From: Akkermansia massiliensis
GTDB lineage: Bacteria; Verrucomicrobiota; Verrucomicrobiia; Verrucomicrobiales; Akkermansiaceae
NCBI RefSeq assembly: GCF_023516715.1
Contig: NZ_JAMGSI010000002.1
Location: forward strand, 868,001-932,000
Length of the DNA stretch: 64,000 nt
Direction of reading: 5' to 3'
The notes below the pieces were generated by a model. That model worked only from the letters and a program-made list of their open reading frames with translations, was not told the DNA's origin and did no database searches. This document shows, piece by piece, positions 1-64,000 of this stretch; within the stretch, counting starts at the first letter, position 1, and each line of letters starts with the position of its first letter. Both the position numbers and the translations under genes were made by a program.

Positions 1-1
1 C

Positions 2-736
2 TGGAGGTGCAGGATTTTTGCCGGAGTGGTGACGGAGCATCCGGATGCCGTGGCTGTCGTCAGCCAGATGACCCGCGTGTATGAGGAAGCCGGCGTTATG
101 TTCGAATTCCCGGCGTTTCCTGCTGTTCCGGAAGAGGCCCCGGTGATCAGGCTTCAAGAGGGGACTTTCTCCTCCACTGCCCATTACGGAGGCAGTATGA
201 TGATCAGGAAAAGCGCCTGCCAATGGGGGCGCTCCCTGCCGATGACGGACAATTTTGAAGATGACCTGATGGGATTTCATGTGTGGCTGCAAGGCAGCAT
301 CTATGAATTGCCGGATGTCTCCCTGTACTATTACAGGTTTGCCGTCAAAAATATTTGTGCCGTCAACAGTGCAGCGCGGTTTGCCAGCATGAAAACGGCT
401 GCGGCCTTTGAAAAAAGGGATCGGCTGATGCGGCGCCAGTTGAAGAAAAGCAAGGAAGCCGGCCTGGAACTGTGTAAGGACTTGTTGAAGGGCCGCACTC
501 CGGTTTTCCGTTCGCGGGAAGAATTGCTTGACGAAATGGAGGAGAGAAGAAAGGCGATACGCTGCATTGATCAACAGCAGAACTGGTGGAACTATTCCTT
601 CCGCCGCAGGTGGGCGCTAAGGAAGCCGGGATGGATGGGCATCGTCCATTGCTTGCCGCAAAAGCTGTATCTGCTCTACATGGTCTTCTTTTTCAAGCTC
701 AGGAAAGTGAAAAGAGCCGTTTGCGGAGCGCGGTAG
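2..736 (+). CDS. Glycosyltransferase family 2-like protein, C-terminal part (cut by window start)
   Basis: The reading frame is open from base 2 to the stop at 734-736, so the true start lies before the window; the GTG at 26 is only the first in-frame start codon seen. The visible part has DNFEDDLMGFHVWLQG followed by a Tyr-rich stretch, which fits the acceptor-binding half of a GT-A glycosyltransferase that makes surface glycans in the cytoplasm. The last 60 residues are basic and aromatic (WNYSFRRRWALRK, LYLLYMVFFFKLRK), compatible with a membrane-associated tail. The next GT2 gene lies 690 bp downstream on the same strand. The family call rests on this pattern only, because the nucleotide-binding N-terminal domain is not in view. 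Confidence 0.5.
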   Translation, partial: WRCRIFAGVVTEHPDAVAVVSQMTRVYEEAGVMFEFPAFPAVPEEAPVIRLQEGTFSSTAHYGGSMMIRKSACQWGRSLPMTDNFEDDLMGFHVWLQGSIYELPDVSLYYYRFAVKNICAVNSAARFASMKTAAAFEKRDRLMRRQLKKSKEAGLELCKDLLKGRTPVFRSREELLDEMEERRKAIRCIDQQQNWWNYSFRRRWALRKPGWMGIVHCLPQKLYLLYMVFFFKLRKVKRAVCGAR

Positions 737-1427
737 GGGGTGCCTGAAGACCCCGGATGGAAAGGGCCCGCCAGGGCAGGGAAAAGCTCTTGGATAAAAC
801 CTCCGTGAAGTGTTCATGGAACCATGTTCTGCATGGCTGCTTCCTCTGCTGCATGGGGAATAGCGTGTGCAGGTTTGAGTGCGTGGAATGGGAAAAAGGG
901 AATGAATGCGTATTCATGCGCGAAAAAGAAGAAGGGGAAATCTTGATACCGGTCATTTGGCAGATAGGGACGCAGGGGGATGAACTGCATGCAGGGAAGG
1001 GCGATGCATAATCTTTGTCGATAGGTGAAAGCCTCCGGGAAGCGTCTTTTCAAACCGAAGGGATTGATCGGAGGGATGTAGGGAAAAAATGAAGGAAGTG
1101 CCGTATTTCATGGAATCATCCTTCTTTGGTTATCCGGAAAAACAGGAATCAGGATAGGAAAGCAAAAAGCATTTTATGTTTTGTTACTAAAAATGAGAAC
1201 TGATGGCTTAACCGCGAATTTCTAATCCGGATTCAATAAAAAATACTTAATATAAATGGTGACAGTTGAGGGGAGGCAATCCTGGAAAGAAATGTCCTTC
1301 CTGTCGTGCAGCAGCATGAAGCCGTATAAAAAACTCATAATGTGCATGTTGGTAAACCTTCATGTATCCGGACAAAGAACCCGGATTAGAAATCCTGTAT
1401 TTCTCCACCGAGTTTTAAATCTGGAAA
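737..1427. other. Intergenic stretch, no confident gene
   Basis: Short open frames occur on both strands but show no protein-like composition. AT content rises from about 1140 to 1260, which suits a promoter region for the glycosyltransferase at 1428. A 13-bp inverted repeat (ATTTCTAATCCGG at 1218-1230, complement at 1381-1393) sits in the second half. Confidence 0.4.
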
Positions 1428-2492
1428 ATGGAAGAAAAGAACAGGCATATCCGGGATAGCCGCTATGGTTGGATAGAATTCAGCGTGATTTTAATCGCCT
1501 ATAATCTGGAGCATTATTTGAGAAAAACCGTTCAATCCGTATTGGATCAGGAATTTAAGAATTTTGAATTGATCATCGTTGATGACGGCTCGACGGATGG
1601 CACCCTTCAAGTGGTGGAATTTTTTCAGGATTCCAGAATTAACGTCATTTCCCAGGAAAATGGAGGCGCTTCGCATGCCAGAAACACGGGAATGAAAGCG
1701 GCCAAAGGAAAATACGTGGCATTCCTTGATGGAGATGGCTACTGGTATCCTGATCATTTGAAGATGGCATATGATTTTTTCCGGAAGCATCCCGGCGTGT
1801 ACGTTTATGCCGCCAGATATACATGGAACAAGGAGGATTGCATTCCCCGCAGGAAGGGAAAACCGTGCTCCTTCGTAGTCAGGAAACTGGGGTTAAGAGG
1901 GCTTTTATCCATCCATACGAGCAGCGTTGTTCTGAATTCCTCCCTGGCATCTTCTCTTCCCTTGTGGGAAGCAGGCATGAAATACGGAGAGGATGTCCTG
2001 TACTGGATGCGGTTGATGAGAAGAACGGCGATGATTGGCTTGGGAAAAAAAGTGGGCTCCATCTATGTACAGCGTGCCGGCTCTGCCATGCAGGAGCAGG
2101 CTTGCCGTGATATTTCCGTGGAAGACCTGCTGACGCGCCGGCTGGAGGAATGGAAACTGATGCCGCACAGGGAATGGCAGTTTGCCGTGCACTTTTTAAT
2201 TTTGCGGGAATTACATGTGCCCAGACTGCTGAAGATGGAGAAAGAAGCCCGTATCCGGTTCCTCAAAGAGATTGGTTCCATGCTGCATGGATGGCTGGAG
2301 GGACCCTGTTTTAATGCTTATGTGCAGGCCTGCTCGCGGGAGGAGCCGGCTGAGATGGAAAAGGCGTTTGACAAGCTCCAGGCCCGGGTAAACTGCTGGT
2401 GCGTCTGGGCGGACAGGGCGGAAAGATGGTGCATGCGCCCCTGGTCCCTCCTGGTAAATGGGTTGTATAAGGGATTTCTATGGGGCAAGTAA
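1428..2492 (+). CDS. Glycosyltransferase family 2
   Basis: Predicted 354-residue cytoplasmic GT-A glycosyltransferase that moves a sugar from a nucleotide-sugar donor to a glycan acceptor. The N-terminal half has the family hallmarks in order: FSVILIAYNLEHYLRKTVQS, then IIVDDGSTDGT (donor binding), ENGGASHARNTG, and FLDGDGYW where most relatives have a D-x-D/DADD motif. The C-terminal 200 residues are divergent and probably choose the acceptor. The ATG at 1428 is kept because the domain begins about 17 residues later. It may share a surface-polysaccharide role with the partial glycosyltransferase upstream, but no pathway can be assigned. Confidence 0.8.
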   Translation: MEEKNRHIRDSRYGWIEFSVILIAYNLEHYLRKTVQSVLDQEFKNFELIIVDDGSTDGTLQVVEFFQDSRINVISQENGGASHARNTGMKAAKGKYVAFLDGDGYWYPDHLKMAYDFFRKHPGVYVYAARYTWNKEDCIPRRKGKPCSFVVRKLGLRGLLSIHTSSVVLNSSLASSLPLWEAGMKYGEDVLYWMRLMRRTAMIGLGKKVGSIYVQRAGSAMQEQACRDISVEDLLTRRLEEWKLMPHREWQFAVHFLILRELHVPRLLKMEKEARIRFLKEIGSMLHGWLEGPCFNAYVQACSREEPAEMEKAFDKLQARVNCWCVWADRAERWCMRPWSLLVNGLYKGFLWGK

Positions 2493-2600
2493 ATTCCCTT
2501 TCCGCAAGGGGCCCGGAAAACCCGGAAAAAGGGATGGAGGAAAAAAGGCAAGCCGCTCTTCCCTGCGTCAACCGGATTTACCGGTAACGGCTTCTCCGTA

Positions 2601-2642
2601 GTAAAAAGAAAAAGCGCCTTCCCACGGATAGTGGAAAGGCGC
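2601..2642 (-). terminator. Rho-independent terminator of the CysJ-like gene
   Basis: Arms 2614-2625 and 2631-2642 pair (GCGCCTTCCCAC with GTGGAAAGGCGC, one mismatch). Read on the minus strand the hairpin is followed by a T-rich tract (2601-2613). It lies 29 bp after the stop of the minus-strand reductase and 120 bp after the converging glycosyltransferase. Confidence 0.8.
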
Positions 2643-2670
2643 GGTAAAAGGAAAGAAAGCGTATACCGGA

Positions 2671-3801
2671 TTAATACACGTCCCGCTGGTAGCGGCGGTG
2701 CTGTTTCATGTCCGCTACGTACTCCGCAGCTTCTTCCGGAGTCTTGTGGCCCCAGGTCTGGATAACTTCATGAAGGGCGGCGTCAACGTCCTTGGCCATG
2801 CGGGAGGCGTCTCCGCAGACGTAGAAGCATGCGCCGTTTTCCAGCCATTTCCAGAGCTCTTCGCCTTCCTGGACCATGAGATGCTGAACGTATACCTTCT
2901 TCTCCTGGTCGCGGGACCAGGCTACGGACAATTTCAATCTGCCGTCCGCCGTCAATTTGGCCAGCTCGTCTTCATAGCAGAAATCGGTAGCTTTGTATGG
3001 GTTGCCGAAGAACAGCCAATTGCCGCCCTTGTCCCCGGAGGCGATGCGTTCCTCCCAGAATGCCCGGAAGGGAGCGATGCCGGTGCCGGGGCCAACCATG
3101 ATGATGGGGGTATCCCCGTCTTCCGGCAGGCGGAAATTCTTGTTGGTATGCACAAACACCCTGGCCGTATGTCCCGGCTGGAGGCGGTCCGCCATGTAAG
3201 TGGAGCACACGCCGCCGCGCTTGCGGTCCCGGGCCGTGTAGCGCACCGCGCCCACGCACAGATGCACTTCTTCAGGGTGGGCGTTCGGGCTGGAGGCGAT
3301 GGAATAAAGGCGCGGCATGATCTTTTTCAGGATGCTTGCAAAAGCCTCCGCAGATTCAAAGGAGGCCGGATACTCCGTTGCCAGGTCCAGCACGTCGCGT
3401 CCCCACAGGAAATCGCTGAGCGCGTCCTTGTCCCCGGCCAGCAGGGTTTCCAGCTCCTGACTGCCGGAAGCGGTTGCCCATTTGGTCAGCAGAGCCTTGT
3501 TGACATTGGTGATGTCATAGCAGTTGATCAGGGCGTCCCGCAGGCTGGCGGCTCCCCCCTCCGGCGTGGGAACCTGGGAATCCGGGCTGAGGCCGAGCTT
3601 TTCAATCAGGGCCTCCACCAGGGAAGAATCATTGGAGGGAATGACGGCCAGGGCGTCTCCGGCAACGTACACCATTCCGGCGCCGTCCAGGCTGTATTCA
3701 ATATGGATCGTTTCTTTCGGGCTGCCTTCCCCGGTGAGGTGCTTGACGGAAAGGACGGGTGCGGGGAACGGATTCTTTTTGCCGTACGGTTCGGTTGTCA
3801 T
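2671..3801 (-). CDS. CysJ-like FAD/NADPH reductase without flavodoxin domain
   Basis: About 376 residues, similar to the FAD- and NADPH-binding portion of the sulfite reductase flavoprotein alpha subunit. It would pass electrons from NADPH through FAD to a partner. Seen: an FAD-binding domain with RLYSIASSP, a connecting helical insert, the GGVCSTYMADRL segment, an NADPH-binding GPGTGIAPFRAFWEER motif, and a C-terminal aromatic tail (RYQRDVY). The start MTTEPYG at 3801 is preferred to the ATG at 3864, which would run into fabH. CysJ proper is near 600 residues because it also has an N-terminal FMN/flavodoxin domain, absent here. The gene follows fabH with a 35-bp gap. Electron acceptor unknown. 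Confidence 0.8.
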   Translation of the reverse strand: MTTEPYGKKNPFPAPVLSVKHLTGEGSPKETIHIEYSLDGAGMVYVAGDALAVIPSNDSSLVEALIEKLGLSPDSQVPTPEGGAASLRDALINCYDITNVNKALLTKWATASGSQELETLLAGDKDALSDFLWGRDVLDLATEYPASFESAEAFASILKKIMPRLYSIASSPNAHPEEVHLCVGAVRYTARDRKRGGVCSTYMADRLQPGHTARVFVHTNKNFRLPEDGDTPIIMVGPGTGIAPFRAFWEERIASGDKGGNWLFFGNPYKATDFCYEDELAKLTADGRLKLSVAWSRDQEKKVYVQHLMVQEGEELWKWLENGACFYVCGDASRMAKDVDAALHEVIQTWGHKTPEEAAEYVADMKQHRRYQRDVY

Positions 3802-3836
3802 GTGTAATGTAAGTTTCTGGAATGGAATAACGGAAA

Positions 3837-4856
3837 TTACCAGCGGATGGCTGCGGCGCCCCATGTGAGGCCTGCGCCGAAGGTGACCAGGACGACATTG
3901 TCCCCCTTGCCGAACCTGCCGGTGCGGCGCGCTTCGTCAAAGGCGATGGCCACGGCGGCGGCGGAAGTATTGCCGTATTTCTCAATATTGATGAACACCT
4001 TGTCCTCCGGGATGGAAAGACGCTGGGCCACGGCATTGATGATGCGGAGGTTGGCCTGGTGGGGAATGATCAGCTTGATGTCATCCGACGTCAGGCCGGC
4101 GCGTTCAATCACGCTGGCGGCGGAATCCTTCATGCGGGGAACTGCCTGGCGGAAGGTCTCCTTGCCGCGCATGGCGAGGGTAGCCAGGCGTTCGTGGGCG
4201 TTCTCCACCGTGGTGGGGCAGCGGGAGCCGCCGCCCGGAATCTGGAGCAGGTCATGCAGGGCGCCGTCCGTGCCGATGTCCGTAGCGAGGATGGAGCCTT
4301 CCCCTTCTTCCCCTGTGGAAGCCTGGAGCACGGCGGCTCCGGCGCCGTCCCCGAACAGGACGCAGGTGGTGCGGTCCTCCCAGTTGACGACGGTGGAAAG
4401 TTTTTCCGCGGCGATGATGAGGGCCGTCTTCATCTGGCCCGTGCCGAGGAACTGGACGGCCGTTTTCATGGCGAACAGGAAGCCGGAGCAGGCGGCGGAA
4501 ATGTCAAAGGCGGCGGCATTCTTGGCGCCCAGGGCGTCCTGGATATAGCAGGAGGTGGAAGGAGTGAACGTATCCGGCGTAATGGTGGAGACGATGATCA
4601 GGTCGATATCCTCCGGCTGCAATCCGCAGGATTCCAGCGCCCGCTGGGCGGCCTTCGTCCCCATGTGGGAGGTGTACTCGTCAGGGGCGGCGATGCGGCG
4701 TTCCACGATGCCCGTGCGTTCGATGATCCATTCGTGGGAAGTGTCCACCATCTTCTCCAGGTCCGCATTGGTCAGACGGCGTTCCGGAACATAGGAGCCC
4801 GTACCGATGATCTTGACGGGCAGTCTTTTAAAGGCGATATCAGAATTTGCGGCCAT
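3837..4856 (-). CDS. fabH: 3-oxoacyl-[acyl-carrier-protein] synthase III
   Basis: Cytoplasmic condensing enzyme that starts fatty acid synthesis by joining an acyl-CoA primer to malonyl-ACP. At 339 residues it has the usual length. The catalytic triad is complete: Cys123 in ISAACSGF, His266 in IPHQAN, and Asn296 in YGNTSAAA. The conserved ERTGI segment is also present near residue 47. It is the upstream gene of a probable two-gene unit with the CysJ-like reductase. The usual plsX/rpmF neighbours are not in this window. Confidence 0.95.
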   Translation of the reverse strand: MAANSDIAFKRLPVKIIGTGSYVPERRLTNADLEKMVDTSHEWIIERTGIVERRIAAPDEYTSHMGTKAAQRALESCGLQPEDIDLIIVSTITPDTFTPSTSCYIQDALGAKNAAAFDISAACSGFLFAMKTAVQFLGTGQMKTALIIAAEKLSTVVNWEDRTTCVLFGDGAGAAVLQASTGEEGEGSILATDIGTDGALHDLLQIPGGGSRCPTTVENAHERLATLAMRGKETFRQAVPRMKDSAASVIERAGLTSDDIKLIIPHQANLRIINAVAQRLSIPEDKVFINIEKYGNTSAAAVAIAFDEARRTGRFGKGDNVVLVTFGAGLTWGAAAIRW

Positions 4857-4977
4857 AGCTTTGGGCGTATGATGAACAGAAAACGTCCTGACGTTTTATG
4901 TGGGGACAGTCTAAAAGAAAGGAGGCCTGATGACCAGCACAAAACACGGGACTCCTGCCATGCCGTAAACGGATGGC

Positions 4978-5997
4978 TTACAACAGCCATCCCTGTCCGT
5001 TGGCGGGCGGCGTGGCCCCCATCTTGAGATAGGCGGAAGGCATCGCCACGCGTCCCCTGGGAGTACGGTTGATGTACCCCTGCATGATCAGGAAAGGCTC
5101 GTGCACGTCCTCCAGCGTGGAAGCGTCTTCCCCCACGGCCACGGCCAGGGAGGACAGGCCCACCGGACCGCCGTTAAACTTGTAAATCATGGCTTCCAGC
5201 AGGCGCTTGTCCATCTCGTCCAGGCCGTCGTCGTCAATCTCGATCATGGTCAGGGCATCGTGCGCCAGTTGCTCCGTAATCACGCCGTCGCCGCGTACCT
5301 GGGCGTAATCCCGCACCCAGCGCAGCAGGGAATTGGCCACGCGCGGCGTGCCTCGGGAGCGCAGGGCGATCTGAAGCGCGCCTGCCGGTTCCACGGGGAC
5401 GTTCAGCAGCCCGGCGGATCGCTCGATGATCGCGCACAGATCCTCCTGCGTGTAATAATCCAGCCGGTTCACGAGGCCGAAGCGGGAACGCAGCGGGCTG
5501 GTCAGCATCCCGGCGCGGGTGGTGGCCCCCACCAGGGTGAACTTGGGAAGATTCAGTTGGATGGAGCGGGCGTTCGGGCCCTGGTCGATAATAATATCCA
5601 GCCGGAAATCCTCCATGGCCGGGTACAGGTACTCCTCAATGGCCGGATGCAGGCGGTGGATCTCGTCAATAAACAGGATGTCCCCTTTTTCCAGATTGGT
5701 CAGCACGCCTGCCAGGTCCCCCGCCTTCTCGATCTGGGGGCCGGACGTCGTATGGATGCGGCAGCCGACGGCATTCGCGATAATATTGGCAAGCGTCGTC
5801 TTCCCCAGGCCAGGGGGGCCGCTCAGCAGAATGTGGTCCAGCACGTCGTCGCGCTGTTTGGCGGCTTCCACCATCAGCATCAGGCGGTCCTTGATCTTCT
5901 CCTGCCCGCGGAACTCACTGAAGGCAGGCGGTCGGAGGGACAAATCAAAGGCGGAGGGGGGTGTCTCCGTAGTGCGTGTGTAAAAGGACTCTCCCAT
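4978..5997 (-). CDS. ruvB: Holliday junction branch-migration ATPase RuvB
   Basis: Motor subunit of RuvABC, which drives Holliday junction migration in recombination and repair. The protein (339 residues from the ATG at 5997) shows the RuvB N-terminus [12 protein letters not shown], Walker [12 protein letters not shown], Walker [11 protein letters not shown], sensor GATTRAGML and the C-terminal winged-helix segment [16 protein letters not shown]. An upstream TTG at 6036 would add 13 residues, but the ATG gives the normal family length. It starts 140 bp from the divergent hexosaminidase gene, so the short region between must hold both promoters. Confidence 0.95.
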
Positions 5998-6136
5998 GCG
6001 CAGGACTAGCAAACCTGTCTTTGAGGCATCCGTCAAGATGGAAGTGCAGGCGGGAAGCGCCTTTTCCGGGACATGCCGTAAGCCTCTGGTCTTTTTTGAT
6101 TGCGGATGGAATACGGTTCCGTCAGAATCGTGCGCA

Positions 6137-7618
6137 ATGAAATGGCGTATCCTACCTCTTCTGCTGGCGCTGGGCGGCAGCGTTTTTGCCGCTGGCGACG
6201 TGGAATCCCGTCTCTATCACATCGTCCCGGAACCCGTCGAAGTCAGTACTTCCTCCGGAGTCTGTAAATCTCCCAAAATCCTCAAGCAGGCCGCCAATAA
6301 GGCCCTGGGGCCGGAGGGATACAAAATCACCATCAAGCCGCAGGGCGTGGAAATCCAGGCTGGCGACCGCGCGGGCCTCTTTTACGCCAAAAACACGCTG
6401 GAACAGCTCCAGGCCCAATACAAGGACGGCGGCATTCCCTGCGGCGTCATTGAAGACAAGCCCCGGTTTGGCTGGCGCAGCATGATGATGGACACCGCAC
6501 GCCACTTCGTGCCGGTGGAGGACGTCAAAAAATTCATTGATGTGATGTCCTTCTACAAATTCAACAAACTCCATTTCCACCTCACGGATGATCAGGGCTG
6601 GCGCCTTCCCGTGCCCGGATACCCCAAGCTGGAAAGCGTGGCCTCCAGGCGTAAGGAAACCTTTGGCAACAAAACCCCCCATGGTGGCATGTACACCAAG
6701 GAACAGCTCAAGGACCTGGTGAAATACGCCGCCGCACGGAACATTGAAATCATCCCGGAAATAGACGTGCCCGGCCACAACCAGGCCCTTTGCACCGCCT
6801 ATCCGGAATTCCTCTGCTTCCCGAACCCCAAGCTGGAAGTGCGCACGAATGCGGGCATCTCCTACACGCTGGTATGTCCCGGCAACCCGGACGTGTGGAA
6901 ATTCTATAACGCCGTCTTTAATGAACTCAAGGACATCTTCCCGTCCCAATACGTGCATCTGGGCGGAGACGAAGCGCCGGAAGACAACTGGATGAAATGC
7001 CCCAAATGCGCTGACTTCCGTGAGAAAGCCGGTATCCGTGAGGAAAACAAAAAGGCCGCCGCGCAAAAGGAAATGGTGGAATTCTTCACCCGGTGCGCCA
7101 AAATGCTGAAAAGCCGCGGAAAAACAGCCGTCTTCTGGTATGAGCCCATGGGCAAATATCCGGATGGAGTAATCGTCACCACGTGGAGAGGCGGCCACAC
7201 GCCTAAAACGGTAGCCAACACCACGGGCGACAAGGTGGACGTTATCTGCGCCCCCAACGGCAAATGCTACTTTGACTATCCCCAGCTTCCCGGCGACTGG
7301 CCCTCCGGCCAGCCGGACACGGGCTGGATGCCCGTCAACACGCTGGAAAACGTGTACTCCCTGGAACCCGGGCAAGGCCTCTCCGCCAAGGAAATGGAAC
7401 GTGTGCGCGGCGTAGACTGCTGCCTGTGGGCGGAACGTCTGCCGAACATTGAGCGCGTCTTCTACCAGGCTTACCCGCGTGCTCTGGCCCTCGTGGAAAC
7501 CGCATGGTCCTCCAAGGAGGTGAAAAACCTGAACCGCTTCAAGGACAAACTCGAATTCCACAAAAAATTCATGCAGGAAAAATGGGGCATTAGCCTCGAA
7601 CGCCCGGAAAAGAAATAA
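6137..7618 (+). CDS. Secreted beta-N-acetylhexosaminidase, GH20
   Basis: Exo-glycosidase that removes terminal beta-linked GlcNAc/GalNAc, for example from mucin O-glycans. The start at 6137 gives a clean signal peptide ([20 protein letters not shown]); the longer open frame from 5996 would bury it. An N-terminal GH20b-like domain covers roughly residues 20-130. The TIM barrel follows with [21 protein letters not shown] and the catalytic Asp-Glu pair D278-E279 in [10 protein letters not shown], which acts by substrate assistance from the N-acetyl group. Length of 494 residues is typical. It is a monocistronic gene with its own terminator at 7737. Confidence 0.93.
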
Positions 7619-7736
7619 TGACTAGACAGCGAGAGTCCCTTCCTGAAAGACGCAAACGTTGAAAAAATAGGAAAAACGTTCTTTGCCCTTCTAAAGAAGG
7701 AGGCATCAGGCATGAAGGACTCAACATTGTTCAATG

Positions 7737-7768
7737 ACAGGCTTCTGTGATCACAGAAGCCTGTTTTT
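7737..7768 (+). terminator. Rho-independent terminator after the hexosaminidase
   Basis: A perfect 28-base palindromic stem (7737-7764, arms ACAGGCTTCTGTGA and its complement) runs straight into TTTTT. It lies about 120 bp after the hexosaminidase stop. Confidence 0.88.
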
Positions 7769-7912
7769 ATATGGTATGCATGGGGGGCTCTTACCATCCC
7801 ATTTCCGGGATTCTCTAAATACCCATGCGCTTTCCATCCTTGTCAGAGAACATCCGGAAATGAGAGAAGAGCTTGAGAAAAACAGGAAAATGCCTCCTGG
7901 GTGAAAAAAAGA

Positions 7913-7941
7913 TTGCCAACCCTCTCTTCTACCGTTACATT
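7913..7941 (+). promoter_or_regulatory. Probable promoter of tRNA-Ser
   Basis: TTGCCA (7913-7918), a 17-bp spacer and TACATT (7936-7941) form a reasonable sigma-70-type promoter 34 bp before the mature tRNA 5' end. Judged by eye only. Confidence 0.4.
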
Positions 7942-7975
7942 ACCTCCGCTTTCCTATCTAAGACAATCTATCAAC

Positions 7976-8065
7976 GGGCAGGTGTCAGAGTGGTCGAATG
8001 AGCACGCCTGGAAAGTGTGTGTACTGGCAACAGTACCGAGGGTTCGAATCCCTCCCTGTCCGCCA
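7976..8065 (+). tRNA. tRNA-Ser (anticodon GGA)
   Basis: Class II tRNA with a long variable arm, decoding UCC/UCU. The acceptor stem pairs GGGCAGG (7976-7982) with CCTGTCC (8055-8061, one G-T pair), followed by discriminator G and an encoded CCA (8063-8065). The anticodon stem-loop is CACGC-CTGGAAA-GTGTG with anticodon GGA at 8010-8012. The variable arm TACTGGCAACAGTA and the T-arm GAGGG-TTCGAAT-CCCTC are intact. The gene's 3' end is the attachment site of the adjacent mobile element, which regenerates a functional tRNA on insertion. Confidence 0.95.
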
Positions 8066-8067
8066 TT
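8047..8067 (+). repeat. attL: element core site inside tRNA-Ser 3' end
   Basis: A 21-bp sequence covering the tRNA T-arm and acceptor 3' strand, repeated in direct orientation at 31048-31068 with one difference (C at 8060, T at 31061). It marks the left end of the integrated element next to the integrase gene. Confidence 0.88.
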
Positions 8068-8081
8068 TTATTCTTTTCATA

Positions 8082-8115
8082 ACCTTGCAAAGTCCTTGAT
8101 TTTGCAAGGTTTTTT
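8082..8115 (+). terminator. Terminator directly after tRNA-Ser, supplied by the element
   Basis: ACCTTGCAAA (8082-8091) pairs with TTTGCAAGGT (8101-8110), followed by a run of T. It is inside the left end of the element, so it replaces the original downstream terminator that now lies beyond attR at 31077. Confidence 0.8.
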
Positions 8116-8158
8116 CATATCGTGATTGTACCGCATTCGACCCGATTGCATGAAAAAA

Positions 8159-8206
8159 GGGTACATATTAGGGTACACTTTTACAATATGTACCCTAATG
8201 TACCCC
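8159..8206. repeat. Left cluster of integrase arm-type sites
   Basis: Four copies of GGGTACA: two forward (8159-8165, 8171-8177) and two inverted (TGTACCC at 8189-8195 and 8199-8205). They lie between attL and the integrase start. The same 12-bp spaced forward pair recurs at the right end (30995-31013). Such paired sites at both ends are expected for arm-binding by a tyrosine integrase or excisionase. Because they cover the integrase promoter region they may also autoregulate the gene. Confidence 0.65.
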
Positions 8207-8235
8207 ATCGCAAATTCCAACTGATTTTTAAGGCT

Positions 8236-9438
8236 ATGGCTGGATTGAAAAAACGGAACAATACATGGTTTGCCTCCTATTACGTCAATGGCAAAAGAAT
8301 AATCAAAACGACCAAAATAGAGGTCTCCCCTTCGACGATTCTCCCCGGGAAGACAAAAGCCAAAATGGAGGCCGAGCTCAAGCTGAATGCACAAATTATC
8401 GCCAATGAATTGGAGAAGGCCGCCAAAGGAGAAAAGGCAAACACCGAAATCGTCCATGCGGTAGCCGGATCTTCCAAGGCAAAGGCTCTGCTCAAAGGCA
8501 AAGCCCATATGCAGGGAGTGGATGATTTTTTGAAAGACTGGATGAAGTCCCGTACGGAAAAAGGGGCTGTTGACCGTGATGGAAAAGCTGTCCGACAATT
8601 CTTGTGCTATCTGGATGACCGCAAAACCCTTCCTCTGGATGCCGTTACTCCTCATCATGCAGAAGAATTCATGGCAAAAGAATTGGAGCGTGTATCCAGC
8701 GGAACAGTGAAGAGGTATCTTGAATCCTTGACGTGTGCCTTCAATAGCGCTGTCAGCAAAAGGATCATTACGATCAATCCTTTCAAAGGAGTCATTCCCT
8801 CCAAAAGCTCTCGGAATGACAGGCAGGAACGAGATGCCTTTTCCGTAGAGGAAGTACAAAAAATGATTTCCGACTTTCCGAATGAATGGCCCGATATGAT
8901 ACAGGTCTGCCTGTATACGGGAGGGCAACGTTTGGGTGATATCGCCAAGCTGAAATGGGAGCAAATCGATTTGGAAGGAGGGCGAATCTCCATGACCTCG
9001 GAAAAGACAAAGAGAAGAATGAACAAGCCCGTTATTGAGCAATTGAAAGAAATTCTACAGAGACGGCACGAGAAAAAAATCAATGATTACGTCTTCCCTC
9101 TGTCGGCCATGCGCCACTCACAAGCAGGCAACTCAAGCAAGCTCTCATGGGACTTCACTGAGCTGTTACGCAAACATGGATTGATTGTCCGGCACGATCA
9201 GAAAGCCCAGGGAAACAGAAGAACCCTTGCGGAAAAAAGTTTCCATAGTTTAAGAGCCACTGCCGTTACCATGTTGCGCTCCATGGGGGTGTCTCCGGAT
9301 ATGGCCCGTTATATTGTTGGTCATGATTCGGAGGACATCGAACGAGGCTATTACCGTCCACAGGAAGAAGCGGTAGCTGAATCCATAGCTCAACTGGGAC
9401 AAGCCATATCGCCGCAATCCCCCTCCAAGCCTGCATAA
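8236..9438 (+). CDS. Tyrosine recombinase/integrase
   Basis: Predicted 400-residue phage-type integrase that inserts and excises the element at tRNA-Ser. The arm-binding N-terminal region (GLKKRNNTWFASYYVNGKR) is followed by a core-binding SAM-like domain (about 95-180). The catalytic domain has Arg232 (TGGQRLGDIAKLKW), His337 and Arg340 (HSLRATAV), His363 (IVGHDS) and the tyrosine nucleophile at 372/373 (GYYRP). The start at 8236 is chosen because the open frame upstream covers the GGGTACA site array and does not look like protein. The strand points into the element, away from the tRNA. Confidence 0.93.
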   Translation: MAGLKKRNNTWFASYYVNGKRIIKTTKIEVSPSTILPGKTKAKMEAELKLNAQIIANELEKAAKGEKANTEIVHAVAGSSKAKALLKGKAHMQGVDDFLKDWMKSRTEKGAVDRDGKAVRQFLCYLDDRKTLPLDAVTPHHAEEFMAKELERVSSGTVKRYLESLTCAFNSAVSKRIITINPFKGVIPSKSSRNDRQERDAFSVEEVQKMISDFPNEWPDMIQVCLYTGGQRLGDIAKLKWEQIDLEGGRISMTSEKTKRRMNKPVIEQLKEILQRRHEKKINDYVFPLSAMRHSQAGNSSKLSWDFTELLRKHGLIVRHDQKAQGNRRTLAEKSFHSLRATAVTMLRSMGVSPDMARYIVGHDSEDIERGYYRPQEEAVAESIAQLGQAISPQSPSKPA

Positions 9439-9465
9439 TTATTCCTCATTCAACTGCATAACATA

Positions 9466-9503
9466 ATCCCCCTGAGTATCCGTGAGAACTCAGGGGGATT
9501 TTC
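9466..9503. terminator. Bidirectional terminator between integrase and helicase genes
   Basis: AATCCCCCTGAGT (9466-9478) pairs with ACTCAGGGGGATT (9488-9500), with A-rich left and T-rich right flanks. It sits between the two converging genes. Confidence 0.85.
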
Positions 9504-9568
9504 ATTTATCATGCAGTTTCCGTCAAACTATTCGACATTTTGCATAATATGCTTTCAATCAAATTGTT

Positions 9569-11293
9569 TTATGTCTCTTTCATGTCTCCATTCTGTGATT
9601 CTGTCGACAAATCGAATTCGAGCAATGACTTCACGGCTTCGATAGGAATGACGACGCCCTTGTGTTTGGAGTTTCTTACCCGCTTTTCCGACAACCAACT
9701 CGCTTCGGGGAGATTCCTCAGTACGTCTCCCCAACAGTTGCCCCAATCCGTATCTCTGAGGATATTGGATAGTTGCCTGTTTTGGGCGGAAATAAACAAC
9801 ATTTGTGAAGAGCCATTTCCTCCTTGAGGACGGTATACGCTGATGCCAATTCCATCCAGGAGCTTCTTTGCATCCTGTCTTTCAATAGAGGAATCACCGT
9901 GAAGGTAGTTTAGAATGACCTGTCCTACCGTCTCCGAATTGCCGACGACGCGACTTTCAAGAATCTCACGCAAACAGCGTTCCGCATCAGTCTCCTGATT
10001 TTCGTCTAGAGATCCTGTATTCATCGCTGCCGTATAGATGTCGATTTCCGGCTCGCTGATAATCCCTGCATGAGTCAGAGCATACGCCCCCGCCAGGATA
10101 TTACCCAGCAGTTCGGCGCGTCTTCCGGCAAGTGCCGGATGTGCAGACAGCTTTTGCTGAATGAGATTCGCATTGGTCGCCATCACAGACGCCAGCGACA
10201 TCATTCGGGCAATCAACTTACCGGGAGAAATGCCCGCCAGTTTGTTAGCTGCATCATCTCTCTTCTCAAAGCTCTCCAGTCCTTTATTGGGCCTGACATG
10301 CAAGTTGATAAACCTTGATTTGTCAGCTGTGCGTTGCAGTGAATTTCCAATACTCAACAGTAAAAAAGACGAACGAGCTCGAAATTCGATAGGAACAGAC
10401 TCCTTGCTTCCTATAATGGACGTTTCTCCATCAGTCGCCCTCCGGACCAGAGACATAATTTTTTCTACCTTCTGCTTAGAATACTTATCCTGGTTGGCCG
10501 CCTCCATTTCGTCCAACAGAACAAGCCGGGCCCCGGAACCGATTTTTTGCCTAATGCCGGCTTCCGAAGTTCCGCCAGTGAAGGAAAGGGAGTAATTCCC
10601 AAGGAGCTCCTTCAACCTCGAAACCAGAAATGTTTTTCCCGTGCCGGCAGGAGCATTGATCCAAACATGAGCCCGGGTATCGATGAATCCTGCCGTGATG
10701 CCTTGTGCCAGAAAGCCGGATAAAAGCAAGCCTCCCATTTCTTCGCGCCAGGCGAAGGAATTCAGGTAATCAATAATGGCCTGTCCTTCTTCATCGCTCA
10801 TCGGGATAGTTTCCGGATGTGGAAGGCTTTCGGAACGTTGGTAGATTGTACCTTCCTCCCTAATATTGCTTGTCTCTATGATCTTTCCGCTTTCGATGGT
10901 AAAGCACCGATCTCCCGCATTGTAGATAATGGCACTCTTCTCTTTCCAGAATCCAACGCCACGAATTTTATCAGGAGAGTAGTGTTTACGCCCTTGTTGT
11001 CCAAAACAATAGCCGGCGGCATCAGTAACGGTCCATTTCTCTCCCAACTTCTCTGTCCACCATGCTTCGGAAGCCAAAGTGATCAGGTTCAACTTACTGT
11101 GTTCGCCCGGTTTCAACTCAATTCGGCTGTCACTCATTCGGGAATAGTACACATATTTGCCACCGTTCTTTCCCAGGCAGATGAAAGGCATTTCAGCCTC
11201 TTTACCCGCAAGGACATGTTGATTCTGCTCAAGCTTTTTCAATAAAGGGCTGATAGCTCCCTGAAACTCACTCTTCCTATCATCCTCATGCAT
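9569..11293 (-). CDS. SF3/D5-type AAA+ replicative helicase of the element
   Basis: A 574-residue protein that probably unwinds DNA for replication of the excised element. Residues about 210-262 hold Walker A (APAGTGKT, 214-221) and Walker B (LVLLDEME, 257-264); a later SSFLLLSIGNS segment resembles motif C of such helicases. The N-terminal 180 residues resemble the DUF927-type region found before the ATPase domain in plasmid and phage helicases. The C-terminal third (residues about 430-550) is probably DNA-binding. It overlaps the upstream primase gene by 8 bp, implying translational coupling. Family level is confident; the precise replication role is inferred. Confidence 0.75.
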   Translation of the reverse strand: MHEDDRKSEFQGAISPLLKKLEQNQHVLAGKEAEMPFICLGKNGGKYVYYSRMSDSRIELKPGEHSKLNLITLASEAWWTEKLGEKWTVTDAAGYCFGQQGRKHYSPDKIRGVGFWKEKSAIIYNAGDRCFTIESGKIIETSNIREEGTIYQRSESLPHPETIPMSDEEGQAIIDYLNSFAWREEMGGLLLSGFLAQGITAGFIDTRAHVWINAPAGTGKTFLVSRLKELLGNYSLSFTGGTSEAGIRQKIGSGARLVLLDEMEAANQDKYSKQKVEKIMSLVRRATDGETSIIGSKESVPIEFRARSSFLLLSIGNSLQRTADKSRFINLHVRPNKGLESFEKRDDAANKLAGISPGKLIARMMSLASVMATNANLIQQKLSAHPALAGRRAELLGNILAGAYALTHAGIISEPEIDIYTAAMNTGSLDENQETDAERCLREILESRVVGNSETVGQVILNYLHGDSSIERQDAKKLLDGIGISVYRPQGGNGSSQMLFISAQNRQLSNILRDTDWGNCWGDVLRNLPEASWLSEKRVRNSKHKGVVIPIEAVKSLLEFDLSTESQNGDMKET

Positions 11294-12500
11294 GGCAAAC
11301 CTCCTTTTCTACGGGAGTTGAAAAAGAGTTAAGAGCGGAGAGAATGGATTGATACAAAGCCAGACTACCCTCGGAAGCCAATAAAGAACGTGCATCTTTG
11401 TAAGGACTTGGAGGAGCCCAGTCCACAACAATGCAACCGATATCCTCAAGAGTTTGCCGAATCTCTTTTGCGGCTTTCCGCCCGGCAGAATCGGAATCAA
11501 GCCCGAGGATGACGATCTTCCCTTTGAAGAATCCTGCCCACTCTCGTTTAAAACTCTGAGCGCCGGGAATAGCTACGGCGAAAGGAACCAATTCCGAACT
11601 TCCCGCATGCGGGACATTTCCAAATACGGAAGAATCTTCGGGTATAAGACAGCCAAATGCCTGATTGATAGCCAGAGCATCGGATTCTCCTTCACAGATA
11701 AGAACGATCTTTCGCTGCTCTGCGAATTCCATCCCCCAAGGTTGATAAGCTTTTCCGGCTACCCACATGAAACGCGAGCTCTCAGCGTTCATTGTGCCGC
11801 AAGATGTCCATTTGCCTTCTTTCAAATAGAGCTTGGGGTTGGGATGGTTGATTCTGCAACGCAGTTTGGCTCCCGTATACGTGATGTCCCCATCACTTCC
11901 CCTGGCCGTATAAAGATACAGCAAGCGTCCGTCTTCCGTCGCTCCAAGAAGACCTCGCAGACCAGGATGGGAAACGGTGGTGGCAGAGAGCATCAATCCT
12001 TCACGCAAGGACAATTCGGAACTTAAAAGGGAACGTAGGAGAATATCCTCTTCCAGCCGTTTGCGGCAAGTTTCCAATTCCATCACATTAGCAGGTTCAA
12101 GAAACACAGGAGATTCTGGACGGTGCATCAAACCTTTTTGAAGAATAGACATTGCGCCTGCTCTTTTACGGCTTGAGGAGGAATAGCTTCTTTTGCTCAT
12201 CTTGCCATCCAGAGAGATATTCAATACCTCCGCCAAATGCTCCAGGACATCCGGGAATTGTGATTTGACATCAAGTTGCTTAAATTCTGCAGCCAGAGTA
12301 AAAATATCCCCGCCTTTGTCACATGCCCAGCAACGCCACAGTCCTATTCCGTCACGTTCGTTGACATGTAGTTTGGGGCGCCGATGTTCTCCAAATGGAC
12401 ACCGGAAGAGCTTCTCCCTTCCGATGTCCTTGTGGGTTCCAAACATGCGATTACAGTACTCCAGAAGGAATTTGGGCTGTTTTAATTCTTCGCGATTCAT
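11286..12500 (-). CDS. DNA primase with CHC2 zinc finger and Toprim domain
   Basis: A 404-residue primase-like protein. The N-terminus has a zinc ligand set Cys34, His39, Cys57, Cys60 (FRCPFGEH ... RCWACDKGGD), as in DnaG-type primases. The C-terminal half has a Toprim fold: IVLICEGESDALA gives the acidic Glu, and VILGLDSDSAGRKAA the Asp-x-Asp. The catalytic subdomain is shorter than in bacterial DnaG. It lies between a small HTH gene (3 bp upstream) and the helicase, forming a three-gene replication operon read on the minus strand. It would prime replication of the circularised element. Confidence 0.85.
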   Translation of the reverse strand: MNREELKQPKFLLEYCNRMFGTHKDIGREKLFRCPFGEHRRPKLHVNERDGIGLWRCWACDKGGDIFTLAAEFKQLDVKSQFPDVLEHLAEVLNISLDGKMSKRSYSSSSRKRAGAMSILQKGLMHRPESPVFLEPANVMELETCRKRLEEDILLRSLLSSELSLREGLMLSATTVSHPGLRGLLGATEDGRLLYLYTARGSDGDITYTGAKLRCRINHPNPKLYLKEGKWTSCGTMNAESSRFMWVAGKAYQPWGMEFAEQRKIVLICEGESDALAINQAFGCLIPEDSSVFGNVPHAGSSELVPFAVAIPGAQSFKREWAGFFKGKIVILGLDSDSAGRKAAKEIRQTLEDIGCIVVDWAPPSPYKDARSLLASEGSLALYQSILSALNSFSTPVEKEVCHA

Positions 12501-12503
12501 GGG

Positions 12504-12809
12504 TTACTGTTTGTTAAGGTTCCCCGAAATCGACACCATGTAGGAATCAAGTTCCGCAACATGGTACTTTTGGACTCCATTGTTTGGACGTATCATCTGA
12601 ACCTTGCCTGCACTTACGGCTCCCGCCAGTATCCTGCAAATCGTAGACTTGCTCGTATCGTAGCGTTTGGCGAGAGTTGCCTGACTGGCCCAGACGACAG
12701 AACCGGAGTCAGTCGGTAGTTTGGCAAGGGCGTCAAGACGCTCACGGATGGCATTTAGTGCCGTATAAACATCTTTAGCTGTGAATAGGGGGGTATCAAT
12801 TGGATTCAT
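12504..12809 (-). CDS. Small helix-turn-helix DNA-binding protein
   Basis: 101 residues, first gene of the replication operon. The segment WASQATLAKRYDTSKSTICRILAGAVSAG looks like a winged-helix or MarR-like HTH, with a basic wing (KVQMIRPNNGVQKYHVAELDSYM). This arrangement is also seen in excisionase-like and plasmid-initiation accessory proteins. Its stop is 3 bp before the primase start. It may regulate the replication genes or bind the element's origin. A strong promoter for a divergent small RNA begins 26 bp upstream. Confidence 0.6.
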   Translation of the reverse strand: MNPIDTPLFTAKDVYTALNAIRERLDALAKLPTDSGSVVWASQATLAKRYDTSKSTICRILAGAVSAGKVQMIRPNNGVQKYHVAELDSYMVSISGNLNKQ

Positions 12810-12834
12810 AACAATTATGTTGTTAATGTTATGC

Positions 12835-12863
12835 TTGAGTCAGCCGCCTCAATCCCCTATAAT
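12835..12863 (+). promoter_or_regulatory. Strong sigma-70-like promoter for a small RNA
   Basis: TTGAGT (12835-12840), exactly 17 bp, then a consensus TATAAT (12858-12863). No protein gene follows on the plus strand; a terminator ends the unit at about 12940. Confidence 0.6.
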
Positions 12864-12869
12864 AAGTTC

Positions 12870-12940
12870 CGACTAAAGAGATCATCATTGAGTGATTCAG
12901 GCCTGCCTCGGAATTTGGATCTCCGGGGCAGTTGCTTTTT
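12870..12940 (+). ncRNA. Candidate small RNA of about 70 nt
   Basis: The stretch runs from a consensus promoter (12835-12863) to a Rho-independent terminator. CTGCCTCGGA (12903-12912) pairs with TCCGGGGCAG (12922-12931), followed by TTGCTTTTT. The region contains no open frame of useful length and lies between two minus-strand genes, divergent from the helicase-primase operon. That placement suggests a regulator of element replication or copy control, but no target is known. The 5' end is a prediction. Confidence 0.5.
12903..12940 (+). terminator. Rho-independent terminator of the candidate small RNA
   Basis: A ten-base-pair stem with one G-T wobble and a nine-base loop, followed by a T-rich tail on the plus strand only. 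Confidence 0.7.
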
Positions 12941-13109
12941 CAAGCGGGTTGCTTGGAAAGTACCCTTTGTCGATCCGTCTGGATCTTGAAACAAAGAAGA
13001 AGCTCTTTCCGGTGCTCAATGAACCACAGATGATGAAAATAATGTACCTGCCATTTCCTCCGTAAGTTGTATGGAGGTAATGAATGTTTATAGCAAATGA
13101 CTTATAAGG

Positions 13110-14162
13110 CTATTTAATCAGCACTTTTTGTAGCCATGAAAATCCCCACCGTTCAAGAAACCTGCTTCTGTTGCGAGATCGTTGGTCTTTTTCTGCCTTG
13201 TTGTATGTACTCAAATCCTTCGCAATCCGTCCCAGTGTAGTTTCCGTATACTGGGAGTTTCCGTATTTCCTGACGAAGATATCTCCAACCTCTTTTTGTG
13301 TAGGAATCCTCTGATGCTCCATCACAAATTCTTTCATGATCTCCTTTAATGCTTCCCATTCAGTATCATCTGATTGTTCTCTCAAGACATCAATACTCAT
13401 TTGATCTATCAATTTTCCCCATACGGCAATCTGAGCAAAATTTTCAGAGTCTCTGGATTCTTTGAGTTTTTGAGCGAACTCAGTCCCGGCATGGTGACTC
13501 TTCTCCAAAAATTCAATTTGCAGTCTTAATTGAGCCATGATTCCTTGTTGATATGCCATCCATCCCTTTTCAAGCAATGATGGATCGTTCATCAAATAAG
13601 AAAAATGTTGTTTCAAAAACCTTAACTTCCAAACAATCGTTAGATTATCCGGATAACGGCGTTCAGCTTTCTTCAAGCATCCCCACAATAATCGGAATGA
13701 TTTTTGACCTGAATGAGTATTTAATATGTTTAGTTCAACAGAAGACCATTCTACATGCTTAATATCAGAATTCATGGCTTTCTGCAGCTGTATTTCTTTT
13801 TGAATTTCCTCAGCCTTGAAATGCCATAACGCAGCTGCAAAATCAGGATTTAACCTTTTTCCTTGGAGAACACCTTGTTTTTGCAACGACCAATTACCTT
13901 TGGTAGGAACACTGTGTTTTTTACAAAATACCAAAATGCTTGTTTTAATGTCATGTCGGACATGTACAGATTTTTCCTTCCCGTCATAGATGATGTAGCC
14001 ATCCTGCAAGTCCTCAGAGCAAAAGAGTTTATACTCAGTCTGAATTTCCGGAAGACATTTTGAGAGAACACAATTCAGTAGTAACTGGTGTTCTTTCCAA
14101 AAAGCAGTCCAGTCCCATGAAACTAATTTTCGGGCTTCAATAGGTTTTTCCTCAGCTGACAT
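13110..14162 (-). CDS. Hypothetical protein of the element
   Basis: A 350-residue soluble protein with no recognised domain. It is rich in Trp, Lys and Glu, with long predicted helices. The C-terminal part has an HTH-like stretch (HQRIPTQKEVGDIFVRKYG) followed by a very basic end (RSRNRSRFLERWGF), which hints at nucleic-acid binding. It is separated by 300 bp (holding the candidate small RNA) from the replication operon and reads in the same direction. A role in replication or regulation of the element is possible but unproven. Confidence 0.5.
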   Translation of the reverse strand: MSAEEKPIEARKLVSWDWTAFWKEHQLLLNCVLSKCLPEIQTEYKLFCSEDLQDGYIIYDGKEKSVHVRHDIKTSILVFCKKHSVPTKGNWSLQKQGVLQGKRLNPDFAAALWHFKAEEIQKEIQLQKAMNSDIKHVEWSSVELNILNTHSGQKSFRLLWGCLKKAERRYPDNLTIVWKLRFLKQHFSYLMNDPSLLEKGWMAYQQGIMAQLRLQIEFLEKSHHAGTEFAQKLKESRDSENFAQIAVWGKLIDQMSIDVLREQSDDTEWEALKEIMKEFVMEHQRIPTQKEVGDIFVRKYGNSQYTETTLGRIAKDLSTYNKAEKDQRSRNRSRFLERWGFSWLQKVLIK

Positions 14163-14215
14163 GGTCTGTCAGCATACACCCACGAATCCCCGGGATACAA
14201 GAGACAAATCCCCGC

Positions 14216-14515
14216 CTAAAGTTTTCCAAACAACTTCGGATATTTCTTCCGCATCTCTTCGTGATATCCTCTGTCAATGATCCTCGCACGGAGACTTTTA
14301 ATGGCTTTCTCCCTCTGCTCGTTATCGGGATTCACCTCCAGATAACATTCCAGGTCGTTACTGAGACGACGGCCATCCTGAAGGATCGTCGTGTTGTAAT
14401 AGGCCAGAGGTTCCGTCACCTCCTCAAAAACATAATCCGCCTGTCCCGGAAGGTGCGTCTCCTCAAAAGGAAAAGCCGACATCAACAGTCCTGAATTATT
14501 CACACGGAACCCCAA
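14216..14515 (-). CDS. Hypothetical protein, 99 residues
   Basis: A small acidic soluble protein with a charged helical C-terminus (RARIIDRGYHEEMRKKYPKLFGKL). There is no recognised domain. It reads in the same direction as its neighbours, with gaps of 53 and 73 bp. Coding is supported mainly by composition and position. Confidence 0.4.
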   Translation of the reverse strand: MGFRVNNSGLLMSAFPFEETHLPGQADYVFEEVTEPLAYYNTTILQDGRRLSNDLECYLEVNPDNEQREKAIKSLRARIIDRGYHEEMRKKYPKLFGKL

Positions 14516-14588
14516 GGGGCCAGGTTCCTTGAAATTCTGTGTATAATGAAGAGAAGAAAGGGGCGAGTGGCTCCACCGAATATCTGCA

Positions 14589-15362
14589 TTATTCAGGAAA
14601 TTGATTATTTGCTGAATACCAATATCCCATGGCTTTCGTCACATAAAGGCGTTTGACAACTTTCCTGCGCTTATGATTCTTCTTCAAAGAGGCCAGCAGA
14701 GAATCCGCGTCCCGCAGGCAAATGATACGTCCTCTACGGCAGATAATAGAGTCTTCTTCCATGGTCTTGAGAGCCTTATTCACTTGTGATAAAGAAATCT
14801 GGCCGGATTTCTTCAGGATGGAATTGCATATGTGCTTCTGACTGGGCAGGAAATTGCAGTTCAACAATGTCTCCGCGACCTGAATAGCCACACCCGTATA
14901 AGGATTCTTCATGGCAACGGGCAATGGCTTGAACTGATTTCTGAATCCGCTTCTCATCATGAAAAATCCTTTCCCTAAAAGAACTCCGTTTCCGCAAAAG
15001 TCGACACCACTCAAATTGTGTTGTTCCAAGGTTTCCAAATTTTGTGCCGAAAGATATGGGGTGATGAGAAGTGGAGGTGGGGAAGAAAAGACTGCCGCCA
15101 AGCTGTCGGATGAAAGACAATTCTTTTGCTTGAGCTCTTCCAGTACCTTCAGAAATTTTTTGGCAGTCAACCGCTCTGCTTCAACAATAGTGAAATTGCG
15201 TGTTGTGCCAGGTGCAGAAGGATTTTTGCCGGAAAATTCGAATCTAGCCTGATCGGAATCGGGATCAATCTCATTATCAAAAAGAGGGGACTGAGTTTTA
15301 AAAACCATACGTCCCCCCAGAAAGGAACGGTGTGATTGAAGAAATGTTAACTTACGCTTCAT
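14589..15362 (-). CDS. Winged-helix regulator with a nuclease-fold-like N-terminus
   Basis: 257 residues. The middle segment PYLSAQNLETLEQHNLSGVD followed by FCGNG resembles a family of transcriptional regulators related to AbiEi antitoxins. In those proteins an I/L-x-x-x-Y-h-S ... G-V-x-h-x-D/C-x-G-N motif precedes a winged helix. Here the winged helix is seen at about residues 180-225 (KKSGQISLSQVNKALKTMEE). The C-terminus is basic (KKNHKRRKVVKRL). No toxin partner is adjacent, so it may act alone as a regulator. Confidence in DNA binding is moderate. Confidence 0.5.
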   Translation of the reverse strand: MKRKLTFLQSHRSFLGGRMVFKTQSPLFDNEIDPDSDQARFEFSGKNPSAPGTTRNFTIVEAERLTAKKFLKVLEELKQKNCLSSDSLAAVFSSPPPLLITPYLSAQNLETLEQHNLSGVDFCGNGVLLGKGFFMMRSGFRNQFKPLPVAMKNPYTGVAIQVAETLLNCNFLPSQKHICNSILKKSGQISLSQVNKALKTMEEDSIICRRGRIICLRDADSLLASLKKNHKRRKVVKRLYVTKAMGYWYSANNQFPE

Positions 15363-15881
15363 GGCCGCAATTATAAAACATGCTGCCGTAAGAACAATAT
15401 CTCAAATAAACGTAAACCTTTTGTATTCAATCATGAAAATCACTTCCGCAAGATTATCTCCGCAATGAAATGCATCCCTTTTCTTTTCCCTCGCCAGTCC
15501 ACCAGTTTTTCCTTATTCCGCAAGGCAAAGAACATATCAGCCTTTATAGCAACAGACATGATGAAACGTGAAAATTCATGGAATTTGTCTATGATGAAAC
15601 GATCTGGAATATTGTCATACAAACTTTCACAGGCGCTCAATTTCTTCCCTGCTGTGTAATTCAGTCAAAACCAGCTCGTTTGAGTGCCAAAATCCTGGAA
15701 TTACAGGAGGAAACTCATGAAAATTTCTTCTAAAACGCATCCATTTCAACAGATGGATACTTATAAAGCATTCATCAAGAATGCGTAATTGATCACTCTA
15801 TTCGAAATTTCATGATTTTGAGATTTTATTTTCTTATCCTACGGAGTCATCCTCCCAAGTCCGCTCCGATTCCCCCAACTC
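15363..15881. other. Intergenic stretch with weak small ORFs
   Basis: About 520 bp without a convincing gene. A 66-codon minus-strand frame (15440-15640) has ordinary amino-acid composition but no visible ribosome site. A 23-codon plus-strand frame with a strong ribosome site is listed separately. Confidence 0.4.
15717..15788 (+). CDS. Possible 23-residue small ORF with strong ribosome site
   Basis: AGGAGG at 15705-15710 lies six bases before the ATG at 15717, the best Shine-Dalgarno in this part of the element. The peptide (MKISSKTHPFQQMDTYKAF...) ends after 23 codons. It could be a leader peptide or the surviving start of a lost gene. Confidence 0.25.
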   Translation: MKISSKTHPFQQMDTYKAFIKNA

Positions 15882-16862
15882 TTAATCAGTATTATTTCCC
15901 ATATTTTTTTCTCCGAAGACGATAATCACCTTCTTGATTTCGACAAAGGTGTAATACAATAATATGGCTTCAGGGATCCCTATGGCATAGGATAGCCATA
16001 AAGGTTGGTAAGGGATAAAAAGAGCAGAAATACAATCAATAATGAAGGAAATCACGTATCCGAGAGCATATCTGGGATGAAAAACAATATTTTTCATATT
16101 CAGGTTGTCTGCCATTTTTTGAGCGCGTTCCAGTAGCCCGGGCCATGCGGTAAACGCCCAATAAAAATTGAAGAGAGGAATAAAGAGAAAGCCAACTGCT
16201 TTTTCAGGTGAAGGTATGGGTTCTCTCGAAGGAATCAGGTAACTGAGAGGTTGAATATATTTCCATGCTTCATACAGTTTCATGAGGACGTAAATCATCA
16301 GCCCCAGAAGTAACAGTAGGCCTACTACACTCATCGTGTCGTTACCCTTGATTTCTGCCTGAGTCATGAAATGCCCCGCTGTGACATAGGCCATCACAAA
16401 CCAGCCCAATCCCTTTTTGGCTTTTTTATCTACTTCCTCTACATCAAAACTATGATTATTTACAGGGGGCGGCGGGAATGCAGAGTTTGTCCTGAAATCG
16501 GTTTCATCAGTATTTTTGATCAAATGATGAATAGGTTCCCAATTGTCCATACCTTCCGTCCAAAAATAATCTGAAGGTTGGGATTTCCCCTGTCGCAGCA
16601 TATCTCTAAGAGTTGCGATGTCGAAAGGGCCAGTTTGAGTGCCGTCTTGAGCCAAAAGGCGATATTTTTTCTCTTCCTGGTGCGAAGAATTAGGCGGACG
16701 CTCCGCTTCCAGAACAAGATGGATAGGGCTCCACGAGGAACGGCCATTCTGTGAGACCAATTCTTCCTTGTCGATACGTCCGGCTTTCAACATGCTGCGG
16801 AGCTGCTCTTCATCATAAGGGCCTTCGTGTTTCCCTTGTTTGTTGTAAATGTAATAGGACAT
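15882..16862 (-). CDS. Membrane protein with two GYF_2/DUF4339 domains
   Basis: 326 residues. Two tandem GYF-like domains occupy about 1-55 and 66-115, each with the G-P-[FY]-D ... LR.ML..G ... W.PIH pattern. A short linker leads to about four membrane segments between residues 150 and 315 (for example VVGLLLLLGLMIYVLM and YALGYVISFIIDCISALF). GYF_2 domains are thought to mediate protein contacts, here presumably in the cytoplasm. It is the last gene of a five-gene minus-strand operon whose members all look membrane-linked. Function unknown. Confidence 0.7.
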   Translation of the reverse strand: MSYYIYNKQGKHEGPYDEEQLRSMLKAGRIDKEELVSQNGRSSWSPIHLVLEAERPPNSSHQEEKKYRLLAQDGTQTGPFDIATLRDMLRQGKSQPSDYFWTEGMDNWEPIHHLIKNTDETDFRTNSAFPPPPVNNHSFDVEEVDKKAKKGLGWFVMAYVTAGHFMTQAEIKGNDTMSVVGLLLLLGLMIYVLMKLYEAWKYIQPLSYLIPSREPIPSPEKAVGFLFIPLFNFYWAFTAWPGLLERAQKMADNLNMKNIVFHPRYALGYVISFIIDCISALFIPYQPLWLSYAIGIPEAILLYYTFVEIKKVIIVFGEKNMGNNTD

Positions 16863-16881
16863 GATTGTAAATTGCTTGCGT

Positions 16882-17493
16882 TTAGTAATATCTCCTTTGC
16901 CTCAATGCATCCTTTATGGTTTCAGCTTGGGGATTGCCATACACTCGTCCCTGTCCGCCGCAGTTGGGACAGACGGAACGGAATCCGTTGGAATATAAAA
17001 TACCGGTACCATCACATTGCAGGCATGGTAAGGCCTGTTGAGGTTCTGCCTGGCGTTGCGCTTGGGTAGCCATGCCTGCTCCTATCAACATTCCTATGGC
17101 AGCCGCTTCATCATTGGACATGGATTGGGAATAAGACGACTGAGGAAATGAAGATGAATATCCGCGATCATAATAAGGTTGTCGGCTTGGTTCATTGCCT
17201 GCCAAAAGGATAATGAAAAGAAGCGCGACAAAACCAATGCCGGCACCTATGATCATTCTCCTTTTTTTAGTCAGTTTGAAACCTGAAGGCGGATTTACCT
17301 GATGATTGCGCCTGTTGCTCTGAGGATGAATATCATCAAGAACTTTATATAGAGGTATCCATTGATTCATGCCCTCACACCAAACGAGAGCAGCCCCGAG
17401 AATTTCCTTTCTTTCCATCATTGATACAATTTGGGCAGGAGAATATGGACCGTCCGGTTGTCTCCCGGCCCGGTAGATGTAATAGGCTTTCAT
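16882..17493 (-). CDS. GYF_2/DUF4339 membrane protein with DnaJ-type zinc motifs
   Basis: 203 residues: a GYF_2 domain at about 1-55 (DGPYSPAQIVSMMERKEI ... WIPLYKVLDDI), a basic patch, one membrane helix (IGAGIGFVALLFIILLAG), a Ser/Tyr/Gln-rich linker, then two CxxCxGxG-type motifs (CLQCDGTG and CPNCGGQG) as in the DnaJ zinc finger. The architecture suggests a membrane-anchored adaptor with a zinc-stabilised tail. It lies 19 bp before the other GYF_2 gene and 23 bp after the 359-residue gene. Function unknown. Confidence 0.7.
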   Translation of the reverse strand: MKAYYIYRAGRQPDGPYSPAQIVSMMERKEILGAALVWCEGMNQWIPLYKVLDDIHPQSNRRNHQVNPPSGFKLTKKRRMIIGAGIGFVALLFIILLAGNEPSRQPYYDRGYSSSFPQSSYSQSMSNDEAAAIGMLIGAGMATQAQRQAEPQQALPCLQCDGTGILYSNGFRSVCPNCGGQGRVYGNPQAETIKDALRQRRYY

Positions 17494-17516
17494 AGTTTAC
17501 TCATGGATGCTAATTG

Positions 17517-18596
17517 TTATAGAAGAGGCCTTTCCGCTTCCCGGAGGGAAAAGAGCCTGTTTCGTCTTTCTTCTTCGAGAAACTGCCGAACCCATGGTTC
17601 TATTTCCATGGATGCCGGGGTATCGAAAATGGACAAGCTCTCTTCTGGGAGAAAAGGAGGCGTATTCCAATGCTCCCTGAAAAACTCATCCTCGGAGAAC
17701 GTTTTGAGCTGCTGTTCAAAGGTAAGAGGTGAGCAGGAGCAACACAGCATTTGTTCCTTTTGGGCATGGGCAGCCATGATTTTTCCTATTTGCATGGCCG
17801 TAAATCCCAGGAAAGCTCCAGCCGTGAAATACCCCGAAGCTGAACTGAGCGCTCCCAGAAGAGCTGATCTGGCCGATGTCCCTAGGACTGTCCGGCCAAG
17901 GGCTTCCTTGCCCTTCTTCCTGTTCAGTGCATAGGAAACCCCCGCCCCCAGAATAGCACCCGTCATCGAATGCCCGAAAAACGAAGCAGGATCAACGTAG
18001 TCGGTAAAGGTTTTCAGAGTGGAGACACAACCGGCCAGGATGTTTTCTATCCCCGCTCCAATCAACAAGGGATTTTGGGTAGAGTACCCCAATGCCAATT
18101 CTATCCCGCCCTCTCCGAAGGTATCAAAAGCCGTCCACGCATCCATAGGGACATTCCCGGACATGGCGGAAATTAGATCACTGGAACCTTCTCCTATGGC
18201 TAATAAGCCAATGCCGGCATCCATCATGTTGAGCGACAGATATCCTTTCGGTATTCCCATATCGACCAGCAACGAACCCAAGCCGGATTGTGAAAAACCG
18301 GGAATGGGGATCCCTGCCTTGGTGGGGAAATCTGTCAGGAGGATATGCCCCGCTTGTTTGACAGCATGAACTGGGTGCCGGAAAAACTGGCCGGCGATGT
18401 CCATAATCAGATCATGACCATGCACCCATCTGTGGCCAAATCCCGAAACGGCATCAGCTGCTGCGTTCTTGGCCAAAGAGGGAAACAATCCATCTACCGT
18501 ATTTCGCAAGACATCAGCGGGGATGTGCATGTAGGCACATTGAGTTCCGCCAGCTGCCGATTTTATGCAGACTTCCCATAAATCTGATGGAGACAT
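17517..18596 (-). CDS. Gly/Ala-rich hydrophobic protein, unknown
   Basis: 359 residues with many small residues and several moderately hydrophobic glycine-rich stretches between about 70 and 280 (for example GHSMTGAILGAGVSYAL, TAGAFLGFTAMQIGKIMAAH). The C-terminal 60 residues are acidic and polar. No known domain was recognised. The hydrophobic, amphipathic core could insert into membranes, as in some toxin or effector proteins, but that is speculation. It is the third gene of the GYF_2 operon. Confidence 0.5.
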   Translation of the reverse strand: MSPSDLWEVCIKSAAGGTQCAYMHIPADVLRNTVDGLFPSLAKNAAADAVSGFGHRWVHGHDLIMDIAGQFFRHPVHAVKQAGHILLTDFPTKAGIPIPGFSQSGLGSLLVDMGIPKGYLSLNMMDAGIGLLAIGEGSSDLISAMSGNVPMDAWTAFDTFGEGGIELALGYSTQNPLLIGAGIENILAGCVSTLKTFTDYVDPASFFGHSMTGAILGAGVSYALNRKKGKEALGRTVLGTSARSALLGALSSASGYFTAGAFLGFTAMQIGKIMAAHAQKEQMLCCSCSPLTFEQQLKTFSEDEFFREHWNTPPFLPEESLSIFDTPASMEIEPWVRQFLEEERRNRLFSLREAERPLL

Positions 18597-18611
18597 ATGA
18601 TAGGAGAATTA

Positions 18612-19178
18612 TTAATTACCCGGCAAATAACGATTTTCCAATTGGCCTCCTCGCTCCTTCCAGTATTCAGCCAAAGCCCCTCTGAGCCCCTTGCGCAGGG
18701 CATCAACGGCTTTGTTCGACAGAGTTGGTGCATCGTTGTCAAAAATGAAATACCCGGCAATAACGGCCAGCATGGCGCCTCCAGCCATAGCTGCGATGGG
18801 TCCCAATATGGATGTTCCAATGAAAAAAGCGGTAACTGTCGTAACAATGCCCGCACCCCACCCCAAGGCGGCTCCTACTCCGGCTAAGATGATAGCTATT
18901 CCCGTTGTTCCGGATGTAAGTGAAATGACCTGCTTCATCAATTTGAGCTTCGCTTTTTTATCCGGAGCCAGCACTGCTTCGGCTAAATAGCAGGTCATTT
19001 CCACTCCTTGGGGAACCTCGTTGAATTGCTTGACGCAAGCGCTCTTCACAACAAGACAGACTTCCTGCATATCGCGCCAGTTCAGGTATTGTTGATCCTG
19101 TGGTTTGGAGGAAAGAATCTCCGATGCCTTGGCATTGATGAGCTGTTCCATTCCGACGGTAATTTGATCCAGTGTCAT
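18612..19178 (-). CDS. Small membrane protein, unknown
   Basis: 188 residues. The N-terminal 75 residues are soluble. The centre (about 85-150) has two or three glycine-rich hydrophobic helices (GIAIILAGVGAALGWGAGI, ILGPIAAMAGGAMLAVIAGY). The C-terminus is a short basic helix. No known family was recognised. It starts 5 bp after the 71-residue gene and ends 15 bp before the 359-residue gene, so it is clearly in the same operon. Confidence 0.5.
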   Translation of the reverse strand: MTLDQITVGMEQLINAKASEILSSKPQDQQYLNWRDMQEVCLVVKSACVKQFNEVPQGVEMTCYLAEAVLAPDKKAKLKLMKQVISLTSGTTGIAIILAGVGAALGWGAGIVTTVTAFFIGTSILGPIAAMAGGAMLAVIAGYFIFDNDAPTLSNKAVDALRKGLRGALAEYWKERGGQLENRYLPGN

Positions 19179-19183
19179 AGCTG

Positions 19184-19399
19184 TTAATGAGGTATTGCTG
19201 AATGTTCAGAAGAACGCGATCGAGATATCAGGATTGCCTTGTTGGGTATCTCCATTTGATTGGCAATGTAGTAGGCTATTTCCCGAAGCGCGTCGGTAAG
19301 AGGAAGAGATCGCCATGCTGCATACCTGAGCAAGAAAAGCCTGGCTTCATTGCTAAGCTTTCCCAACAGCTCCAGAACATCGCATTGACTGCTCTCCAT
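19184..19399 (-). CDS. Small helical protein, first gene of the GYF_2 operon
   Basis: 71 residues, probably all helical (LLGKLSNEARLFLLRYAAWR). The gene opens the five-gene operon and lies next to the 30-bp inverted repeat at 19418-19447, which probably controls it. Homology not recognised. Confidence 0.45.
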   Translation of the reverse strand: MESSQCDVLELLGKLSNEARLFLLRYAAWRSLPLTDALREIAYYIANQMEIPNKAILISRSRSSEHSAIPH

Positions 19400-19417
19400 A
19401 TGGCAAAACTATGACTC

Positions 19418-19447
19418 ATCAAAAATATCCGTCAAGATATTTTTGAT
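19418..19447. promoter_or_regulatory. Inverted-repeat operator between divergent genes
   Basis: A perfect 12-bp inverted repeat, ATCAAAAATATC (19418-19429) and GATATTTTTGAT (19436-19447), with a 6-bp spacer. It lies 18 bp before the GYF_2 operon and 80-110 bp before the divergent HTH regulator gene, its most likely ligand. A partial half-site (AAAATATCC) follows near 19465. Confidence 0.5.
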
Positions 19448-19525
19448 AGAAATAAATCACACAAAATATCCACTGAGCTCAATAGCATAGCTTTCATGCA
19501 AGTCCTTGAATAGCACTTTATCTCT

Positions 19526-19993
19526 ATGAAAAGCTCCAGAATTGACTTGCTTAGCAAAAAAGATAGTATCGAGAAAATGACTCCAGAACTCCGACCACAA
19601 CAAGACTTGAAAGCCGACGTAAAACGTTGGCTGAAAGCCCGTGGTTTGGACTACAAATGGTTGGCTGAAAAATGCTTTGTCAGTGAAGTGACAGTTTACA
19701 ACTGGATGGCCAAAAAAAGGATACCGGAAGTCAAAGAACACATCATTCGTTCTTTGATGGCTGAATTGCCCGTCACCCTGCCATCCGTCAAGGTAGAGAC
19801 AGAGTCGCGTGTAATCCTCCAACTCCCTTCAGATGTTCAAGCGGCATTGGAGCGCAAAGCGCTCGACAGCAAAATGACATTGACCGATTTTCTAGCGACA
19901 AAAATTAATGAGATCGTTCACGAGGGGGCTTCTTCTGAATCTTTCCTTGTCGACGAAATTGAGCAAAAGGAATCCTCTCAAGAAGATAACTGA
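19526..19993 (+). CDS. HTH transcriptional regulator
   Basis: 155 residues. An HTH lies at about 30-70 (RGLDYKWLAEKCFVSEVTVY then NWM), with the form of a Cro/C1-like repressor. After a linker, residues 95-130 (VILQLPSDVQAALERKALDS then KMTLTDFLATKI) look like a ribbon-helix-helix or Arc-type dimerisation motif. The C-terminus is acidic. An internal ATG at 19577 (MTPELRPQQD) is an alternative start. It is divergent from the GYF_2 operon across the 19418-19447 inverted repeat, so it is a candidate local repressor. Confidence 0.6.
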   Translation: MKSSRIDLLSKKDSIEKMTPELRPQQDLKADVKRWLKARGLDYKWLAEKCFVSEVTVYNWMAKKRIPEVKEHIIRSLMAELPVTLPSVKVETESRVILQLPSDVQAALERKALDSKMTLTDFLATKINEIVHEGASSESFLVDEIEQKESSQEDN

Positions 19994-20282
19994 TGCTTAT
20001 TGAATGAAATTGCGTATGTGCCCTATGAGTAAACTCCGAGCAGGAATGTAATACTCTAAGAGTATTATTCGATGTGACAAGTCCTCCGAAAAAAATCCTC
20101 AGAATAAAATAGGGGAGCAAAACAATCCGAAGTATTTGTAGAGAACGCAACAGCACGGAACAAATCTAATTTTAAGCTGGTACTTCCTTAGAGGGACAAC
20201 TATATTAAAATTACTTCTAAGCCGGATTCTAATGAGTTTGGATAGGTAAAATTAGAAGAAAATTTCATTCAAAAATCTTGTT

Positions 20283-20549
20283 ATGAAACGCGCCGATTTG
20301 CCAGATATCCTTTACGAGATCCTTAGAGATCTTAATGGAAGAGCACCGATGATGATTGTATTCAGATACTTTTGGAACAAATATGGTAAAACATTATCAC
20401 CAGAGGATGATATGTTTTATACTTGGAATTATGATATCCGATGGGCGGCAACGCAACTTCGGCAAAAAGATCGTATGAAACCAGCATCAACGAAAGAGAA
20501 TACACATGGCTCAACCATAAGCCCTCGCGGTATATGGGAAATTAAATAA
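20283..20549 (+). CDS. Stand-alone Mrr_N-like winged-helix protein
   Basis: 88 residues. The C-terminal half (TWNYDIRWAATQLRQKDRMK, then SPRGIWEI) matches the pattern of the Mrr N-terminal winged helix, in which W..R.RWA...L...G....S.RGVW.I is typical. No nuclease domain follows. It converges on the methyltransferase gene with a 29-bp gap, and is more AT-rich than the genes to its left. It could be a DNA-recognition or regulatory accessory of the neighbouring restriction-like operon, or a remnant of an Mrr gene. Confidence 0.5.
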   Translation: MKRADLPDILYEILRDLNGRAPMMIVFRYFWNKYGKTLSPEDDMFYTWNYDIRWAATQLRQKDRMKPASTKENTHGSTISPRGIWEIK

Positions 20550-20578
20550 ATAGTTTTTTCTATATCTAAATATACAAA

Positions 20579-22150
20579 CTAATACCTAAGTCTTTTCTTT
20601 TGTAACTTCTCACGAATATTTCTTATTTTCTCCTGATCTTCAGAAGATAGGCCAAGCTTCGAAAGTATCATTTGATCTTGTGTCTCCAAAAAATCATTTA
20701 TCTCTTCCTTTGATTGAATATTAAAAGAAAAGAAAGAATATCTTCCCTCCTCGAAATTTGTGATATAGATCGGCAGAGATTTAAATTCAGAGGGAGTTAA
20801 CTCCAATACCCCGCCTCCATAAAAACGTCCATTCAATTCAGCCCATGTTAAAGTAAGAGAATTAAAAAATGAAAAAAGTAAGGAATTAATAGAAAATCCT
20901 GTTTTCATATGGATCCCATATGCCGCATCAGTAGTAAGAATGTGTGCATCATTTTTCATAAATTTAGGTAATAAATGACATCTCTTAAAGAAAAAGGCTT
21001 CCGCTGGCTTGGGAATATTCGGAATGATATACCACTTGTCTCGTTTGAGCATTTTATACCGCTGATCTAATTGTTTAAGTTCTCCCTGTTCAAGATATTT
21101 TTGTGCTTTTGATAATATAGGTATGGATTTTTTGCTAAAATCGAGAAGATTTGTCGGTTGTCCAGAACGACGAAGAGAATTAAATTCCTTTTTAGTCAAT
21201 GAAAATTTTTGGAGAAGTCCTGTTGCTCGCTGAACTATGGGACGAGCATAATCGTGAAGATCGTATTCTTGGATAGTATTATCATCTACGATAAAAAAAC
21301 TATTTGCTGCTGTTACAACTCCAGGGGCAGATGAAAGGTATTTTGAAAGAGGAAAACAATCTTGAGAAATGCGATGCAAGTAATCTATTTCTTCTGCAGA
21401 TAGCAAATAATGGCTCCATTTACTTTCTTCTACACGCTGGAGTTGTTGCAAGGAAACAACGTTTTGGGAAGAAGCATTTGGTATAGTAGTGAAGAAAACA
21501 CCACGTTTGACAGACTGTTTCCTACAAACGAGTAACATGGTATCTTGCCCTTTACAGGTATCAAACATAAGATCTTCGAAAGTAATAAATTCAATTGAGG
21601 AAAATAGCTTAAGCAAATGGTAACGAATATCTTCAGCATATTTAACGGCAAGAAATTCTGTAGGAATAACAAAAGCTAACACACCAGAATCATTTAATAA
21701 CTGAGTACTGGCAATGACAAAAAAAGCCCATAGATTAGTAACCCCTTTAAAATCATAATTATTTTCTCTAAAATATTTGACAATTTTTTCGTGCTGCCCC
21801 TTCATATATAAGTTCTTTTTAATATAAGGAGGATTACCAATAATAAGATCATATCTACGAACACAATCTACCGAATAATCAATAAAGTCTTCATTATAAC
21901 AATAAACGTGTGGGTAACTTTTTTGCAGTAAAGAGATAGCCCGATGATCAATATCCACTGCATCGATATGCCATTTTTGAGAAAAGCAAGGATGTTCAAT
22001 AATTTCTTTAATAAAGGCTCCCTCTCCTGCACTAGGTTCTAAAATAATAAGATCATTTTTATTCTCTAGAATATCTTCGATACGACTTTTCAAAAGTCGT
22101 ACCATTTGCGGAGATGTATAGTAAGCTCCTTTAGATTTTTGTATACTCAT
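20579..22150 (-). CDS. Eco57I/TaqI-type N6-adenine DNA methyltransferase
   Basis: 523 residues. SAM-binding motif I is EPSAGEGAF (38-46) and the catalytic motif IV is IIGNPPYIKK (NPPY at 106-109), the gamma-class adenine methyltransferase signature. The N-terminal KGAYYTSPQMVRLL is also typical. The C-terminal half contains a target-recognition-like region (FYGGGVLELTPSEFKSLPIY). No nuclease motif is seen within the protein. It is the last gene of a four-gene operon with one- to four-base gaps, strongly AT-rich. It would mark host DNA, with cutting presumably done by the HNH protein encoded just upstream. Confidence 0.85.
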   Translation of the reverse strand: MSIQKSKGAYYTSPQMVRLLKSRIEDILENKNDLIILEPSAGEGAFIKEIIEHPCFSQKWHIDAVDIDHRAISLLQKSYPHVYCYNEDFIDYSVDCVRRYDLIIGNPPYIKKNLYMKGQHEKIVKYFRENNYDFKGVTNLWAFFVIASTQLLNDSGVLAFVIPTEFLAVKYAEDIRYHLLKLFSSIEFITFEDLMFDTCKGQDTMLLVCRKQSVKRGVFFTTIPNASSQNVVSLQQLQRVEESKWSHYLLSAEEIDYLHRISQDCFPLSKYLSSAPGVVTAANSFFIVDDNTIQEYDLHDYARPIVQRATGLLQKFSLTKKEFNSLRRSGQPTNLLDFSKKSIPILSKAQKYLEQGELKQLDQRYKMLKRDKWYIIPNIPKPAEAFFFKRCHLLPKFMKNDAHILTTDAAYGIHMKTGFSINSLLFSFFNSLTLTWAELNGRFYGGGVLELTPSEFKSLPIYITNFEEGRYSFFSFNIQSKEEINDFLETQDQMILSKLGLSSEDQEKIRNIREKLQKKRLRY

Positions 22151-22151
22151 C

Positions 22152-22727
22152 CTAGGAAACCCTTAAAAATTCAGTCATATCATAGTATGCCTCTATCACT
22201 TCATCTAAAGCATTTTTAAGATCGATATTATCAGGATACTGTTTTTTGAGTTGCCGAGCTTCATTTACAAGAATTGTAAGACGATCTAGCCACCAAATAA
22301 GTGCATATTTTGTTAAATAAAGTTTCATTCGTTCGTACATATGCTGAGCTATTTTTTGATGCGGAGCATCAGAACGTATTATTATTCTCCCAAAACAATT
22401 GCGGGCAAAATCCTTGTTAAAGTCAATATCACATGGATCAAGATATTCACAAGAATGATCATCACTTTTAGCAATATTAACACTCGCGCAACAATAAACT
22501 AGATTTTCATATGTATGAATCAAATCTTTGTAATATTTTTTAGATTTTAAATGATCAATATGGAAGCAAGAAGGTCCTCCAAACCAACCATCACTGCAAA
22601 AGGTATATCCACAACGTTTTTTAAAATCTTCTCTTAACTGATCTTTGTATGCACGATAATGGGATTTAGGTAGGCCTCGGTATCCACGGGAGGGTGCATA
22701 ATATGGATCTCGGAAATTATAATACAT
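22152..22727 (-). CDS. HNH endonuclease-like protein
   Basis: 191 residues. The zinc-stabilised HNH core is visible: Cys39 and Cys44, His56 and His59 in FHIDHLKSKK, Asn75 in YENLVYCC (Cys79/80), then Asn84 and Lys87 in VNIAKSD. The N-terminal 35 residues are basic (LPKSHYRAYKDQLRED). The C-terminal 90 residues are helical and perhaps contact a partner. It lies one base before the methyltransferase and two bases after the receiver gene, so it is probably the DNA-cutting component of the system. Confidence 0.75.
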   Translation of the reverse strand: MYYNFRDPYYAPSRGYRGLPKSHYRAYKDQLREDFKKRCGYTFCSDGWFGGPSCFHIDHLKSKKYYKDLIHTYENLVYCCASVNIAKSDDHSCEYLDPCDIDFNKDFARNCFGRIIIRSDAPHQKIAQHMYERMKLYLTKYALIWWLDRLTILVNEARQLKKQYPDNIDLKNALDEVIEAYYDMTEFLRVS

Positions 22728-22729
22728 GA

Positions 22730-23395
22730 TTAAGATTTTTTTAATTCATTAACAATATTTTCTAATTTTTCCAAGGAACAACTTAATTTATTTAAATATG
22801 ATTCTGATTTATATTGATTAGGAATTCTATTAGATTTTCCCCCATAAACTTCTTCTAGAAAGGAATCATCCTGTAGAAATTGAGAAGTTTCTTGAGAATT
22901 CAAGCGATCCCCATTTTCTATTTTGGAAATTATGTATTTATAACGCTCTTCTGCTTCTCTAATCAATCTTTTGCGAGTTTCTATTTGTTTATATACTCTA
23001 TCCCAAAAACAAACAGTATCACTATAGCATTCTTGTAATACCTGAGATTTAGTATATACATGGTTAATATCATCTGCTTCCGAAGTCGCATTTTCGGCCC
23101 AAGCAGTCAAAACAAAAAAAGGAATTAAGCAGCATCTTTTTTTGTACGCTCTAACAATATCTTCTCCTGTATAATCAACCTGATAACTCATATCACATGT
23201 ATTATTATTTAGCATAAAATCAGTAATAACGGCATCATAATCTCCCTCTATAATTTCATTAATCATATCATCAAGATTAAGTCGAGGGTAGATCGGAATA
23301 AAATCGAATTTCATTTCAAAATCACTAAGTGATAGAGCATTTCCAATTTCTCTCCATGCTCTTTTTTCCTCATCTATATAAAGCAACTTATACAT
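22730..23395 (-). CDS. Response-regulator receiver protein with helical C-terminus
   Basis: 221 residues. Receiver-domain residues are in place: acidic pocket Asp8-Glu9-Glu10 (YIDEEKR), phospho-acceptor Asp59 (AVITDFML), Thr97 (FFVLTAWA) and Lys116 (YTKSQ). The C-terminal 90 residues are charged and helical with no DNA-binding domain, so output is probably by protein contact. It lies four bases after the GHKL kinase gene, its likely phosphodonor, and two bases before the HNH gene. A receiver inside a restriction-like operon is unusual. Confidence 0.8.
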   Translation of the reverse strand: MYKLLYIDEEKRAWREIGNALSLSDFEMKFDFIPIYPRLNLDDMINEIIEGDYDAVITDFMLNNNTCDMSYQVDYTGEDIVRAYKKRCCLIPFFVLTAWAENATSEADDINHVYTKSQVLQECYSDTVCFWDRVYKQIETRKRLIREAEERYKYIISKIENGDRLNSQETSQFLQDDSFLEEVYGGKSNRIPNQYKSESYLNKLSCSLEKLENIVNELKKS

Positions 23396-23399
23396 AAAA

Positions 23400-25913
23400 C
23401 TAATAAAGCATAGTAAAATACATACAGAATCCTTTTAAATTTCTATTTAAAGAAATTTCTCCTCCGTAATTATGAATTATCGTTTTAACAATCCACATCC
23501 CCAATCCAGTCCCTATGGGCTCTCCTGTCTTCACGTCTCTTTTAGTAGTTATTAAAGGATCAAAAATAATTTCAGGAGGATTTAAATCCAATGAAAGCCC
23601 CGGCCCATTATCACGATATGTAAATTTTATTACTTTAGGATTATCTTCAATTGTACATTTAATAAAAATTTCTCGTTTATTAGTAGACAAAGAAAATGCA
23701 TCTATAGAATTAATTATAAGGTTATTAAATATACTATCTAAATCAATTTCTAAACTTTGAATGAATACATTTTCAGGAGTATCACAAGAAAGAGCAATGC
23801 CTTTAACTGAAAGAAATGGTTCCCAATTTTTTTGTAATTTTAGAAAATAATTTTTAAGTGAAATTTGTTTGCGATTTCGTTTGTCTTTACGAGCAACTCT
23901 TTTAGCGAAATCTATCCATGCTGCAATTTTTCGATCGTCATCCTTATAATCTTCTATCATTCGGAATGGATTGAGTGAATCTTGGCATCCTTTTTGAAGT
24001 AGATCCTCTTCTTTGAGGTGACGTTCTAGCGTTTTTTTCAACCTTAGCATACGGGTTTCTTGAATAGCTAACTGTTGACTAAAATCATGTCCGAAAGTAG
24101 CCATAACTAAACCATTACTTGCCATAGCCCTAAGCAGGCTTTGTTCTTCCCGAATAGTTCTTTCCAATTCTAGAACTTTATCTCTTTGTTGCCGAGCATA
24201 TTTTGCCATGGCAATCACTTTAGGATCTAAGTCTTGTGGATCTAATAGGGTTTCGCTGTTAGTTAATTCTTCGACAAGACGTTCTCCTGTTTTAATTTCT
24301 TCTGGTATATTTATTTTTGATTGCTCTTTTGAGTAAGATTTAAGCTCTTTGACTATTGTAGAACGATCCTTTTCTAATTCTGCAATAATCTCAATAATTA
24401 ACATTTTAAAAAGATTAAATGCATCTCCTTCCTGCAAACCTTCACGGCTGGACTTATCTTCAAAACATGGATTAAGAAGGCGAGATATTTCAATAACCCC
24501 ACTAAGGTTATTAACTTCCATTCGATAACCACCTAAATTTCTCCCAACGCCTGCCGGGCTTTTAGCTTTTCTTGGTCCTAAAGATAACCAGTCAAAAGCT
24601 GATTCTCGGGGGTCACCATAGGGACGAACCCGAAAGTTGTCTCTGAAAATTTTGATACCTTTGAATGTTTCAAGCCATTGTTGACGTTGGCCGCTCTGAT
24701 AATTGATATTACGATAAAAGTACAATGAAATGTCCTTAGGGCGAACCGAGCGTTTTAGGTAGTAAAGAGTTAATGAAAAAGGCCCTAACTTAGCAATTTG
24801 CTCATGGGGCATGCCCGGAAGAAGGGTGAAAATAGACTTTGTCAAAGCAAAACCTTTATCAGAAAATTCTGAACGTCGATATGGGAATTTTTTCATTTTC
24901 CCACGTTCAAAAAAATCATCCGGTATTTTATTTACATCATATTCTCGCCGAATTATATGCAAATTGAGCTTTCCATCAACATTAACATCAGCTCTCAATT
25001 TATAATCAAAATCATCACATATACTGCTCAAAACTTTTCCATATTCATGGGGTTGTTGGATATGCTCGAAAATAATAGAAAATTCCTCGTTCCCCAACGG
25101 TGGAGTAAGAATGACAAGGTCGTTAAAAAGGTTAGTTATGTCTTTGGAAAACCAATCATCTCGCAATTGTGTAATGCGCAAACAAGTACCAGTAGACATT
25201 TCAGAGAGGTTTTCTAATGATCTTTTTGAAAGGGCAGGATAATGTTGAAGTAAACATTCAAAATAATTAGAATCGTTAATATTTTCTAATATTGCTGAAA
25301 CATCTTCAATTTTTTTGCCTTCACCATCAAACTCATTCCAATTAACAGTCCATTTAATAGCTTGAAGATGTTTCTTTTTTGTGAATGATATCATTTCACA
25401 TTGCTCTCCCAAACGATCTAAAGCAAAACGCCCAATGCCTTTAGCTCCAGATTTAATTCTATCTTTAATATTACTTTTGAAATTAATTAACTTATTTTGA
25501 GTGCCAATGACCATCCAATGATCTTTTACAACATCTGAAGACATTCCTTCTCCATTGTCAATAATATATATACTTGACAATTTTTTGCAAAAATTATTAT
25601 AATCAAGATCTTGTTGTGCTGTTAAATTTGCTCGTTTCTTAGCCACATTAAAATTAACTTCAAAATAAGAATTTAATTCTTCTTTAGACAATCCTGTTTG
25701 CTCTACGCGTGTTAATACTATATTCCATTTTTCGCAAGAAAGGATTTTCGTCTCATTTGTCAAAGGTATATCAAATATGATTAAGCATTTTTTTGAATCA
25801 GCATCATAAGAATTTTTGACCAATTCAATTATGGCACCGCGAGCGGACGCAACATTCTCTCGGCCGATAAGCCTGGCTGTACGAGCAGAAACAGTAAAAG
25901 GAAGTCTTTCCAT
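23400..25913 (-). CDS. Dual GHKL protein: MORC/Hsp90-like ATPase fused to a histidine-kinase-like domain
   Basis: 837 residues, no membrane segment. The N-terminal GHKL ATPase has IIELVKNSYDAD (about 28-39), IYIIDNGEGMS (about 114-124) and GAKGIGRFALDRLG (about 155-168), as in MutL/MORC/Hsp90 proteins. A helical middle follows. Around residue 609 is an H-box-like FGHDFSQQL, then an N-box IFNNLIINSIDAF (about 728), a G1 box DNGPGL (about 768) and a G2 box GTGLGMWIVK (about 801), i.e. a histidine-kinase catalytic domain. It opens the operon with the receiver, HNH and methyltransferase genes. Role inferred: sensing invading DNA and signalling by ATP turnover and phosphotransfer. Confidence 0.8.
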   Translation of the reverse strand: MERLPFTVSARTARLIGRENVASARGAIIELVKNSYDADSKKCLIIFDIPLTNETKILSCEKWNIVLTRVEQTGLSKEELNSYFEVNFNVAKKRANLTAQQDLDYNNFCKKLSSIYIIDNGEGMSSDVVKDHWMVIGTQNKLINFKSNIKDRIKSGAKGIGRFALDRLGEQCEMISFTKKKHLQAIKWTVNWNEFDGEGKKIEDVSAILENINDSNYFECLLQHYPALSKRSLENLSEMSTGTCLRITQLRDDWFSKDITNLFNDLVILTPPLGNEEFSIIFEHIQQPHEYGKVLSSICDDFDYKLRADVNVDGKLNLHIIRREYDVNKIPDDFFERGKMKKFPYRRSEFSDKGFALTKSIFTLLPGMPHEQIAKLGPFSLTLYYLKRSVRPKDISLYFYRNINYQSGQRQQWLETFKGIKIFRDNFRVRPYGDPRESAFDWLSLGPRKAKSPAGVGRNLGGYRMEVNNLSGVIEISRLLNPCFEDKSSREGLQEGDAFNLFKMLIIEIIAELEKDRSTIVKELKSYSKEQSKINIPEEIKTGERLVEELTNSETLLDPQDLDPKVIAMAKYARQQRDKVLELERTIREEQSLLRAMASNGLVMATFGHDFSQQLAIQETRMLRLKKTLERHLKEEDLLQKGCQDSLNPFRMIEDYKDDDRKIAAWIDFAKRVARKDKRNRKQISLKNYFLKLQKNWEPFLSVKGIALSCDTPENVFIQSLEIDLDSIFNNLIINSIDAFSLSTNKREIFIKCTIEDNPKVIKFTYRDNGPGLSLDLNPPEIIFDPLITTKRDVKTGEPIGTGLGMWIVKTIIHNYGGEISLNRNLKGFCMYFTMLY

Positions 25914-25922
25914 TTTCGGGTT

Positions 25923-25951
25923 ACATTACTACATTGATTTTGCCTTTTCAA
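25923..25951 (-). promoter_or_regulatory. Candidate promoter of the GHKL-HNH-methyltransferase operon
   Basis: On the minus strand, TTGAAA (25946-25951), a 17-bp spacer and TAATGT (25923-25928) lie just before the ATG at 25913. Transcription would begin only a few bases from the start codon, so the message would be nearly leaderless unless another promoter lies upstream. Confidence 0.35.
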
Positions 25952-26142
25952 GAGTATTGCTTTTGTATTTCATAATTATTTCATTATAATTCAGTTGTGA
26001 TTTATTTTAGATAAAAAAGAGGAGTCGATTGGACAACCTCTTGAACGCCTTCCTTAGACAACATGTCGTCTTGGAAGGCATGTCTCACCGCCGGGCGATG
26101 AGATTGTAAATGGCTTGGAGTAATTGCGCGAGGATCATGGAA

Positions 26143-26304
26143 TCAGCGGGGTGGAGGTTGAGACCAGGGATCTTCCGCCTCTTCCTCGTAAAGGGAAGGA
26201 GGACGAGGGCCGTTCCTCTGCTTGTTCCGAATGAACTCGCCTACCTTGTCGGAGGCGTAGCCCAGCAGGATGCGGGTGAGCTCGAACAGGATGATTTTTA
26301 TCAT
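26143..26304 (-). CDS. Micro-protein with one membrane-like helix
   Basis: 53 residues: a hydrophobic or amphipathic start (MIKIILFELTRILLGYA), then a charged, Pro- and Glu-rich tail. Its ATG overlaps the stop of the preceding 55-residue ORF as ATGA (26301-26304), which supports this start over the ATG two codons upstream. It is the last gene of the micro-gene chain. Unknown function. Confidence 0.45.
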   Translation of the reverse strand: MIKIILFELTRILLGYASDKVGEFIRNKQRNGPRPPSLYEEEAEDPWSQPPPR

Positions 26305-26468
26305 GGGCATGGTGGTTGTGGTTTGGTGACGGCGTCGATGATGATTTGTTCCAAAGCCTGGACAATGGCCTCGGCGCCTTTTTTGTACACGACGACGGCG
26401 AGCAGTTTCCCATTGTGATGGAGTACCGCCCAGTAGCGCGTGTCCTTGTATTTGACGATGTGGTACAT
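26301..26468 (-). CDS. Micro-protein, 55 residues, soluble
   Basis: The product begins MYHIVKYKDTRYWAVLHHNG and continues with a beta-rich then helical pattern (LLAVVVYKKGAEAIVQALEQ), which looks like a folded small domain. It ends in an ATGA overlap with the next micro-gene and lies 27 bp after the upstream membrane micro-gene. No family recognised. Confidence 0.5.
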   Translation of the reverse strand: MYHIVKYKDTRYWAVLHHNGKLLAVVVYKKGAEAIVQALEQIIIDAVTKPQPPCP

Positions 26469-26495
26469 GGTTCCGGTGTCTGGATGGATGTCTCT

Positions 26496-26630
26496 TCAAA
26501 AGAGGCAGAACCACAGAAGCAGTCCTGCCGTCATCAAGCCGAAGGCCAGCACGATTCCCCATTTGAGGAGAGTGAACAGCCACGGAAACAGGAACCAGCC
26601 TGCGACAGTCACGAGGAGAAAGGTCAGCAT
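26496..26630 (-). CDS. Micro-protein, 44 residues, two membrane helices
   Basis: Nearly the whole chain is hydrophobic (MLTFLLVTVAGWFLFPWLF, then GIVLAFGLMTAGLLLWF), giving two membrane helices with a tight turn. The start at 26630 overlaps the stop of the wHTH gene by 7 bp, as expected for coupled translation. Small hydrophobic proteins of this kind occur on plasmids and phages as holin-like or toxin-like products, but nothing specific can be said. Confidence 0.5.
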   Translation of the reverse strand: MLTFLLVTVAGWFLFPWLFTLLKWGIVLAFGLMTAGLLLWFCLF

Positions 26631-26983
26631 ACGGATGAGGGGTGATGATGATCTTTCTGTTCCATGACTGTCCGGGAACCGGTTGATGCCGCAGCATTCC
26701 TGCCGGCCAGCCGGATGTTGCCCAGATAGGCGGCCCATTCCAGCAGGGCTATTCGCCCGTCCCAGGTGGGATGCCAGGTGCGGGGGAAGACGAAGGGATC
26801 GTCTTCCCCCGTTTGGCAGATGAGTAGTCCACGGCGTTCCAGCAGGCGAATGATTTGCCTGACTCTTCCCCGCTCTTCCGAGTGGAAGGAGCCAATCAGT
26901 TCATCGCTCGTTTGTCCGGATACGGATTGCGTGAGAATCAGGACTGCGGCTTGCGCTCCCGTCAATGAGTAGGATGGATTCAT
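26624..26983 (-). CDS. Winged-helix-like small protein
   Basis: 119 residues. The N-terminal 60 residues (LTGAQAAVLILTQSVSGQTS, then RVRQIIRLLERRGLL) form a winged-helix pattern. The middle is Trp-rich (PRTWHPTWDGRIALLEWAAYL) and the end is His/Ser-rich. It follows the DUF932 gene by 38 bp and overlaps the next micro-gene, so it is within the same minus-strand operon. A regulatory role is possible. Confidence 0.5.
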   Translation of the reverse strand: MNPSYSLTGAQAAVLILTQSVSGQTSDELIGSFHSEERGRVRQIIRLLERRGLLICQTGEDDPFVFPRTWHPTWDGRIALLEWAAYLGNIRLAGRNAAASTGSRTVMEQKDHHHPSSVC

Positions 26984-27021
26984 GAGATGTTTCCTTTTCT
27001 GTTGTCATTTTTGAACCGTGC

Positions 27022-27903
27022 TCAGGAGATCAAACCGCAGACGGAATCGCACAGACCGTGCAGGGCCTGGCTCCGTTTGGCGACCACATGCGGGTTGACG
27101 GCCTTGAACTGCTCCGTAAAGGCGTTGAACAGGCTCCAGACGGTACGGGATCGGAATTCTTCATGAAGCGGCTCCCGCCAGTACCGGATGACTTCCGGCA
27201 GGACGGTCGGCGTAATGGCCCGGCAGTCGACCGCGCGGATCAGAAGATCATGCGCGGCCTTGTCGGTCAGTCTCTGTTTTTTGTAGGCGGCAATCCGTTC
27301 GTCTTCACGATGGAATTGTTCCCCAAGCCGTCCGACAGCCCGGGAGGTCATGAAGCGCAGATCCCGTACGGCGAACCTCGTATGTTTTCGGGAGAGTTTC
27401 ACTTCTCCGTTGAACGCGAGGTTGTCGCAGACGAACACGCGCGTTCCCATGACCAGAGAGGCCGGGAAGGTTTTGTCGTGGGAGTTGCGGATGCCGACAA
27501 TCCACGAGTAGTCGCCAGGGCCGTCGTCAGGCTGCAGGATTTGGAGGACGCCGAAATACCGTTTTCCTTCATGACTGAGGGCGTGGGTGGTTTCCCCGAT
27601 GCCGAAGCCGTGGGCGGTAAGCTGGGATTCCACTTCCTTCAGCAGAAAATCATGGGGAAGCGGGAACCATGATTCCGTGCAGGACGGGGTCTCCACACGG
27701 GACAGGGTTCTCCTGTCGACGACCTCGGCCCCGCAGTGGAGGAGAAGCCCTTTGCGGAATACGGTCGGGGGAATAACCGGAGCCGCTGCCGGTTCCGGCA
27801 TGATGTTTCTCCGCTGGAGGTGGGCTGCCTGTCTGGTATCTTCCAAAGGCAGGATATTCCGGGCTGCTACCGGATGGTGCGGCAATGCGATGATAGGATT
27901 CAT
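27022..27903 (-). CDS. DUF932 plasmid/phage-type protein
   Basis: 293 residues. The pattern matches the DUF932 family, common on plasmids and phages: a Gly/His-rich centre (YFGVLQILQPDDGPGDYSWI, then VGIRNSHDKTFPASLVMG), a VFVCDNLAFNGEVKLSRKHT segment and a helical C-terminus ending in HGLCDSVCGLIS. Its biochemical role is not established. It heads a minus-strand operon of the wHTH protein and three micro-genes. A promoter-like ACCCGTTATAT motif and an inverted repeat lie in the 280-bp gap before the divergent abiE operon. Confidence 0.75.
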   Translation of the reverse strand: MNPIIALPHHPVAARNILPLEDTRQAAHLQRRNIMPEPAAAPVIPPTVFRKGLLLHCGAEVVDRRTLSRVETPSCTESWFPLPHDFLLKEVESQLTAHGFGIGETTHALSHEGKRYFGVLQILQPDDGPGDYSWIVGIRNSHDKTFPASLVMGTRVFVCDNLAFNGEVKLSRKHTRFAVRDLRFMTSRAVGRLGEQFHREDERIAAYKKQRLTDKAAHDLLIRAVDCRAITPTVLPEVIRYWREPLHEEFRSRTVWSLFNAFTEQFKAVNPHVVAKRSQALHGLCDSVCGLIS

Positions 27904-28007
27904 ATTAATGATGAAATATGGGTTGAAACGAAAACACCCGCTCCCCTGCGAATGGGAAACGGGTGTTGAGTAATGAAGTCAGAAGTTAAAGGCCTGTCTT
28001 CAGGTTT

Positions 28008-28018
28008 ATATAACGGGT
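28008..28018 (-). promoter_or_regulatory. Shared upstream motif, copy 1
   Basis: ACCCGTTATAT on the minus strand, about 105 bp before the DUF932 start. The identical 11 bases occur at 30707-30717, about 100 bp before another minus-strand operon of the element. This suggests a common promoter or regulator site. Confidence 0.4.
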
Positions 28019-28054
28019 AGCGGTCAATAATTGCCGTTATCAGGGCTTTGTATC

Positions 28055-28091
28055 AAAAGCACACACTCTGTGACTGCTTGTGTGTACTTTT
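28055..28091. promoter_or_regulatory. Inverted repeat, possible operator
   Basis: AAAAGCACACAC (28055-28066) and GTGTGTACTTTT (28080-28091) form a 12-bp arm inverted repeat with one mismatch and a 13-bp spacer. It lies in the divergent region between the DUF932 and abiE operons. Confidence 0.4.
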
Positions 28092-28169
28092 GCTCCTATT
28101 GGCATCAGATCACACTTCCGGATCACGATGGAATGTTTGTCTCAAGAGAAGATCAATATCATAAAATGA

Positions 28170-28204
28170 TTGCATAAATATACTGTTTGTGTATATTTAC
28201 GCAA
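28170..28204. promoter_or_regulatory. Probable AbiEi autoregulation operator
   Basis: TTGCATAAATATAC (28170-28183) and GTATATTTACGCAA (28191-28204) are inverted repeats with one mismatch, ending 12 bp before the abiEi start codon. AbiEi antitoxins are known to bind inverted repeats in their own promoter. Confidence 0.6.
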
Positions 28205-28216
28205 TCAAATAACGAA

Positions 28217-29041
28217 ATGGAAGGATTTACCGTCAGATCCTGGATACAGGAACAGGCAACTCAAGGTCGCCTGTTTTTTACTCGTGAAGAGATACTGAAA
28301 GCACTACCCGATACGTCTAAACAGACAGTGGCAGTTGGGCTGTTGCGTGCCCGGGAAACTCGCCTCATTTCTATCGCCTGGCAGGGATTTTATCTCATTC
28401 TTCCCCCTGCTTACGTCAAACAGGGGACATTGCCTGTCACCATGTATTTGGACGCATTGATGAAGTATTTGGAACGTTCCTATTGTGTTGCGCTGCTCAA
28501 TGCTGCAGCATTCTACGGAGCCGCTCATCAGAGTCCCCAAACTTTTGCTGTCATGACGACCATACCCGTTCCCCGGTCCAGAACCCAACATGGCACACGA
28601 TTGGAGTTCGTGGGAAAGCGGGAGTTCAGTCAAGGTATCCCTCCTGAACTGCTCAAGGAGTTCAAAACTCCTTCCGGATACATTCAAGTTTCTTCTCCGG
28701 AATTCACGGCCTTGACGTTGGTTCAATATGCCGGGCGCATTGGAGGACTCTCCCGTGTGTTGACGGTACTGGAAGAACTTTTGGAAGCCTGCCATTTCGA
28801 TCATATGCCGGGCAGTATCCTATCGTGCGTACCTCTGCCTTGTTTTCAACGACTCGGCTATATGATAGAAGTCCTTCTGGGGGATAAAGAACAAAGCCGT
28901 AGCCTGTACGCATTTTTGGAAACTCATCGCCAGCCTTTGCAAAAATCCCTTTTGTCTTTGGAAAGCCCTGTCAAAACAGGAACAGCAGATAAACGCTGGA
29001 AACTTATCATCAACGAAACTCAGGAAAGCGACCTCTCATGA
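28217..29041 (+). CDS. abiEi: AbiEi-type antitoxin/transcriptional regulator
   Basis: 274 residues from the ATG at 28217, chosen over an upstream ATG at 28187 that lies inside the operator. An N-terminal winged helix (RLFFTREEILKALPDTSKQT) is followed by the AbiEi core with GFYLILPPAY, SYCVALLNAAAFYGAAHQSP and a LEFVGKREF segment, as in type IV antitoxins. It would repress the operon and counter the nucleotidyltransferase toxin without direct binding to it. The last bases overlap the toxin start as ATGA (29038-29041). Confidence 0.8.
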   Translation: MEGFTVRSWIQEQATQGRLFFTREEILKALPDTSKQTVAVGLLRARETRLISIAWQGFYLILPPAYVKQGTLPVTMYLDALMKYLERSYCVALLNAAAFYGAAHQSPQTFAVMTTIPVPRSRTQHGTRLEFVGKREFSQGIPPELLKEFKTPSGYIQVSSPEFTALTLVQYAGRIGGLSRVLTVLEELLEACHFDHMPGSILSCVPLPCFQRLGYMIEVLLGDKEQSRSLYAFLETHRQPLQKSLLSLESPVKTGTADKRWKLIINETQESDLS

Positions 29042-29826
29042 TTCCCGAATACTTTGTCCGATCATGGGCATCACAAGCACCATGGCCCCGGAATGAACTT
29101 GTCGAACAGGACATGATCATATGCCGTGCCTTGATTGCCATTTTCTCAGATCCATTTCTTGCAGAGCATCTGGCTTTTAGAGGTGGAACGGCTCTTCATA
29201 AATTGTATCTGTCGCCCCAGCCCCGGTATTCCGAAGACATTGATTTGGTTCAGATCCATGCCGGCCCCATCAAGCCGATTTTGGACCACCTCCGTGAAGC
29301 TCTGGCCTTTCTGGGTGAACCTAAAACAAAAAGAGCCAGCCATAACAATACCCTTGTCTACAGGCTGGAATCAGAGATTCTCCCTATCATGCCTATTCGG
29401 CTGAAGGTGGAAATCAATTGCCGTGAGCACTTTCATCAGCTGGATTGGGTACATCTTCCGTTCCGCATGAACAATGATTGGTTTTCCGGCGAGTGCCGCA
29501 TTACCACTTATGAACTGGATGAACTGCTCGGCACCAAAATGAGAGCACTTTATCAAAGGCGAAAAGGACGTGACCTATTCGATCTGCACCGGGCTCTTTC
29601 CGAAGGAACAACTCATGCAGATCGCATTCTTTCGTGTTTTCGCACCTATATGGAATTCGTAGTCGACAGATCTCCTTCGCAAAAGGAATTTGTAATGAAC
29701 CTTGAGCAGAAGATGTCCGACCCTGTGTTTCTTGGAGATACGGAAGCCATTTTACGTCCCGATACGGACTATGATCCAGCCCATGCGTTTGAACATGTTA
29801 TGGAGAGACTGATCTCCAAGCTGTAG
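29038..29826 (+). CDS. abiEii: AbiEii/AbiGii-type nucleotidyltransferase toxin
   Basis: 262 residues. The nucleotidyltransferase signature is complete: FRGGTALHKLYL followed by RYSEDIDLVQ (the D-x-D metal site). The helical C-terminal region has the family motif ELDELLGTKMRALYQRRKGR then DLFDL. Toxins of this family stop growth in phage-infected or plasmid-free cells, in some cases by modifying tRNA with nucleotides. It is translationally coupled to the antitoxin gene and serves both defence and element maintenance. Confidence 0.87.
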   Translation: MIPEYFVRSWASQAPWPRNELVEQDMIICRALIAIFSDPFLAEHLAFRGGTALHKLYLSPQPRYSEDIDLVQIHAGPIKPILDHLREALAFLGEPKTKRASHNNTLVYRLESEILPIMPIRLKVEINCREHFHQLDWVHLPFRMNNDWFSGECRITTYELDELLGTKMRALYQRRKGRDLFDLHRALSEGTTHADRILSCFRTYMEFVVDRSPSQKEFVMNLEQKMSDPVFLGDTEAILRPDTDYDPAHAFEHVMERLISKL

Positions 29827-29855
29827 AATAAAATCTGACAGCTAAAGAAAACATC

Positions 29856-29887
29856 GTTGCGCTACCCCGGCTGAGGGATAGCGCAAC
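29856..29887. terminator. Terminator-like hairpin after abiE
   Basis: GTTGCGCTACCCC (29856-29868) pairs with GGGATAGCGCAAC (29875-29887), one wobble. The T-rich side is on the minus strand, so it may end both converging operons. Confidence 0.6.
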
Positions 29888-29905
29888 ATGATTCAATGAG
29901 CAGAG

Positions 29906-30043
29906 CTATGGAGCGATACCCACAGGTTTCCAAATCCTGTTGCCCCTTCCAAAATAGGACTTGGATACAGATGGAGCAATATACTCAGGCCAGACAACAT
30001 TCTCCCCACAAGTATACGGAAAGAGCAGAATGAGAGTTCTCAT
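29906..30043 (-). CDS. Possible 45-residue protein
   Basis: It starts four bases after the stop of the 187-residue gene and ends 18 bp before the terminator hairpin, which is good operon spacing. The sequence (MRTLILLFPYTCGENVVWPE...) is hydrophobic at first, then mixed and basic. No homology recognised. Confidence 0.35.
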   Translation of the reverse strand: MRTLILLFPYTCGENVVWPEYIAPSVSKSYFGRGNRIWKPVGIAP

Positions 30044-30047
30044 GGTA

Positions 30048-30611
30048 TCAGAATGGTGACTGTTTTCTTGAGACTGGAGCGAGTTGACGATGAGCATAGT
30101 TCTCTGTGTAGGAATCCTTGCCGGATGCCTTTCCAGATTTTGCGATCAGCTCGTTGATAAGAGTGGAGGCTTCCAGCTTATTCAGCTGGGAAACGCCCTT
30201 GCTGAAACAAAGTACAGCCAGATCATGGAGAGCTGAATCATTGATCCCGTTTTTGCGGGCCAGAGAAAGTATGACCTGCTTCTGTTTATCTGAACAATGC
30301 CATGCCGGTTCTTCGGGGTGAGATGCCTTGGAATTCGAAGACGATTGAACAGGAAGCCGTGGAGCCTGACGCATGGCAGGAAGCGACGTACCGGATACGC
30401 ATCTCGAGCCATAGGAAGCATCAGGAACAAATCCAACCTGCTTGATCTGGGCATCCACAGCAGACTGGAGCGAGCTGTAGAGGCGTTCTGCGGCGAAATC
30501 GAGTTCAGAGGTGTTTCCGATCTCCGTTTCAATGGAGACTTCGAACTGATGGGAAGAATACCCCGGTAGGCCGAGGCGTTTGCTGTAGTTGGCGATGAGT
30601 TTGATAGCCAT
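30048..30611 (-). CDS. Hypothetical protein, possibly recombination accessory
   Basis: 187 residues. The N-terminal 70 residues (KRLGLPGYSSHQFEVSIETE) resemble a small conserved domain of plasmid and phage proteins. A Ser/Pro-rich linker follows. The C-terminal 55 residues (CSDKQKQVILSLARKNGIND, then ASTLINELIAKSGK) look like the small helical domain often found at the end of Rad52/ERF- and RecT-linked proteins. The gene opens a short minus-strand operon near the right end of the element. Function is tentative. Confidence 0.5.
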   Translation of the reverse strand: MAIKLIANYSKRLGLPGYSSHQFEVSIETEIGNTSELDFAAERLYSSLQSAVDAQIKQVGFVPDASYGSRCVSGTSLPAMRQAPRLPVQSSSNSKASHPEEPAWHCSDKQKQVILSLARKNGINDSALHDLAVLCFSKGVSQLNKLEASTLINELIAKSGKASGKDSYTENYAHRQLAPVSRKQSPF

Positions 30612-30993
30612 GATGATTTAATATGTTGATGGTTGATGACGAAAAGACCTCTGCGCGCATTGCATACAGAGGCCGGGAATCAGCGGATAATGGTTCCGCC
30701 ATCTTCATATAACGGGTTAATACACCCAATTGCTCTTTATCCAGAAAAGAAGACAATACGACAGGAGAAAGACATTAGAATAGACACATAACATATTACC
30801 AATAATGCATTTGCAAAGATAATCCCTATTGTCTAAAAGATTATTGAATGAAAAATACTTTGCATCCAAATGGAGTACTCATTGTCTTCAATTTGGGGCG
30901 AGTTTCATTGGACAAACCTCTTTGGGGAATCTATTATTCCACTGTGTTGCGGGTCATTTCAATCGCCATTTGATTCGATAAAAAACGCCTCAA
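30612..30993. other. Intergenic stretch at the right end of the element
   Basis: About 380 bp with no gene. It holds the ACCCGTTATAT motif near its left side, then turns AT-rich. Nothing else was recognised before the right arm-type sites. Confidence 0.4.
30707..30717 (-). promoter_or_regulatory. Shared upstream motif, copy 2
   Basis: ACCCGTTATAT on the minus strand, identical to the copy at 28008-28018 and at a similar distance (about 100 bp) from the start of the downstream minus-strand gene. Confidence 0.4.
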
Positions 30994-31026
30994 GGGGTAC
31001 ACTTTAGGGTACATATTTATGATATG
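30994..31026. repeat. Right cluster of integrase arm-type sites
   Basis: Two forward GGGTACA copies at 30995-31001 and 31007-31013, spaced 12 bp as in the left cluster, followed by a related ATTTATGATATG stretch (left: TTTTACAATATG). They lie 22 bp inside attR. Confidence 0.65.
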
Positions 31027-31047
31027 CAATTGACTATCAATTAAAAT

Positions 31048-31068
31048 AATCCCTCCCTGTTCGCCATT
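31048..31068 (+). repeat. attR: right core site of the element
   Basis: A direct repeat of 8047-8067 (20 of 21 bases identical), equal to the 3' end of tRNA-Ser. It marks the right junction of the element. Confidence 0.88.
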
Positions 31069-31076
31069 AATTTTCT

Positions 31077-31113
31077 ACCGCAATATATTGCATGCCAATA
31101 TGTTGCGGTTTTT
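31077..31113 (+). terminator. Original tRNA-Ser terminator, displaced by the insertion
   Basis: CCGCAATATATTG (31078-31090) pairs with CAATATGTTGCGG (31096-31108), followed by TTTTTG. It lies 9 bp after attR, where the terminator of an uninterrupted tRNA-Ser gene would be expected. Confidence 0.8.
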
Positions 31114-31255
31114 GTTTGTAGGAGCATGGGGAAGAAATGGGGGAAATAATATGAATTATCTTGCTTATCCGCTTGTTTGGATCTTTTATTATCCTAGCAA
31201 TTAGAGTATGCATAAATGCATCATACATTTATAGAAATCGGCAGCACCCAAAAAT

Positions 31256-32326
31256 ATGAAAGAGATTCCTGCTCCAAATCTGCAAAGCGTGAGTCCTGTG
31301 CACGTCCAGTTTGGGAAAGTGATCCCTGCTCAACAACAGATTTTGCTCTATAATTTTTCTGATTGGGAGGATTTCGTGCATGAATGGGTTAATAGTCAAA
31401 GGTCGAAGTATCTTCAGGTCTTACGTATGTCAGGCCCAAATGATAAGGGAATTGACGTAGCTGGATATACAGACAAAGAAGGATTACATGGAGTTTGGGA
31501 TAATTTCCAATGCAAACACTATAAAGACGCCTTGACCCCTGCAACGGCAATAATAGAAATAGGCAAAATACTATGGTATTCGTATTCAGGTGATTTTAGA
31601 GCACCAAGATATCATTATTTTATTGCTCCAAAAGGCTGCGGAATGAGTTTAGTAAGATTATTAGGCGACAGAGTTGCTCTAGCAACAAAAACAATAAATG
31701 AATGGGATAAATGTTGCGCAGAAAAAATAACAAACATCCGTAAAATTAATTTAGAGGGCGAGTTTAAAAAATATGTAGAAAATTTTGATTTCTCTATTTT
31801 TTCACATAAAACACTGCTCGAAATAATTGATGATCATAAGTTTACACAATATCACGCTGCACGATTTGGAGGAGGATTGCAACCTCGACCACCAGCCATA
31901 GAACCTCCTGAGTCTCTCCAAAGTAATGAAAGTCATTACATTCAGCAATTATATGAAGTTTATGAAGAAAAAACTAAGGCTAGAATTAGCGAAAAATGCC
32001 ACTTAGAGACATATCCTGACTTATTAAAACATTTTAGTCGACAACGAGAGTTTTTTTATCACGCTGAATCGTTGCGGAATTTCGCCAGAGATAATGTACC
32101 TCCAGGGACATACGAAGATTTACAAACTGAAGTTTATGCAGGAGTTATTGATATTCATGATTTCACGCACAACAATAGTTTTTCTCGTCTCGGAGCAGTT
32201 TTACAAGCGGCATCCTCATTACAACTTACGTCAAATGCACTTATAAGCGTAATAAAAGTGCAGGACAGAAAAGGAATTTGTCACCAACTTGCTAATGATA
32301 ATAGATTAGAATGGAGGCAGAAATGA
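31256..32326 (+). CDS. ABC-3C system component with Mrr-like restriction endonuclease domain
   Basis: 356 residues. The N-terminal part (about 25-150) has a restriction-endonuclease-fold pattern: WEDFVHEWV, then an Asp in GPNDKGIDVAGY and the Gln-x-Lys-type core in WDNFQCKHYKDAL. The rest is helical and matches the ABC-three-component (ABC-3C) C-terminal region, ending near DRKGICHQLANDNRLEWRQK. In such systems this protein is the effector that attacks DNA when released by the ATPase. It overlaps the next gene by 4 bp (ATGA). The operon is markedly AT-rich compared with the chromosome. Confidence 0.75.
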   Translation: MKEIPAPNLQSVSPVHVQFGKVIPAQQQILLYNFSDWEDFVHEWVNSQRSKYLQVLRMSGPNDKGIDVAGYTDKEGLHGVWDNFQCKHYKDALTPATAIIEIGKILWYSYSGDFRAPRYHYFIAPKGCGMSLVRLLGDRVALATKTINEWDKCCAEKITNIRKINLEGEFKKYVENFDFSIFSHKTLLEIIDDHKFTQYHAARFGGGLQPRPPAIEPPESLQSNESHYIQQLYEVYEEKTKARISEKCHLETYPDLLKHFSRQREFFYHAESLRNFARDNVPPGTYEDLQTEVYAGVIDIHDFTHNNSFSRLGAVLQAASSLQLTSNALISVIKVQDRKGICHQLANDNRLEWRQK

Positions 32327-32817
32327 AAAATGAAGCCCATGAATGTTTAACATTTAATAGTCCATTAGAAGCAGGAATTAGATCTGTAGGCTTACTAGTC
32401 GCGTCTTATCCAAAATGTTTTGATATACAACAACTTGTTGTTTTTGATTACTTAGTCGTACATACGGGAGATATTAATGGACCAGAGAGTTTGCACCCTC
32501 AAATCCCTTTACGATCAACAGAATTGTTGGTACGCCGAAAATTAGTAGAAAATGGACTTCTTCTTATGATGAGCAGGAAGCTTGTTGTTCGACAAGCTTG
32601 CTCAGAAGGTATTTTATATCAAGCAGGAGAAATGGCTGAGACTTTTATGTTGTGTCTGACTTCTCCATATTTGTTGGAACTAAAAAAACGTTCTATTTGG
32701 GTTATAAATCACTTTGGATATATGAACTACGATCATTTAAAAAAAATCATTCGAGAATTTTTTAATCATTGGGTCGAAGAATTTCAAGATGTTCAACAAA
32801 GTTTAGAAGTAAAATAA
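32323..32817 (+). CDS. ABC-3C middle component
   Basis: 164 residues from the ATG at 32323, which overlaps the previous stop as ATGA and has GGAGG just upstream; the ATG at 32311 is less likely. The protein is a small helical, winged-helix-like domain (GIRSVGLLVASYPKCFDIQQ, then LLVRRKLVENGLLLMMSRK), the pattern of the middle component in ABC-3C operons. It is thought to bridge the ATPase and the effector. The stop and the next ATG share a base (TAATG). Confidence 0.7.
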   Translation: MKNEAHECLTFNSPLEAGIRSVGLLVASYPKCFDIQQLVVFDYLVVHTGDINGPESLHPQIPLRSTELLVRRKLVENGLLLMMSRKLVVRQACSEGILYQAGEMAETFMLCLTSPYLLELKKRSIWVINHFGYMNYDHLKKIIREFFNHWVEEFQDVQQSLEVK

Positions 32818-34670
32818 TGGAAAAACAGGCATTAATAATTCGACATTTGATATTTACAGGTCCTAATCGAGAATCTGCAAAACTTCATTTTGAAAAAGGA
32901 TTAAATGTTCTTTATGGCGCATCCGAAACAGGAAAATCGTTTGCCCTTGAAGCCATCAATTATATGCTTGGAGCAAAAGAGCTCCGCGATATTCCTGAAA
33001 GAGTTGGCTATAATAAAATTTTACTAGGTATAGAAATAATACCATCAAGAAAAAAATTCACTCTTATCAGGAGTACAGATGGAGGACAATTTTTAGTATT
33101 TGATGGGTTACATGAAGTTGATCCAGAAGATGAAGAAAGTAGCCTTACTTTGACCTCGAAGCATAATGAAAAAAATACGAACAATATTTCAACATTTCTG
33201 CTGGAGAAGATAAATTTTAACAATAATTATATAAAATCCAATAACCAAGGGACAACTAAATCTCTGAGTTTTAGAAATTTATGTCATCTATGTTTAGTTG
33301 ACGAACAAAATATACAGAAACAAAGGTCTCCTATAGAAGGAGGTCAAGTTACACTTAGAACAACAGAGTATTCAATTTTTAAATTGTTACTTACAGGAAT
33401 TGATGATAGAGCATTCATTTCTCTTCCTTCAGAAAAAAATATTCAAGGAAATATTGTAAAAATAGAATTATTTGATGAATTAATCAATGAATTGCAAAAA
33501 CAATTTGGTGAAAAAATACAAGAAGAAACCGAACTTAAAGATCAACTTCAACGATTAGAAAAAACAATATCTAAGCATCAAAATTCTCTAAATTCTACCG
33601 AAGAAGAATACAATAAATTAATAATAAAGCGCAATGATTTGCGAAATAAATTTCAAAATGGAAGTGACAGACATCTTGAAATTGGTGAACTAATAGCTAG
33701 GTTTACATTATTAGACCAACACTATACTTCTGACCTTGAACGTTTAGAAGGTATCAGAGAAGTAGGATTTCTTGTGGGTTCTCTTGAAAACTCTTCATGC
33801 CCTCTATGTGGTTCATTGCCTGAGAATCAGCATTTAAATGAAAAATGTGACGGGAATTTATCATCTGTCGTAACTGCTGTTTCCGTAGAAAGTGAAAAAA
33901 TATCCAAACTCAAAAATGAACTTAATCATACTTTAAGTCAACTTAAAGCAGAAAATAAAAATTTTGATGAGTTATTGCCAAAAATCGAAAAAGAGATTTT
34001 TATTTTTGATAGAAAAATACAAGAGGTAGCATCTAGTATTTCCGAACATGGTGTCTGTTATTCTGATTTGTTAAATTCTCGTGCAAATATACTAAGTTCA
34101 TTGAAAGTACTAGAACGCATACATGAATTAACATTAAGAAAAGAAATTTTGGGTAAAGAACAACCTATTGAAATACCTGTTGAAAAAGAACCAATTAAAT
34201 TATCTTCTTCTACTTTAGATGATTTTGCCAAAAAAATAGAAGCAATATTAAAAACTTGGAATTTTCCAGATTCCGATAGAGTCTTCTTTGATGAGAAGAC
34301 GCGAGATTTAGTTATTTCTGGTAAACATCGAGGTGCTCGCGGAAAGGGCATGAGATCTATCACTCATGCAGCATTTAGTATTGGTCTTTTGGAATTTTGT
34401 AAAGAAAACGAATTGTCTCATCCCGGATTTTTGATATTAGATTCGCCACTACTCGCTTATCGTGAACCCGAAGATGAAAATGATGATTTGTCGGAAACTG
34501 ATGTTCAAGAGAATTTCTATAAATACTTATCCAATTGGGACGATAGGCAAATAATTATTATAGAAAATGTGAATCCTCCTGATTACGTTAAAGAAATGGA
34601 AACAAGCACAATGTTTAGTAAAAACATTCAGCAAGGTCGATATGGACTATTTCCTACTCGTACAAAATAG
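32817..34670 (+). CDS. Rad50/SMC-like ATPase with zinc hook (DUF3732 type), ABC-3C
   Basis: 617 residues from the ATG at 32817; the ATG at 32769 lies inside the previous gene. Walker A is VLYGASETGKSFALE near residue 40. A long coiled coil (about 225-470) is broken at about 330 by a zinc-hook CPLC (SSCPLCGSLPENQHLNEKC). The signature region and Walker B (GFLILDSPLLAY) are near the C-terminus, followed by an I-I-I-E-N strand. It is the ATP-driven DNA-sensing subunit of an ABC-3C conflict system, with both neighbours being its partners. Low GC supports horizontal acquisition. Confidence 0.8.
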   Translation: MEKQALIIRHLIFTGPNRESAKLHFEKGLNVLYGASETGKSFALEAINYMLGAKELRDIPERVGYNKILLGIEIIPSRKKFTLIRSTDGGQFLVFDGLHEVDPEDEESSLTLTSKHNEKNTNNISTFLLEKINFNNNYIKSNNQGTTKSLSFRNLCHLCLVDEQNIQKQRSPIEGGQVTLRTTEYSIFKLLLTGIDDRAFISLPSEKNIQGNIVKIELFDELINELQKQFGEKIQEETELKDQLQRLEKTISKHQNSLNSTEEEYNKLIIKRNDLRNKFQNGSDRHLEIGELIARFTLLDQHYTSDLERLEGIREVGFLVGSLENSSCPLCGSLPENQHLNEKCDGNLSSVVTAVSVESEKISKLKNELNHTLSQLKAENKNFDELLPKIEKEIFIFDRKIQEVASSISEHGVCYSDLLNSRANILSSLKVLERIHELTLRKEILGKEQPIEIPVEKEPIKLSSSTLDDFAKKIEAILKTWNFPDSDRVFFDEKTRDLVISGKHRGARGKGMRSITHAAFSIGLLEFCKENELSHPGFLILDSPLLAYREPEDENDDLSETDVQENFYKYLSNWDDRQIIIIENVNPPDYVKEMETSTMFSKNIQQGRYGLFPTRTK

Positions 34671-34813
34671 CCTACCCTTATATTGGAAATCTATGATATT
34701 TTTACATTGATATATGGCCAATGCTTGACTACCGATCCCATATTTCCTATTGCTTTAATCTTCCTTAATTATACATTGAGTGAGTTCATTTATTAATCGA
34801 TTTTTGTACTGAC

Positions 34814-35650
34814 ATGTTATGTGCTCTTTGTAGAGAATACGAAAGGCAAGAAATAAGCCATATTATTCCCGCTTTCGTATATAAAAAATTACGACAACTT
34901 TCTCCTTCTGGATTTTCAAGAACGACATTAAATCCTAATAGAAGAGTTCAAGATGGAGAAAAATACCCATTACTTTGCCCAAATTGCGAAGATCTATTTT
35001 CCGTATGGGAAAAGAAATTTGCTGAGAATGTTTTTCATCCTTATTATGCATCTCAAAAAAATACATTTTCTTTTAATTATGATGAATGGTTTTTGAAATT
35101 TTTGGTTTCAATATCATATAGATCATTAGTTAACAAATTGGAAAATGAAGGGGTAGATGATCATTCTAAATTATGTGTCAAAAACATGCGAGAAGCTAAG
35201 GGTATTTGGAAGGATTTTTTACTGAACAAACGAAAAAATATTGGATTGTATAGGCAATATTTTTTAATTCTACCAATTCAAACTGAAACAGAATCTCTTT
35301 TTTTAAAATACAATAATGGACTTTTTAATTTTTATCTCTTAACTGCAACTGATGCGAATACGATTTTTGCTAAAGATGACTCTGAAGCATATCTCATAAC
35401 AAAATTGGGAGAATGCTTTGTTATTGCTACTCTCATTGATTCAAATCCTAGCCAATGGAAAAGTCTTGTAACAAAATCTACAGGTGGAATATTTAAATGG
35501 AACACAATGGTTCAAACTTCGCCATTAGTTATTAATTATATCGAATACGCAATTAAGGATATTATAGAAGCGCAAAAGAATCTTTCTCCAGTGCAAACTG
35601 AAAAAATTAGATTAAGCGTCGAGCGATATATAAAGGATCATTCCATATGA
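34814..35650 (+). CDS. Zinc-finger protein with HNH-like N-terminus
   Basis: 278 residues. The N-terminal 60 residues have CALC, ISHIIPAFVYKKL and CPNCEDLFS, spaced like a treble-clef or HNH finger (C-x2-C, H, C-x2-C). Whether the catalytic residues are all there is unclear. The remainder has no recognised domain and ends in a basic helix (RLSVERYIKDHS). It lies 143 bp after the ABC-3C operon, shares its low GC and probably belongs to the same defence block. Confidence 0.55.
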   Translation: MLCALCREYERQEISHIIPAFVYKKLRQLSPSGFSRTTLNPNRRVQDGEKYPLLCPNCEDLFSVWEKKFAENVFHPYYASQKNTFSFNYDEWFLKFLVSISYRSLVNKLENEGVDDHSKLCVKNMREAKGIWKDFLLNKRKNIGLYRQYFLILPIQTETESLFLKYNNGLFNFYLLTATDANTIFAKDDSEAYLITKLGECFVIATLIDSNPSQWKSLVTKSTGGIFKWNTMVQTSPLVINYIEYAIKDIIEAQKNLSPVQTEKIRLSVERYIKDHSI

Positions 35651-35910
35651 TGATCCACTTTCTTTTCTAAATCCTTCCCATGGAGTAAACACATACCTAT
35701 CTTCCATGTATTCACCCCATTTATGTGCTTCTTCTAGATTAGGATTCCTCCAAATCATTTTTTGAAAATGCTTCCGTACAAAACCGATTGACCTTGGGAA
35801 TGCTTTCAGGGGATCAGCTGCAAGGTATATTGAGCTGAAGTCCCTCCATATCCCATTTCTTCCATTGAGTAAGACCGCTTTTGTTGTAACGTATTCATTT
35901 ACATATATTT
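35612..35910 (-). pseudogene. Start-less coding remnant, minus strand
   Basis: An open frame of about 99 codons between in-frame stops, with protein-like sequence (IWRDFSSIYLAADPLKAFPR, then KMIWRNPNLEEAHKWGEYME) but no start codon at its 5' end. Its 3' end runs 39 bp into the converging zinc-finger gene, so it was probably cut by the arrival of the AT-rich block. Parent family not recognised. Confidence 0.4.
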
Positions 35911-36394
35911 ATAATTTTTAATACTATTTTTGGGCAATGAATTCCAAGGATACTGAGGTATACATTAAAACATCTCCATTTATTTTAATATACATTGAGC
36001 AAGACCAAAATATTCATAACTTGCTCATTTTAATATATTTTTGAATTTTGTTTTCTGATTTTCAGCAATTTTAAAGCCTCTTCCCATCCGATGTATCAAA
36101 GCCATTGGAGGTCTTAGTATTCCAGTAAATGCAAATGGCTAATGTCGATAATCCGGTTATTTTATTCTCAATATTTCCAGAATCATTTGTAAGGATTCCA
36201 GAGGAATGATGAGGATAAGCATACTCAAATCTGGAAAATTACCGTAAAAAATAATTTTGCCTTACAAATGACTAAATGGACTTTCCGCTTTTTCCAATTG
36301 ATACAGTTCCTAATGGAGAAAAGGTTTCCATTTTTTACTGAGGGACAGACATATCATGACTTTTATGAGGAATAAGTAGGTTTCCCTAATAACT
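35911..36394. other. AT-rich intergenic stretch, decayed sequence
   Basis: About 480 bp with no gene. It carries a second copy of a CATTGAG[CT]AAGACC motif (35993-36006; first copy 35863-35876 inside the remnant), which points to local duplication and decay. Confidence 0.4.
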
Positions 36395-37915
36395 TTATTC
36401 GCTTATTGCAGTGATGTCAGTTTCGGGTTTCGGGAAACCTTTATCGGCAATCCATTTTTTCGTTTCAGCCACCATTTCGGGGGTGACGGTGAAATCGTAA
36501 TTGGCATAGTCGCCGATGTGGAATTGTCCGGTTTCGAAGAAGCCCCATTTCTCGAAGAAGTCGGTCAGGTCGGTTTTTGTGACGTCACAGCATGCCCTGA
36601 TGAATTCGAACTGGTATTTAATGGTATCATTCCCTCCGTAGTTTCCTGCGTTGTTGCGCAGGTATTCCATGACGTCAGGGTAGAAGTCGGGATGTCCGTT
36701 TTCGGTAAAGTAGAGATGGAGCTGCCACAGGGGGACCAGCTTGTTGAAAACGTCCTTTGATTGCAGGTAGGCAATTTTCCCATCGATGATTTCCTTGCGC
36801 GCCTTGTCGTAGCTGCCCTGGCGTTTCAAGCGGCTTTCGTTGCCCGTTTTGGCGGCGGCTTGAAGAGAGAAGATGTTGTTGCTGACTTCCGTCATGCCGC
36901 CCCAGGTCATCGGGCGCATTTGCATCACGTGGCCGACTTCGTGGGAGAAGCCCCAACAGGCGTCGCCTTTGAGGACGTTTTCAGGATCGGTCACCATTCG
37001 CATCGTACCATTGTCTCCCAGGTAGGCTACTCCATCACCGTCGCGGAACATGTAGTAGTTGAAGTTCACGCGGGCAAAGACGCGGTTTTTCGGGATTTTG
37101 CCGTATTTCTCAAGGCCCATCAGCTGGTATTGGATGCCTATCAGCTTGTCGTAGGCGTTGATGAGTTCAGTGCCGCGGTCCCTGGTGAATTTTTTCAGGA
37201 ATTCGACGGGGTAGGCAACCTGGATGTATTTTCCCCGGGCGTCCATGATCGGGGAGACGGCCTGGTCAAGCAGGCGTACCCAGTCTTCGTTGGTATCGCC
37301 CCGGGTGGTGTCGAAATAGCCGTTGACTTTGCCCGTCACGAAATGGACGGGGATTTTCGGTGCCGTGTCGGCATCGTTGCTGAAGTAGCTGATGTAGGCG
37401 TTGGCGGGCGTTTCTACATCAATGATGTTGATTCCTTCCTTAAGGGGTATTTGCTTTTTGTGCAGTCCCCAGCCGTTGGGATCCTTCGTCGGCTGCACTC
37501 CTTCGGCCGGCTTGCGCATCAGGTTCGGGAGCAGAAGACTGATTTCACGCCCATCCGTCTTGCCGACCAGCACGACGTGCTGCCCTTTTTCCAGATAGAC
37601 GCCCGTCATGTTGTCGTATTTACTGAATCCCTCTCCGATTCTAAGGTTTTTGCCCGTCTGGCGCGGTGAGGGGAGGGCCTGGTATTCGGCATACAGGTAG
37701 TCCGGCTTGTAGTTGCCTGCCAGGATTTTGCCCGCGAGTTCCTTCATCGCGTCAGGCTGGAAGGCGGAAATGTCTTTAACATGCTGCTTCAAAGCCGTGC
37801 AGGAGGCATCCTTGAATAGTTGGAGGTCGTTGCCGATGCTTTCCGGAGTGTTGGCCGCAAGTACGGATGCGAGCGGCGACAGGGGCAGGGAGAGGAATGA
37901 AATGATTCGGTTCAT
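36395..37915 (-). CDS. Secreted M60 metallopeptidase (mucinase type)
   Basis: 506 residues with a signal peptide (about 1-21, ending SVLAA). The zinc site is HEVGH (His325, Glu326, His329) with the third ligand Glu343 in GGMTEVSNN, the M60/enhancin arrangement. Family members cut O-glycosylated mucin protein next to glycosylated Ser/Thr. Length and neighbourhood (SASA esterase and sialidase close by) match the mucinase locus of Akkermansia; the match to a specific locus is from memory, not a search. It would act in the periplasm or outside the cell on host mucin. Its downstream region (before 36395) has no obvious terminator. Confidence 0.9.
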   Translation of the reverse strand: MNRIISFLSLPLSPLASVLAANTPESIGNDLQLFKDASCTALKQHVKDISAFQPDAMKELAGKILAGNYKPDYLYAEYQALPSPRQTGKNLRIGEGFSKYDNMTGVYLEKGQHVVLVGKTDGREISLLLPNLMRKPAEGVQPTKDPNGWGLHKKQIPLKEGINIIDVETPANAYISYFSNDADTAPKIPVHFVTGKVNGYFDTTRGDTNEDWVRLLDQAVSPIMDARGKYIQVAYPVEFLKKFTRDRGTELINAYDKLIGIQYQLMGLEKYGKIPKNRVFARVNFNYYMFRDGDGVAYLGDNGTMRMVTDPENVLKGDACWGFSHEVGHVMQMRPMTWGGMTEVSNNIFSLQAAAKTGNESRLKRQGSYDKARKEIIDGKIAYLQSKDVFNKLVPLWQLHLYFTENGHPDFYPDVMEYLRNNAGNYGGNDTIKYQFEFIRACCDVTKTDLTDFFEKWGFFETGQFHIGDYANYDFTVTPEMVAETKKWIADKGFPKPETDITAISE

Positions 37916-38121
37916 GATAACGTGGGAGTGGGTGATTCTATGATGTTACAAGTTACATTCTCCGTTTTCCTCTTCTTTCACCATTTCTCTTTTTACCGGC
38001 AAACGAAAAAATCAACCTGCTTCAACGGAAGACGGGGCGGGTTGATGAATGGGAACGCTCTCACGTTGTATAGCTGGTTTTCTTTTCGTATGGCGTGTTT
38101 TTTAAGGCTTCCATGTTTTAC

Positions 38122-38505
38122 TCAATTGCCTTCCCATACTGCGGTAGTCCTATGAGGGCGTTTGCGACTGTAACCCTTGAGCCATTTGATTGAGTCCTTC
38201 TGAAATTCTTCGACATCGGCATAGAATTTCTACCACGCGCCTCCCCGCAATATTCTCTTCCTGTCATCCGTCAGAATGGCTTTTATGTGCCATCCGTGTT
38301 GCTGATAGAAGAACAGCACGTTGTTGTTCAGGATGAGGGCTGCCTGATCGAGGCGTTTCTCCATGTAGAGAAAGCGGAGGCAACGGATCCATAGGTTTCT
38401 ATGAGCATTTACAGGTAGATTCTGCCTGTGTTTTTGGGTTTGCCCGTACAGAGAGAGTCCGGCACAGCCGGGAACCTTGCTTTCCACAGCCATTCCTTGA
38501 AGCAA
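38122..38505 (-). pseudogene. IS481-family transposase remnant, frameshifted
   Basis: Two frames together recall the end of an IS481/IS3-type DDE transposase. The 38230-38505 frame has a catalytic-core-like NNNVLFFYQQHGWHIKAILT followed by D. The adjacent frame from about 38122 to 38215 gives FYADVEEFQKDSIKWLKGYS then RKRPHRTT, the typical C-terminal FQ.DL..WL..YN..RPH motif. A frameshift and missing N-terminus make it inactive. No terminal repeats were found. Confidence 0.6.
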
Positions 38506-38749
38506 AGTCGCTCTTTTCGGAAGGATGGGCGCTGTTTTGAGTTGCTTGACTTGAGTGAACTCCTTTTCCAGTTTCAGAAACCATTTCCTGCGGTTTCCCG
38601 GATGCGGGGTTCCACTTCGAGAGACATTAAAGTTATAGAAATGATCGGCTTCTCACCCTCCTTTAAGAGTCTTATTCTTGAACGGAGAGGCTTCGATACT
38701 GTTTTAACAGGAGAGTAGCCTCCAACCGTTTTTCCAATTCCAGCTTCTG

Positions 38750-40006
38750 ATGAAAGGGTCCTTCATTTTTCAAATCAGGTTATTGTTTTTGAGGGCTAAC
38801 AAGCTTCTTTGGGTCAAGGCTACCTATTTTGCGCTGCTGGCTATTGTTACGGCTATTGCCTCCATTTACCTGGGCGAGTTTGTTCCGTTTGATATTTTTC
38901 AAAAGATCGGGGCCGATACGGTCGATACAATTTTGAATATCCTGGCTTCAAGCATGCTGGCGGTTACGACTTTTTCCTTAACCACGGTTGTTTCCGCTTA
39001 TGCAGCGGCGACGTCGAGCGTAACGCCCAGGGCTACGAAGCTGCTGATGGAGGATTCCACGGCCCAGAATGCTCTTTCCACATTCATCGGTTCCTTCATT
39101 TTCAGCCTGATTGCGATTATTTTCCTGAATTCCGGCATGTATGACCAGCGGGGAAGGGTGGTTCTGTTTGTTGTCACCCTGGGGGTGATTGCCATTATTC
39201 TGGTCACGCTCATCCGGTGGATTGAGCATTTGTCCAGGCTTGGCCGGGTGGGAGAGACTTCCGAGCTGGTGGAGGGAGTAACGGAAAGGGCATTGCTGGA
39301 ACGCGCCCGGGAACCCTATCTGGGCGCCAATCCCCTCGTTGATAGGGAGCTTGATATTCCGGAAAATGCCGTTCCCGTCAGGAGTGATCAGACAGGCAAT
39401 ATTCAATATATTGATATTGAAAAGCTGGACCATCTTTCCAGGGATAGAGATCTTGATCTTTACGTCGTCTCGCTCCCGGGGGATTTCGTGTCCGTTACCT
39501 CGGTTCTGGTTTATGCTGACAAGCCTGTGTCAAATGAAACCCGGCGTGATTTGCTTGGAGCGTTTATCATCGGGCATGAGCGCAATTTTGAACAGGACCC
39601 CAGGTTTGGATTGTGCGTGCTTGCCGAGATTGCTGCCAGGGCCCTGTCTGCAGCCGTCAATGATTACGGAACGGGTATTGATATTATTAACCGGGGCGTG
39701 CGGCTGCTGACGAAGTATGCCCGGGAAGAACGCCGTCCCGGCGTGAAGCACGAGAGGATATGGGTGCTTCCGTTGACCGTCTCCAATTTGTTTTCGGATA
39801 TTTTCAGCCCTATTCTGCGCGACGAAGGAGGGATTATGGCGATTGACATCAAGTTGTTGAAGGCTTTTGCCGCATTGCATGGCCTGGATAACGGGCAGTT
39901 CAAGGAGGAAGCCCGCAAGTATTCCCGCCAATGCTATGAACATGCATCCAGAACGGTAGTGCTGGATGAAGATAAGGAAGTCCTGAAAAAACTGGTCATT
40001 GATTAG
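38750..40006 (+). CDS. DUF2254 inner-membrane protein
   Basis: 418 residues. Four membrane helices lie in the first 170 residues (for example YFALLAIVTAIASIYLGEF, VVLFVVTLGVIAIILVTLIR), with the conserved TTVVSAYAAATSSVTPRATK segment. A cytosolic or periplasmic domain follows, containing GFCV/LPGDFVSV-like and ALSAAVNDYGTGIDIINRG motifs of the DUF2254 family. Function of the family is unknown. It stands alone between the transposase remnant and the SASA gene. Confidence 0.8.
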   Translation: MKGSFIFQIRLLFLRANKLLWVKATYFALLAIVTAIASIYLGEFVPFDIFQKIGADTVDTILNILASSMLAVTTFSLTTVVSAYAAATSSVTPRATKLLMEDSTAQNALSTFIGSFIFSLIAIIFLNSGMYDQRGRVVLFVVTLGVIAIILVTLIRWIEHLSRLGRVGETSELVEGVTERALLERAREPYLGANPLVDRELDIPENAVPVRSDQTGNIQYIDIEKLDHLSRDRDLDLYVVSLPGDFVSVTSVLVYADKPVSNETRRDLLGAFIIGHERNFEQDPRFGLCVLAEIAARALSAAVNDYGTGIDIINRGVRLLTKYAREERRPGVKHERIWVLPLTVSNLFSDIFSPILRDEGGIMAIDIKLLKAFAALHGLDNGQFKEEARKYSRQCYEHASRTVVLDEDKEVLKKLVID

Positions 40007-40361
40007 CTTGCTTGTCTTCACGGTGAAGAAGAGGGGTTTTAGAGGTCCAGGTATGGTTGAATGGGCTGAATCTTATTAACGGTCCACAGTTTCCCGGATG
40101 GACCAGGTTGCAAAAAGGCGTTATTTTCCGGGAGAATCCATGGGAGAGAAATCATCATGGTAAAACGGATGGCTGCCCGGAATTTCCATGTTCATCAATG
40201 GGGCAGCTACGGGCGTCATGTCTGTTGAATGATATTCAACATTTTCATGTGTAGTGTTTTTGGGCAGGAGGAAGTTTCATTCATTCCCCGGTTATTTTCT
40301 TCAGCATGTTGAATTTTCGATAGGTACCGGACCGTACATGACCATGATTCAGCGTATTGTC
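40007..40361. other. Intergenic stretch before the SASA gene
   Basis: About 355 bp. A small hairpin (CTTCACGGTGAAG near 40017) follows the DUF2254 stop and may be a weak terminator. Nothing else was recognised; the promoter for the esterase gene must be in this stretch. Confidence 0.35.
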
Positions 40362-41684
40362 ATGAAGGTAAGCACATGTTTTCGTACCGGAGTTCTTTTT
40401 TGCCTGTTGATGGCTGGCAGTCCTTATGGTTTTGCGGAGAAGCCCGTTTTAACAGACTGGAATTATTTGCCGTCCTACGGGCAGTCGCTTTCCGTAGGAT
40501 GGACGGCCAAGCCGGTGGTGACGACGGAGCAGAAGAACGGCAATTTGATGTTCAAAGGCGGCGTTCGTCCTTTTGAGGGCGGCAATGACCGGAGCGCCGT
40601 GATTCCCCTGGTAGAAGGCATTTCTCCGGACGGCGCCAGGGGAGAGACGCCCGTTTCCGGCGCTGCCGGGAATTTCATGCGCCTGCTGAAGAAGCGTGAC
40701 TCCGGGAAGGCGTCCAACGTCCGGTTCCTGTGCTCTGCCGACGGCGTGGGAGGTGTCAGCATCGGTGTTCTTTCCAAAGGCAACGCCCCCTATCAGCGTA
40801 TTCTGGATGATTTGACAGCGGGGCGCGAGCTCGCCTCCAAGGCCGGCAAGTCATTTTCCATGCCTTGTTTCCTGTGGACGCAGGGGGAAACCGACCAGCA
40901 GGACAGGAAAACCGGGGAATGGTACAAGGAGAAGATGCGCGCGCTGATTCAGGATATTGACGCGGACGCCAAGGCCGTTACCGGACAGAAGAACGATGTG
41001 CTCTGCTTTGGATACCAGGTTGCCTCCCATCTCAATTATTTTGCCCAGAATCCGACGGATTATCCCGCGATTGCCGTGGCCCAGCTGGATTTGGCTCTGG
41101 AAAAGGACAGCCGGTACATCATGACTACGCCCATGTACCATTTTTCCTATAGCGACGGGGTGCATTTGACCGCTCCCATGTCCCGGCTTTACGGGGAGTA
41201 TGCCGGATACGTCATGTACAAGGTGCTGGTGGAGGGCGTGCATTGGAAGCCCATCCATCCTGTCGCCCATGCAGTTGGCAGGAAGGGGAAGGACTGGACG
41301 GTAGACGTGAAGTTTTTCGTGCCTGTGCCTCCGCTGGCGCTGGATACCAAGACGATCCTTGATCCGGGCAATTACGGCTTTTCCCTGGTGAACGCGCAGG
41401 GCGAACCCCTGGAGATCAAGTCCGTCACGCTGAACGGCAGAGACGCCGTCCGCATCATAATGTCGTCCGACCCTTCCGGCTGTCATCTCCGGTACGGAAT
41501 GACCTTGAAGGAGAAACTTCCTTCCGGCCCGCGCACCGGAGCGCGCGGATGCCTGCGGGATTCCCAGGGGGAGAAGGTAAAGACCCGGATTCAGGACGTC
41601 GTTTACCGCATGGACAATTGGTGTCCGTTTTTCGACTATCCCTTGGATTCCCGGAATGGGATGAACAAGACGGAGTCCAGGTAG
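40362..41684 (+). CDS. Secreted SASA-family esterase (sialate O-acetylesterase-like)
   Basis: About 440 residues from the ATG at 40362, which gives a signal peptide (MKVSTCFRTGVLFCLLMAGS); ATGs at 40338 and 40344 are alternatives. SGNH-hydrolase features: YGQSLSVGW with the nucleophile Ser in block I, FLWTQGETDQQDR (the WxQGExD motif of SASA/DUF303 enzymes), and the DGVHLTAPM block with catalytic Asp-x-x-His. A C-terminal beta domain follows. It would remove O-acetyl groups from sialic acids so the sialidase encoded next can act. The sialidase gene follows at 155 bp. Confidence 0.78.
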   Translation: MKVSTCFRTGVLFCLLMAGSPYGFAEKPVLTDWNYLPSYGQSLSVGWTAKPVVTTEQKNGNLMFKGGVRPFEGGNDRSAVIPLVEGISPDGARGETPVSGAAGNFMRLLKKRDSGKASNVRFLCSADGVGGVSIGVLSKGNAPYQRILDDLTAGRELASKAGKSFSMPCFLWTQGETDQQDRKTGEWYKEKMRALIQDIDADAKAVTGQKNDVLCFGYQVASHLNYFAQNPTDYPAIAVAQLDLALEKDSRYIMTTPMYHFSYSDGVHLTAPMSRLYGEYAGYVMYKVLVEGVHWKPIHPVAHAVGRKGKDWTVDVKFFVPVPPLALDTKTILDPGNYGFSLVNAQGEPLEIKSVTLNGRDAVRIIMSSDPSGCHLRYGMTLKEKLPSGPRTGARGCLRDSQGEKVKTRIQDVVYRMDNWCPFFDYPLDSRNGMNKTESR

Positions 41685-41838
41685 ATTTTCATGTGACTGC
41701 CAGATTTTTTTGGTTTCTCACTCCTTCAGCATGGTTTATCCATTCCTTTGGAGAGAGTCAGAGTTTCTGCTCTGGTCTTAGGATGGTACGGCATGGATTG
41801 CGGTTGTAGAGCCCTTCGGAACAAGATAAAGTCCAGTA

Positions 41839-43050
41839 ATGATGAATTCCATGTTCAAGTTTTTGATGGGTGCGGTGTGCGCCGCAGTTCTGCCCGCCTT
41901 CGGGCAGGGAGAGAAGACGGATTTTCCCACGGACAAGGCGGTGACCGTATTCAGCGCTGGGGAAGGGAACCCTTATGCGTCCATCCGCATTCCCGCCTTG
42001 CTCAATATCGGGAAGGGGCAGCTTTTGGCGTTTGCCGAAGGCCGGTATAAGAATACTGACCAGGGGGAGAACGACATTATCATGAGCGTCAGCAAGAATG
42101 GCGGAAAAACCTGGTCACGCCCCCGGGCGATCGCCAAGTCGCATGGGGCCACGTTTAACAATCCGTGCCCGGTTTATGATGCCAAGACCAAGACCGTGAC
42201 CGTCGTATTCCAGCGTTATCCCGCAGGAGTCAAGGAACGGCAGCCCAATATTCCTCAGGGTTGGGATGACGAGAAGTGCATCCGCAATTTCATGATCCAG
42301 AGCAGGAATGGCGGTTCCTCCTGGACGAAGCCGGAGGATATCACGAAGACGACCAAGCGCCCCACCGGCGTGGACATCATGGCTTCCGGCCCGAATGCGG
42401 GAACCCAGTTGAAGAGCGGCCCCCACAAGGGGCGCCTGGTGATTCCGATGAATGAAGGGCCGTTCGGCAAATGGGTGATTTCCTGCATTTACAGTGATGA
42501 CGGCGGCAAAAGCTGGAAGCAGGGCCAGCCGACCGCCAATATGAAGGGCCTGGTGAATGAAACGTCCATCGCGGAGACGGATAACGGAGGCGTGGTCATG
42601 GTCGCGCGCCACTGGGGCGGAGGCAATTGCCGCCGCATCGTGTGGTCACAGGACGGCGGCGCGACATGGGGTGAAGTGGAAGATGCTCCGGAATTGTTTT
42701 GCGACAGCACGCAGAATTCCCTGATGACTTATTCTCTGACGGCCCAGCCTGCCTTTGGCGGCAAGAGCCGCCTCCTGTTTTCCGGCCCCAGTGCCGGACG
42801 GCGCATCAAGGGGCAGGTGGCGATGAGCTATGACAACGGCAAAACCTGGCCGGTGAAAAAACTGTTGGGAGAAGGAGGTTTTGCCTATTCCAGCCTCGCC
42901 ATGGTAGAACCCGGTGTCGTGGGGGTGCTTTATGAGGAAAACCAGCCGAATATCAAGAAGCTGAAGTTTGTTCCCATTACGATTGAGTGGCTGACCGACG
43001 GAAAGGATACGGGGCTGCCGACCGGGCAGAAAGCTCCGGTAATAAAATAG
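41839..43050 (+). CDS. Secreted sialidase, GH33
   Basis: 403 residues with a signal peptide (FKFLMGAVCAAVLPAFG). It has the arginine-containing RIP motif (Arg50-Ile-Pro in SIRIPALL) and five Asp-box repeats (SKNGGKTW, SRNGGSSW, SDDGGKSW, SQDGGATW, SYDNGKTW), the six-bladed propeller signature. The C-terminal MVEPGVVGVLYEEN supplies the active-site Tyr/Glu region. It releases terminal sialic acid from mucin glycans outside the cytoplasm. Together with the SASA esterase and M60 peptidase it forms a mucin-attack locus. Confidence 0.93.
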   Translation: MMNSMFKFLMGAVCAAVLPAFGQGEKTDFPTDKAVTVFSAGEGNPYASIRIPALLNIGKGQLLAFAEGRYKNTDQGENDIIMSVSKNGGKTWSRPRAIAKSHGATFNNPCPVYDAKTKTVTVVFQRYPAGVKERQPNIPQGWDDEKCIRNFMIQSRNGGSSWTKPEDITKTTKRPTGVDIMASGPNAGTQLKSGPHKGRLVIPMNEGPFGKWVISCIYSDDGGKSWKQGQPTANMKGLVNETSIAETDNGGVVMVARHWGGGNCRRIVWSQDGGATWGEVEDAPELFCDSTQNSLMTYSLTAQPAFGGKSRLLFSGPSAGRRIKGQVAMSYDNGKTWPVKKLLGEGGFAYSSLAMVEPGVVGVLYEENQPNIKKLKFVPITIEWLTDGKDTGLPTGQKAPVIK

Positions 43051-43397
43051 TCCCGCTTTTAGTTGTTGATTATTGCCGAGACCGGGGGAGTTAATCTGCC
43101 GGTCCTGTTTTGTTCGTAAGCTTGCGACGGGATTCTCGAATTTTCCGGGTATTTGCTCTATAAGTCTCCTTCTCTTCATACCCACAGACCATGTTTCTAA
43201 TATAAGCTTCAGAATTGTGGAGAGAAGAGTTTTTTGAGTTGAAATCCTTGCTTCTGGTAAAAAATCTATAAAATGTAGCAGAGACCACCCGTATGCCTCC
43301 GTCGCCATGAAGAAGTTTTCCTGCAGAACGCAGAAGCCTCTAATGGGCAGATGTTGGATGAAGTAAGAAAAGCTCTGGGAGGAACGGTGGTAGGAAT

Positions 43398-43453
43398 TCG
43401 AGACATTATGAAAACAAGAACTGGATTTTTCTCTTGTTTTCATAATGTCTCGA
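43398..43453. repeat. 22-bp perfect inverted repeat with 12-base loop
   Basis: The arm CGAGACATTATGAAAACA... (43399-43419) is exactly complementary to 43432-43452, and one flanking T-A pair extends the stem to 22 bp. The loop is 43420-43431. No T-run follows, so it is not a standard terminator. It could be an RNA hairpin, a mobile-element end or a regulator site. Confidence 0.7.
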
Positions 43454-43961
43454 TGGTTGAAATTTCAACCAAGGGAAATCAGCATGTTCACCAAATCATA
43501 GGGAAGATATGATTAGTGATATCATGAGGAAGATATCTCGGAATGCCTGGTGAGATATTTTTAGATTAATTTGACAATCTATCATTCTTTTGTTTTTTTG
43601 TTTTTTTGCATTCATAGATCACTCTATCTACTAAAAATCCACTTCTATCCTCCAGAGTTGACATCAGCGTAAAAAAAGATAGCATAGAGTTCCATATTTA
43701 TGCTGCTGCTGTCTCCTTTGTAGGGCGGAAGTAGGAACCTGAAAAGCTGGGAAGAAGGGATTCTTTCTAGCTTTTTTGCTCTAACTGGATTCAGGCTATG
43801 AAATTTTTTTCATGGAGTCAACCTATCAATGATTTTCATAAGAATATTTTTTCGATTTTCGCTTGTATCTGATACCGTTTTAGCTACTATATGGCTAGTC
43901 GCATGGATAGGCGTGCGTGGATTGAAACTTATGTAAATCCTTGATTATAGAAGGAATAAAT

Positions 43962-43997
43962 ATACAGTGCGAGCTTTTGTGAGCTCGCACTGTATTT
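43962..43997. terminator. Terminator-like hairpin
   Basis: ATACAGTGCGAGCT (43962-43975) pairs perfectly with 43982-43995, followed by TTTGTT. On the minus strand it would follow the small ORF ending at 44020, with a weaker T-tract. Confidence 0.6.
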
Positions 43998-44019
43998 GTT
44001 AGAAGAATGAAGTTGCGGA

Positions 44020-44172
44020 TTATTCAACCATGAACATGTCGTTGGTATCCGTTTCGCCTGAAGCAATAGTTTTCGTGCAAATGCTGTATTTGCCTCGGTT
44101 TCTAAGATAGAAGAAGTTTGAATCGTCTGATTCGGTTTCGGAGGATGTGATCGTAATCGGAAGAATGATCAT
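44020..44172 (-). CDS. Possible 50-residue ORF (fragment?)
   Basis: MIILPITITSSETESDDSNF followed by FYLRNRGKYSICTK looks protein-like, and the stop is 25 bp before a strong hairpin terminator. The frame just upstream (SDQAESAGNETTGMGAEKAS...) ends in an ATGA overlap with this ATG. This may be one broken gene rather than two real ones. Not recognised. Confidence 0.3.
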   Translation of the reverse strand: MIILPITITSSETESDDSNFFYLRNRGKYSICTKTIASGETDTNDMFMVE

Positions 44173-44463
44173 GGAGGTTTTTTCTCCAGTTTTGAGGCTT
44201 TCTCAGCACCCATTCCTGTTGTTTCATTCCCTGCACTTTCGGCCTGATCGCTGGCAGGGATGAGAGGAAATAGTTTATGAATGTTAAGAGTTTTCTTTAT
44301 TTGTGTTCACTGTTTCTTCAGCATTCCTGGTATGACAGTGTGTGCATGGTTTGTCTGCTTGATTCCGGGGCGGGCACGGGTACCCTGCAAGGCATCCGTT
44401 GCCCTTGGAGCTCTTCCCATTCGGGAGGGCCGGCAAACGGAAGATGATTCCCCGTTTCAATAT

Positions 44464-44799
44464 ATGTCCTGGATTTATCTGGTGTTGGCCGGTCTCTGTG
44501 AGATCGGATGGCCTCTGGGCTTCAAGCTTTCACAGGCGCCCGGCACGGGTTCCGGCAGGTTTGCCGCCTGCATTGCGTTCTCCGTGTTCAGCATGGCCCT
44601 GAGCGGTTTTCTTCTGTGGCTGGCCCAGCGCAGCATTCCCATCGGCACCGCTTATGCGGTGTGGACGGGCATCGGCGCGCTGGGAACGTTTCTGGTGGGC
44701 ATCCTGTGGTTCGGGGATTCCTCCAATGTCTGGCGCATGCTGGCGGCCACCTTCCTGCTGATAGGCATTATCGGGTTGAAGCTGGCCCCCGGGCATTGA
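44464..44799 (+). CDS. sugE: SMR transporter, guanidinium exporter (Gdx/SugE) type
   Basis: 111 residues from the ATG at 44464, with the four membrane helices of small multidrug-resistance proteins; the longer frame from 44281 adds an unrelated leader. The membrane Glu in GLCEIGWPLGFKLS and the TAYAVWTGIGALGTFLVGIL segment are characteristic of the SugE/Gdx branch, which exports guanidinium by proton exchange as an antiparallel dimer. It converges on nadE with 70 bp between stops. No guanidine riboswitch was recognised in the leader. Confidence 0.85.
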   Translation: MSWIYLVLAGLCEIGWPLGFKLSQAPGTGSGRFAACIAFSVFSMALSGFLLWLAQRSIPIGTAYAVWTGIGALGTFLVGILWFGDSSNVWRMLAATFLLIGIIGLKLAPGH

Positions 44800-44868
44800 G
44801 CTTCCCTGTAGGGCAATTCATGCCGGGGCGCCGGAGAAGGTCAGCGTGCAGCAGCCCTCCAGAAGGGT

Positions 44869-46803
44869 TCAACGGTGGGAAATATATTTTTCCCACACTG
44901 TTCCGCAGGCGTCGGAAGGCATGCGCCAGTCTCCTCGCGGAGAAAGGGCAATGGTGCCTACCTTGGGGCCGTCCGGCATGCAGCTGCGCTTGAATTGCTG
45001 CCGGAAGAAGCGGCGGATGAAGATGCCCAGGCAGCGGCGAATGAAGTCCGGCTGGAATTCGCCGCGAAAGGCGTGCTCCGCCAGATACAGGATTTTGTCC
45101 GGCTCTGCCCCGTATTTGATGAAGTGGAAGAGGAAAAAATCGTGCAGGTCGTAAGGCCCCAGCACGTCTTCCGTACGCTGTTCAATGGAGCCGTCGCCTG
45201 ACGGAGGCAGAAGTTCCGGGCTGACGGGGGTGTTGTTGATGTCCGCGAGGGTGGCGGCCAGTTCCGGGGACGATTCTCCGGCGATGTGTTCAATGAGGCA
45301 CCGTATCAGCGTCTTCGGAATGGAGCAGTTGACCGCGTACATGGACATGTGGTCTCCGTTGTAGGTGCTCCAGCCCAGGGCTATTTCCGACAGGTCTCCC
45401 GTTCCCACGACCAGCCCCCCGGTTTTGTTGGCCAGGTCCATCAGGATTTGCGTGCGTTCGCGGGCCTGGACGTTTTCATAGGTGGTAGTGCGTTCGGCGG
45501 GGTCGTGCCCGATGTCGCCGAAGTGCCGGAGGCAGCATTCGGAAATGGGGATTTCCCGAAGCTCCGCGCCCAGAAGGCGGCACATGGTTAAGGCATTGTC
45601 GTGGGTTCTGTCCGTGGTGCCGAAGCCCGGCATCGTGACGGCCAGAATGTCGGAGGCGGGGCGTTTCAACGCCCGGCAGGCGCGCTCGCAAATAAGCAGG
45701 GCCAGCGTGGAGTCCAGACCGCCGGAGATGCCGATGACAAGCCGCCGTGCATCGGTGTGCTCCATTCTTTTAGCCAGTCCCGCTGTCTGGATGGCGATGA
45801 TTTCTTCGCACCGTTCCGGGCGGTGTGCGGGGGAGGGCAGAAATGGCCGCGCCGGATTAAAGGCGTATTCCAGACCGGGGGGGGCGGGAACTTCCGCCGG
45901 CAGCGTCAGATGAAGGGCATTTCCGGCAGGGGAAAGGGATTTGCTGTCATTGAAGGAGCTTTCGGAGAGGCGCGCCGCCGCCAGCCGTTCAAAGTCCACG
46001 TCCGCAAGGATGAGGGAGCTTTCCCTGCCGAACCGTTCGCCTTCAGCCGCCAGCCTGCCGTTGTCCGCAATGAGGGAATGCCCGCCGAATACGGTGTCCG
46101 TGGTGGATTCATGCACGCCTGCGGAGGAAAGGACATAGGAGCAGAGGCACCTGCCGCTTTGCTGCTTGACCAGTTCGCGACGGTAGGCGGCCTTGCCCGT
46201 GAGTTCCGTTCCCGCGGAGGGGTTGAATATGGCCCTGGCTCCCTGAAGGGCCAGTCCGGAGCTGGGGGGAATGACGCTCCACAGGTCTTCGCATATTTCC
46301 ACGCCGAAGCTGAAGGAGGAGGCTGCATCGTGGAAGATGATTTCCGTTCCGAACGGAATATATGCCCCATTGACTTTGGCCTCCTTCGTCCCTGTTCCCA
46401 GCTCCCTGCCGGATGTAAACTGCCGCTTTTCGTAAAATTCCCGGTAGTTGGGGAGCACGGTTTTGGGGATCAGCGCCAGCACTCTGCCGGACTGGATGAC
46501 CGCCGCCGTGTTGTACAGGGCATCTTCATGCAGGAAGGGCAGGCCCGCCACGGCAATGGTGCCTGAGCCTTCCGTCGCTTCCGCAAAGCGGCGCAGGCCG
46601 TCCAGGGCCGCCTCCCGCAGGCGCGGCTGGAAGAAGAGGTCTCCGCAGGAGTAGCCCGTGATGCTCAGCTCCGGAAAGACGACGGCAGCAGCTTTCTGTT
46701 CCGCAGCCTTCCGGAATCCGTCCATGAGCTGGTCGACGTTGTAATCCACATCAGCCACGCGGAGCTGGGGGACGGCGGAGGCAAGTCTGTAATATCCGAA
46801 CAT
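44869..46803 (-). CDS. nadE: Glutamine-dependent NAD+ synthetase
   Basis: 644 residues from the ATG at 46803; the ATG at 46938 adds an unconserved leader. An N-terminal nitrilase-fold glutaminase domain has the Glu (VFPELSITGY), Lys (ALIPKTVLPNY) and Cys (VEICEDLW) triad. The C-terminal synthetase domain has the ATP pyrophosphatase P-loop GISGGLDSTLALL and GTGDLSEIALGWSTYNGDHM. It makes NAD+ from deamido-NAD+, ATP and glutamine in the cytoplasm. Length fits the large bacterial/eukaryotic-type enzyme. Confidence 0.93.
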   Translation of the reverse strand: MFGYYRLASAVPQLRVADVDYNVDQLMDGFRKAAEQKAAAVVFPELSITGYSCGDLFFQPRLREAALDGLRRFAEATEGSGTIAVAGLPFLHEDALYNTAAVIQSGRVLALIPKTVLPNYREFYEKRQFTSGRELGTGTKEAKVNGAYIPFGTEIIFHDAASSFSFGVEICEDLWSVIPPSSGLALQGARAIFNPSAGTELTGKAAYRRELVKQQSGRCLCSYVLSSAGVHESTTDTVFGGHSLIADNGRLAAEGERFGRESSLILADVDFERLAAARLSESSFNDSKSLSPAGNALHLTLPAEVPAPPGLEYAFNPARPFLPSPAHRPERCEEIIAIQTAGLAKRMEHTDARRLVIGISGGLDSTLALLICERACRALKRPASDILAVTMPGFGTTDRTHDNALTMCRLLGAELREIPISECCLRHFGDIGHDPAERTTTYENVQARERTQILMDLANKTGGLVVGTGDLSEIALGWSTYNGDHMSMYAVNCSIPKTLIRCLIEHIAGESSPELAATLADINNTPVSPELLPPSGDGSIEQRTEDVLGPYDLHDFFLFHFIKYGAEPDKILYLAEHAFRGEFQPDFIRRCLGIFIRRFFRQQFKRSCMPDGPKVGTIALSPRGDWRMPSDACGTVWEKYISHR

Positions 46804-47133
46804 GGGCGGCGCAGTCTGGAAAATGGAGCCCGCAGATGGTCGTTTTCCCGTAATCAGGACGCAATCCGGGAGAAGCGGGCCTGATCCGGATACTAAAAGC
46901 TCGTGAAAGACTTGTAAAGCCATCAGTGGGGACTGCATCCCGCCCGTTTGCCGGGAGGATGAGGAAGCGGCAGGAAAAGGTATTCACCCGGCTGCCTTCA
47001 ACGGGCCAGGCGGCGGGAGCGGCTCTTATGCCTTTTTCCTGAAATCCCGCGGTGCGGCGGCTTTTCATGTTCCGGGAACAGCATTGAAGCTGGAAAAACG
47101 GGAGAAAAGGAGTAAACCATCTCACAAAGCCCG

Positions 47134-47883
47134 ATGAATAATACTGACCGATTTACCGGAAAAGCCGGGGCCTACGTTCAGGGCAGGCCCGGTTATCCCG
47201 CCGCCGTTGTTGAGCTTCTGACGCGGGAAACCCGCCGGGAGAATCCCCGAATGGCGGATATAGGTTCCGGAACAGGCATCCTGTCCCGCGCCATGGTGGA
47301 GCATGGCTGGACCGTGTACGGCGTGGAGCCTAACGATGACATGCGGAGGGAGGCGGAGAAGGTGCTGAAGGGTTTCCACCGCTTCCATTCCGTGCCGGGA
47401 ACGGCGGAGCATACCCTGCTTCCCGGCGCTTCCGTGGACCTGGTAACGGCGGCGCAGGCGTTCCACTGGTTTGACGCCGCCGCGTTCAAGCGGGAATGCC
47501 GCCGTATTCTGGCCGCGGAGGGCAGAATAGCCCTGATCTGGAATTCCAGGGTGGAAGACGGCCCCATTGTCCGGGAGGAAGGGAACATCCATCGTCTTTA
47601 CTGCCCGCGTTTTTATGGATTCAGCGGGGGCTTGGCCGACTTGACGGATAGACTCGGCGAGTTTTTCGACCACCGCTTCCGGGTATTCCGCTTTCCGAAT
47701 GATCTGTCCTATACGCGGGACCAGTATCTCCGCCGCATGATGTCCGCCTCCTATGCCCTGACGGAAAAGGATGAGGGCCATTCCCCCTGGCTGGACGCCC
47801 TTAACGGGCTGTTTGACCGGTTTGAGACGGGAGGCCGTGTTACGGTTCCGAATGAAACCGTGGTGTATTTAGGGGCCTGCTGA
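47134..47883 (+). CDS. SAM-dependent methyltransferase (class I, type 11)
   Basis: 249 residues. Motif I is ADIGSGTGILSRAMVEHG, followed by VYGVEPNDDMR, a VDLVTAAQAFHWFD segment and the strand GRIALIWNSR. The RFTGKAGAYVQGRPGYP N-terminus is typical of small bacterial methyltransferases of unknown substrate, sometimes annotated as trans-aconitate- or ubiquinone-like. It stands alone, divergent from nadE with about 330 bp between starts. Confidence 0.85.
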   Translation: MNNTDRFTGKAGAYVQGRPGYPAAVVELLTRETRRENPRMADIGSGTGILSRAMVEHGWTVYGVEPNDDMRREAEKVLKGFHRFHSVPGTAEHTLLPGASVDLVTAAQAFHWFDAAAFKRECRRILAAEGRIALIWNSRVEDGPIVREEGNIHRLYCPRFYGFSGGLADLTDRLGEFFDHRFRVFRFPNDLSYTRDQYLRRMMSASYALTEKDEGHSPWLDALNGLFDRFETGGRVTVPNETVVYLGAC

Positions 47884-48057
47884 GGACGCACCGTTCATGC
47901 ACTGCATCCGGAAAAGGATGTTCACGCGTTCCTTTGCCGGTTGTTTCCTTGGCCTCCATCCAGTGCGATGTTCTTCCGGCAGAAGCCCGGAACCGCAACG
48001 GCCCTTCTGCCGGAATATCCCGGAAATGTCCGGCAATGAAAAAAGGAAAGCTTTCTT

Positions 48058-48357
48058 TCAATTCATGGATTGAAAGATGATGGCGGCAAGGACGGCGATG
48101 ATTGCCAGAACAACAATGATGGTGGGAATATAGCGGGTTTTGTTCACGTCAAGAGTCCACTCCCTGTTGAGGCGGGAAAGATTCTCCCCTGCCGCGTAGC
48201 GGGAAAAAAGGTCATGAAGCTGGGAGTAATCCAGGGCTTTGGGAGCCATGTAAAGTTCCCTGTTCTTCCCGTTGACGAACGAGATTTCGCGATACGTGTC
48301 GTCCGGATTTCTACGGCCCCGCATTGATATTTGCTTTTCCGACTCCGGAAAAATCAT
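48058..48357 (-). CDS. Small C-terminally anchored membrane protein
   Basis: Up to 99 residues; an internal ATG at 48324 (MRGRRNPDDTY) may be the true start. The soluble part has LDYSQLHDLFSRYAAGENLS. The C-terminus is one membrane helix (YIPTIIVVLAIIAVLAAIIF). No known domain. It is divergent from the PP2C phosphatase gene with about 85-120 bp between, so a shared control region is likely. Confidence 0.55.
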   Translation of the reverse strand: MIFPESEKQISMRGRRNPDDTYREISFVNGKNRELYMAPKALDYSQLHDLFSRYAAGENLSRLNREWTLDVNKTRYIPTIIVVLAIIAVLAAIIFQSMN

Positions 48358-48440
48358 CCCGGGATGCAGACATGGCTTCTTCTCTCACGTTATTCTTGCT
48401 TTATCCCGGTGGGCCTGCCGTGCTACGATGGCTCACCGCC

Positions 48441-49220
48441 ATGACGCAGCAGCCTTTTTCCCAAGAACCTTTTATGGTTTCCGGATTGCATGGGGACCAG
48501 ATTCTGGGCGCCCGCAGCAATCAGCAGGATTCCTTTTCCATCCTGGCCGGGGATGACGCCCTGGTGCTGGTCCTGGCGGACGGCATGGGGGGCTATACCG
48601 GAGGGGAGCTGGCCAGCCGCGCGGCTATAGAAGGTTTTTTTCAGGCGTTTGAGCGGGAAAACCGGTCTCCCGGCAAGAGGATGAAAGACGCAGTGACCGC
48701 CGCCAATGAACAGGTGCGTACGGTCCGGAAGAAGAGGGGGAAGGATGACGAGATGGGCACGACGCTGGTAGCGGCCTGGATAGGGCCGGAAGGGCTGCGC
48801 TGGGTCAGCGTGGGAGATTCCCTTCTGCTGCTCATCCGGGAGGAAAAAATGTTTCTGCTTAATGACCTGCACCAGTATTCCGCGGAGCTGGAACGCATGG
48901 CGGATGAAGGTTCCATCAGCCGGGAGGAGGCCTTGAGCCATCCTTCCCGCCATTCCCTGACCTCCGCCCTGATGGGGAGGGAAGTGCCTTTGGTGGATCT
49001 GCGGGAAGAGTGCTTCCCTCTGGTTCCCGGGGACCGCCTTCTGGTCGCCAGCGACGGAGTGGGGCCTTATCTGGACTCCCTGGGCCCGGCGGGGATGCGG
49101 TACTTGTCCATGCTGTCCGCGGAGGAATTGGTGCGGTCCGTGCTGGAAGGCATCAACCGTGACGGCGCGCCCAACCAGGATAACGCCACGCTGATCTGTG
49201 CGGAAATAGCGGAAGCGTGA
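48441..49220 (+). CDS. PP2C-family protein serine/threonine phosphatase
   Basis: 259 residues from the ATG at 48441; an earlier in-frame ATG at 48324 would overlap the divergent gene. PP2C motifs in order: RSNQQDSF (metal Asp), LVLADGMGGYTGGELAS (metal Asp-Gly), GTTLVAAWI, VGDSLLLLI, LTSALMG, LLVASDGV, and the C-terminal NQDNATLI. It dephosphorylates Ser/Thr proteins in the cytoplasm with Mn/Mg. No partner kinase is in the window. Confidence 0.88.
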   Translation: MTQQPFSQEPFMVSGLHGDQILGARSNQQDSFSILAGDDALVLVLADGMGGYTGGELASRAAIEGFFQAFERENRSPGKRMKDAVTAANEQVRTVRKKRGKDDEMGTTLVAAWIGPEGLRWVSVGDSLLLLIREEKMFLLNDLHQYSAELERMADEGSISREEALSHPSRHSLTSALMGREVPLVDLREECFPLVPGDRLLVASDGVGPYLDSLGPAGMRYLSMLSAEELVRSVLEGINRDGAPNQDNATLICAEIAEA

Positions 49221-49308
49221 TTCTCCGGAGGCGGTGTGGCTGAAAAGGGGCCGGAAACAGGCGCTGGTTGAATTTCACATCCCTCCTCCGGCCCGGACGG
49301 ATAATTAA

Positions 49309-49346
49309 ATGCCCCGCATGCAGGAGACGCATGCGGGGCATTCCTT
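49309..49346. terminator. Terminator between PP2C gene and carB
   Basis: ATGCCCCGCATGC (49309-49321) pairs perfectly with GCATGCGGGGCAT (49329-49341). It lies between converging genes with AT-rich flanks on both sides, so it can work in both directions. Confidence 0.85.
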
Positions 49347-49370
49347 TTAAATGGCTGGAGCCGTCCGCGT

Positions 49371-52565
<3,195 letters not shown>

Positions 52566-52821
52566 GGTATGATGCCTCTATGTGGTCCGTGGTGGTTAAA
52601 AATAAATACCGGAAACAAGGTCCGCCCAAGGTGCGTTGCCTCTCCGCTCCGCATACCCGGCGCGTGACCTGACGCACAGTAAGGGACGTTCTGCGATAAG
52701 TCCAGACAAAACAACAGGAATTCCGGGGAAAAGGCTATGGTCTTCTTCCCTTTCCGTACAGCGCTGCGCGCGCAATCCGCCCTTGATATTTTCCGCCGCC
52801 CGTATACCCTGTGGGGCAAGG

Positions 52822-53631
52822 ATGAGGAATGCCCTGATATTGATTTGCTGCCTTGGGCTGCTGTGGCCGGCAGCCGTGACGGCGGCGGAACGCGCCCCCG
52901 CAGGCCGGGGTGCGGCCATGACTCCGGGTGAGGCCGCATGGTACCAGTCCCTGCGCGCCGGACTTTCCCAATTCCGGAAGGGTGGAGGCTACAAAACCAA
53001 CAGGGAAGCCATGGAAGCCCTGGCGCAGAAAACCTGCCGCTGGGACCCCCGCACGCGCCGTCCCGTCTTCCTTCTCCGGGAGGCCACCCCTTCCTTCTGC
53101 TCCTCCGCCTGCTACCTGCTCCTTTTAAAATCCCTGCAATTATGGGACGCCGCCCAGCCGCAGCCCGTTATTTCCGAGCGAGCGTGGCTGGCTCTCATTC
53201 CCCGCCTGGGCCAGCATGACGGCGAAGGGCCGTGGGGCTGGGCGAACGCCAACGGTCCCGGCCTGGCCGTGCTGGTGCACAGGCTGGGAGCCGGCGTCAA
53301 CTTTGAAGACTGGCGGAAGGCCCGTCCCGGAGACTTCATGAAAATATTCTGGACGGACCACATCGGCCGCCGGGAATCCGGCCACCTGACCGTTCTGGTG
53401 AAGGACGGCGGGGACACGGTCACCTTCTGGTCCTCCAACATGCCGGACGGCTACGGAGCCAAGACAGTGCCCAAATCCCAAATCAGGCGCGTCATCTTCA
53501 CGCGCATCACCAGGCCGGAGCGGTTCAACCTGGCTCCGGCGGTGGGAAGCCATCCGTGGCTCTCCTCCCTGCTCCGGCAGGAGGTGGGCATCAAGGAGGT
53601 GCGCAGATACTCAGGCATGCAGAACCCGTGA
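52822..53631 (+). CDS. Secreted protein, possible cysteine hydrolase
   Basis: 269 residues from the ATG at 52822, which gives a signal peptide (NALILICCLGLLWPAAVTAA). A conserved-looking Cys segment (PSFCSSACYLLLLKSLQLW) and a later ESGHLTVLVKDGGDTVTFW with a His could form a papain-like/NlpC-type Cys-His site. A FWSSN strand follows. Family not certain. It converges with nothing and is followed 12 bp later by the DNA glycosylase gene, so the two may be co-transcribed. Confidence 0.5.
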   Translation: MRNALILICCLGLLWPAAVTAAERAPAGRGAAMTPGEAAWYQSLRAGLSQFRKGGGYKTNREAMEALAQKTCRWDPRTRRPVFLLREATPSFCSSACYLLLLKSLQLWDAAQPQPVISERAWLALIPRLGQHDGEGPWGWANANGPGLAVLVHRLGAGVNFEDWRKARPGDFMKIFWTDHIGRRESGHLTVLVKDGGDTVTFWSSNMPDGYGAKTVPKSQIRRVIFTRITRPERFNLAPAVGSHPWLSSLLRQEVGIKEVRRYSGMQNP

Positions 53632-53643
53632 CCTCCTCCCGCC

Positions 53644-54162
53644 GTGAAGAAATGCTCCTTCCCTCCCTCCGTCACGCCGGAATGCTCCGTGCTGGTGCTC
53701 GGCTCCCTGCCGGGGGATGAATCCCTGCGGCAGGCCCAGTATTACGCCCATCCGCGCAACGCCTTCTGGAAAATCATGGGAACCCTGCTGGATTTTGACC
53801 CCTCCTTGCCGTATGGGGAACGCCTGTCCCTGCTCAACCGGGGCGGGGTGGGGCTGTGGGACGTGGTGGCCTCCGGCGTCAGGCCCGGCAGCCTGGACCA
53901 GCACATCTCCCAGGAACAGCCCAATGACATTGCCGCCCTGCTGGAATGTTTCCCCGGCATCGGCACCGTCTGCTGCAACGGCACCGCCTCCCATAAATAC
54001 CTCAAGCGGTATTTTCCGGAACTATTCCTCCGGGAAACCCCTGCCATCATCCAGATGCCCTCCACCAGCCCGGCGGCGGCGCGGCTGACGTATGAGCAGA
54101 AATTCCGCGCCTATGAGGAAGTCATCCTCTCCCGACTCCGGCAGGGAGGGAAAAAAGGCTGA
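53644..54162 (+). CDS. Hypoxanthine/uracil-DNA glycosylase (UDG superfamily, family 6-like)
   Basis: 172 residues. The motif LVLGSLPGDESLRQAQYYAH, then PRNAFWKIMG, is the signature of DNA-deoxyinosine glycosylases related to Mug/UDG. GVGLWDVVASG and CCNGTASHKYLKRYF follow, and MPSTSPAAARLTYEQK is the C-terminal active-site loop. It removes deaminated bases (hypoxanthine, possibly uracil) from DNA as the first step of base excision repair. The GTG at 53644 serves as start. Confidence 0.8.
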   Translation: MKKCSFPPSVTPECSVLVLGSLPGDESLRQAQYYAHPRNAFWKIMGTLLDFDPSLPYGERLSLLNRGGVGLWDVVASGVRPGSLDQHISQEQPNDIAALLECFPGIGTVCCNGTASHKYLKRYFPELFLRETPAIIQMPSTSPAAARLTYEQKFRAYEEVILSRLRQGGKKG

Positions 54163-54173
54163 GCTTCAGCGCC

Positions 54174-55265
54174 TTACTTGCCGTCTAATTCCCTGGAGGT
54201 TTTGGCCCCCGCTTCTTTCAGGATGCGCGCCAGGCTGCTCTTTCCGGTGGCGATGGCGCGGTCCAGGGGAGTGGCCCCGCCCCTGGAGCGGAAATTCACG
54301 TCCGCCTTGTGCTCAATCAACAATTTGGCGGCGGCGTTTATGGAATTTTCCTGAAGGCCGGAAACGTCCGCGAGCACCCACAGGGCCGTTTCCGAATTGG
54401 CCGGCTTGTAATGGCCTAGCCGCGGCTTACCGTTGGGTTTGTTGGGGTCCGCACCGTTTTCCAGCAGGAACCTGACACTCTCCTCATTCCCGTACCTGGC
54501 GGCGGAAATCAGCAGGGTTTTGCCGTCATTGCACACGTAATCCGGGTCCGCCCCGTGCTCCAGCAGATAGGCTGCCTGCGGAGCCCTGGGATTGAAATAA
54601 TGCCTGGAAAGAAGGGAGGAAGAGGCGTTTTTATACTCGTCGGACCGGCCTATTTCCAGATTGACGTCCGCCCCGTTGGCAATCAGGAGGTCCGCCAATT
54701 CAAAAAACTGCATGTCCAGCGCCAGGGCCAGCGCGCAGGAATTATCCCCCCTGATGCCCTCCCCCTGGTAATTCACGTCCGCCCCGGCGCGGATGAAAGC
54801 GCTGACTTTGGAAAGCTCCGGCTTCGTTCCCTCTTCCGGCAGCTTGTCATACTTCCTCTTGCCGTTGATGGTGACAGAGGTGGTTGTGCTCTCCCGCGCG
54901 GGCCTGTAATCCTTCAGCTTGTACAGGTATTCATACAATTCAAGCCCCTTCTTCTCCCGGGTGGCGCGGTCGGCGGAGGGGTCCACGGGCAGCGGAGCCT
55001 TTTTGGGAATCAGGCGCAGGGAGCGTTCCGCCGTGCGGTGCCCCTGCCTGGCCGCCTTGGAAAACCAGAATTTGGCCTGGGAGGGACTGCGCTTGACGCC
55101 GTCTCCCTTCAGGAAGCAGAGGCCCAGACGGTACTGGGATTCCGCATTCCCTTCCTTTGCTTCCAGGTAGATGCGCCTCCCTTCTTCCGGGGTGACGGCG
55201 CGGACGGCGGGCGAACAGCCGAGGAAGACGGCGGCTGACAACAGCAGACGGGAGTAGTAGGTCAT
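54174..55265 (-). CDS. Secreted Sel1- and ankyrin-repeat protein
   Basis: 363 residues with a signal peptide (RLLLSAAVFLGCSPAVRA). A Sel1-like repeat follows (EGNAESQYRLGLCFLKGDGV, KFWFSKAARQGH). After a linker come five to six ankyrin repeats from about residue 150, for example LADLLIANGADVNLEIG, AAYLLEHGADPDYVCNDGKT and ATPLDRAIATGKSSLARILK. Both repeat types bind proteins; location is probably periplasmic. Starts 32 bp from the holB stop, so the two genes may form a unit. Confidence 0.85.
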   Translation of the reverse strand: MTYYSRLLLSAAVFLGCSPAVRAVTPEEGRRIYLEAKEGNAESQYRLGLCFLKGDGVKRSPSQAKFWFSKAARQGHRTAERSLRLIPKKAPLPVDPSADRATREKKGLELYEYLYKLKDYRPARESTTTSVTINGKRKYDKLPEEGTKPELSKVSAFIRAGADVNYQGEGIRGDNSCALALALDMQFFELADLLIANGADVNLEIGRSDEYKNASSSLLSRHYFNPRAPQAAYLLEHGADPDYVCNDGKTLLISAARYGNEESVRFLLENGADPNKPNGKPRLGHYKPANSETALWVLADVSGLQENSINAAAKLLIEHKADVNFRSRGGATPLDRAIATGKSSLARILKEAGAKTSRELDGK

Positions 55266-55296
55266 AATGGGGTAGGGGAGGTGAGGGAGTCTTCAT

Positions 55297-56265
55297 TCAG
55301 GAAGACCCGACGGCGGCCAGCAGGTGGACGTCCAGCGCCAGGGCTTCATGAATGTTGAAATTCAAATCGTCGCGGAGCCTGTTGAGGGCTTCCATGCGCT
55401 TCAGCAATTCGTTCACGGGCATCTGTGCGGACAGCGTGCGCACCTCCGGATGAATCGGCGTGACCTCCGGAGCGCCGGAGGCGATCAGGGCCGCCTGGCC
55501 GAACCAGCTGATGAGCAATTCCAGGGCCTGGTTGCGCTGTTCCAGGTATTCCGTCTCTATCTGGGCGGTGTTCGCGTCCTTGTTGCGGGACTCCCAGTCG
55601 GAGGTATCCGTGCCCTGGGCGGCTTCCTTCGCTTCATCCTTCAGGGCCTGGTTCAGGTTTTTGGTGATGGCGGCCTTGGCCTCCGTCATGACGTCCACGA
55701 ACTTGCTGCGGAAGGCCAGCGCGGCCAGGTCATTGTCCAGATTGCGGCAGGTCTCCAGCCAGTGGGGCAGCAGGGCCTCCTGGATGGGGGTGAGCCTGAA
55801 CTCCGCGGATTGCAGCAGGTTGACGCGCACGCAGCGGGAAATAATGGTCTGGAGAAGCTGGTCCGGCTGGGAGGTGGACAGAATGAGCAGGCACTGGCTG
55901 GGCGGCTCCTCCAGGGTTTTCAGGAAGGCGTTGGCGGCCTCGTCATTCATGCGCTCCGCATCCATGAACACGGCTATCTTCCATTTTCCCTCCGCCGCGC
56001 GCTGCTGGAGGAAAGGTTCCACCGCGCGGATGTCATCCCGCAGGATGCGGCGCGACTTGGACTTGGGGCGCACCAGGCGGCAATACTCGTCCCGCACGCT
56101 GTCCAGGTGGTCCGCCCGGATGCCGTTCATCAGCTCCAGCAATTGAAGGATCAGGCGGGAGGCTCCCTGGTGCTCGTCTCCCACAATGAGCAGGGCATGG
56201 GGAAGCCGGTTGCGGGAGAAGGCGGTGCGGAGCAGGTCGAACGCTTGGGATGCCGTGAATGCCAT
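55297..56265 (-). CDS. holB: DNA polymerase III delta' subunit
   Basis: 322 residues from the ATG at 56265. It is a clamp-loader AAA+ protein: N-terminal [20 protein letters not shown], degenerate P-loop GDEHQGASR (as in non-hydrolysing delta'), [20 protein letters not shown], then [20 protein letters not shown] and the SRC-like ISRCVRVNL. The collar domain follows. The usual zinc Cys cluster is missing, as in several phyla. It loads the sliding clamp as part of the replisome. Confidence 0.85.
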
Positions 56266-56352
56266 ACGCTCCCTATGAAAACATTTCGTTGCGTCAGGGC
56301 AACAGAAAAGATTGGTATATGTCGGATATTTCATGTACTAAGGGGGCCGGTT

Positions 56353-56844
56353 ATGGAACAAAACGACATCTCATCCCGGATTGTCTTTGCCGACCGCGGC
56401 AAGGTGAATGTGGAAAAAGGCGCGGAATTCGCCCCCAAATTTGACCAGAACGGCCTGATTCCGGCCCTCGCCATGGACCACGTTACCCATGAACCGCTGA
56501 TGCTGGCCTACATGAACGCGGAATCCCTGCGCATGACCATGGAGCTGGGGGAAGCCGTTTACTACTCCCGCAGCCGCCAGGAAATCTGGCACAAGGGCGC
56601 GACCAGCGGCCACGTGCAGAAAGTGAAGCAAATCCTGATTGACTGTGACCAGGATGCCCTGATCGTGCTGGTGGACCAGTGCGGCGCCGGAGCCTGCCAC
56701 ACCGGGCACCACTCCTGCTTCTACCGTTCCGTGCCCTTCGGCGACGAGCTGAAGGCCCAGCCCCAGGGGGAACCCGTCACGCTGCGTGAAGCGGACGGCG
56801 GCGTCGTTTTTGATGCTGAAGCCGTATACGGCAAGGGACACTAA
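56353..56844 (+). CDS. hisI: Phosphoribosyl-AMP cyclohydrolase
   Basis: 163 residues from the ATG at 56353. It opens the adenine ring of PR-AMP, the third step of histidine synthesis. Motifs: [34 protein letters not shown], the metal-binding DCDQDALI and [15 protein letters not shown]. It has no HisE extension, so it is the monofunctional enzyme. It is divergent from holB and ends in its own terminator. Histidine genes are otherwise absent from the window. Confidence 0.95.
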
Positions 56845-56853
56845 CTCTTTTTT

Positions 56854-56895
56854 GCGCGTCAATCTGCGTTCACCGGGTTGACGCGCCCTCTTTTT
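56854..56895 (+). terminator. Rho-independent terminator of hisI
   Basis: GCGCGTCAA (56854-56862) pairs with TTGACGCGC (56878-56886), followed by CCTCTTTTT. It lies 10 bp after the hisI stop. Confidence 0.85.
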
Positions 56896-56908
56896 CTGCT
56901 GTAAAGTC

Positions 56909-57859
56909 ATGAATGTGAAAAAGCTGCTTGTCATGATGGCCGCCGTCTCCGGAACACTGGTGCTGTGCCAGTGCTCTTCGGAAGCGCCCCCGCCCCCCGG
57001 AACCGTCCGCATGGTGGACCAGCAGGCCATCGCCCTGATGCAGGAAGCCAGGGCGAAGGAAGCGAAGAACGACCTGTCCGGCGCCATCAAGAAATACAAG
57101 CGCGTGGTGGAAAAGCACCCCCTTTCCAAGGAAGCGCCGCAGGCCCGGTTCAGAATGGCGGAACTCTATGAGGCCCGCAAGGAACCCGCGGATGCGTTTG
57201 ACCAGTACCAGAAGCTCATTGACCGCCACCCGGACAGCCCCCTGTACAAACAGGCCATGGCGCGGCAGAAGGAAATGGCCTTCGGCGCGGCGAGCGGCGC
57301 GTTGACCAACCGCGTACTGTGGATGTTTGACGTCCGGATGGACCCCAAGAACGTTACGGAATGGCTGAACCACGTGCGTGACAACGCCCCGTACGCCCCT
57401 ACCGCCCCGCAGGCAATGAACGTGCTGGGCAGCTACCTGGCCGCCCGCGGCCAGATGAAGGAGGCCATTGAGGCGTATCAGAACCTGGTGGACAACCATC
57501 CGCACTCTCCGCTGGCCCCGACGGCCCAGCTCCAGATAGCCACCCTGTACCGCCAGGCCGCCGCTGACGGGGACCGCAACCACGTCAATGTGGCCCGCGC
57601 CCAGGAAGCGTATGAAGACTACCTCCAGCGCTACCCCAACAGCTCCCGCGCCGGGGCCGCCCGTTCCGACCTGGCCGCCATGAAGCGTGAGCTGGTGGCC
57701 CAGCAGCTGGAAGTGGCGGAATACTACCTGACCAAGATGAAAGACACCGATGCGGCCATCTTCTGCTACCAGGAAGTGGCCTCCAAGGGCAGCGTCAATC
57801 CCGCCGCCGCCGCCAAGGCGAAGGCACGCCTGAAAAAACTGGGCGTCACCAGCAGATAA
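56909..57859 (+). CDS. TPR outer-membrane lipoprotein, BamD/YfiO-like
   Basis: 316 residues. The signal ends near LVLCQCSSE, a lipobox-like Cys though not the classic LAGC form. Repeated TPR units follow (ALMQEARAKEAKNDLSGAIK, then KYKRVVEKHPLSKEAPQARF; FDQYQKLIDRHPDSPLYKQA; AIEAYQNLVDNHPHSPLAPT; YEDYLQRYPNSSRAGAARSD). This pattern matches BamD-type assembly lipoproteins, but length and repeat number are larger than E. coli BamD. The LptE-like gene follows in 18 bp, supporting an envelope-assembly unit. Confidence 0.75.
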   Translation: MNVKKLLVMMAAVSGTLVLCQCSSEAPPPPGTVRMVDQQAIALMQEARAKEAKNDLSGAIKKYKRVVEKHPLSKEAPQARFRMAELYEARKEPADAFDQYQKLIDRHPDSPLYKQAMARQKEMAFGAASGALTNRVLWMFDVRMDPKNVTEWLNHVRDNAPYAPTAPQAMNVLGSYLAARGQMKEAIEAYQNLVDNHPHSPLAPTAQLQIATLYRQAAADGDRNHVNVARAQEAYEDYLQRYPNSSRAGAARSDLAAMKRELVAQQLEVAEYYLTKMKDTDAAIFCYQEVASKGSVNPAAAAKAKARLKKLGVTSR

Positions 57860-57877
57860 CAGGAACTCTCCGTCCGC

Positions 57878-58393
57878 ATGAACCGTATCCGGAACGTCTT
57901 CAAACTTCTTCTGCCCGTTCTGTGCCTGCTGGCCGGTTCCTGCGGCTACCAGCTCGGCGGCACCAAGCCGCCCAAGCTGGAATTTGCGCAGACCGTCAAG
58001 GTCTGCCTCTTTGCCAACAACTCCCTGGAACCCCGCGCCGCCACGCTGGTGACCGGCGCGCTGGCGGATGAACTGCAGCGGGACGGCACCTACCGGCTCA
58101 GCACCGGTGCGGATGCGGATATCCGGGTGGAAGGAGAAGTGTACTCCATCACCTTCGACCAGTTGCGTTCCAGCCGGGAAGACACCTACAAAAGTACGGA
58201 GCTGGGCCTGCGCCTGGCCGTCAAGTACCGGGTGGTGGACGCCAGGACGCAGAAAGTCCTGTATGCCAGCTCTGCGGAGGAAGTGGGCCAATTCTTTGAC
58301 CTGGGCAACATCCAGACGGCCCGGACCAACGCCCTCTCCTATGCGGCGCGGCTGGTAGCCACCTCCATTGCGGAAACCCTCACCAACGGCTAG
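57878..58393 (+). CDS. LptE-like lipoprotein
   Basis: 171 residues with a good lipobox (LLAGSCGYQLGG). The mature part VKVCLFANNSLEPRAATLVT then GALADELQRDG, EVYSITFDQLRS and LALKYR-like strands follow the LptE fold (two-layer sandwich), which plugs the LptD lipopolysaccharide translocon in the outer membrane. It is downstream of the TPR lipoprotein gene and 29 bp before rsmI. LptD is not in view. The assignment is by pattern and length. Confidence 0.75.
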   Translation: MNRIRNVFKLLLPVLCLLAGSCGYQLGGTKPPKLEFAQTVKVCLFANNSLEPRAATLVTGALADELQRDGTYRLSTGADADIRVEGEVYSITFDQLRSSREDTYKSTELGLRLAVKYRVVDARTQKVLYASSAEEVGQFFDLGNIQTARTNALSYAARLVATSIAETLTNG

Positions 58394-58422
58394 ACCTGTC
58401 CGGCTCCGGAAAATTTGTGCTT

Positions 58423-59124
58423 ATGGCGGAAGTGGAATACAGCGTTTACTTCGTTCCGGTGCCGATCGGCAACCGGGCGGACGTCACCCTGCGGGCGCTG
58501 GACGTGCTGCGCAAGGTGGACGTCATTGCGTGTGAAGACACCCGCCATTCCGGGCTTCTGCTCTCCCACTATGAAATCCGCAAGCCCTTGATGAGCATGC
58601 ACGACCACAACGAGCAATCCCGCGCCGGGGAAATTGCCGCCCGTGCCGCCGGCGGGGAAAGCTTTGCCGTGATCAGTGATGCGGGCATGCCGGGCGTGAG
58701 TGATCCGGGCTACCGCCTCATTCAGACGCTCAAGGAAAAGGAAGTAAGCTTCACCGTACTTCCCGGACCGTCTGCCGTGGTGACGGCCCTGGTGGGGTCC
58801 GGACTGCCTACGGATGCCTTCTTCTTCGGCGGCTTTCTGCCCGTCAAATCCGGCAGGAAGGGCTCCATGCTCCAGGCGGCGGTGGAAGCTTCCCATACCA
58901 GTATCTTTTATGAATCACCCCACCGCATCGTCAAAACCGTGCAGGCGCTGGCGGCGCTGGACCCGGACGTTCCCGTTTGTGTAGCCAGGGAACTGACCAA
59001 AACCTTTGAAACCTACCACCGCGGCCCGGCTTCCCGGCTGGCGGCGGAATTTGCGGAACGTGCCCCCAAGGGGGAAATCGTACTGCTGGTGGGCGGCGTA
59101 AATGCGCCGCGGGCCGTCAATTAA
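58423..59124 (+). CDS. rsmI: 16S rRNA (cytidine-1402-2'-O)-methyltransferase
   Basis: 233 residues from the ATG at 58423; a GTG at 58417 gives two more. Tetrapyrrole-methylase fold: VYFVPVPIGNRADVTLRALD, CEDTRHSGLLLSHYEI, MSMHDHNE, VISDAGMPGVSDPGYRLI, LPGPSAVVTALVGSGLPTDA, FFFGGFLP, FYESPHRIVKTV and VCVARELTKTFE are all typical of RsmI. It methylates a cytidine of the decoding centre in 16S rRNA. The C-terminus is short, as in other bacteria. Confidence 0.95.
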   Translation: MAEVEYSVYFVPVPIGNRADVTLRALDVLRKVDVIACEDTRHSGLLLSHYEIRKPLMSMHDHNEQSRAGEIAARAAGGESFAVISDAGMPGVSDPGYRLIQTLKEKEVSFTVLPGPSAVVTALVGSGLPTDAFFFGGFLPVKSGRKGSMLQAAVEASHTSIFYESPHRIVKTVQALAALDPDVPVCVARELTKTFETYHRGPASRLAAEFAERAPKGEIVLLVGGVNAPRAVN

Positions 59125-59137
59125 TGAGCCAAGGGCA

Positions 59138-59890
59138 TTAATAACGCACCGTCACCTTGATCGGGCGGTGGTCGGAAGCGGCAGGCTCTTCAATCACCCT
59201 GCGTTCCGCCACCTTGAACGCCTCCGCCTTTCTCCCCCTGTACATCCAGATGTAATCAATGCATTCCGCCGGTTGATCGGCAGGGAACGTTTTTTGGGAA
59301 AAATCGCTCAGCGGAATGAAATGCTTCTTCATCCGGGCTATCGGTTCCGAGCCCGGCGTCAAATTAAAATCTCCCGCAATGAAAAAGGGCTTCCTGCACT
59401 CCGCGGCCAGAGCGGCAATCATGTCGATGGAAGCGTTGCTATCCTCCCGCGTCAGGGACAAATGCGTGACGCAAAAACAGTAATCCTTGAACTCGGCCAT
59501 CAGCAGCACGCGCGCCTCCTCCCGGCCGGGCAAAGGAATTCGCTTCACGCTCAAAGGCTTCTCCCTGGATAAAAGGCCGACTCCATAGGAACCGCCCGAA
59601 TAATCAATGGCCTTGGCGTACGTCCCCGTCAACTTTGTCCTTACGGCCAATTCCTGCAAAGTGTCCCTGCCGCCGCTCCTTTTTGTCTTGCTGTCCAGTT
59701 CCTGAAGGGCCGCGACATCCGGTTTTGCCTCCGCAATCACCCGCGCCGTACGGTCATAATCCCGCTTGCCGTCCATGCCGGTACCGTTCTTTACGTTGTA
59801 ACTCATGAACGTGGCTTCCCCGCCCCACAGGGAAAAAGGAGCCAGAAGAACCGCCGCGGCTGCGCATGGACTGAAAATGACCGGATTCAT
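59138..59890 (-). CDS. Secreted endonuclease/exonuclease/phosphatase (EEP) family protein
   Basis: 250 residues from the ATG at 59890, which gives a signal peptide (IFSPCAAAAVLLAPFSLWGG); the frame runs on upstream without coding character. EEP motifs: FMSYNVKNGTG (metal Asn), VAALQELDSK (Glu), VTHLSL (His), FIAGDFNLTPG (Asp-x-Asn) and AASDHRPIKV (Asp-His). Members cut phosphodiester bonds in DNA, RNA, lipids or inositol phosphates; the substrate here is unknown. Converges with rsmI with 13 bp between stops. Confidence 0.82.
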   Translation of the reverse strand: MNPVIFSPCAAAAVLLAPFSLWGGEATFMSYNVKNGTGMDGKRDYDRTARVIAEAKPDVAALQELDSKTKRSGGRDTLQELAVRTKLTGTYAKAIDYSGGSYGVGLLSREKPLSVKRIPLPGREEARVLLMAEFKDYCFCVTHLSLTREDSNASIDMIAALAAECRKPFFIAGDFNLTPGSEPIARMKKHFIPLSDFSQKTFPADQPAECIDYIWMYRGRKAEAFKVAERRVIEEPAASDHRPIKVTVRY

Positions 59891-60170
59891 ACCTGCAAAA
59901 ATGAAATTTAGGGCCTGTTGTTCCGAACGGCCCGGATTACAGATAATACGCATGCCTTTCCCCCGTTTCTTGCAGAGCTTCTTTCCTTCCTCCGGGTGAG
60001 TAAATCCCGTGGATGGGCGAATCAACAACACATCTCCCGCTCCGGGAAATTTCCTCATCCGGTTTCCGGACACCCGCCTTTTATACCCTTTCCGCCCCAT
60101 ACTGCCGGAAAATGACGCAGGTCTTATCAACTTGACGCCTGGAAGTGTGTCATGATAGTATTCTATCATC

Positions 60171-60473
60171 ATGCTGGAGGATAGGAGATCACGTTCCTCG
60201 CGCAAGACACCGGATTTGGTGACTGATGAGCTTATTATCATTCTTCATGAGGCGGGCATGCTGGAATTCAATGACATCTTCCAGCGTACCGTTATCGTGA
60301 TGAAGCAAAAGCACATGTCCCTGGGCGGTGAGGAAATCCTGCGGCTGCGGATTTATGAAAAGCTCCAGGGCCTCGTGAGCGCCGGCGGCCTAGTGAAAAA
60401 AGGCCGCGAATACACAGCCCAGCCCAAGCTGATTACATTGAAATCGGAAACGTTCCCGGACACACGGTTGTGA
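60171..60473 (+). CDS. Small winged-helix-like protein
   Basis: 100 residues. The centre (LIIILHEAGMLEFNDIFQRT, then ILRLRIYEKLQGLVSAGGLV) reads like a winged helix followed by a basic wing (KKGREYTAQPKLITL). It could be a transcription factor. The start ATG is 280 bp from the divergent EEP gene. No family identified. Confidence 0.55.
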   Translation: MLEDRRSRSSRKTPDLVTDELIIILHEAGMLEFNDIFQRTVIVMKQKHMSLGGEEILRLRIYEKLQGLVSAGGLVKKGREYTAQPKLITLKSETFPDTRL

Positions 60474-60484
60474 TTTTAAAAGAA

Positions 60485-60532
60485 ATGGGCAGGATGGGCC
60501 GGATTTTACTCCATGCCTCCCATCCTGTCCAT
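60485..60532. terminator. Hairpin between converging genes, likely terminator
   Basis: ATGGGCAGGATGGG (60485-60498) pairs with CCCATCCTGTCCAT (60519-60532), one wobble, with a 20-base loop. It lies 12 bp after the wHTH stop and 33 bp before the porin stop. T-run is weak. Confidence 0.5.
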
Positions 60533-60564
60533 GAACCCAATGTGTGGTTTAGCGTCTCAACTTC

Positions 60565-61896
60565 TTAGAAATTGGTGCGGAAGGCAATGTTGTAGCTCCA
60601 GCCGGTGAAGCCTTTCTGCTTGCTGGCGTCCGTGCCGTTGGAATGGGCGTATTCAACGCCCGCCATGATCTTGGCCATGTTCGGATTGCATTCGAAAATG
60701 TAGTAGTTGACGCCCAGGTACAGGGCCTGCATGCAGTCGGAAGTGCCGGAATAGGTAGAGTTCTGCGTATAGCGCTTTTCCCATTTCACGGCGTTGCTGC
60801 CCGCCGCCATCTGGTAGCGGACCACGCCTTCCCAGTTGGGGGTGAATTTGTAGGACGGCATGATGGTCACGCCGAAGACGTTTTCAGCCCCTGCCTTCAT
60901 GCCAATGACGTTGAAGCCGGCCATCACTTCCGTCATCAGGGAGAAATCCCCCTGGGAGCCTTCCCAGGTCAGCGCCACCACGTCCTTGGCGCCGGTGCCC
61001 TGGTATTTGGATTTGAAGCCGTAGCCGGTGAGCTTTTCATACGCCTTGTTTTGTGCGTCGTCGCCCCAGTTGGTGAAGTTATGGGCGTAATCCAGCCACA
61101 GGCGGCTTTTTTTCAGGAAAACGTCGTTGGACGTATCATAGCTGAGCGTGCCGGTGACGAAGCAGTTGTCCCGGGAGTTGAAGGCGGGTTCAATGCGGTT
61201 GTTGAACGTGCCGGTTCCGGTTCCTCCGTTGCCGTTCATCCAGATGCCCGCCGCCCAGCCGAGCTTGTCATTCTTGTCGGAATTGTTCACCTGGAACCCG
61301 TAGTTGGTTTCCGAGCGGAGCTGGTTGACCAGCATGGAGCGTTCAATGGTCAGGATGGCGGAGGAGGAGGTGCGGTATTCCCCGGTGATGCGCGGCTTCA
61401 TTTTGCCGATGGCGTAGGTGACGGGGCCTCCCTTGTATTCCAGATTCAGTTCATACAGGGAGTAGGTCAGGTCGGAGGTGTCCCAGGTGTTGGTTTTCGC
61501 GTTGTAGCTTTCCAGACCGTCCATGCCGCCGATGTTCCAGACGTTGTTGAGCTTGAAGTTTTTCAGGAACTTCATGTTGAAGCCGGCGCGAAAGCGGCGC
61601 CATTCGTCGTTGAAGCGGCGGCCGTTGCCTTCCTTTTCACCCATCACGCGCCCTTCGCCGTTCGGGTCAATCCAGTCCAGTCCGTACTGCATGCGCAGGG
61701 AAACGTTGAATTCCTGGATGTAGGGATTCTTGTGATCCCGTTCCGCATTGAACCACTTGAAACGTTCGCCGAGCCATTTGCAGGTGGAAAAGCTGTCGCG
61801 GGCCAGCAGAACGTCTCCGGTGGAAGGCGTGGCGGCGGCAAAGGCGGCGGCTCCGAGAGTCATGATGCCGATGACGGGGAGAGTATAGGTTTTCAT
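60565..61896 (-). CDS. Outer-membrane porin, OprO/OprP (phosphate-selective) type
   Basis: 443 residues from the ATG at 61896, with a signal peptide (TLPVIGIMTLGAAAFA). Repeating beta strands with aromatic girdles (RRFRAGFNMKFLKNFKLNNV, SRLWLDYAHNFTNW, WEGVVRYQMAAGSNAVKW) end in the C-terminal Phe signal (NIAFRTNF) used for outer-membrane insertion. The pattern fits the phosphate-selective porin O/P family, but ion selectivity cannot be judged. Monocistronic, converging with the wHTH gene. Confidence 0.75.
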   Translation of the reverse strand: MKTYTLPVIGIMTLGAAAFAAATPSTGDVLLARDSFSTCKWLGERFKWFNAERDHKNPYIQEFNVSLRMQYGLDWIDPNGEGRVMGEKEGNGRRFNDEWRRFRAGFNMKFLKNFKLNNVWNIGGMDGLESYNAKTNTWDTSDLTYSLYELNLEYKGGPVTYAIGKMKPRITGEYRTSSSAILTIERSMLVNQLRSETNYGFQVNNSDKNDKLGWAAGIWMNGNGGTGTGTFNNRIEPAFNSRDNCFVTGTLSYDTSNDVFLKKSRLWLDYAHNFTNWGDDAQNKAYEKLTGYGFKSKYQGTGAKDVVALTWEGSQGDFSLMTEVMAGFNVIGMKAGAENVFGVTIMPSYKFTPNWEGVVRYQMAAGSNAVKWEKRYTQNSTYSGTSDCMQALYLGVNYYIFECNPNMAKIMAGVEYAHSNGTDASKQKGFTGWSYNIAFRTNF

Positions 61897-62039
61897 TTGT
61901 TTTCTATGGTTGGTGTGTGTCTGTGAGAAGGTCTTCCGGGGAAGGTTCTTCCTCACGGAGACGGCTTCTGTCTATCAAACCAGCCACAGGGCTGTCCAAG
62001 GCTTAAGGGTGACAAAATAGCCACCCGTCCCATTGAAGG

Positions 62040-62735
62040 TTACACGGTAATGCGGAGCCATGCTTTGGCGGCCAGGGCGTCCGCGGCGGCGGCCACTTCC
62101 GCCTTCCGCTTGCTGGCTCCATGGCCGGAACCGATGGCGTGTCCATGCCAGAAAACGCGGGAGTGAAAACGGTTTTCGGCGTCCCTCTGCCCTTTTTCTT
62201 CCGTTTCATAGGAAGGAGTTTCGGGCAGGATGTCCTGAAGAATGGCCTGGAGTTCCCCCTTGGGGTTGATTTCCTTGGGGTGGGTGGCCGCGGAGTCCAG
62301 CGCTTCATGAAGAACGCGCAGGGCCACGGCCTTGGCCGTTTCATAGTCGGAGTCCAGCGACATGGCCCCGAAGACGGATTCAAACGTGTTGGCGATGATG
62401 GAGTTTTTTCCCCGTCCTCCGGCCCGTTCCTCCCCTTTTCCCAGGGCAATATATTTGTCCAGCCCCAGGATGAAGCCGTATTTGCCCAGATTGGCGCGGC
62501 TGACGGTGCGGGCGCGCAGTTGGGTCAGCTCCCCTTCCGGAGACTGGGGCATGTGGCGGTAAAGGTACTGTGTGACGGCAAGCTGTAAAATGGCGTCGCC
62601 CAGGAATTCCAGCCGTTCATATGTCCGGCGCGTTTCCGGCTTGCTGTCCGTGCTGGGGTGGGTGAGGGCCTGCACGAGCAGGTCCGGGTTTTTGAAACGG
62701 TAACCCAGCTTGTCTTCCAGCGCGGTATAGTTCAT
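62040..62735 (-). CDS. rnc: Ribonuclease III
   Basis: 231 residues from the ATG at 62735; an upstream ATG at 62807 runs into unconserved sequence. The N-terminal RNase III domain has the signature ERLEFLGDAILQLAVTQYLY and the distal acidic motif FESVFGAMSLDSD. The C-terminal dsRNA-binding domain ends with GHGASKRKAEVAAAADALAA then KAW. It cuts double-stranded rRNA and mRNA precursors. It is divergent from the flavin reductase gene. Confidence 0.95.
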   Translation of the reverse strand: MNYTALEDKLGYRFKNPDLLVQALTHPSTDSKPETRRTYERLEFLGDAILQLAVTQYLYRHMPQSPEGELTQLRARTVSRANLGKYGFILGLDKYIALGKGEERAGGRGKNSIIANTFESVFGAMSLDSDYETAKAVALRVLHEALDSAATHPKEINPKGELQAILQDILPETPSYETEEKGQRDAENRFHSRVFWHGHAIGSGHGASKRKAEVAAAADALAAKAWLRITV

Positions 62736-62867
62736 CCCGGAAATGCTAGGGCCGCTAATTAGGAAATGCAACTCCAAAGGAAGGGTGTTTCCGGCAGGGC
62801 GGGGCACGCCTTTTCCGCGTCATCCCAGCCGCTCCGCGGCTTTGACATATGGCTGGAGAGGTGTAGG

Positions 62868-63401
62868 ATGGTACGCGAACGAACGTTAGAGACCGCGATG
62901 AAAAAGATTGATCCAAAGGAGATTCGGGATAACGCCATGCAGTTGATCGGGCACGACTGGATGCTGGTGACGGCTGGAACGCCGGAGCATTTCAATATGA
63001 TGACGGCCAGCTGGGGCGGCCTGGGCTTCATGTGGAAGAAGCCCGTGGCATTCGTGGTTATCCGTCCCCAGCGCCATACCTTCGGCTTCATTGAGGCCGG
63101 GGAGGAGTTCACGCTTTCCTTCTTCAGCCATGAGTACCACAAGGCGCTGACTGTTTGCGGCACCACGAGCGGACGGGATACGGACAAGGTGGCCGCCTCC
63201 GGACTGACGCCGTACGCAACGGAGAACGGCAACGTGAGTTTTATGGAAGCGCGCCTGGTGCTGGAATGCCGCAAACTGTATGCGGAGGCTCTCAGTCCGG
63301 AAGCCTTTCTGGACAAGACCATTGTACCGGAGTGGTACGCCGCGCGGGATTTCCACAAGATGTACATCGTGGAGATTCTGAACGTTTGGGTGAAGGAATA
63401 A
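62868..63401 (+). CDS. Flavin reductase-like protein
   Basis: 177 residues from the ATG at 62868, which has GGAGAGG six bases upstream; an ATG at 62898 (MKKIDPKEIRDN) is closer to the domain but lacks a clear ribosome site. The fold features are PEHFNMMTASWGGLGFMW, VIRPQRHTFGFIEAGEEFTL and SGRDTDKVAASGL, as in FMN-binding split-barrel flavin reductases. A stand-alone gene; physiological substrate unknown. Confidence 0.8.
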   Translation: MVRERTLETAMKKIDPKEIRDNAMQLIGHDWMLVTAGTPEHFNMMTASWGGLGFMWKKPVAFVVIRPQRHTFGFIEAGEEFTLSFFSHEYHKALTVCGTTSGRDTDKVAASGLTPYATENGNVSFMEARLVLECRKLYAEALSPEAFLDKTIVPEWYAARDFHKMYIVEILNVWVKE

Positions 63402-63458
63402 CGTGCCGGAAATGCCGCCGGGGTGAATTCTTGTTTATCGTGATTCTCCTCAGTTTGT

Positions 63459-64000
63459 TTAGAGCGGTTTGAGCGTGGAATCCTCCAGCCGGAAGGACGG
63501 CAGGGGGCACGGGGTATCGTGCAGCCAGTCCAGATGGGTGGTGGTGATGAGGCTTTGCGCGTCCGCCGGGAGCGATTGCAGAAAGGCCACCCGGCGCGTG
63601 GGGTCCAGCTCCCCGAAGACGTCGTCAATCAGGTGGATGGGCGTATGCCCCGTTTCTTCCGTGAGCAGGGAGGATTGGGCCAGCTTCATGGAGATGGCGA
63701 TGGTGCGCTGCTGCCCTTCAGAGGCGAACTGTGCGGCGCTCCTGCCGTTCAGCGTGATGTCCAGGTCGTCCCGGTGGGGGCCGTTCTGGGTTTGCCCGTA
63801 CCGGATGTCCCGGTCCACGGCGGCGCACAGCCGTTCATACAGGTCCCCTTCCTCCGAGGCGCGGTAGGCCACGGCCACCTGTTCCTCCCGTTCGCCGATG
63901 CTGCGGTAGGCGAGGGTGATGTGGGGGGCCAGCAGCGTCAGCAGGCTGGCGCGCAGGCTTTTCAGTTCCGTGCCGTGCAGGGCCAGCTGGCGCGTGTAGG
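63459..64000 (-). CDS. recF: RecF, C-terminal part (cut by window end)
   Basis: The frame is open to base 64000, so the ATP-binding N-terminus with Walker A is outside. Seen are the RecF signature region GPHRDDLDITLNGRSAAQFA, SEGQQRTIAISMKLAQ (the ABC signature), Walker B IHLIDDVFGELD and the H-loop region ITTTHLDWL. RecF loads RecA at single-strand gaps with RecO and RecR. It ends 57 bp from the converging flavin reductase gene. Confidence 0.93.
   Translation of the reverse strand, partial: YTRQLALHGTELKSLRASLLTLLAPHITLAYRSIGEREEQVAVAYRASEEGDLYERLCAAVDRDIRYGQTQNGPHRDDLDITLNGRSAAQFASEGQQRTIAISMKLAQSSLLTEETGHTPIHLIDDVFGELDPTRRVAFLQSLPADAQSLITTTHLDWLHDTPCPLPSFRLEDSTLKPL

Follow-up and report, generated by a model that had tools for sequence, protein, structure and literature searches.

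A conserved operon of a MORC-like ATPase/histidine kinase, a receiver, an HNH protein and an adenine methyltransferase in a mobile island of Akkermansia massiliensis

The window, which is the whole stretch of DNA analyzed here, covers 64,000 nucleotides of Akkermansia massiliensis (contig NZ_JAMGSI010000002.1, positions 868,001 to 932,000). The original prediction, made from the letters of the window, described four closely spaced minus-strand genes at 20579-25913 within a mobile island, and ORFs were found exactly there, with gaps of 1, 2 and 4 bases. The features are as follows:

7976-8065, tRNA-Ser, next to the integrase-domain gene at 8122
8047..8067, plus strand, putative attL, the tRNA-Ser 3' end plus two bases
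8122..9438, plus strand, gene with a Phage_integrase domain, belonging to the island that holds the operon
20579..22150, minus strand, methyltransferase gene (523 aa; N6-adenine, M.Eco57I/BseCI-like, with C-terminal domain and NPPY motif)
22152..22727, minus strand, HNH gene (191 aa; PtuB/TIGR02646-like)
22730..23395, minus strand, receiver gene (221 aa; stand-alone response regulator with a receiver and a C-terminal three-helix region)
23400..25913, minus strand, sensor gene (837 aa; MORC-like ATPase plus histidine-kinase core), with a GHKL+S5 ATPase at about 1-530, a helical linker and DHp with His609, and a histidine-kinase-type CA domain at about 681-837
31048..31068, plus strand, putative attR, a 20/21 copy of 8047-8067

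The putative attL-attR interval spans about 23 kb with the operon inside, and the tRNA-Ser, the integrase-domain gene and the 20/21 repeat of the tRNA 3' end uphold the placement in a mobile island. As predicted, the block is more AT-rich than its host: measured in 2-kb windows, its GC content is 0.31-0.35, and that at 45-58 kb of the window is 0.58-0.63. Promoter and terminator scans returned nothing better than shuffled sequences.

The domain reading of all four proteins was right in every part. Two GHKL domains were identified in the sensor (Pfam HATPase_c_3, residues 25-198, and HATPase_c, residues 722-834), and His609, within the H-box-like FGHDFSQQL, aligned with its H-box counterpart in HK853-type kinases. 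This histidine was kept in 88/88 sequences and was followed by an acidic residue in 87/88, with Asn or Thr at position +4 in only 23/88. The phospho-acceptor His with its acidic +1 residue and the N, G1 and G2 boxes of a two-component histidine kinase are all present, and N731 and N735 of the CA domain occurred in all 88 sequences. At the other end of the protein, E30 and N34 of the ATPase were kept in 86/86 sequences, with D119, G121 and G123 also conserved. An N-terminal GHKL domain, an S5-like second domain and intact ATPase motifs, features of MORC/paraMORC proteins, are combined in the sensor, and both ATPase domains were present in each of the 46 family members scanned.

Structural comparisons matched the two halves to different proteins. 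The model of residues 16-523 aligned with mouse Morc3 (Z 18.1 over 298 residues, rmsd 3.7), and residues 607-837 of the same protein aligned with HK853 (Z 19.1). Trap1 and Hsp90-type chains scored near Morc3 (Z 17.4 and 17.3), and the fold alone does not settle whether the ATPase is kin to MORC or to Hsp90. Using the whole sensor in Foldseek placed MORC2 first by E-value with low TM-scores (0.25 by query, 0.40 by target), which is expected because the model is multi-domain and is still not a strong match. The VIA-align rows for the sensor mostly cover residues 592-837.

The receiver residues named in the original prediction, Asp59, Thr97 and Lys116, were conserved in 87/87, 85/87 and 86/87 sequences, respectively. 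The 221-aa protein had no Pfam match of its own; at E<=1, PF00072 (Response_reg) matched 44 of its 77 homologues, and AlphaFold (mean pLDDT 93.3) models it as a receiver, with a (beta-alpha)5 fold, the acidic pair and the Asp, Thr and Lys. Its C terminus forms a helical tail in the model, and neither Pfam nor the model revealed a recognizable DNA-binding or effector domain.

The HNH call is backed by a Pfam HNH match below that family's cut-off (17.4 bits, E 0.0049), by PADLOC PtuB (E 2.5e-10) and by TIGR02646 at 29.7 bits, under its cut-off of 52.15. Residues H59, N75, N84 and K87 were invariant in 87/87 sequences. Two of the four Zn-type cysteines were missing in 30/87 sequences, including that of the window, which is of a T42/V83 subtype without the second Cys of each knuckle. 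C42 and C83 were both present in 57 sequences and both absent in 30, with no mixed cases. Private decay of the window's HNH was rejected, since the paired loss defines a recurrent subtype.

For the NPPY methyltransferase, Pfam Eco57I and M_Eco57I_C (E 1.5e-36 for the latter) agreed with the prediction, and a full-length match to the PADLOC Type II methyltransferase PDLC03267 (E 6.7e-126) places it in a Type II family. N106 was kept in 81/82 sequences and P107 and P108 in 82/82.

The original prediction would fail if homologues of the sensor gene usually lay apart from the other three genes, and in the close family this is not the case. The census took in 87 related loci whose sensor gene is intact; in 77 of them, receiver, HNH and methyltransferase genes lay directly downstream, in order. 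These counts describe the close family only, as the genome loci are the best 80 of 426 relatives. Five of the 10 loci without the full ordered set break off where their sequence ends. Among the 77, median gaps were +1, -4 and -4 bases, and HNH and methyltransferase genes adjoin and overlap in 58. Of the 82 loci whose sequence is not cut short, 81 have a methyltransferase beside the module: it follows downstream in the usual order in 77, lies upstream in 3 and sits behind a receiver fragment in 1 (L051); L055 is without one. Three loci were dropped beforehand, L007 and L008 with the sensor in two and three ORFs and L009 under the score cut-off, and the near-copies L036, L037 and L039 (97-99% in the sensor) were all counted. 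Module loci cover ten phylum-level groups. Cultured carriers of all four genes include Gluconobacter wancherniae (L057) and Flavobacterium daejeonense (L010). In L009 and L098 the sensor and receiver are more distant relatives; they are paired with a methyltransferase of the cytosine type, and an HNH is missing.

Reciprocal searches gave the same picture. Among 72,556 plasmid records, the HNH query matched 5 (E<=1e-3), each of which also contains a sensor relative, and the 3 records matched by the receiver query all fell within these 5. The Rhizobium record among them has a split sensor ORF. A receiver profile run against 288 genomes drawn from the window's phylum picked out G000 and G334 (E<=1e-15), each of which carries the complete module. 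Five of these genomes matched the HNH profile, the same two at E 1.7e-55 and 2.1e-72 and the other three at E 8e-18 to 3.6e-17; the four genomes found by the sensor profile at E<=1e-40 were the same two plus two with other gene sets. Chance adjacency of the four genes was rejected on the census and these searches. The sensor-to-HNH part of an Enterobacter copy had no match among the 5,426 genomes of an E. coli collection, and the sensor was absent at E<=1e-30 from 96 further genomes. Phage records yielded one weak match. Sensor, receiver, HNH and methyltransferase genes form an operon and a conserved module.

Distance correlations, which can also stem from shared ancestry and gene adjacency, were 0.86 for sensor-receiver and 0.79 for receiver-HNH. 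Given the sensor, the receiver-HNH correlation was 0.44 (reached by 0/1000 permutations), and that of HNH and methyltransferase was 0.065 (reached by 11/1000). Outside the HNH protein itself, the receiver's helical tail correlated best with HNH (0.73 and 0.70). The methyltransferase was exchanged among three groups, with at least 12 changes on a quick sensor tree (LG+G4, no mixture; window row on a long branch), while the HNH stayed with the sensor. Sensor, receiver and HNH evolve together; the methyltransferase is exchanged.

The original prediction knew of no defense system pairing a MORC-type ATPase with a histidine-kinase half and a receiver, which does not stand: Bellieny-Rabelo et al. 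(2021) predicted histidine kinases of paraMORC type whose genes neighbor receiver genes, the HEF_HK/Response_reg_2 pairs, tied to restriction-modification genes (PMC8011034). The module shares with them the arrangement of HATPase_c_3, His-bearing, DHp-like helices and HATPase_c in one soluble protein, an adjacent receiver gene and linked restriction-modification genes, and for those pairs the paper proposes paraMORC ancestry (PMC8011034). The same text uses a 600-aa query protein, compared with the 221-aa receiver here, and stresses C5 methyltransferases, whereas this module has an N6-adenine enzyme, a dedicated PtuB-like HNH and a fixed four-gene order. At E<=1, none of the window proteins matched PF19191 (HEF_HK), and this family was absent among the best 25 of 40 families for 46 sensor members; a distant homologue in L099 matched it below cut-off (E 0.00062). 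Likewise, PF19192 (Response_reg_2) did not match the window receiver at E<=1 and was absent among the best 25 of 133 families for 77 receiver members. With sensor and receiver also matching nothing in PADLOC 2023 at E<=1, these results mark the module as a separate branch, and defense surveys built on that library would detect at most the HNH and methyltransferase.

The response regulator of Detocs carries an effector domain. We set this label aside for the module, which has four genes, a separate HNH and no effector domain recognized on its receiver. What the two share is two-component signaling, which Detocs (the defensive two-component system) uses against phages. Detocs is a family of three genes, known best in the form with a PNP effector (PMC11249213), unlike the HNH, methyltransferase and MORC-like sensor found here. 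The paraMORC1 restriction operons likewise have a GHKL+S5 ATPase, sometimes with HNH genes; in that paper, "receiver" does not occur and "histidine kinase" appears only in spelling out GHKL (PMC2292703), and no helicase gene lies in the present operon. M.Eco57I/M.BseCI-type N6-adenine methyltransferases have the same catalytic and C-terminal domains, in a setting that differs from this operon, which has no PD-(D/E)xK-type restriction gene. Septu and retron I-A have an HNH (PtuB/TIGR02646) with a similar core, whose partner is a PtuA-type ATPase or a reverse transcriptase. That label was rejected as well: the partners here are sensor, receiver and methyltransferase, the first two without a PADLOC match.

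That the four genes recur together in many phyla suggests that a phosphate relay controls restriction. The most likely reading, with a probability of about 0.52, is a restriction-modification system with a phosphorelay-licensed nuclease. Building on the observed gene content, order, conservation, predicted folds, invariant catalytic residues and correlated evolution, we infer every functional step, what the signal is and which way control runs. The methyltransferase would place N6-methyladenine at its target in host DNA; the sensor's MORC half may dimerize on foreign or unmarked DNA and close with ATP; closure would align the C-terminal kinase cores for autophosphorylation of His609; the phosphate would move to Asp59 of the receiver; and the receiver's helical C terminus may then free or activate the HNH protein, which would cut DNA. 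Phosphotransfer control of the nuclease is favored, as an inference, because the phospho-acceptors are invariant and sensor, receiver and HNH co-evolve. The 77/87 ordered loci, the reciprocal searches, the conserved residues, folds and co-evolution count for licensed restriction, as does a precedent: phosphorylation of VapS by the GHKL kinase VapK reportedly dissociates the nuclease VapC and activates it (PMC13373217). VapKSC/CapKS are similar in that a GHKL kinase reportedly phosphorylates a partner controlling a nuclease or immune operon after a DNA signal; they differ in their STAS-GHKL kinase, serine-bearing STAS partner and VapC effector, and the paper mentions neither receiver nor HNH (PMC13373217). 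Against licensed restriction count the gene sets of L009 and L098, L055, HNH proteins without two Zn-type cysteines, the low whole-sensor TM-scores, correlations possibly due to ancestry or adjacency, and mixed flanking genes.

A bolder reading, judged less likely than not, is a new class of restriction system: the MORC clamp might read DNA, its own kinase half might phosphorylate the receiver that arms a non-specific HNH, and the exchangeable methyltransferase alone might define self. If true, the kinase-receiver-nuclease engine would be plug-compatible with different methyltransferases. The role of MORC-like ATPases in restriction operons was raised as a question in 2008 (PMC2292703), and a literature search of limited depth returned no experimental follow-up of the proposals of 2008 (PMC2292703) or 2021 (PMC8011034). 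The module is widespread and compact, brings sensor, receiver, nuclease and methyltransferase together and offers specific active-site residues for mutation, which makes phosphotransfer gating of DNA restriction directly testable.

Rather unlikely, in our judgment, is an abortive, toxin-antitoxin-like system in which DNA damage or a phage takeover is sensed by the kinase, which frees the HNH against the cell's DNA at large, the methyltransferase guarding against leakage or serving separately. VapKSC, likewise made of a GHKL kinase and its nuclease, is reported to act so (PMC13373217). The nearest relatives of the HNH are PtuB effectors, and it may lack sequence specificity of its own, given how little it co-varies with the methyltransferase once the sensor is held constant. 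The scarcity of Asn or Thr at +4 after His609 hints at a one-way switch; the near-constant presence of a methyltransferase beside the module nevertheless suits self-protection by modification better than it suits a plain toxin. An ordinary Type II pair of HNH and methyltransferase, with expression or timing set by sensor and receiver, is improbable. The adjacent, overlapping genes and the full-length Type II match speak for such a pair, whereas the receiver has a helical tail and no recognized DNA-binding domain, and repeated methyltransferase swaps with a constant HNH are unlike a matched enzyme pair. Plain Type II restriction-modification was set aside as a family label; a Type II-family methyltransferase is present, with an HNH beside it that hardly co-varies with it given the sensor. 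Equally improbable is that kinase and receiver are scaffolds for a MORC ATPase that loops or clamps DNA with no phosphate transfer. In its favor, Iyer, Abhiman and Aravind (2008) reported MORC/paraMORC ATPases in restriction operons and proposed DNA looping (PMC2292703), yet His609, its acidic neighbor, the CA N/G boxes and D59/T97/K116 are (nearly) invariant over 87-88 sequences.

The surroundings of the module vary. In a set of 118 proteins of 150-800 aa, the nearest flanking the module at 74 loci with no more than one taken per side and no control set, no PADLOC model among the best 25 of 55 families matched more than 3, and Pfam gave a mixed picture (best 25 of 101 families). At one locus, L082, the operon's neighbor is a further, XhoI-type pair whose methyltransferase is related.

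The four minus-strand open reading frames of the operon lie exactly where the original prediction placed them, separated by gaps of 1, 2, and 4 bases, and the AT-richness claimed for the block was borne out (G+C 0.31-0.35, versus 0.58-0.63 for 45-58 kb of the same window).

Operon and neighboring features in the window
20579-22150, minus strand: N6-adenine methyltransferase, 523 aa
22152-22727, minus strand: HNH protein, 191 aa
22730-23395, minus strand: receiver, 221 aa
23400-25913, minus strand: sensor, 837 aa (MORC-like ATPase plus histidine kinase core)
28187-29826: AbiEi/AbiEii pair
31256-34670: Lamassu-type LmuA-LmuC-LmuB set (E = 3.6e-118, 8.4e-53, and 6e-175, respectively)
11286-12500: CHC2 zinc-finger/Toprim primase-like protein, matching the PADLOC DnaG-like partner of defense reverse transcriptases (E = 3.2e-20)
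15882-17493: adjacent pair of GYF_2-domain proteins, with two GYF_2 stretches in the first and, by eye, CXXCXGXG-like motifs as well in the second

A scan of GTDB representative genomes returned at least 590 pattern matches and at least 426 relatives, the best 80 of which were kept; viral contigs added four loci. Every ORF of 90 loci and of the window itself was searched with profiles built from the window copy and three or four plasmid copies. Sensor, receiver, HNH, and methyltransferase genes followed directly downstream of one another in this order at 77 of the 87 loci whose sensor gene is intact (window excluded; genome loci being the best 80 of 426). Another genome of the window's own phylum (G334) has this order too. 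Elsewhere, the methyltransferase lay just upstream instead (L066, L088, and L093), an arrangement also seen on a Deinococcus plasmid, the sequence ended before the module was complete (L021, L045, L068, L080, and L092), a 70-aa receiver fragment preceded the HNH and methyltransferase genes (L051), or the methyltransferase was missing (L055). The methyltransferase-less module of L055 is followed by an opposite-strand caspase-domain (Peptidase_C14) protein of 1,215 aa (L055, 12962-16609).

Catalytic positions were nearly invariant (counts include the window). The sensor matched HATPase_c_3 and HATPase_c, and its first ATPase retained E30 and N34 in 86/86 sequences each. In a 46-homologue profile alignment, its second half matched kinases including HK853, and His609 fell at the position of their H-box histidine; His609 was present in 88/88 sensors, followed by Glu/Asp in 87/88, and N731 and N735 were each found in 88/88. 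The position four residues after the H-box histidine, where HisKA kinases carry their phosphatase-motif Asn/Thr, was Asn/Thr in just 23 of 88. An AlphaFold model of the sensor (81 sequences; mean pLDDT 85.7, pTM 0.78) had MORC2 as its top Foldseek match by E-value (3.3e-10); SMCHD1 and numerous histidine kinases ranked lower, and TM-scores were low, as for a multi-domain query. VIA-align placed mouse Morc3 over residues 16-523 (Z = 18.1, Trap1 and Hsp90-type proteins scoring close behind) and HK853 over 607-837 (Z = 19.1).

The receiver model (mean pLDDT 93.3) comprised a receiver and then helices at 130-160, 167-185, and 198-220, with VicR, EutV, and RcsB as top PDB matches; D8 (84/86), D59 (87/87), T97 (85/87), and K116 (86/87) were conserved. 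The HNH protein bears a remote likeness to PtuB/TIGR02646, keeps H59, N75, N84, and K87 in 87/87 each, and falls into two subtypes, with Cys42/Cys83 both present (57), both absent (30), and never mixed. The methyltransferase is M.Eco57I-like, with M.BseCI its best match among solved structures (N106 81/82; P107, P108, and Tyr/Phe109 82/82). With catalytic residues this near to invariant in four proteins, all four activities look to be under selection. The module is real and conserved and, judged from sequence, catalytically intact.

Distances were correlated across 81 sets with all four proteins, one from the window. Sensor-receiver gave 0.86, receiver-HNH 0.79, and sensor-HNH 0.74; pairs that involve the methyltransferase gave 0.31-0.36. 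All exceeded 500/500 permutations, but row permutation keeps shared ancestry, so these values and the further ones below are pointers, not proof. The methyltransferases formed three groups (49, 30, and 2 members), which switched at least 12 times on the sensor tree. Within the group of 49, the sensor-methyltransferase correlation (0.67) stayed below those for sensor-receiver (0.86) and sensor-HNH (0.80), and within the group of 30 it was 0.31. Holding the sensor constant left receiver-HNH at 0.44 (reached by 0/1,000 permutations), and HNH-methyltransferase fell to 0.065 (11/1,000) and receiver-methyltransferase to 0.014 (295/1,000). Loci L062 and L071, one of several such pairs, share 63% in the sensor, 60% in the receiver, 62% in the HNH protein, and 18% in the methyltransferase. 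The picture is one of a fixed engine of sensor, receiver, and nuclease whose methyltransferase can be exchanged, and it speaks against the HNH protein as a classical enzyme that shares the methyltransferase's site. The small residual sensor-methyltransferase link (0.165 with receiver and HNH held constant; 0/1,000) would fit a sensor able to read the methyl mark.

Eukaryotic MORC ATPases are ATP-dependent DNA clamps, and a MORC2-DNA structure was among the sensor's Foldseek matches. The likeliest reading of the operon is phosphorelay-licensed restriction, in which the MORC half would sense DNA, phosphate would pass from His609 to receiver Asp59 and arm the HNH protein, and the methyltransferase would mark self. 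In VapKSC, a GHKL kinase is described as phosphorylating a partner and thereby freeing a nuclease (PMC13373217); by analogy, kinase phosphorylation may free the nuclease here too.

The operon and AbiE pair lie within an island of about 23 kb (8047-31068), bounded by a tRNA-Ser with adjoining integrase gene and by a repeat of the tRNA 3' end. The Lamassu-type set, which also matched ABC-3C CTD6 and MC2 (Pfam), sits directly past the putative attR, outside the island; the operon is thus among known defense genes in the window. At other loci, its nearest flanking genes were mixed. The source genome (3.28 Mb, three contigs, completeness rated 100%) had no second methyltransferase match (E ≤ 0.001), and no sensor match was found in any of 96 other genomes searched as relatives (E ≤ 1e-30). 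The sensor tree contained ten phylum-level groups among rows of known phylum, one of them archaeal and possibly contamination, being a Methanolobus metagenome bin. Label changes numbered 7 for Bacteroidota and 5 for Pseudomonadota, a scatter expected from, but not proof of, horizontal transfer. At 25914-26113, 5' of the sensor gene, a near-palindromic stem and T run in the sensor-gene direction look, by eye, like the terminator of the preceding gene.

The module is partly anticipated in print, as a variant of a predicted kind, and its function is predicted only. ParaMORC descent and signaling to restriction-modification were proposed for HEF_HK/Response_reg_2 pairs (Bellieny-Rabelo et al. 2021, PMC8011034). 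The window proteins show neither domain. Related sensors accompany a 340-aa receiver gene and a cytosine methyltransferase (by annotation) on a Campylobacter plasmid (L009), and a 327-aa receiver gene and a methyltransferase of cytosine type by eye at L098; together with an HEF_HK-matching kinase at L099, they indicate a wider family in which the four-gene set is one tight branch. The L099 kinase lies within a run of large same-strand genes (2532-14676), three of which (512, 661, and 1,140 aa) had no Pfam match (E ≤ 0.01). Among the papers listed by literature searches, no report of the four-gene set was found; single members may be named in supplementary tables. ParaMORC1 has been noted alongside HNH genes (Iyer et al. 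2008, PMC2292703), and the GHKL-Shedu nuclease of V. cholerae, as described (PMC12137116), is a different combination. At L082, an XhoI-like restriction-modification pair (3083-5546) lies immediately 5' of the operon copy and comprises a 577-aa Eco57I-type methyltransferase and an XhoI match (E = 2.2e-97).
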